From assembly GCA_029834535.1 (NCBI GenBank), contig JAQMWT010000255.1:1-28416 (forward strand): a DNA stretch of 28,416 nucleotides. Reading direction: 5' to 3'. Shown one piece after another: positions 1-28,416 of the stretch (the first letter of the stretch is position 1; the number at the start of each line of letters is the position of its first letter). The notes below the pieces were generated by a model. It was not told the DNA's origin and ran no database searches. It saw only the letters and a list, made by a program, of their open reading frames with translations. Position numbers and translations under genes: made by a program. The stretch comes from Chrysophaeum taylorii. Taxonomy: Eukaryota; Sar; Pelagophyceae; Pelagomonadales; Pelagomonadaceae.

Positions 1-58
1 GCGTTGGCTGTAGCCGAATCCAGCACCAACGAATCCAAATTAGGCTTGTCTTTTTCAT
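1..58 (-). CDS. possible start of a secreted bacterial protein, cut by window edge
   Basis: An ATG at 56-58 on the minus strand is followed by Lys-Lys and then a hydrophobic stretch, which looks like the beginning of a bacterial signal peptide. Only about 19 codons fit before the window edge, so no family can be named. No strong Shine-Dalgarno sequence is seen, as is common in Bacteroidota. This is a weak call based only on the start context. Confidence 0.2.
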   Translation of the reverse strand, partial: MKKTSLIWIRWCWIRLQPT

Positions 59-504
59 ATACAAGCCGCCAAGAACAAAATTTGAATGAAATGACTCGTT
101 AAATGCTGTGCACTGCGGATATGAAATACGGATATTGTTCGTCTCATCATAATAAAATGTGTAGGTAGATGAAAAGTCTAGATCAGGTCATCATTTCATT
201 TGCCCTTATAAATCTGCTATTTCCATTCATTCATTTTTTATCGTTTTCTTGGTTAGGAAACTCAATTACATCTTGGGGCTTTTAATATTAAATCAATAGT
301 TGTGAGAAGTTAAATAGTTAGGATAACAGATCATAGTGTGCGTACTACACTATCAAATGCCGTGTACAACTAGATAGAAAAGCACAACGAAATTTTCAAA
401 AGTGCCTATATGCGCCGTAGGACTATCTAAATTTGAAAAAAGAACGCAAAAACACGCAAATAGATAGAAAAAAAGCAGTCACTTTGTAACTGCTGATTAT
501 CAAG
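59..504. other. AT-rich stretch without recognisable gene
   Basis: No open frame of useful length, RNA gene or repeat was recognised. The sequence is AT-rich and lies between a possible gene start on the left and a tRNA on the right. It probably holds promoter and untranslated sequence, but no specific element can be supported. Confidence 0.4.
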
Positions 505-578
505 TGGGCCCACCAGGGCTCGAACCTGGGACTTACTGATTATGAGTCAGTTACTCTAACCAACTGAGTTATAGGCCC
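505..578 (-). tRNA. tRNA with CAT anticodon (Met, or Ile2)
   Basis: Read on the minus strand this folds as a full cloverleaf: a 7-bp acceptor stem (GGGCCTA with TGGGCCC, one G-T pair), a 4-bp D stem ACTC/GAGT with a GG-containing loop, an anticodon stem ACTGA/TCAGT with loop CTCATAA, and a 5-bp T stem with loop TTCGAGC. The anticodon is CAT, which fits elongator Met or the Ile2 tRNA whose C34 is modified to lysidine; the sequence alone does not settle this. No CCA is encoded after the discriminator A, usual in Bacteroidota. This is the only intact bacterial gene in the window. Confidence 0.93.
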
Positions 579-832
579 TGTTTACTAACATGCTACAAAA
601 AAACTCTGGAGCGGAAGTATAGCTGAGTTGTGCCGGGATGAGGTGTATTACCGCACGAATTGCACATGAGAAACCTATGCCGAATCTACGAAGAAGTGTT
701 GCCCAATCAGGCGCCAAACCCGACCGCACCTTGTTTTTGGATGACAAAAAAAAAACCTTTGGTGCTGAGTCATAGGTATTCAGACCATGCCACATCCCTC
801 ACCCTGACCATAATATTCAAGCTAAGCAATTA
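579..832. other. spacer between tRNA and M50 protease gene
   Basis: Short frames occur on both strands, but none resembles a protein that I recognise and none is supported by start context. The stretch may contain the promoter of the following plus-strand protease gene or a degraded small gene. Confidence 0.3.
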
Positions 833-2117
833 TGTCGGAACCTAAGGAGCAAGAACCAAGGTCATACACTCATATTATTTATTGTCACCCTCGTGGTGAC
901 CACCGTTACCGGCGCCGAATGGATGACCGGCAAACAGCTCCTTTATGGAGAGGAGAAACTCAACCTGGACGAGATACTGGGCGGTTGGGCTTTTTTCCAT
1001 TCCGTTCTTAGGGATACTTACCGTACACATTTGGGCATTACTTTATGCCAAATACACAAAGTCCGGGTGACACTCCCCTTTTACATCCCCATGTGGTTGG
1101 GCTTTATTGGCTCGCCCTTCGATCGGTACGATGGGTGCGCTGATCAGGATCAAGGACAAGATCATTGACCGCCAAAATATTTCGATATCGGTATAGCAGG
1201 CCCTGTGCGGGATTTGTGATAGCACTGGGTGTTCTTATCTACGGTTTTACACACCTGCCGGAACGCGAACATATCTAAGCATTCACCCGATTATGAAACC
1301 TTCGGGGATCAGTACGAGGAAGAGGTGTACACTTATGAATATTACGTTATCAGACATCATCGTCCTACCTCTCCAACCGTGCCCAGGATTCAACCACCTA
1401 CCTTGAAGAAAACGGTTCTATGGAGGATTGGTCACAGGGACTTCGAGCCCTGGGACTCTTACGAAACCTATGCCATGGGCTCCACCCTGCTATCGAATGG
1501 ATGAAGATTGGCTGGTGGCAACCTGGTTTGATACCAATAAATTTGAGATCATGCATTACCCGTATCTGTTTGCGGGTTTTCTTGCCTTGTTCTTTACTGC
1601 CTTGATTTGATGCCCATTGGTCAACTCGAGATGAGGCCACATACTCTATGGATTGGTCGGGCACAAAATTCATACGACGGTTTCCCGGCTATCCTTTATT
1701 GGTTTCCTCTCCTTACGCAGGACTGGGAATGGTAAACCCGTATCAATTTTCAGATTATATGTTGGGTGAAATGCTATATGCAGGGTTCCTGTATATCTGT
1801 TTGTACAGCTTTCACCCCAAATGCAAGAGACCGACTGATGTACGCACTTGGCATATTCGTTATACAAATGCTACCGTGATGGCACTTCCTACAGCCGAAG
1901 GCTATTCCGGTTGGTTGTTATTTGCGTTGTCATTGGTCGATTCCTGTGTCCATCACCCACCGGTACTGATCAATCAACCATTGGATTTGAATCGAAAATT
2001 ACTAGGATGGTTTGCCTTGTTTGTCTTTGTGATCTCTTTTAGTCCAAGACCTTTTATCATGGAGTCATTTCAAAAGAACGACAAGATATCAGAAACCCCT
2101 AGCGTCTGTCGGCGATG
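833..2117 (+). pseudogene. M50 (site-2 type) zinc metalloprotease, multiply frameshifted
   Basis: The family cuts substrates within the membrane. The chosen ATG at 833 is followed by charged residues and a hydrophobic segment. Pieces in different frames then give conserved M50 blocks: GAEWM near the N-terminus, a PFLGILTVH segment, KVRVTLPFYIPMWLGF at about 1062-1112, an IGTMGA-like segment at about 1120-1140, FDIGIAGP at about 1180-1200 and LMPIGQL at about 1606-1630, followed by a GHKIHTTVSR-like stretch. The total length, about 430 codons, suits the family. At the zinc site the histidine codon (1026-1028) is followed by a single A where the catalytic Glu codon of HExxH should be, then by TTT GGG CAT, so two bases are missing in that codon. 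A second lesion disturbs the LDGGH-type motif. The 3' end overlaps the convergent bshB1 gene slightly. Confidence 0.8.
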
Positions 2118-2796
2118 AAAGCCTTCACCGTACTTGGAGAACGTATAGGACATACCAAATTTCCCTGCCCCTGGCATGGCATCAGCATAGTGACAGAAAA
2201 ATAAACTCTAAGGAATAGATCATGTATCTGATTTGGCACCGTCCGGATCAAAAACTGAGACTTGAAAGCCTAACTGACTCCCTGCGTTTTCCCAGTATTT
2301 GGTCACATCCACCACAAAGTCCGGCTCCATCCAGTTGGTCTGGATGTAGTGGTATAGGTTTTTGATCCTCCAGATGGGCTGGTACTTCACCATCCAGTGT
2401 AGTCTCCAGCCGCTTAAGCCCGGCGAGGAAAATAGCGCTTTTTGACCATGGCAGCAGCCCGACCATGATCAGGATGCCGGTCCTCCAGGCATTGGCCAGT
2501 ACAATTTCTGGTTGATATTGACGAATCTTTTCAACGATCTTGGTAATGTGTTTCATCGTCATGTTTAAAGAAACATCATTGAATTCAAGATTTCTCTCGC
2601 TGACAAACCAGCACTTCGGCTGATCGCTGTGATTCCTGAAGTCTTATCTCTGCGGTTCCCCGTACCCATTTCCCCTTGGTAAAATCAATAATACCAACTT
2701 TCTTTCCTCTTGCAGTTAGTGAAGCAATCGTTTCCACTACAGGAGATTTCGGAAATCGTCAGGGTGGGCAGCAAAAACAAGAACATCTAATTTCAT
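2070..2796 (-). pseudogene. bshB1: BshB1, GlcNAc-malate deacetylase (bacillithiol synthesis), frameshifted
   Basis: BshB1 removes acetate from GlcNAc-malate in the second step of bacillithiol synthesis. The minus-strand ATG at 2794-2796 opens with MKLDVLVFAAHPDD, the LmbE-family zinc motif. Downstream pieces in shifting frames include TIASLTARGKKVGIIDFTKG, KIVEKIRQYQPEIVLANA, the second metal motif HPDH at 2465-2476, LAGLKRLETTLDGEV and NLYHYIQTNWMEPDFVVDV. The C-terminus GFHRRQTLGVSDIL ends at a TGA at 2070-2072. The span of about 242 codons matches the normal length of about 240. At least four indels break the frame and an early in-frame stop follows HPDD. It converges on the M50 gene and overlaps its end. 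The family assignment is very secure; functionality is not. Confidence 0.88.
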
Positions 2797-2868
2797 ATGC
2801 GAATATATTAAAGTATAGATAACGGCTAACGGAAATGCTCCTGCGGGGTTAGCAAAAACAATCGGAAA

Positions 2869-3895
2869 TTACGTAATCCTCAATCGCTGTCCAATCCGAA
2901 GGATTGATGATCGCCTGATGCCATTAAGTCGGCATAGTGTACTGACCGGAACCCCGTATCGGTAACTGATATGACTCAAGGTATCTCCACTGCGAACCCG
3001 GTGATGCGTATCTTCCTGGCTTCCTTAAGATAGGAAAATGTTTCCCCTGTTATACTCAATGAGTCCTGCTTGAGTACCCCGGTGCTAAAATCAAAATTGT
3101 TTTCGGATCAATGGCATTGCCTTGATACCTTGGCCTCAAATGAAGTGCGGCGCGCCGTACTTCTTCCTGTGCTTCCTCCAAGACCAATGACATCGCCGGC
3201 TTTGATCACCTCACCCACTTTGACCAATCGCTTCTTCAGGTGTCCATAGATAGTCTCTAACCCGTTATAATGCCTGATCATTACATAATGACCATAACCA
3301 TATCGGTCATATTTGGCAATCCGCACGATCCCATCGAAAGATGCCCTTACCGAGTCACCTACCTTGAGACGGATGTCATCTCCATAATGCACACCGCCAG
3401 CGTCGCACCCAAATGGTGAAGTACCTCGCCCTGAATAGGTATTGACCAGCCAAGGCTGGGTTGTCATAGGTGAGTTGCAAATCAACGGTATCCCGGAATT
3501 CTCGCCATCCATTTTATAGGGGTCAACTTGCCACGAACTCCACGTATGATAGTATCTTGAATGCTCAGCCAGATTGAATCTACGCTTAACCAGTCGCTGA
3601 CTTCAACCAGGTGATCGTAGGACAACACGATCGGAGGCTGGATATGCTCGACCTGCAACCGCTCCCATTCTTCTCGTTCCATAAGCGCCAAACTATCAAT
3701 AAACGCTTGGTCCAAAGTAAACCACGAATCGTCTAAAACATTGATGGTGTCGTAGTTGTAGGGCTGTTCAACTGACTTATTAAAACGAAAAAAATCCTTC
3801 AACCAATTTTTCTTTTGGGAGAAGGATTCATGGCCTGCCACTATCGTGAGCAAACAGGCGAGTCCAATAACCTTGTACGTAAGTTTTCTTTTCTC
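2869..3895 (-). pseudogene. M23 endopeptidase with C-terminal LysM domain, frameshifted
   Basis: This would be a periplasmic or secreted peptidoglycan endopeptidase. A hydrophobic N-terminal segment (KVIGLACLLTIVAG) looks like a signal peptide. A central region of about 110 residues is followed by the M23 fold: H-Y-G-D-D at the first zinc motif, GDSVRASFDGIVRIAKYD, YGHYVMIRHYNGLETIYGHL, and GEVIKAGDVIGLGGSTGRST. The HLHFE-type second motif is readable only in another frame near 3130-3150. A LysM domain follows (VRSGDTLSHISYRYGV, then LRIGQRLRIT) and ends at a stop at 2869-2871. The exact start is unclear because the frame changes near the signal peptide. The gene ends just before trxB on the same strand, within about 10 bases, so the two could be co-transcribed in the source genome. 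Confidence 0.85.
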
Positions 3896-3900
3896 AAATA

Positions 3901-4841
3901 TTATTGAGCTAGTTCAATTTCTTTGGCTGCCAGGAAGCGTTCCGCATCCAAAGCACCATACAACCTGACCCCGCTGCGGTTACCGCCTGACGATAAACTT
4001 TGTCCGCTGCATCACCTGTAACAAACACCCCTTCTATTTTGGTTTTGCTTGTTCCAGGTTCAACCAATAGGTAACCAGCTTCATCGGTGTCTAAATATTC
4101 TTAAATATATCAGTATTTGGCTTATGTCCAATAGCTACGAAGAACCCACTGATCGGAATTTCTGTTTTTTTCCCCCGATATTGTTCACCACTCTTACGCC
4201 TTCGACCTCTTCCTTGCCCAGAACTTCTTCCGGGAAGTGTTCCAATGAATCTCAATATTGGCCGTATTTTCTACCCTTTGTTGCATGATGGTAGAAGCCC
4301 TCATTTCATCTCTTCGAACGAACAAGTGAACTTTTTGGACGATATTAGCCAGGTAAGTGGCTTCCTCGGCGGCAGTATCCCCACCACCTCCACGGCGACG
4401 TCCTTTCCTTGATAGAAGAACCCATCACAGACTGCACAAGCGGAAACCCCCTTGTGGCCAGCCTCTTTTCAGAATCCAGTCCAAGGTACTTGGCACTTGC
4501 CCCTGTAGAAATATAATCGCCTCCTCCGCAGTGATTTCATGCTTTTCATCGGCAATCGCTTTATGCGATATCCTGAAAGTCGACAGAGGTAATCATGCCG
4601 TAACGAATGTCCGTCCCGAATCTTTCTGCTTGTTTTTGCAAATCCGTCATCATCGCCGGTCCATTAATACCATCAGGTATCCCGGATAGTTTTCAACATC
4701 ATTGGTTGTGGTCACTGACCGCCCGGTTCGCCTCCAGTATAAAGCACCGGATTTAGTCCTGCCCTTGATGCATAAATTTGCTGCGGGTGTATCCTGCAGC
4801 CCCGATCCTATAATGAGCACTTTTACTTTTTCCTCTGTCAT
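3901..4841 (-). pseudogene. trxB: thioredoxin reductase, frameshifted
   Basis: TrxB passes electrons from NADPH through FAD to thioredoxin. The minus-strand ATG at 4839-4841 starts MTEEKVKVLIIGSG, the FAD-binding dinucleotide fold. TTTNDVENYPGY follows at about 4690. The redox-active CAVC motif within GVSACAVCDGF is readable at about 4422-4455, and an NADPH-site GGGDTAAEEATYL segment lies just after it. The gene ends [16 protein letters not shown] with the stop at 3901-3903. The overall span of 313 codons is normal for TrxB. Several one-base indels leave no piece longer than about 100 codons in frame, including one straight after the GSG motif. Identification is secure. Confidence 0.9.
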
Positions 4842-4995
4842 GTTTGAAATTTTGGTTCAAAATTATAATCAAATTGAGTTTACCACAACTCTTTTGATAA
4901 GCTAATGCAACAACACTATTGTGGCATTGGTTTGTTAAGCCATATTCATTGAAAAAAGTTCTTAAGCGATAGAGGAATTTTATATGGACCTGTAA

Positions 4996-5851
4996 TTAGC
5001 CCATATAATGCTTGAGTCGCTCTGCACGAACGGTTTGGCGCAGCCTTCGGATGGCCTTTTCCTTGATTTGGCGCACGCGCTCACGGTGAGCTGGAGCCGG
5101 TCACCTATTTCTTCTAATGTGAGGGGTGGGAAGTCTGCAATCCGAAATAGTGGCTAATATATCCGATTCCCTGCGAGTCAATGAGGCCAACACCCTTGTG
5201 ACCTCATGCTTTAGAGAATCCTCCATCAGGCTTTCGTCAGGATCCCTTTCATCCGTATTTTCGATCACGTCCAGTAAACTACCTTCTTCACTCGTCCCAA
5301 AGGGTGCGTCCATTGAAACATGACGTACAGAATTCCGCAAGGCCACGGAGATCTCATCTATAGAAATGTCCAGCATCTCTGCTATTTCATCATGAGAAGG
5401 TTCGCGCCCAAACTTTTTTTCCAGTTCTGAAATGCACGGGAAATCTTAGATATGGAAGATACCCGTTAAGAGGTATTCTTACAATACGGGCCTGCTCTGC
5501 CAAAGCCTGAAGATGGATTGACGAATCCACCAGACAGCATAGGAGATAAACTTAAAGCCACGCGTGTTGTCGAATTTTTTTAGCTGCTTTGATGAGGCCA
5601 GGTTACCCTCATTGATGAGGTCACCCAGGACAACCCTTGATTCTGATACTGTTTAGCCACAGAGACCACAAAGCGGAGATTGGCTTTTACCAACTTTTCT
5701 AAAGCGATGGGATCACCCTCTTTAATGCGCTCAGACAAGTCACCTCTTCATCAGCAGTGATGAGGTCAATTTTTGAAATTTCGTGAAGATATTTTTCTAA
5801 AGCAGCGCTCTCGCGATTGGTAATTTGCTTAGTAATCTTGAGCTGCTTCAT
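4996..5851 (-). pseudogene. rpoD: RpoD-type primary sigma factor (short form), frameshifted
   Basis: This is the housekeeping sigma-70 that directs RNA polymerase to -10/-35 promoters. It starts MKQLKITKQITNRESAALEKYLHEI at 5849-5851. Region 2 follows in pieces: [37 protein letters not shown], then [14 protein letters not shown]. Region 3 contains LDISIDEISVALRNSVRHVS. Region 4 ends with a VRQIKEKAIRRLRQTVRAER helix, then LKHYMG and a stop at 4996-4998. The total of about 285 codons is the usual size of Bacteroidota RpoD, which lacks the long region 1.1. Several indels, for example in regions 2 and 4, break the frame. It lies upstream of trxB on the same strand with a 150-base gap. Confidence 0.9.
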
Positions 5852-5962
5852 GGCTGGTTTACCGTGTCAATTAATTTTCTTCTCTCCCTTCCCAGCAAGA
5901 TAATAAATTTCACATTCAGATTTAATACTCGAAAACACTTCGTGTTAAAAAAAGTTTCGAAC

Positions 5963-6011
5963 AAAAAAAGGCGCCCCTTTCACAAAGGACGCCTTTCGGT
6001 ATTTTTTTTTA
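5963..6011 (-). terminator. intrinsic terminator after pnp (usable in both directions)
   Basis: A near-perfect inverted repeat (AAAGGCGCCCCTTT at 5967-5980, AAAGGACGCCTTT at 5984-5996) has a 3-base loop. It is flanked by seven A's on the left (5963-5969) and a run of nine T's on the right (about 6003-6011). On the minus strand the stem is followed by a T-run, so it would end pnp transcription, which stops 5-50 bases upstream. Confidence 0.8.
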
Positions 6012-6015
6012 TTGC

Positions 6016-7830
6016 TTAGCCCTTTGCTTCCTCAGGCTTTGCAAAATTGCTTTGCGTGACAATCTGAATTTGCCCGTTTTCTTGTCGACCTCGATCAGCT
6101 TGACCTTGATCTCCTCACCTGCTTCAGTACGCCGTCCATATTCTCCAGACGCTCCCACTTGATTTCAGATATGTGCAACAACCCATCCTTACCAGGCATG
6201 AATTCAATAAAAGCCCAAATGGCATGATCGACTTCACCTTACCATCATAGACTTCACCAACTTCAGGTCATAAGACAGGCCATCTACTTTGATGTCCATC
6301 TGAAACCGTAATACCTTTGTCGGTGCCTGTCACTTTAAAGTCCATATCACCTAAATGATCTTCATCACCAAGGATATCTGATAGAATTGCATATTTTCCA
6401 GATTCAGCATCGGATATCATGCCCATGGCAATTCCCGATACCGGCGATTTTAAAGGTATACCGGCATCCATCATGGCCAGTGCCCCGGCACAAACGGTAG
6501 CCATTGATGAGGAACGTTAGATTCCAAAATATCAGATACTACTCTGATCGTATAAGGATTCTCATCGGCAGGTGGAAGCATTGACTTTAATGCTCTCCAG
6601 GCAAGGTTTCCATGTCCGATCTCCCTTCTTCCGGGTCCCCTGTTGGTGTCTTGCTTCTCCGGTAGAAAAAGCAGGGAAGTTATAGTGCAGGAAGAACTTG
6701 TTGTAACCAGAATGAACCGCGCCGTCAACCATCTGCTCGTCCAGCTTGGTACCTAGGTAACACTGGTCAATGATTGAGTCTCACCTCTGGTAAAGACCGC
6801 AGATCCATGCGCAGATGGTAAGTAATCTACCTCACTCCAAATAGGTCTGATTTCATTGAGTTGCGACCATCCAAGCGAACCCTTGTGTCAAGCACACAAT
6901 TACGAATCGCCTCTTTTTCGACATCATGGTAATACTTACCGATAAGTCCTTCATCATACTCTTCACCTTCAGGCAATTCTGGTAACGCCTCTTTGTACTC
7001 TTCAATGATGGCTTCGAATTTCTCTTTTCTGAGCGCTTTATCACAATACCTTCTTTGGCTACGGCGTAAACTTTGTCATAAGTTTTGGCTTTGATATCTG
7101 CAGCCAATTCCTCATCGTTCACTTCGTGATCGTAAGTTCTTTTCTCTGTTTTACCCGTCGCTTCAGTCAATTCCAACTGAACCGTACAGTGCTCTTTGAT
7201 GACCTCATGAGCTGCTTTGATAGCGCCGATCATCACTTCTTCAGAAACTTCAAGTAACTCACCTTCGACCATCATGATATCATCCTTGGTTCCAGCGATA
7301 ATCATGTCCAATGAAGATCCCTCAAGCTGGGATTTCGTTGGGTTGATGATGTATTGATCGTCCTTGTAAGCGACACGTACTTCAGAGATCGGTCCGCCAA
7401 ATGGAATATCGGACACGGCTAAAGCAGAAGAAGCAGCCAATGCTGCCAGTGCATCAGGCAAATCATCTTCCCCCAGAGAGATCAATGAACTCATGACTTG
7501 TGTTTCAGCATGGTAGTCTCCAGGGAATAGCGGACGCATGCACGGTCTACCAAACGGCAAACCAATACTTCGTTGTCAGACAAACGGCCTTCTCTTTTAA
7601 GAAAGCCTCCAGGAATTTTACCCGCAGCGGCAAATTTCTCCTGATAATCCACTGACATCGGTAGAAAGTCAACACCTTCTCTGGCATCTTTGTTAGAAAC
7701 CACCGTGGCCAATAGCATGGTCTTACCCATTTTCACTACAACCGAACCATCAGCCTGCTTGGCAAGCTTTCCTGTTTCGATCGTAAATGTGACCCACAGC
7801 CACATGAACTTCGTTGGGCTCATCAGCACA
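6016..7830 (-). pseudogene. pnp: polynucleotide phosphorylase, frameshifted, KH domain deleted, start lost
   Basis: PNPase degrades RNA 3' to 5' with phosphate. Reading the minus strand from about 7,800: [54 protein letters not shown] (RNase PH domain 1), a helical linker with [13 protein letters not shown], then in broken frames RNase PH domain 2 ([19 protein letters not shown] and [19 protein letters not shown]). An S1 domain follows ([14 protein letters not shown] in pieces, [20 protein letters not shown]), and the end is RLSRKAILQSL...KPEEAKG with the stop at 6016-6018. Normal length is about 700 residues; about 605 codons remain. The missing part is the KH domain: [10 protein letters not shown] is followed directly at about 6264-6268 by the [11 protein letters not shown] that leads into S1. 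The first roughly 20 codons are not recognisable because the bacterial sequence ends there. Confidence 0.9.
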
Positions 7831-7990
7831 ATAACGATGAATAGAGGAACCAGTTACACGGGGCGGAGATCTTGGAGGCAGTGTGACCGATAGGTCGGAA
7901 TACGTGACTCTTCTCAAGCGGAACAATCGCATTCCATCTCCAAGAAGTACGGTGGCTTGGATGAGAAGGAATCGAGTACTCGTCACATAC
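7790..7990. other. transition from bacterial to eukaryotic-type sequence
   Basis: Recognisable PNPase sequence stops at about 7,790-7,830, roughly 20 codons short of a normal N-terminus, where a start codon, a 5' region and commonly rpsO would be expected. To the right nothing bacterial is recognised and retroelement-type sequence begins within about 900 bases. The exact breakpoint cannot be fixed by eye. No inserted repeat marks it. Confidence 0.55.
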
Positions 7991-8670
7991 GCGAAATGAG
8001 GGAGATATTCTCTCCTCGTCTGCAGGGCATCGAAAGTTGGTCTTCAGCTTTTTTCAGCAGTCTGATCACCGAGAGGAATGTGATGGTGATTCGCTCCTGA
8101 TACGAAAGAACGCAATGATGTCATAACTCCACGTTTTACAACTGGCGTCCAGTTTTTGGATATTTCCGTATTGCACAGCAAGTTGGCTGTCGGGAACATC
8201 TGCACTACCTGCGGAGTCGCATCGAAAGCATCATTGTAAAGGCCAATTCCATGCTGGTCTTGTACGAGGGATGAAAGGAGATTCTCGCGAAACTCCAATG
8301 GTCACTTCAAACGCCGAAAAATAAGCCCTCTCTGTCGCATAATCAAAAAATCGCACCAAAGAGTCCGTAATTCTCGTGCTCCTAATAGTAACTGCCCATT
8401 CGTTTGACCAACGAAGAACATGAGCAGCATGGATGTCGTCGGCACCACAAGGAGATCCGGAGAGACCCCATTCTCGAATAGCAGCTCCCCGAACCTCCTG
8501 AACCATTTAGAGTACGAATCGTAGGGAGTGGCTGACGATAGATGATTTTGCCGTCACGATCAGCGATACAAGCGGTGATCGATGTAGAGGGAATCAGCCA
8601 TGCCATCCAAACCGGCAGCGATGATGGAATATTTCGAACCTTATAACGAAGATAGCCACAGGCACATACG
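7991..8670 (-). other. unassigned remnant downstream of the gag ORF
   Basis: Overlapping minus-strand frames of 75-91 codons (8382-8606, 8231-8506, 8044-8298) follow the gag-like ORF and could be successive frameshifted pieces of one reading frame; the piece at 8231-8506 looks most protein-like (WSNEWAVTIRSTRITDSLVR). A pol polyprotein would be expected in this place, but I see no aspartic protease DSG/DTG, no RT and no integrase motif. About 45 bases at 7,988-8,030 match the end of the window in inverted orientation. Confidence 0.3.
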
Positions 8671-10952
8671 TCAAAGAGGGATCTCGTGCCATCGTACCTT
8701 ACGGCTTATTTTCACGATGGTGGGATCCTGGTTGATATTCAACGCAGTCTGAGGGCAGAAATTCTCGAAATCCGAAGAGATGGAAGGGTGAGCAACATAA
8801 CGCTCGGCACAGTCGTCCCTCGGTGGCACATATCCATGCAACCAAGGTATCTTGTCCCGCACGAACAATCGTATACCCAGTTCGTCACGATTATCTTCGT
8901 CTTCCGAGAGAACTCTAGATGCAACTCCAGTCACTTCGGTACTTTGCTCCTGCTCCTCCACCCATGCATCTTCAGTGATGACCAAAAAGGAAGGAGGTTC
9001 CATGGGGTCACCAGGGGAATAGCCTTCTGCAGAGAAGCTATCATCATCGCCCCCAACCTCGTCATCGTCATACACGTTGCCCTCCATGAGCTCAGAATAC
9101 TGCACAGTGCAGTAGTCCGCTCGCTTAGTGTCATCCTGATCTTCGCCAAGCACTTCAAGCCACTGAGCGGCGACACCATCATTGTGCTGGCTAGGGTTCG
9201 CTCTCTGAGACTGTTGCCCTCTACCCGGCGGAGCCGTCTGCTGTGCCTGACGAATCAAGTTCATCGTGTTGAGAGCCGTAGTCAGATCCTCCAGGCGCAC
9301 CGAGGTCTGAGCGGTCCGCTGCACTGCGGGCTGCCTTCGGACCACCTGTTGTTGAGTGCCTGCAACCAAACGCTGTGAGTGCCTGCAACCAGCTGCTGTT
9401 GACCTGCACCTGGCACCTGTGCTGCTGTGTAGACCACCTGCGGCTGTTGCACAACGCGCGGCGCTAGCTGAGTCACTGAAGCCTGTCCTGCTGCAGCTAA
9501 AAGCGTCCGTCGGTATTGCTCCTGTCCCTCTGGCGTTGCTGGAAAACCCGCATTCGTCAACGTCTGAGCAGCACGCCTCTTCCTCGAGGGATTGTCCGGC
9601 ACAGGACACACACCGCTGTCGTGGTTAAAACTACCATGCCGGCCGCAACTGAGGCACGTCGTAATTGCTTGACGCGTATGGTTATCTATCCCCTGTGGTA
9701 GCCAGGTTCCAACTCCCGAGTCAGTAACATAACCAACCCGTTGGACTGGCTGCAACTGCTGCCTCTGCTGCTGCTGCTCTCTCCTCATCCGTGGTGCGCG
9801 CTCCTTTCCCCTCTCCTTCTTAATCGCCTCTTCGATGTTGGCAGTAGGGTTGGCTTCCAGAATCTTGGAAATCTGGATGGTCAATTGAATGACATCGTTG
9901 AGGGTGAGAGTAGATGCTTTCATATGCGGTGAGGCCTGAGCAAGTTCGACGCTCGTCCGCAAGCGCTCAGAATTGAGACCAGCAATGAAGTGCGAACGGA
10001 ACGCAGCCGGATCAGTATCGCGACCTGACATTGCTCTCCACTGGCCGAATTTCTGCACCCATCGCGCGATATACTTATTCAATGACAAATTCCCTTGCCG
10101 TAAATTGAACCATTCACGTTCAAGCTCCTCAACCGTCGCCCGAGGTGGACAAGGAAGCTTCGTCGCCTCTTGCATAGCATCCAGACAGTCCTCATCATGC
10201 TGGCGCAACTCTTTCAGTGTGATGGTCCCATCCTTGTATTGTTTCCACATCTGCGGCCGTTCAGCTTCCCATTTGCGATAAGCTCCCACAGGGGCGAGTT
10301 GATACTCGCCTCCAATCACATTCATCGCGATTGAGGGTTTATCAATTTTGCCTTCCATCATACGTCGCAATTGCATCCACCACGCATCCACCTCATCACG
10401 GTCCTTAGTAATTTGCCCATTGAGATGCGAAAATGTGACCCGAGTCATACCAGCAGCTCCTTTCTTGATATGAAGTGTCTCTTCTTCGTCACGAAGACGC
10501 GCCGAACCGGGGTCAGTATGATGGTGCGGGGTAGGCTCCGGTCGACTTCGCGGTGGCTGATCATCGGTCAGTGCCGATACAGCGTCATCATCGTCGGGAG
10601 TAACACGAGTAGCATCCGGAGAGGTTGGCCGTGCCTCTCGAGCATGCGCCCGCATGGATTCCTCCACCATTCGTCGAAGTCGATCGTTGTCGATCCGCTG
10701 CCGCTCCACTTCTGAGCGTTGTTGTTGAGCGTCGCGGCGGGTGCTCTCAAGTTCACGTATGACTTGCTCGATCTGCGACTGGTACATCTCGAATCGTTCG
10801 GCGATGGTCGGCAGAACCTCGGGGTCGATACCCACGCGAAAATCTGTCGCTCTCGTATTCGCGGATGGTGGCCTAGGAGGTGCACTCTCCTCTGGTCCAC
10901 GCATCGCCGCAAACGGTCCGGGATCCGCTCGAGATGACTCCGTAGTATTCAT
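8671..10952 (-). pseudogene. Ty3-like retrotransposon Gag with variant zinc knuckle, frameshifted
   Basis: Gag forms the particle that packages element RNA. The likely start is the ATG at 10950-10952 (MNTTESSRADPG). A predicted coiled coil follows (about residues 48-105 from that Met). Next come an acidic/proline linker, then a retrotrans_gag-type capsid block (EREWFNLRQGNLSLNKYIARW and AFRSHFIAGLNSERLRTSV). A basic Gln-rich stretch leads to a knuckle at 9606-9656 with spacing C-x2-C-x7-H-x4-C, where the normal spacing is C-x2-C-x4-H-x4-C. Near 9,354-9,399 a 23-bp tandem duplication shifts the frame, so two overlapping ORFs result: the first ends at 9282 and the second runs to 8671. The second part is Gln-rich, then very acidic (YDDDEVGGDDDSF). 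Without the duplication the protein would be roughly 750 residues. No protease or RT of the same element was found. The frame is open farther upstream to 11267. Confidence 0.7.
9354..9399. repeat. 23-bp imperfect tandem duplication inside gag
   Basis: Two adjacent 23-base units (9354-9376 and 9377-9399) share the first 15 bases exactly (GAGTGCCTGCAACCA) and differ at about three of the remaining eight. Since 23 is not a multiple of three, the duplication accounts for the change of reading frame between the two gag ORFs. Confidence 0.85.
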
Positions 10953-11310
10953 CGCACGTTCGTACGTAGGGTCGTGCGTACGGGAACGTCGGCTCACCCG
11001 GTTTTGAAGTTGCGTCTGGCGCAACCGTAGCTCCCCCTTCGCCTGCGCGTGGATCCGGAAGGATGTCCACGCTTGGGGGGCTGTCGAGGCTATCAGATGA
11101 TCTTGCCTCTCTTCCGATGCCACTTTCCTCGGCTTCCGGCCGTTGAAAGGGCGTACTGAAAGGTGTCCTTCCAATAGACGCAAATGGAGTCCCTGCACTG
11201 AATCGTTGCAGACGCTCCTGTGCGTCCCGAAACCACGCGGTCGTTCTGCCATTGGCCTCTCTGCCATGACCGCGATTTGCCCGGATAATAGGCTTAATCC
11301 GGACGTTCAC
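10953..11310 (-). CDS. open frame upstream of gag, possible N-terminal part
   Basis: A minus-strand frame different from gag is open from 11310 to 10873 and reads like a low-complexity, charged N-terminal region (FRDAQERLQRFSAGTPF, then Pro/Ser/Glu-rich). It overlaps the gag start at 10952. It may be the true N-terminus of Gag separated by an indel near 10,950-11,000, or a separate small ORF. The gag frame itself is also open here up to 11267 but reads less naturally. No known domain was recognised. Confidence 0.35.
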
Positions 11311-11682
11311 AACTCACTTGTTGTATTCTTTTCGTCAGACGACAATTGCCGGCAGCCGTCTGACTGCGCGCTGTACCGGTGCGCTGGACTTACGGAAGTA
11401 TTTGCCTTGCGCGTGAAGACTATGGACGGCCTTATCGGTGCTGTCGCTCGCCGTCAGGGAGGTGGTCTGCCTCGCGCGAGCTAGGTTAGGACTTATAACA
11501 ACGCCTTACGATATGCAAAAGTATGCAAAATGAGTCGTAGTGACTCCTCTCCCCATTCGATCCGAATCACGCAAAATGAACCCCGCGGCGGTGCCCGTGA
11601 TCCCCTGGATCTTCACCCACAAATGCGTCGGCTTCGCACTCACTCGACCGCTACGAACCGACTCGCCGCCGAAAAACAGGAG
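11311..11682. other. no gene seen; boundary between gag element and non-LTR element
   Basis: This stretch would be the 5' untranslated region or LTR of the gag element, or the outer 3' end of the neighbouring non-LTR element. No direct repeat of it was found elsewhere in the window, so no LTR can be claimed. Short frames on both strands are unsupported. Confidence 0.35.
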
Positions 11683-11776
11683 ATCGATAGTCCGGGAGTT
11701 GGACTATCGATTCCCGTTTCTGAGACCACTGTAGTGGTTTTCTCAGATACCCGCCCCTCCTGGCCGGACCAGGGGC
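11683..11776. repeat. three adjacent stem-loops
   Basis: The first hairpin is perfect: 11-bp arms ATCGATAGTCC (11683-11693) and GGACTATCGAT (11701-11711) with a 7-base loop. The second (11720-11746) has outer arms CTGAGA/TCTCAG and inner arms CCACT/AGTGG with a bulge. The third (about 11757-11775) pairs CCTGG with CCAGG, extended by two more pairs. They lie immediately beyond the stop codon of the minus-strand non-LTR ORF, in its 3' untranslated position. Confidence 0.8.
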
Positions 11777-11777
11777 C

Positions 11778-14056
11778 TCAACAACCCTTTCTCCCAACCC
11801 GAACCGCGAGTGAAACCGCCACACGCCCGATCTCAGCGTAATACTTCACGCCATCACGAAATCGGACAATCAAAAGAGGGTAATAGCAAGAAGACAGCAA
11901 GAAAGCAATACAAATGCCTGGTACATTGGGTTCAGTGGAAGCGCAGGTGAGGGTGTCAAGATGACACCCCCCCATCAGTGCAAGGTCAATACCAGGGCAA
12001 CAATCAGGGTAAGTCAGGTGGCAGGCAGGCAAGTGGGGGAAATGGGCGTTACTGCCACAATCGCCGAGTCGTGGGGCAGGCGAAGAGAGGACGGGTCCCG
12101 CCCGTAGGCCGTACGCATTCTGCCGCCGGACGTATGTGCGAAAAAGGGTGACGTCCTGCTGGGAGCGGGCGGCCTGGGTGGGGCTCCCCGAGGCGGCGAC
12201 ATGGGTGAGGGCGGTGAGTGCACAGCGCGCCCGGCCCAATGCGTCGGCGATCCCCCACTCACGGTAGATGCGGCGAGTTTGGGCCGCCTTTGCCTCTGTG
12301 AAGTTGGCGCAGCCGCTTTCCACACAGGTTCGCGCCGCGATGCGCTCTGCGCATGTTTGGGCGAGGGCGTGGCACGCCGCGCTGGCCTCGCCGAAGGCGC
12401 CAAAGACGAGGCCGGCGACGGTGCCGTAGCTACGTAGCCGCTGTTCTACAGGGCACAAGAGACCAGGCAGTGGTGCTGTACCCGGCTGGGGGATGATGGC
12501 GTCGATGCCGCGGGCGTGAGCGAGGTATTCGGAGTGGACTTGCGCTGCGCGCCGATCGACAGGCGACGGGCGGGAGGGATGGAGGGCGTGGGCGGTGTAT
12601 AACGAACCCCGAGCGAGGGTTTTGAGGTCGTATAGTTGCTCCCTATTGTCGGGCAGGGTGAGGATGTCTGGGGCGACTTGGCGTCGGGCGAGATTGCCTC
12701 GGTACCGGACGTAGAGGCGCGTGCGAATGGTAGGGGGCGACGACGTCAGCAAATACGCCGAAAACCTCGGACAGGGCGGGGATGCCGGCCTCTTTGACGA
12801 TGCAGAGGACGCACTCGAGCAGGCTGTCGTGCCAGGTGGTCCGCGCTCCTCCGCGGTTGACAAGTTTGGCCTGCGTGAGAAGCACCTTGCCGTGAGCGTC
12901 GAGAACGACGTCAGTGCCCAGAATGCGAGTGCCCGCGAGGCCCGAACAAGCTGGAGAGGGGTAGCCAAAGTACTGGGCACACATCTCGGCCCAGCAGCGG
13001 TTGGGGATTTGAAGGGAGGAGCTGGGGCACGAGCTGATGAACGTGGTCGAGAAGCGGTTCCATGAGGACGCCGCTACTCGAATAGCATCGGTGATGGGAA
13101 GGGTGGCCGCAAGTCGCTGGAGTGCAGTGGCCCGAGCTGTCTCGCGCTGGGAGGTTAGAGCACGCTTTAGCTGGGGTATGAGCACGGGTGTCGAGATGGT
13201 GGGGTCGACGAGGACGCCCATGGAGACGAATTCGTGAGCGAGAGGACCGTCGACGAGATGAACGTTGGCGGGGTCGCCGGAACAAGCGCCGCCGAGGGAA
13301 GCCAGCGTGGTACGGAGATCCGCCCGAAGTCCGTCCCACGCAGTCTCGAGAGCTCGCCCCAGGCGGCAACCGGATGCGAGGTGGTGGTGCCAACGGTGCA
13401 ACTCGTTACCTGTGCGAAAAGAAGTGGCACCCAGGACCGAGGCGAGGCGGGGGGGGTAGCCAGGGGCCTTCACGGCACCCGTAGGATCGCGAAGGTCGAC
13501 GAGGTGTGGGAGGGCCTGGGCCGCCGCGCCAACAAAGGCGGCGGGGATGAGGTCGGCGCGGGAGCGAATGCCGCCACCCCCACTTCGAGCAGGAAGGCGG
13601 AGGCGTTGGAGGACGATGCCGATGGAGTCAAAAACCTGACGCGGCTCAGCGCCAAGTGCTGTGGCGACGAAGCTGAGGACGGCAACGTCGAAGCGGCGGA
13701 GCGCGCTCAAGGCATTGGTGGGATAGCACTGTTGCGCGAGGTGGTCCATGCGCGGGGCGATGCAGTAGCGACCCAACGTGTACATGCAGTGGAGGGAGAC
13801 GTTCTGGAGCTTGGTGCGAATGGTGCTAATGTAGCTAACCTGAGCGTCAACCTCGCGTTGCAAGGTAGCTTCGACATAGGCATCTCCGGCGTGTCCGGGG
13901 GAGCCGATGGGCAAGAACTGGAGAGATTTGACCCTCTCCGGGTACATGGTAGAGACTGCGTGCAGTCTTAGGCGTGTACAGACCATTCCGCTTGCCACCT
14001 GCTACTACACAAGGTAGGGATTTAAGCCCTAACTCCTTAAGGATATTAGGTCCCAC
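11778..14056 (-). pseudogene. 3' half of a non-LTR-type retroelement: post-RT region plus PD-D/ExK-like domain
   Basis: This is the C-terminal half of an RT protein, truncated at its 5' end and GC-rich compared with its neighbours. From 13998 the frame reads the region after the RT palm: LQFLPIGSPGHAGDAYVE, then LGRYCIAPRMDHLAQQCYP, FDVAVLSFVATALGAE, LPARSGGGGIRS, a pattern typical of the part downstream of the RT palm in a widespread group of non-LTR-like elements. A short piece LKELGLKSLPC at about 14,000-14,050 may be the last of the palm region. No RT catalytic YxDD is present. The frame changes in a run of five G's at 12733-12737. Beyond this the second frame contains VAPDILTL and LYDLKTL (about 12621-12671), a PD...DxK signature, then AQVHSEYLAHARGID, CPVEQRLRSYG and GLVFGAFGEAS. 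The stop is at 11778. Known family architecture suggests a terminal endonuclease-like domain; activity is an inference. Confidence 0.72.
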
Positions 14057-14441
14057 AGAAGCGTTTACACTGACAACGAGGAACGAAGCCTCTGTTGATT
14101 AAACAGAAAACCCCGTACCTGACGGTACGCACCTGGAGGCCTACTCCATGTTGGAAGAGAGCTTCAGACTGGGTTCTTCATAGTCATGAAAATATAATTG
14201 CGGAAGGGTAAGGAAGGAAGGACAGGAGGAACGAGGGAAAGCCGTATTACGGAGAGAAAACCCTCGTGTAGAGATAGGTGTGAAATGTTCCAGTGTCGCA
14301 CACATAGTAGTGTAGCTCTCTGGACCCCCTCAACGTGTGAAAACGGTTTATGCATTTCAGACGTTCTTGAAGCGGAACTTGTGCAATGTACTTGAGAACA
14401 GTGAACAGTGGAACAAACAACAACAGAACAGGGCAAATTAA
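14057..14441. other. non-coding stretch between non-LTR element and copia copy 1
   Basis: No gene is seen. A purine-rich plus-strand tract occurs at about 14,200-14,240 and a small hairpin CGTACC/GGTACG at about 14,114-14,129. This is where the 3' LTR and polypurine tract of copia copy 1 would lie, but there is no second copy in the window to define an LTR. Confidence 0.4.
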
Positions 14442-16103
14442 TTATGATGTCGAGCGTGTTGTGATGTTGCGCAAAGAAGCTGCATCGGTATCCACAACAT
14501 CAGATGTGTGGTCCAATTCATCCTCGCTATTATCGTCCAGTTCCTTTAACTCTGGAGAAGACGAATTATGATCATCAGAGGATAGGTCGTTAGCAGTGTT
14601 GGTATTGTGCGTAGTCATTGCATCACTCAAGGTGACCAAGGGTGACATGACAGACGAAAGGAAAGACATAGCAGCATCTGGTGTAAGGGCGTGTAGATCC
14701 AATGCAGGAATAACACGATCATGTGCATCAGACATAGCTGTGTGGAGGTGATGAGCTGCTGCGTCGATTTGAACTCGCTGTGCCTCATTATACGTATCTG
14801 GAGGGAGCTGTCCAATAGACGAGATAAGCGACCGAGAAATGATATGGACAAATACAGCAGAGGTCGGTATTATGGTGTTCTGATGCATTTGAAGACTTGA
14901 CAAAATGTTATCTAATAAAGAGACATGTTTAATGTTCTCGGTCACTTGAGTATTAAGGGCTTCGTAGTTTTCTTGCATTTGTGTGAGAGACGTTAGAGCA
15001 AGCGATAGTTGATGTTCTCGTGCCATCAATTGCTGTTCGGTGTTCGTGAGACGTAGGGATAAGGACGGAATATCTTCTTTTAATTGGTGTAAGGATGCAG
15101 CCATATTGTCGTTAGCTTTATCTGGCGTGGGCTCAGCGGGTGGATTATCGATCGGCGCTGGTGACACATCTTCAGAAGGGGTATTATTAGAGAAAGTGTC
15201 AATGACATGGGATGGGTAGCCAACTTGGAACACGTTTTTAAATGCTAGTTGTTTATTAGGAGGAAGTTGGTGAAGGTAGTGTAGCATTGGCGGTGCCGTA
15301 TCGGAAGAAGTTGCGTCAAGTTGATGAGACACATCGTTAACAAAGCGTTCGATGAGCGCGTTAAGTAACTCCTCAGGATTGGTAACTACGCAGGTTTTAT
15401 CTTCCACCGATTGTAACAAATACCAAGCTGCTACAAGAATCTCAAGATTTACACTCGAAATGAAGGGCAGCTGCAGTAAGAGCATAGTGTTAGCGTCAGG
15501 GTTGACGAGAATTTTAGAAGCATCAGCGTTATGGGATGTTGCAGTCTGCATGATTGCCTCTTTGAGCAGTTTGTTAATAGCAATGGACTTGCCAAGGCGG
15601 AGGATTATAGCGCGTATGTGGGCAGCTGGATCATTATAACACGATAGCTGGAAGGGCTGCTGAATATTGCGAATTAACGCTATCCCATGATTCGACAAGT
15701 TGCACATCACACAAATCAACAAAAAGAAAGGGCGCGGTACATCGAAGCAGTGCGATGCATGTTGCTCAGATGCGAGATGATCCTCAATAATTTGGCGAAT
15801 CCTGTCAGTTTTAAGCTCATCTTCAGTACAGATGATGAGCACGAGGGGTGTGCCCGGCATCTCAGTTTGGTTGTCGCACTTTGTACACGCCACATGCACT
15901 TTGACAACCCCTTTAATGGGTTGTTGCAAGCCGAGTAACGTGCGAAATCGGCTGAAGAGCGGAGCTCCAAAGGGATTAGTACATCCATCGGCGATATTTT
16001 GGGTACCGGAAACATGATGTAGACGTGTACGTTTCAACTGTACGTAGTCACGAATACGGAACCAGCGTGTGCTGATAGCTTTGGCCTTAGTCGCACTGTC
16101 GGG
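14442..16103 (-). CDS. copia copy 1: end of RNase H region and about 490-residue C-terminal extension
   Basis: The frame enters from the preceding RT-RNase H ORF through a one-base indel in GGG at 16101-16103. The first roughly 55 codons are the normal copia end: ISTRWFRIRDYVQLKRTRL, then VSGTQNIADGCTNPFG. A usual copia polyprotein stops about here (near 15,929). This one stays open for about 494 more codons. The extension has a CTKC pair just after the RNase H end, a mixed helical region, a Pro-rich linker (about residues 345-365 of the open frame), a predicted coiled coil (about 367-425), and a Ser/Asp/Glu-rich acidic tail before the stop at 14442. There is no predicted membrane segment, so it does not look like an envelope protein. 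I do not recognise the domain. It could be a capsid-like or host-factor-binding module; no function is claimed. Confidence 0.65.
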   Translation of the reverse strand, partial: PDSATKAKAISTRWFRIRDYVQLKRTRLHHVSGTQNIADGCTNPFGAPLFSRFRTLLGLQQPIKGVVKVHVACTKCDNQTEMPGTPLVLIICTEDELKTDRIRQIIEDHLASEQHASHCFDVPRPFFLLICVMCNLSNHGIALIRNIQQPFQLSCYNDPAAHIRAIILRLGKSIAINKLLKEAIMQTATSHNADASKILVNPDANTMLLLQLPFISSVNLEILVAAWYLLQSVEDKTCVVTNPEELLNALIERFVNDVSHQLDATSSDTAPPMLHYLHQLPPNKQLAFKNVFQVGYPSHVIDTFSNNTPSEDVSPAPIDNPPAEPTPDKANDNMAASLHQLKEDIPSLSLRLTNTEQQLMAREHQLSLALTSLTQMQENYEALNTQVTENIKHVSLLDNILSSLQMHQNTIIPTSAVFVHIISRSLISSIGQLPPDTYNEAQRVQIDAAAHHLHTAMSDAHDRVIPALDLHALTPDAAMSFLSSVMSPLVTLSDAMTTHNTNTANDLSSDDHNSSSPELKELDDNSEDELDHTSDVVDTDAASLRNITTRSTS

Positions 16104-18722
16104 ATTTGTTGGAAAGATGAAGAGCAGAGGCAGAGTCTCCCAGTATAGGACTGTTACGTATGAGCGACATGTCCGATGGGAGGGGATTGTCGTGAGCATC
16201 ATAATCTAGTAGCAAGTCATTCCCTGAAGGTTGGCGGAGATAGAAGTGAGGATTTATAGCGAATGCCATTTCTGTTAACAATTTGCGTAACCAGACCACA
16301 TCATCAGCACACATATTAAGGGCGATGAGTTCGCTCTCGTGCGTAGAAGTAGGTGTAATAGGCTGCAACATAGACTTCCAAGTAATGAGACAACCAAGCA
16401 AAAAGATAGCGTAACCGGTTGTAGATTTGCGGTCTTGTTCATAAGAGGGTGCATTATCGGCATCTACGAACGCGGGCAGTGGATCAAAATTACCTGAATT
16501 AACTTGTTCTTTAGTGTAATCCAACATGGTGGCCATGTCAGTACGATTACCGATAAGAAGTCGAAGATGGTCCATTAGAGCGGAAGAACCAGAGTAGTAC
16601 CAGAGGCGAAGATTGCGATTTTCGGGCTTGCGCAAGTAGCGGAGCGTTCCTGTTAGTACTTGAACATGTAGAAATGCTGGATTATGCATTCCTCGAGAAC
16701 AACGACTAAGACTTTGTGATAAATCGGGGCGACAGGCCAATTGGACAAACGTGAGCTTGCCGAGTAGAGTATAGAAGGTGTGAAGGATGAACTTGTCCAT
16801 ATCAGAAGATGGCTCTCCAGTTTTATACGTGGCTGATGGTGACATCGATGTGGAAGTGGGACGTAACTGCATTAAAATGGGGTACTCTTCGAACAATGCA
16901 TCAAGTTTAGCCTGACAGTCCAGTGATATAGAACCATCAGTTGTATGCGTTATGCGCATGCCTAGGAGAGTATGGACTTCCTCGAAGGTGTCGACTGAGT
17001 ATTCCTTTTTCAGAGCTTGCTGGAACTCACGACGTAGAGTTTCCGAAGTGCAAGTAATGACGACGTCGTATACTGAGAGTGTGCAAATTAGAAATGTAGC
17101 GTCAGCTTGGACTTTAGCGTAAATGCATGTGTCTCTTCGAAATCGTGTATAGCCTAATGAATCAAAGAAGCCGTTTATGGTTTGATTCCAAAGGACCGGG
17201 CTCTGACGTAATCCATATAGAGATTTAAGTAGCCTTGGGAGACGACGGCCTTGGTATTTAGTATCTTCGGGATCGAGAAGGTAAATGCCTTGTGGCAGTT
17301 TGACATAGACATGAGGATCGATGGGAGCTTGAACAAAAGCGTTAGGGACGTCGACATGGTAGACTGGAAGTCGCAGATGAGCTGCTAGCGCCAGAACACA
17401 ACGGATGCCAGTAAGCTGTGCCATAGGGCTGAATGTGTTGAAAAAATCGGTGCCCAGAGAGGCTAAGAATCCTCGTAGGACCAGGCGTGCTTTATGTTTA
17501 ATATACTGACCAGCAGCGTTGGTTTTTATACGTAGGACGAGGCGGGTGTCAATAGGTTTTGAGTTGACCATTGGCAGCGCTAGTTTAAAGCAGCCAAACG
17601 CAACAATATCAAAAATCTCCTTGGAGATGGCAGCAACATAAGCTTTGCGATCAGCGTCTGAGAGACCTTTGAGGCAGTTCAACTCATATTCATCAATTTT
17701 GATATCTTTGGCTTGAATCTTGTATTCGTCCGAACCAACCGTGCTGGGGTCATGAGTCGTCGTCAGATGAGTGATTGCGCAAGAAGCGACATTATCGTGC
17801 AGATGAGCGTGATCGGGATCTTCGATGAGTTGAACAACTAGTAGAGGAGCATCACCAAGGTGGGCCTCGATGTAATGTGATTGCACGGTGATATAGTCTT
17901 CGATGGCGGAGAGATGAGGCTCGGAGGCACCATAAGAAGCGTCATTATGATCCAAAATGGAGTGGGGCGTGAACAAAGCATAAACATATTGAGCGGGAGG
18001 AACTTGAAAGGCGTGAGCATGTTCAGAAATTAAATGAACGAGGGCCTGAGGAAGGTGAAAGTCTGCAAGGTTGACGTCGTCGCAGAAGTGAACGTGAGGA
18101 GTATCAGGCGATGGGTGGCTATGGCTCCTATGACACATAACTGAAGAGGACTGTGAGATCGCTTGGTGCACATGGTGATGGAGGGATGGTGTAAATTCCC
18201 CCTCTGGAGGTATAGCCGTCCAGTGGATGCCATGAGCAAGATGAAGGGAGTGGAGGGTGGGGTCGCAGAATGTTATGTACTGCTTGGAGAGGTCATACTT
18301 GAAGTCGGCAAGCGTACCACCTGCGTGTTTATAAGCGGCAACAGTAGGCGAGGCAATACGAGTAAGAACATCCTTGAGATTGGTTCTGCGACGAGGCTGA
18401 GGGTGATGAGGACCACGGGTGAGACGTAGGACATCATGGGAATAGAGAGACCGATAAGATGTTAAAAGTGGCAAAGTGTTGGAAGACACGTCAGATGTAG
18501 GTGTGGTGACGGAAGCGGCGGGTGCAGAAGCAGCTGGAGCACATGCGGGAGCGGGAGAGGGAGCATGGAAATGAGAAGAAGAAGTCCCCCTCTCATGGTC
18601 AGTGTTGGTAGGCATAGCATTCCCCCTCTGCGCCGCATCACTGGGGGTGCTGTGAACAGAGAAGGGAATGTCGGGTGAAGGTGCGGGAGGTGGATGCTGT
18701 TCATAATCAGGAGGAATTTAGA
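16101..18722 (-). pseudogene. copia copy 1: reverse transcriptase and RNase H, RT active site mutated
   Basis: The open frame runs from 18615 (or somewhat upstream, to an indel at about 18,716-18,722) to 16101. After a Pro/Ala-rich linker come the RVT_2 blocks: KTNAAGQYIKHKARLVLRG (about residues 364-382), YHVDVPNAFVQ with the first catalytic Asp (residue 422), LKSLYGLRQSPVLWN, and LSVYDVVI (513-520). In the last motif the first Asp of the DD pair is Tyr (TAC, codon 17068-17070); copy 2 has SVDD in the same place. This should abolish DNA synthesis. RNase H retains its acidic residues: FVDADNAPS (717-724), STHESELIAL (757-766) and GDSASAL (826-832). The frame is otherwise uninterrupted for more than 800 codons. 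An indel at 16101-16103 then separates it from its C-terminal part. Confidence 0.88.
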
Positions 18723-19090
18723 AATAAGATGAGGTAAAGTCAGTTTAGAGGAAACACGGACTTGGCCGTTTTCAGGATTAAGGAAAACATCGGCCAAATG
18801 ATCAACATGGGGTGTTATTAAATGTTTTATAATGTTAGCACCACATAAGTAGATGTAGGGACGACATCGGGGTTCATATTTGTGAAATTCGTTAGGTTCC
18901 AAATGCAGATAACAAACAGAACCAAGAGGTTTGAGGTAGTCCTGTTGGGGAACATTACATTGGTCTAACAATACTTGTTGGGGGCTTGGGACTTTATTGT
19001 AAATACGCTCGAGGGAAACGTTAGGGAGGAGATTATACGATTGGATGGCATGTATAACAGCCCACGGGTAGTGTGGTGCCGGATCTGTTA
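18720..19090 (-). pseudogene. copia copy 1: region between integrase and RT
   Basis: The frame reads YPWAVIHAIQSYNLLPNVSL, SPQQVLLDQCNVPQQDYLKP, LEPNEFHKYEPRCRPYIYLC, then VDHLADVFLNPENGQVRVSS. Each block has a counterpart in copies 2 and 3. Copy 1 reads straight through RPYIYLC, where the other two copies carry a stop codon. The upstream continuation is cut by SINE insertion 1 at 19091. The downstream end joins the RT frame after an indel near 18,716-18,722. Confidence 0.8.
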
Positions 19091-19464
19091 CCCTGACCGC
19101 CGACTGCGGTTGCGATGGAGGACGGTGCCTCATGAATCCTGAGCCTTGCGAGGGCATCCGCCCTCCCGGCGTAGGTTGGCACCTATTCGCCTCCCGGGCG
19201 GGCCGGTTGGCAGCCGGAACGTTCGCAGTGGGACGGGGTATGGCCGGGGGGCGAAGACGAAAGGTCATCGACGAGTTGGTTGTCAGTCACATCGCGGTCT
19301 CCTCGTCGCATGGCGACAAGCTTGATGGTCACTCTCCGCCGACCGACCTTTCGGCGCTCCTCGTCTACAGGCCCGTGATTCCGGACTGGCACCTGTCGGT
19401 CCGGCCTGGCTCCCATGCTCGGGAGAGGTCTGAAGTTAGTTAGTTAGTTAGTTAGGATCTGTTA
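19081..19464 (+). mobile_element. SINE-like insertion 1 with target-site duplication
   Basis: The body at 19091-19454 (364 bp) is flanked by a perfect 10-base duplication GGATCTGTTA (19081-19090 and 19455-19464). It ends in a run of GTTA/TTAG repeats. It is inserted opposite to the copia coding strand, and copia coding sequence resumes on both sides. It shares near-identical sequence with insertions 2 and 3. The tail and target-site duplication indicate target-primed reverse transcription. No clear pol III A and B boxes were found, so it could also be a short 3' fragment of a LINE. Confidence 0.82.
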
Positions 19465-20032
19465 GGGGGTGACCTTTATAGGGTACAATAAGCATATGCC
19501 GGAGTCGTGTAGACGCGGCAGTGGCTATGTGACCAACAGCGGCTTCTACTTCATGATTAAAGACATGCAAGTAAGGGGGGAAAGCGGACATGTTAATACC
19601 ATGTTCCACACGAAAGGTGGTTGTAACATGCTGAGATAAATAGGGTTTAAAGGAATCACAATAGATTTGTTTAAGTTGTACATGAACATAAGTAGAGCAA
19701 AAATTGCGGACAAACTCAAGGGCGTTACAAAATTCGCTGGAGTTAGTGCGACGACAAAAGTACACTAACAGAAATTTAGAAATGAGACACTTGAAAACAA
19801 TGATATGTCGAAAGGATCCCATTCCGAGAGCACAGATACGCAACCACCGTCACATGCCCAGGCTTCACCAGGTTGACAAATTTTTTCGAATGATGGTTGC
19901 TTGGTAAGGTGATGTGGATGAGGAAAGCGTTTTTTATGAATCGTACAATCCACACAGAACTTACGGTAGGGTACGTCAGATGGGTGGTGTCCAGGACTGG
20001 TAATAACCTGAACAGCTTTTGTAGCTTGAGAT
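19465..20032 (-). pseudogene. copia copy 1: integrase core
   Basis: Integrase inserts the cDNA into host DNA. The segment reads SDVPYRKFCVDCTIHKKRF with the two Cys of the HHCC zinc motif, then PGEAWACDGG with the first catalytic Asp. A one-base change in CCC at 19818-19820 shifts the frame, after which HIIVFKCLISKFLLVYF, IYCDSFKPYLSQHV (second Asp) and FNHEVEAAVGHI (Glu) follow. All three acidic residues are therefore present. The segment lies between SINE insertions 1 and 2; the first half of the zinc motif is on the far side of insertion 2. Confidence 0.82.
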
Positions 20033-20405
20033 TCACTAGTCGCCGACCGCATGGTTGCGATGGAGGACGGTGCCTCATGAATCCTGAGCCTTGCGAGGGC
20101 ATCCGCCCTCCCGGCGTAGGTTGGCACCTATTCGCCTCTCGGGCGGGCCGGTTGGCAGCCGGAACGTTCGCAGTGGGACGGGGTATGGCCGGGGGGCGCA
20201 GACGGAAGGTTATCGACGAGTTGATTGTCAGTCACATCGCGGTCTCCTCGTCGCATGGCGACAAGCTTGATGATCACTCTCCGCCGACCCACCTTTCGGC
20301 GCTCCTCGTCTACAGGCCCGTGATTCCGGACTGGCTCCTGTCGGTCCGGCCTGGCTCCCATGCTCGGGAGAGGTCTGAAGTTAGTTAGTTAGTTAGAATC
20401 ACTAG
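20033..20405 (+). mobile_element. SINE-like insertion 2 with target-site duplication
   Basis: The body at about 20040-20398 (359 bp) has nearly the same sequence as insertion 1, including its 5' part (GGTTGCGATGGAGGACGGTG) and its TTAG-repeat tail. The 7-base sequence TCACTAG occurs at 20033-20039 and 20399-20405; the next base outward differs between the sides, so the duplication may have been one or two bases longer. It separates the His and Cys halves of the copia copy 1 integrase zinc motif. Confidence 0.8.
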
Positions 20406-20777
20406 AATGGTGGATGTTGTAAAAATTGGTGGCTCGTTGTTGCGCATCTCGAAATGCAAGGGTGCCTCTGGCATAGACTTTCTTATCGAAGGGTGCATGC
20501 TTTTCATGGAGCTGTCTTGGCGTTATAAGAGGAATGTGTTTTTCATTAGTAGGAGATGATGTACCTGCGGATGAGGTGTTAGAGAGGAAGACCTGAGCTA
20601 CTGAATCGAGATGAAAAGATGGAAGTTCGTGGTTAGAGGCAGGATTATCACAACATGAAAGTTTTTTATTGGAGATGTAGAACATTGTAATGGAACTCTG
20701 GTGTAATAATAAGGATGTATCTGTTGGGAATATATTTGTGAAGAAAGTTGACCTATAGTTTTTGGTTAGAGATGCAT
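20406..20777 (-). pseudogene. copia copy 1: N-terminal integrase region
   Basis: The frame contains KHAPFDKKVYARGTLAFRDA and RATNFYNIHHSSDS, which align with HIPAHPIPRKSFAHGSTEYL and RANRFHRVHHCPDN of copy 2 and supply the His pair of the zinc motif. Upstream it reads a Ser/Thr-rich linker (PDHASLTKNYRSTFF) that resumes beyond SINE insertion 3 at 21,099 and stays open to about 21,135, where a stop codon ends it. No methyltransferase sequence remains in this copy. Confidence 0.75.
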
Positions 20778-21098
20778 GATCAGGGTCTTGCGAGGGCATC
20801 CGCCCTCCCGGCGCAGGTTGGCACCTAGTCGCCTCCCGGGCGGGCCGGTTGGCAGCCGGAACGTTCGCAGTGGGACGGGGTATGGCCGGGGTGCGAAGAC
20901 GGAAGGTTATCGACGAGTTGGTTGTCAGTCACATCGCGGTCTCCTCGTCGCATGGCGACAAGCTTGATGGTCACTCTCCGCCGACCGACCTTTCGGCGCT
21001 CCTCGTCTACAGGCCCGTGATTCCGGACTGGCTCCTGTCGGTCCGGCCTGGCTCCCATGCTCGGGAGAGGTCTGAAGTTAGTTAGTTAGATCAGGGTC
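20778..21098 (+). mobile_element. SINE-like insertion 3, 5'-truncated, with target-site duplication
   Basis: The body at 20788-21088 (301 bp) begins inside the family at TTGCGAGGGCATCCG, about 55 bases later than insertions 1 and 2, and ends in the same TTAG-repeat tail. A perfect 10-base duplication GATCAGGGTC flanks it (20778-20787 and 21089-21098). A variable 5' end with a constant 3' tail is the usual product of incomplete target-primed reverse transcription. Confidence 0.85.
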
Positions 21099-21144
21099 AA
21101 ACGATGGTGATAGCGTTAATTTACGCAAGTCATAATTTCACCTC

Positions 21145-21612
21145 GTGACACGTCGTACTATCGTCCACCTTCAAATTATAACGTCAAAGGTACCAGCTTC
21201 GATCGTCCTGTCTACTCACCCTCCTCTAACCGCAATGCATGCTCTAATATGTCTCTTATGGACCGGGCTACTTATCAAGTTGATCGGTCTTCGCCACCTG
21301 TTTGGTAAGTTACAGGAAGCGAATCCCAACCCCTCTACCGATTATAAAATGGTACAGGAGGAAATGAAAAGCTTACTGAGTACCCTCTGGACAACCGCTT
21401 CTCAAGCTTCGACACAGTCCTTATATCCTGACGAAGCCACCCAAGTTCATCTCTACTTATCTCATGCTATCCTGAGTCCGCAACAGCTACTCTACAACCA
21501 ACTCAACACTCCCCAACACGACATGCTCAAGATTTTCGGCGCTGAATGTTACCTTCTATTGGAGGCTCACGAACACCACAAGTGGGAACCGTGCCGTCGC
21601 AAATACTTATAG
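21145..21612 (+). pseudogene. copia copy 3: unassigned N-terminal part plus post-integrase block
   Basis: An open frame of 155 codons. The first roughly 105 residues (with NPSTDYKMVQEEMKSLLSTL) have no counterpart in the other copies; they might be gag-derived or unrelated sequence. From about residue 108 the frame matches the copy 2 post-integrase region (LSPQQLLYNQLNTPQHDMLK, CYLLLEAHEHHKWEPCRRKY). It ends at a TAG exactly where copy 1 reads through, then continues in the same frame with LCCANAQNPLVSPRVDHIAD and NPENGQIRVST. Confidence 0.6.
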
Positions 21613-21703
21613 CTCTGTTGCGCCAACGCGCAAAACCCGCTCGTCTCCCCACGCGTCGACCATATCGCTGACGTCGTCCTCAACCCTGAAAACGGACAAA
21701 TTC

Positions 21704-21961
21704 GTGTTTCGACCCAGTGGTATCGACCCCGAAGTCCCGGTGGTCGAAGGCGAGATCATGTCACATGAAGGATGTGTCAACATGCAGCTAGAAGCCACTG
21801 ATGACGTGTGTCATGCAACTCTTACGGCTGCTGTTGACGACGATGAAGTCGAGGAGGATGTATTGAGTGACAGACCTCCTCCTCAGCCACCTCCAGATGA
21901 AGAAGTGAAAAAAACACCAGAAATGGAGATGGAGGCGACTGCTAAGGAGCTGCTATCTTAG
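21704..21961 (+). CDS. acidic, proline-rich open frame in copia copy 3
   Basis: The frame reads an acidic segment (GIDPEVPVVEGEIMSHEG, DDDEVEEDVLSDRPPPQPPP, then a Lys/Glu-rich end) and stops at 21959-21961. It is in a different frame from the preceding copia block and starts with a non-ATG codon. In copy 2 the same place, after the NPENGQIRVS block, holds an unrelated Pro-rich linker. It may be a linker from another subfamily or captured sequence. No domain was recognised. Confidence 0.3.
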   Translation: MFRPSGIDPEVPVVEGEIMSHEGCVNMQLEATDDVCHATLTAAVDDDEVEEDVLSDRPPPQPPPDEEVKKTPEMEMEATAKELLS

Positions 21962-21998
21962 CACGCCTCCTTGGTTTGGATACCCAGCACCTACACCT

Positions 21999-22350
21999 TT
22001 GTCGTCGTCTACTTTGCTGGCGCTGGAGGATCAGGCCCCCAACGTACTGGCTCGCCCTGGATTCTCTGCCTCTGACATACCATATCGCGACTTATGCACC
22101 GACTGCATCGCACACAACAAGCGCCACCCGCACAAGCATTTCAATGCGACCAAGCCTTCTTTTGAGCAAACTCACAAAGCCGGCGAAGTCTGGGCGTGCG
22201 ACGGCGGCTATGTGACCATCCCATCCGAATGGGGAGGCTTCGCCCATATCATCGTCTTCAAGGAACTCATTTCGAAATTTCTCTTGGTGTACTTCACACG
22301 CACCACTAACGCCACGGAGTTCACTCGAGCTCTGGATTTTGTGTATTTCT
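21999..22350 (+). pseudogene. copia copy 3: integrase zinc region and start of the core
   Basis: The frame matches copy 2 integrase with only a few changes: ARPGFSASDIPYRDLCTDC with the Cys pair, KAGEVWACDGGYVTIPSEWG with the first catalytic Asp, then HIIVFKELISKFLLVYF and RTTNATEFTRALDF. It stops matching at about 22,344, where minus-strand copy 2 sequence begins. The second Asp and the Glu are absent, so no active integrase is encoded. Confidence 0.82.
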
Positions 22351-23079
22351 GTAGCGAGATGTACTCGCGGATTTTAAACCATCTGGTCGCCGTTACTTTG
22401 GATCGAGAAGACCCATCTGAGTTATTAGAGGTGTGACCAGCGGCAGCATTGTCAGACAAGAGAGGTAGGCTTCTGATGAAGCGCATATCTTCAGCAATTG
22501 GGTTGTCATTGTCATCGAAGTCAACAGGATCAGCGGTGTTCTCACCATTAGCATTGTTGACGTAGAAGGTGGGGTTGACGACAAGGGAGAGTTCCAACAG
22601 CAGCTTGCGTAGCCAAACAGCTTCATCAGCACAAATACGGAGGGCAATCAACTCAGCTTCGTGAGTTGAGCAGGAGACAATCGGTTGAAGTTTGCTTTTC
22701 CAACCAATACGGCAGTTGAAAAGATAGAAGACAAACCCGGTGGTAGATTTCCTATCTTCCTGTGCTAAGGAAGGGGCATTGTCAGCGTCAACCATGGCAA
22801 CTAAGGGATCAAACTGTCCAGTAGATACATCCTGCGGTTGGTAGTCGACCACAGTGGATAGATCAATTCGATTAGCGGAGACAGTGCGAAGGTGAGCTTC
22901 AATGGCATTACCTTTAGGATGGAACCAGAGGCGAAGTGAGCGGTTTTCCGGCTTCTTGAGGTAGCGAAGCAAATGCTCTAGCATTTGGACGTGAACATAC
23001 GTGGGTGCATGCATACCACGCGAACATCTGCCCAAGGCTTGCGAGAAGTCAGGTCTGCAGGCAACTTGCATGAACACAG
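22345..23079 (-). pseudogene. copia copy 2: RNase H
   Basis: The frame starts after a one-base insertion near 23,079 (the RT frame ends in a different frame). Conserved blocks: FMQVACRPDFSQALGRCSRG, YLKKPENRSLRLWF, AMVDADNAPSLAQ (catalytic Asp pair), EDRKSTTGFVFYLF, WKSKLQPIVSCSTHEAELIA (Glu), LLSDNAAA (Asp) and TRWFKIREYISLQ. Next to this last block, at about 22,344, the sequence changes into the reverse complement of integrase from copy 3, so the normal end and anything after RNase H are missing. Confidence 0.88.
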
Positions 23080-24790
23080 CTTGCCAAGGAGGGTGGCAAA
23101 GTGCGAATTGATGTACAACTCTGTTTCAGAGCTGGGAGTGCCATCTTCATACTTGAAGGACGATGACATAGGATATTCAAGCGGGGTCAGTTGCTGCAAC
23201 ACTGGGTGATCAGCGAAGAGTTCATCCAGCTTGGCTTGCATATCCAGAGAAATGGAACCGTCAGATGTGCGACACACACGCATGCATAGGACGGTATGGA
23301 CAGGTTCAAACTGCTCTACAGCATACCGTTTGTGGAGGGCATCTTGTAACTCGGTACGAAGAGGGTCATCATTGGACACAATAACAATGTCGTCTACAGA
23401 CAGACTGCATACGACGAACTTTGCATGTGCGGATACTCGAGCATATAGGCAAGAGTCCGAATGCACGCGTTTGTAGCCAAGGCTACGGAAGAAGCCGGCT
23501 ATCTCTTTGTTCAAAAGAGATGGTGATTGCCGAAGTCCATGAAGTGACTTCGGCCGTTTCGGTAGACGTCGGCCCTTGTACTTAGCGTCGTCGGGGTCGA
23601 TAAGCTTGATGCCGTCTGGTAACTGAACATAGACGTTGGCATCAATGTCAGACTGAACGAAGGCGTTCGGGACGTCTGCATGGTAGACAGGCAATTGCTT
23701 GTATGCGGCAATAGCTAGTAGTACCCGGATTGCGGTCATGGTGGCCATGGGGCTGAAGGTGCCAAAGAAATCGGCGCCAAGAGATGCTAGGAAGCCACGT
23801 AGCACGAGGCGAGCCTTGTGCTTAACGTATTTGCCTGCAGAGTCTGTTTTAATCTTCAGCACCATCTTGCTGTCAATAGGACGAAAGACACCGTCGGGTA
23901 AGGAAAGTTTGAAGCAGCCGAAGCCGATAATGTCGTGGAGTTCCTTGGCGATGGCCTTGAGGTACGCGTGCCTGTTTTCATGCGACAAACCGTGGAGGCA
24001 CTTGAGTTTATATTCGTCAATGGAAACGTCAGCTTCTTGGACCTTATATTCGCCAGGACCAACAGTGTCTGGTGAATTATAGTTTAGCGACGTTGCGGTC
24101 GAGGCAGTGTGTGCAACTTCGGGATAAGCGGAAACAGCGTCGGTAGGAGTAGTAGGGGCAGATTCCAGTTGGATATGGATAGTAGGGTCGGTACGTAAGA
24201 CCTGGGTGATAAACTCTGTAGAGACCAGAAGGTATTCCTCCAAGTCAGCCAGAGATGCAGAAGTAGCGCCAAACTCGGATGAGTTGTGATCAATAAAGCT
24301 GGTCGGCGCCAGGTACGTAAGTGCATATTGTAAGGAAGAAGTGCCGAAGGCAGCAGCGTGTTCAGTGAACGCAGATAAAAGGGGCTGAGGAATAGGGCAC
24401 GTAGGTGAACCATCCGCAGTTAAAAAGGTTGCAGCTGGGATGCTGGATGCGCACTTGGCGTGGGCGAAGTAACCATCGACGTGCGGGTAGCGGGCAAGTA
24501 AGTCAGTGCGCAACGGGAGAAGAAGACGAGCTAACAACGCATGTTCCCCCTCGGAGCAGATAGCAGACCAGAGGAGACCACCATTGAGATGAAGGGCGGA
24601 GAGGGCGGGAGACTTGAACGTAAGAAAGTGGTGGCGAAGATCCCAGCGGAAATCGGCGAGTTTGCCACCAGCGGCTTTGTAAGCACCAATAGTAGAAGCT
24701 TGTAACCGGGCTCGGATAGTTTTCATAGAAGTGGCCTTGCGAGTGTTAGGCTGTTTGGAACCTGGAACAAGAATGAGGTCGTGCAAAAAG
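23080..24790 (-). pseudogene. copia copy 2: reverse transcriptase (RVT_2)
   Basis: This copies element RNA into cDNA. The frame is joined to the upstream linker by an indel in five A's (24785-24789). An N-terminal part related to copy 1 (TIGAYKAAGGKLADFRWDL) leads into RT: KTDSAGKYVKHKARLVLRGF, YHADVPNAFVQSDI with the first Asp, LHGLRQSPSLLNKEIAGFF, and CSLSVDDIVIVSND with the Asp pair at 23389-23394. The canonical copia YVDD is SVDD here. HTVLCMRVCRTSDGSISLDM follows. The frame is open from there to the RNase H shift at about 23,079. Catalytic residues are intact, unlike in copy 1. Confidence 0.88.
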
Positions 24791-25184
24791 GTCTTTGTAA
24801 GAAGGAAGCAAGGGCGGCGGTGACATAGAGCCAGATTCGTCGGCGGTAGCGTCAGAAGAGGGAGAAGAGGCCGGAGTAGGGGACGAAGAAGGAGGAGCTG
24901 AAGGAGGTGGGGAGTGCCCCCTCGGAGGATGAGGAGTCCTTGTCCCTCTCTGAATGACATGGTCTTGGATAGCGGCGTGGGGTGTGAGCGAGAAAGGCGC
25001 GGGAGGAGCGTGATGCGGAGGAGCAAGTTCAGGATCAGGAGTAGGATGCTGAAGCATGTAGAGGAATTGCAGCTTGGACGAAACACGAATTTGTCCGTTT
25101 TCAGGGTTGAGGACGACGTCAGCGAGATGGTCGACGCGTGGGGAGACGAGCGGGTTTTGCGCGTTGGCGCAACAGAGATATAAA
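24746..25184 (-). CDS. copia copy 2: linker between integrase and RT
   Basis: The frame is the same as integrase, but a TAA (25,185-25,189) interrupts it. It begins YLYLCCANAQNPLVSPRVDH, then LADVVLNPENGQIRVSS, shared with the other copies. Next comes a long Pro/Ser/Ala-rich stretch (SPPPSAPPSSSPTPASSPSS) and a short LLPSYKDLF block that also occurs in copy 1. It ends in the shift at 24785-24789. A flexible linker between integrase and RT is a normal part of copia polyproteins. Confidence 0.7.
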
Positions 25185-25186
25185 TA

Positions 25187-26266
25187 TTAGAAATATTCGC
25201 GGCGGCACGGTTCCCACTTGTGGTGTTCATGGGGCTCCAATAGAAGGTAACATTCAGCGCCAAAAATCTCGAGCATATCATGTTGGGGAGTGTTGAGTTG
25301 GTTGTAGAGTAGCTGTTGCGGACTCAGGATAGCATGATGAATGCGCTCGAGCGTGGCGTTCGGGAGAAGGTTGTAGCTTTGAACGGTGTGTATCACCGCC
25401 CACGGAAACATGATGGCTGGTTCCACGATCTTGGCGCCACGATAGTGAGCAGTAAGGAGAGAACGAAGGCGAGTTGAGGAGGCGGAGGCGATGAAACCGA
25501 TGGCAGACTCAACTTCAAAGTTAAAGTGGTGCATGTACGGCGGGAAGGCAATGAGTTGAATGCCCTTATCGACGCGGTACGGGGAGGTAATGTGCTGGCT
25601 AAAGTAGGGCTTGAAGGCATCGGAGTAGAGGGTGCGCATGTGCACGTTGAGTTGTGTACGACAAAAGTCATACACAAAATCCAGAGCTTGAGTGAACTCC
25701 GTGGCGTTGGTGGTGCGTGTAAAGTACACCAAGAGAAATTTCGAAATGAGTTCCTTGAAGACGATGATATGTGTGAAGCCTCCCCATTCGGATGGGATGG
25801 TCACATAGCCGCCGTCGCACGCCCAGACTTCGCCGGCTTTGTGAGTTTGCTCAAAAGAAGGCTTGGTCGCATTGAAATGCTTGTGCGGGTGGCGCTTGTT
25901 GTGTGCGATGCAGTCGGTGCATAAGTCGCGATATGGTATGTCAGAGGCAGAGAATCCAGGGCGAGCCAGTACGTTGGGGGCCTTGGCAGCGACGTTGTCG
26001 GGGCAGTGGTGCACCCGGTGGAAGCGATTGGCACGTTCTTTGGCATTGAGATATTCGGTAGATCCGTGTGCGAAGGACTTGCGAGGAATGGGATGAGCGG
26101 GAATATGACGTTTGCGCCGAACATCGAACTTGAGTTCGGTGTCCAAGGCAGGGGGAGGCGGTGCGTCGTTATCCTGGTGCGCAGCAGGGTCACTTGGAGG
26201 TGCATCCTCATCATCACGAGTAACGAGAGTATCTTCGTAGGACGAAGATATATAGTTTAACGACAT
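25187..26266 (-). CDS. copia copy 2: integrase
   Basis: An open frame of 359 codons. An N-terminal acidic and Pro-rich part (residues 11-45) is followed by the zinc motif (H83, H87, C116, C119 in FHRVHH and LCTDC). The catalytic core has D151 (WACDGGYV), D216 (YSDAFKPYFSQ) and a Glu at 251 or 253 (NFEVESAIGFI). The spacing fits the D,D-35-E pattern. A post-core region follows (LSPQQLLYNQLNTPQHDML) and the frame ends at CRREYF and a stop near 25,187, where copy 1 reads on. The upstream end overlaps another frame at about 26,214-26,266, so a one-base indel in a TA-rich stretch probably separates it from the region before it. Domain calls are firm. Confidence 0.9.
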   Translation of the reverse strand: MSLNYISSSYEDTLVTRDDEDAPPSDPAAHQDNDAPPPPALDTELKFDVRRKRHIPAHPIPRKSFAHGSTEYLNAKERANRFHRVHHCPDNVAAKAPNVLARPGFSASDIPYRDLCTDCIAHNKRHPHKHFNATKPSFEQTHKAGEVWACDGGYVTIPSEWGGFTHIIVFKELISKFLLVYFTRTTNATEFTQALDFVYDFCRTQLNVHMRTLYSDAFKPYFSQHITSPYRVDKGIQLIAFPPYMHHFNFEVESAIGFIASASSTRLRSLLTAHYRGAKIVEPAIMFPWAVIHTVQSYNLLPNATLERIHHAILSPQQLLYNQLNTPQHDMLEIFGAECYLLLEPHEHHKWEPCRREYF

Positions 26267-27330
26267 TTAAGAGGAAGGATTCCTGTTGTTTGGTGTGGTT
26301 GTTAGCACGAATCAACTCCGGTCGAGTGGGGTAGCGTAATTTCCTGTTGCGGGGGTCGAGTAAAATAATATTGGCGTACCCTCGGACGGTGGGCAATGGA
26401 GCAAGCATGGAGTGGATTTTAGAGCCGAGTTTGCGGTCACTTCCACGAAGGTACCCTATATAGCGACTATGAGATAAGTGGTGATCTTCCAGAGCAAAAT
26501 GAGAGTCCTTGTAGTCGAAAGAGTTGGCGGTGGCCTTGTAGGTAAGGCAGCCAGGCATCACAAGAGAGCATCTGGACAAGAGTTTTTGTATGGCGGTGCC
26601 ATAGGTGGCAGCGGAGCCAACTTGGGGAAGGGCTTGGACTATCCACAAGTAACCCATAAACGGCTCCAAATATATGGACCTGTCCCGGTCGCGGGGAATG
26701 TCGGAAGCAGTGAACGTATACGTGCTTCCAAACGCGTCAATAGAAGCATGATATTTGGTGGTGGCGTTCTCTATGGTGAGGTTGCCGTCAGAGTGGTGGA
26801 CACCAGTTAAGAAGTGGGAGTTGTATGATGTTGATGAGGTTGTGAGTAGTAACCTGTGTGACGGTTGGTTGGTTTCGAAAACGGTCATGTAATAGGACAC
26901 AGGAGTGGGTGAGTTAGTGTGTAAGCTGGCAAACAATTTATAGAGGATTGTAAAAACCTTGTCGTGTATAGGATGTGTTGCATTGGGTAGTGGCTCCATA
27001 GAGGAGCGTTCAAAGCACAACGGATGATAAGTACACTCGGATTGAACAGAGTGAGTACGTTGTTCGTGAGCCTGTTGTGAGTGAAGGCGAAGCAGTAACA
27101 TATTGAGGGATTCAAGGTCAGCCATAGTAAGCTGAGCAGAACCTGTGCGAGAGTAAGGTGCAAACGTTTTAGGAACGGGGATATATGGAGGATCGGGGAA
27201 CACCCGGATCCAGTCTTTGGATACGTGTTTAGGTAGCCAAAGGCGCTTGGGAATAGCTTGTAGATCATCCACGATCTTTAGGAAGGGGCGTGGATGGAGG
27301 ATAGGCCACGACAATAATTTAATTGGTCCA
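26245..27330 (-). CDS. copia copy 2: region between methyltransferase and integrase, family unknown
   Basis: The frame is open from 27314 to 26214, 366 codons. The first part (FLKIVDDLQAIPKRLWLPKH, YIPVPKTFAPYSRTGSAQLT, then MADLESLNMLLLRL) comes directly after methyltransferase motif VIII and may be its target-recognition region and C-terminal end. The later part (HFLTGVHHSDGNLTIENATT, then SDIPRDRDRSIYLEPFMGY) occupies the place where copia protease and pre-integrase sequence is expected. I see no DSG or DTG in it. The end (LLDPRNRKLRYPTRPELIRA) leads into integrase after an indel. No family is claimed for the middle. Confidence 0.5.
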
Positions 27331-27339
27331 GTCTATACC

Positions 27340-27911
27340 TGCGTGCGATGCATATCTATCTTTCTCTAGATTGGTAGTCGCCATAGAGGTAGGTCGGGAA
27401 CCTATCAACAACATCGACACACACGGTAATCAAGCGTTGCATGAATAAGATTGGCCACTGTGATGTGGTCTTGATGACAGTACTTATGTGGAGGCGTCAT
27501 CTCAGCCAGTAGTACCAAGGGCTGGAGTAGCTTGATGACAGACAACATGCTGTCGAAAAGAGAATCGTCCAGCAGGCTGTGTAAGTCTTCTGTCTTATGC
27601 TGTTTTAGTAAATTCCTGTTTGTGCAGGGAGGAGTGATCTCAATTATATCACAATAGAATGTGCGCCTTTCCTCTGGTGAGATTAGGTGAAGATGGTTAA
27701 TAAAGGCGGGGAGAGATTCAAATAATAGTACAGTAGGGAAACGGTGGCGTAACATACGAACAAGCGTATCATCAGACTCAACAACAACTTTTACGTTGAT
27801 ATTTGAGCCTAAGTCATTAGTGGCGTGAGACAGGAACGCCGGAGTTGACAAACCAGAACAAAGTAACATGACAGAAGGTTTGCGGAGATTGGACTCTTGT
27901 GAGAGAGACAC
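27340..27911 (-). pseudogene. cytosine-5 DNA methyltransferase region in copia copy 2, frameshifted
   Basis: C5-methyltransferases transfer methyl from S-adenosylmethionine to cytosine C5 via a covalent Cys adduct. The frame from 27911 holds the family's motifs in order: motif I-like VMLLCSGLSTPAFL (about residues 14-27), motif II-like VVVESD, motif IV CDIIEITPPCTN with the catalytic Cys of PPC at codon 27624-27626, a helix (LLDDSLFDSMLSVIKLLQP), and motif VI-like VLLAEMTP, where the usual ENV is AEM-T. LDYRV then precedes a frame change in an AC/GT dinucleotide run (27415-27425). Motif VIII is readable in the new frame (LYGDYQSRER, Q-x-R-x-R at 27359-27373). Motifs IX and X are not securely seen. 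The frame is interrupted upstream by a TGA at 27927-27929. The call rests on motif order rather than a database hit. Confidence 0.72.
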
Positions 27912-27926
27912 TAGGCGTGAAAGTAG

Positions 27927-28280
27927 TCAAGTTAATGGCTGAGTATTGTGCTGAACAAGCTTGTTCTGTTTCCGAAGATTGAGAACCAAATGGCGAATCC
28001 ACGGGCGATCTGGTAAAACTCTTTGGAGTAGGTAGTTGTAGTATGCCAGTAGATCCCTGTTTTCATGGTATCGCTTGAGGGGAAATGCGAGAGAGCGAAG
28101 TTCCAGCTGCTTGTCGCGCGCAATGTTGTAAGTGAGACAAGGGAGGGCAGGTAAATTAGCTGCTATGTAGTGTATGGGGATACGTGCATCTTCGTCTATG
28201 CGGCTCGTGACAGCGCTGAGCTTTGGCTCAGCTCGATCGTTGAACACAGTGGTCAGGTTCGTCTGGTTCCACTCGAGCAT
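27927..28280 (-). CDS. ORF upstream of the methyltransferase, same frame, unknown family
   Basis: An open frame of 117 codons from an ATG at 28278-28280 to a TGA at 27927-27929. It is in the same frame as the methyltransferase that follows. It looks protein-like (LTTVFNDRAEPKLSAVTSRI, YYNYLLQRVLPDRPWIRHLV). It could be the end of a gag region or an N-terminal extension of the methyltransferase. If the TGA is real, only recoding would join them. No known domain was recognised and no CCHC knuckle is present. Confidence 0.45.
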   Translation of the reverse strand: MLEWNQTNLTTVFNDRAEPKLSAVTSRIDEDARIPIHYIAANLPALPCLTYNIARDKQLELRSLAFPLKRYHENRDLLAYYNYLLQRVLPDRPWIRHLVLNLRKQNKLVQHNTQPLT

Positions 28281-28416
28281 ACTCAGGATAGGAGATGTCG
28301 GTCATGCACTGGCTGAAGACATAAAGCGAAGTCGATCTTAACATAGCCAACTTGTGGATGATCTGGCCCTGCAGACGAGGAAGATATTATCCCTCATTTC
28401 GCGTCCAGTGAAGAGT
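28281..28416. other. right edge; short inverted match to 7.99-8.03 kb
   Basis: No complete gene is seen. About 45 bases near 28,361-28,405 match the reverse complement of 7,988-8,030 (shared cores CCCTGCAGACGAGGA and CCCTCATTTCGCG, with small gaps). A plus-strand frame (VDDLALQTRKILSLISRP) runs off the edge. Confidence 0.5.

Follow-up and report, generated by a model that had tools for sequence, protein, structure and literature searches.

Copia retrotransposons of Chrysophaeum taylorii with a diverged C5-cytosine methyltransferase domain upstream of integrase

DNA methyltransferases (DNMTs) have been reported in LINE, DIRS and Gypsy retrotransposons, as described in the accessible text of de Mendoza 2018 (PMC5890265). 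According to the same portions of that paper, the activity of a retrotransposon-encoded DNMT has a precedent in SymbioDIRS-Dnmt3, which methylates CG in yeast, and Copia elements of Symbiodinium are given without a DNMT domain. A 2025 article (PMC12344493), in the sections available, refers in passing and without detail to DNMT3 of 'LTR Copia and DIRS', citing the 2018 paper. Beyond this mention, no Copia element with a methyltransferase (MTase) is described in the literature covered, which comprised partial texts and had subscription journals and Repbase outside its range, and the accessible parts of PMC9998398 and PMC6338049 contain no such element. Here we describe a Copia LTR lineage in the pelagophyte Chrysophaeum taylorii with a pol polyprotein that starts with a C5-MTase domain, for which we propose access by stop codon readthrough and a role in DNA methylation. 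We consider this statement as a whole to be likely, with the identity of the domain weighing most in it. Among the nearest described systems is KnitGypsy-Dnmt3 of Klebsormidium nitens, an LTR element whose DNMT, in the available text of PMC5890265, likewise forms part of the pol polyprotein and is under purifying selection; however, that element is a Gypsy with a Dnmt3-type domain by tree, whereas the present one is a Copia with a domain so diverged that Pfam does not match it directly. SymbioDIRS-Dnmt3 and SymbioLINE-Dnmt of Symbiodinium share with it, as far as the same text goes, the many copies and the conserved catalytic residues, but belong to the DIRS and LINE classes.

The window, by which we mean the whole stretch of 28,416 nucleotides analysed (contig JAQMWT010000255.1), holds one such element on its minus strand, with the order gag-protease, UGA, MTase-linker-integrase-reverse transcriptase (RT)-RNase H, of which the stretch from the gag-protease end to RT reads downwards from 28301. 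The tail of the gag-protease frame (27927..28301), named by eye from motif and position, ends at an in-frame UGA (27929-27927); the protease motif FDSCAT falls outside the window for this copy and was read in copy L029, whose gag-protease frame gave no Pfam protease match. The diverged C5-MTase domain, assigned by sequence comparison, occupies 26990..27926 and is followed by a linker with no Pfam match (26267..26989), the integrase (25187..26266; below the Pfam cut-offs at rve E 0.0013, SH3_retrovirus E 0.012), the RT frame (22978..25323; RVT_2 E 7e-37, 127.8 bits) and the RNase H region frame (22208..23125), placed by the motif STHEAELIA at 22669. Gag, protease and RNase H parts went unrecognised by Pfam and are named from motif and position only. 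Of the Copia integrase-RT-RNase H that the original prediction called clear, the Copia-type RT is clear, the integrase is weak and RNase H is recognised by motif. In four further copies of the same family, hereafter family A, the protease-integrase-RT-RNase H motif order was also read (L029, L032, L034, L036), with protease and RNase H by motif only and integrase under the Pfam cut-off.

Within the domain, reading of the sequence and a motif survey place the motif I region, VMLLCSGLSTPAFLSHA, at 27822..27872, and the motif II region, VVVESDD, lies at 27768..27788. The Pro-Pro-Cys of motif IV (TPPC) follows at 27624..27632 by hand-counted coordinates, with the predicted catalytic Cys codon at 27626-27624, then the motif VI region, LLAEMTPP, at 27489..27512 with its Glu codon at 27503-27501, and motif VIII, QSRER, at 27359..27373. 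The positions originally given for TPPC, AEMTPP and QSRER are thus correct and motifs I, IV, VI and VIII occur in the predicted order, but here motif VIII is not read in the frame of the others. The window copy is broken: its open reading frames 27926-27405 and 27332-26214 lie in the same frame, but the sequence that separates them (27404 to 27333), where QSRER is located, is shifted and contains stops. A tblastn alignment spans both in that single frame, and relatives have a continuous MTase frame across the break point. The window lacks the 5′ end of the element. The copy on C311 has a 326-base direct repeat, a candidate long terminal repeat, whose two units are 90.8% identical and about 11.3 kb apart, with an adjoining inverted piece (88.9%); the repeat is seen again in other family A loci, either upstream of gag or close to it.

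Several other features share the contig. At 21462-22346 lie two inverted fragments, 98.4% and 91.3% identical to portions of the integrase region of family A, and a repeat of about 300 bases occurs three times in one orientation at 19098-21089 (97-98% identical). A 674-aa frame at 9282-11306 resembles a Gypsy-type gag by eye and has no Pfam match. Pieces of bacterial-type genes lie at 3108-7853, among them an M23 peptidase (3108-3602), a sigma-70 region 3 (5101-5445) and a polynucleotide phosphorylase-like RNase_PH domain (6853-7853); their presence beside retroelements could reflect transfer, contamination or a mis-joined contig.

The arrangement recurs throughout the genome. With a 173-aa frame as query against the 70.8 Mb assembly (697 contigs), we found at least 150 domain matches at 77-100% identity (150 scored of 858 candidates, hence a lower bound), 22 of which contain an internal stop by our own count. 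Open frames reach 1375 aa (L036) and 1691 aa (C42), and some copies read as one frame from the MTase past integrase and into RT, among them L034 with the MTase, the integrase and the start of RT. Starting instead from RT, among the best 45 of 150 RT matches (themselves drawn from 1609 candidates), 24 have an MTase match upstream on the same strand when paired by eye, 23 of them at a spacing of about 3.6-4.7 kb and one at 5.9 kb. The remaining 21 comprise three too close to the contig start and 18 without an MTase among the matches listed; six of these 18 were inspected, and three contain the MTase and three are shifted or rearranged. The recurrence of this order in many copies speaks against a host gene that merely adjoins the element, and we reject that reading.

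The domain is homologous to C5-MTases, although the window family can be tied to the Pfam family PF00145 only through relatives and not directly. The family search proposed at the outset gave no PF00145 match for the window reading frames, even at E 10, nor for other family A frames or the family B frame (see below). Two outside relatives supply the connection: P0004 (269 aa, ENA contig, 38%) exceeds the cut-off of 22 bits (E 6.1e-5, 23.0 bits) and P0003 (392 aa, MMETSP transcript, 41%) falls under it (E 4.4e-4, 20.2 bits). Both keep the Pro-Cys, the motif VI Glu and QxRxR, and P0004 reads PCQ where the window reads PCT. A third family of the same genome, C, matches PF00145 above the cut-off (E 5e-7 for L043, 1.1e-9 for L004). 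A profile of A, B, P0003 and P0004 matches that of family C with a probability of 90.5 and E 1.3e-6; the alignment covers 284 columns and brings motifs I, II, IV, VI and VIII of the two profiles into register. The score of this match was 55.9, against at most 24.0 for two reversed and 23.4 for 60 shuffled controls, all 62 of which had E values above 0.04. A chance likeness of motifs in an unrelated linker domain would fit the missing Pfam match of the window frames and the comparison of the family A profile alone with C, which at E 0.039 is no better than the controls; the PF00145 matches of the relatives and the combined profile match, far above 62 controls, lead us to reject chance motifs, and we regard an unrelated linker domain as highly improbable.

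Structural comparisons are weak. Profile searches of the PDB ranked C5-MTases first at E 0.075 to 0.28; P0004 alone had no match there, and A7 matched a proteasome chain alone (E 0.094). The predicted structure is poor (pLDDT 56); strands and helices alternate in it, and the best Foldseek matches, the DNMT3A-DNMT3L and DNMT3A2/3B3 complexes, are weak and level with unrelated Rossmann folds. The central claim of the original prediction, a Copia element with a C5-MTase ahead of integrase, is borne out by the genome copies, the profile comparison and the selection described below, with weak further support from the predicted fold. We hold the identity as a C5-MTase domain, together with purifying selection on it, with very high confidence.

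In this one genome the MTase domain precedes integrase in at least three Copia families, namely A (that of the window copy), B and C. Family B was recovered with P0004 as query and is about 50% identical to A in the MTase domain; C has LPCQ and ENV motifs and its domain lies between protease and integrase; the family C query gave 79 matches in the genome, with some places split. The relative P0003 is transcribed, as its MMETSP origin indicates. Further searches for relatives returned little: a profile search with A4 found P0003 and P0004 again and nothing else, a protein search with the family C query found nothing among the best 8000 candidates scored, and scans of viral contigs with P0003, A7 and A2 confirmed no viral relative. 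A further minus-strand Copia element lies in the window itself (14442-20928); it is assigned to family B by eye from the likeness of its text at 20389-20928 to L046, with RT at 16087-18717 (RVT_2 E 1e-39) and no MTase match by tblastn. All three families and the outside relatives keep the domain, ahead of integrase wherever this is visible, and A and B are near saturation at synonymous sites. The capture looks old and still under selection. A single old acquisition, after which the MTase became a standard pol domain of the whole Copia lineage, with a leaky UGA setting its dose in A and B and new copies entering the genome pre-methylated, is a more speculative extension that we find possible but doubtful.

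What marks a DNMT-carrying retrotransposon is present here: the MTase lies in the element's own coding region, in many copies and under purifying selection. The dN/dS of the MTase is 0.087 in 20 family A copies, which were largely chosen by likeness to the window protein so that dN is lowered, 0.035 in four B copies, which are less biased given that the query was only 36-40% like its hits, and 0.125 in six C copies; the set leaves aside L027 (register) and L016 and L018 (stops). For ten family A copies with long flanks, values were 0.113 for the MTase (10 usable), 0.290 for the integrase core (8) and 0.016 for RT (5). All 29 family A loci keep motif I and the Glu of motif VI, 28 keep PCTN (L032 has PCKN) and 27 have motif VIII in frame. 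The four motifs are found in all five B copies, and in C each is found in nine of nine copies except motif VIII (eight of nine), whose QxRxR is only partly kept in that family. Conservation of motifs and sequence to such a degree argues that the domain is in use by the Copia element, and that several diverged families have kept it implies a role in the life cycle of the element. That role need not be catalytic: the fold might be kept while catalysis is lost or secondary, so that the domain would act in a DNMT3L-like accessory fashion, binding nucleic acid or chromatin to direct packaging or integration. Such a role, which we consider unlikely, would suit the departures from the usual motifs, namely AEM in A (lacking the Asn of ENV) and MEM in B for motif VI and PCT for PCQ in motif IV, as well as the weak Foldseek matches to the DNMT3A-DNMT3L and DNMT3A2/3B3 complexes, but it sits poorly with the Cys, Glu and QxRxR conserved across the families, P0003 and P0004, and with the PCQ of P0004. 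DNA methylation is the predicted activity that we favour, with moderate confidence.

The in-frame UGA preceding the domain suggests how it could be expressed. It stands 18 codons before motif I in 25 of the 28 distinct family A copies (absent from L027, L036 and L037), followed by C in 23 of these 25 and by CUA in 21; UGA-CUA is a context that favours readthrough. In all four B copies examined (L046, L047, L048, L050) UGA-C occurs 21 codons before motif I, and the family C frame L043 has no stop at the corresponding place. That the UGA is kept in A and B despite differences at 88% of synonymous sites (one A-B pair) suggests a function, and its position in frame ahead of the MTase suggests readthrough. 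In Tca2 of Candida albicans a UGA likewise separates gag from pol, and a potential pseudoknot is described there (PMC2194720, accessible text). In the present elements, folding of five stretches 3′ of the UGA gave no common signal, with z from -1.93 (window) to +1.96.

The host genome has a DNMT5-like and a DNMT2-like gene. The former is a 2086-aa frame (L002 and L060, C621) with C5-MTase, SNF2 and helicase domains, which we take to be the DNMT5 build; next to the latter, a light-harvesting protein gene was noted by eye (L001). The genome also contains a RuBisCO large subunit gene, presumably of the red type, which together with the light-harvesting protein marks the host as probably an ochrophyte-type alga. 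Profile comparisons of A7 with the DNMT5-like (E 0.0044) and DNMT2-like (E 0.015) genes single out neither as the source of the domain and leave descent from either unsupported, and family C has no profile match to the DNMT5-like gene.

We propose low-rate readthrough of the UGA, by which the MTase would be made as part of pol and enter the particle together with integrase and RT. It would methylate the fresh double-stranded cDNA of the element, or the target DNA, either ahead of integration or while this proceeds. Maintenance of the mark could fall to the DNMT5-like enzyme of the host, and the mark may protect the new copy or determine the state of its chromatin. That self-methylation of cDNA would be the main role is a tentative proposal, which we rate somewhat below an even chance. 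The copies themselves carry at most a weak CpG footprint, which is no proof of methylation. Among family A copies, CG sites show 0.072 C/T differences per site and other contexts 0.062-0.082, but for G/A the values are 0.091 and 0.045-0.077, respectively, and in B and C the CG values are at or within the range of other contexts. The two elements of the window have CpG observed/expected values of 0.94 and 0.96, compared with 1.26 and 1.46 for two host gene loci. CpG decay in the copies is thus weak and inconsistent, with no clear footprint; brief marks or other sequence contexts may be compatible with this result. An RNA substrate, either genomic RNA or the tRNA primer, would fit the lack of a clear CpG footprint and has parallels, in the sections available, in DNMT2, a C5-MTase relative that acts on RNA (PMC12344493), and in the discussion of RNA as a possible substrate of the LINE form (PMC5890265). 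However, the match of A7 to the host DNMT2-like gene, which extends over most of the length, shows no special likeness among C5-MTases, and we judge an RNA substrate unlikely, slightly less probable than an accessory role.

With this Copia lineage, the few known captures of DNA methyltransferases extend to one more superfamily of retroelements and, it appears, to a further lineage of algae. Self-methylation of cDNA by a retrotransposon also becomes testable, in a fairly small genome of 71 Mb whose DNMT5-like enzyme could keep the marks.
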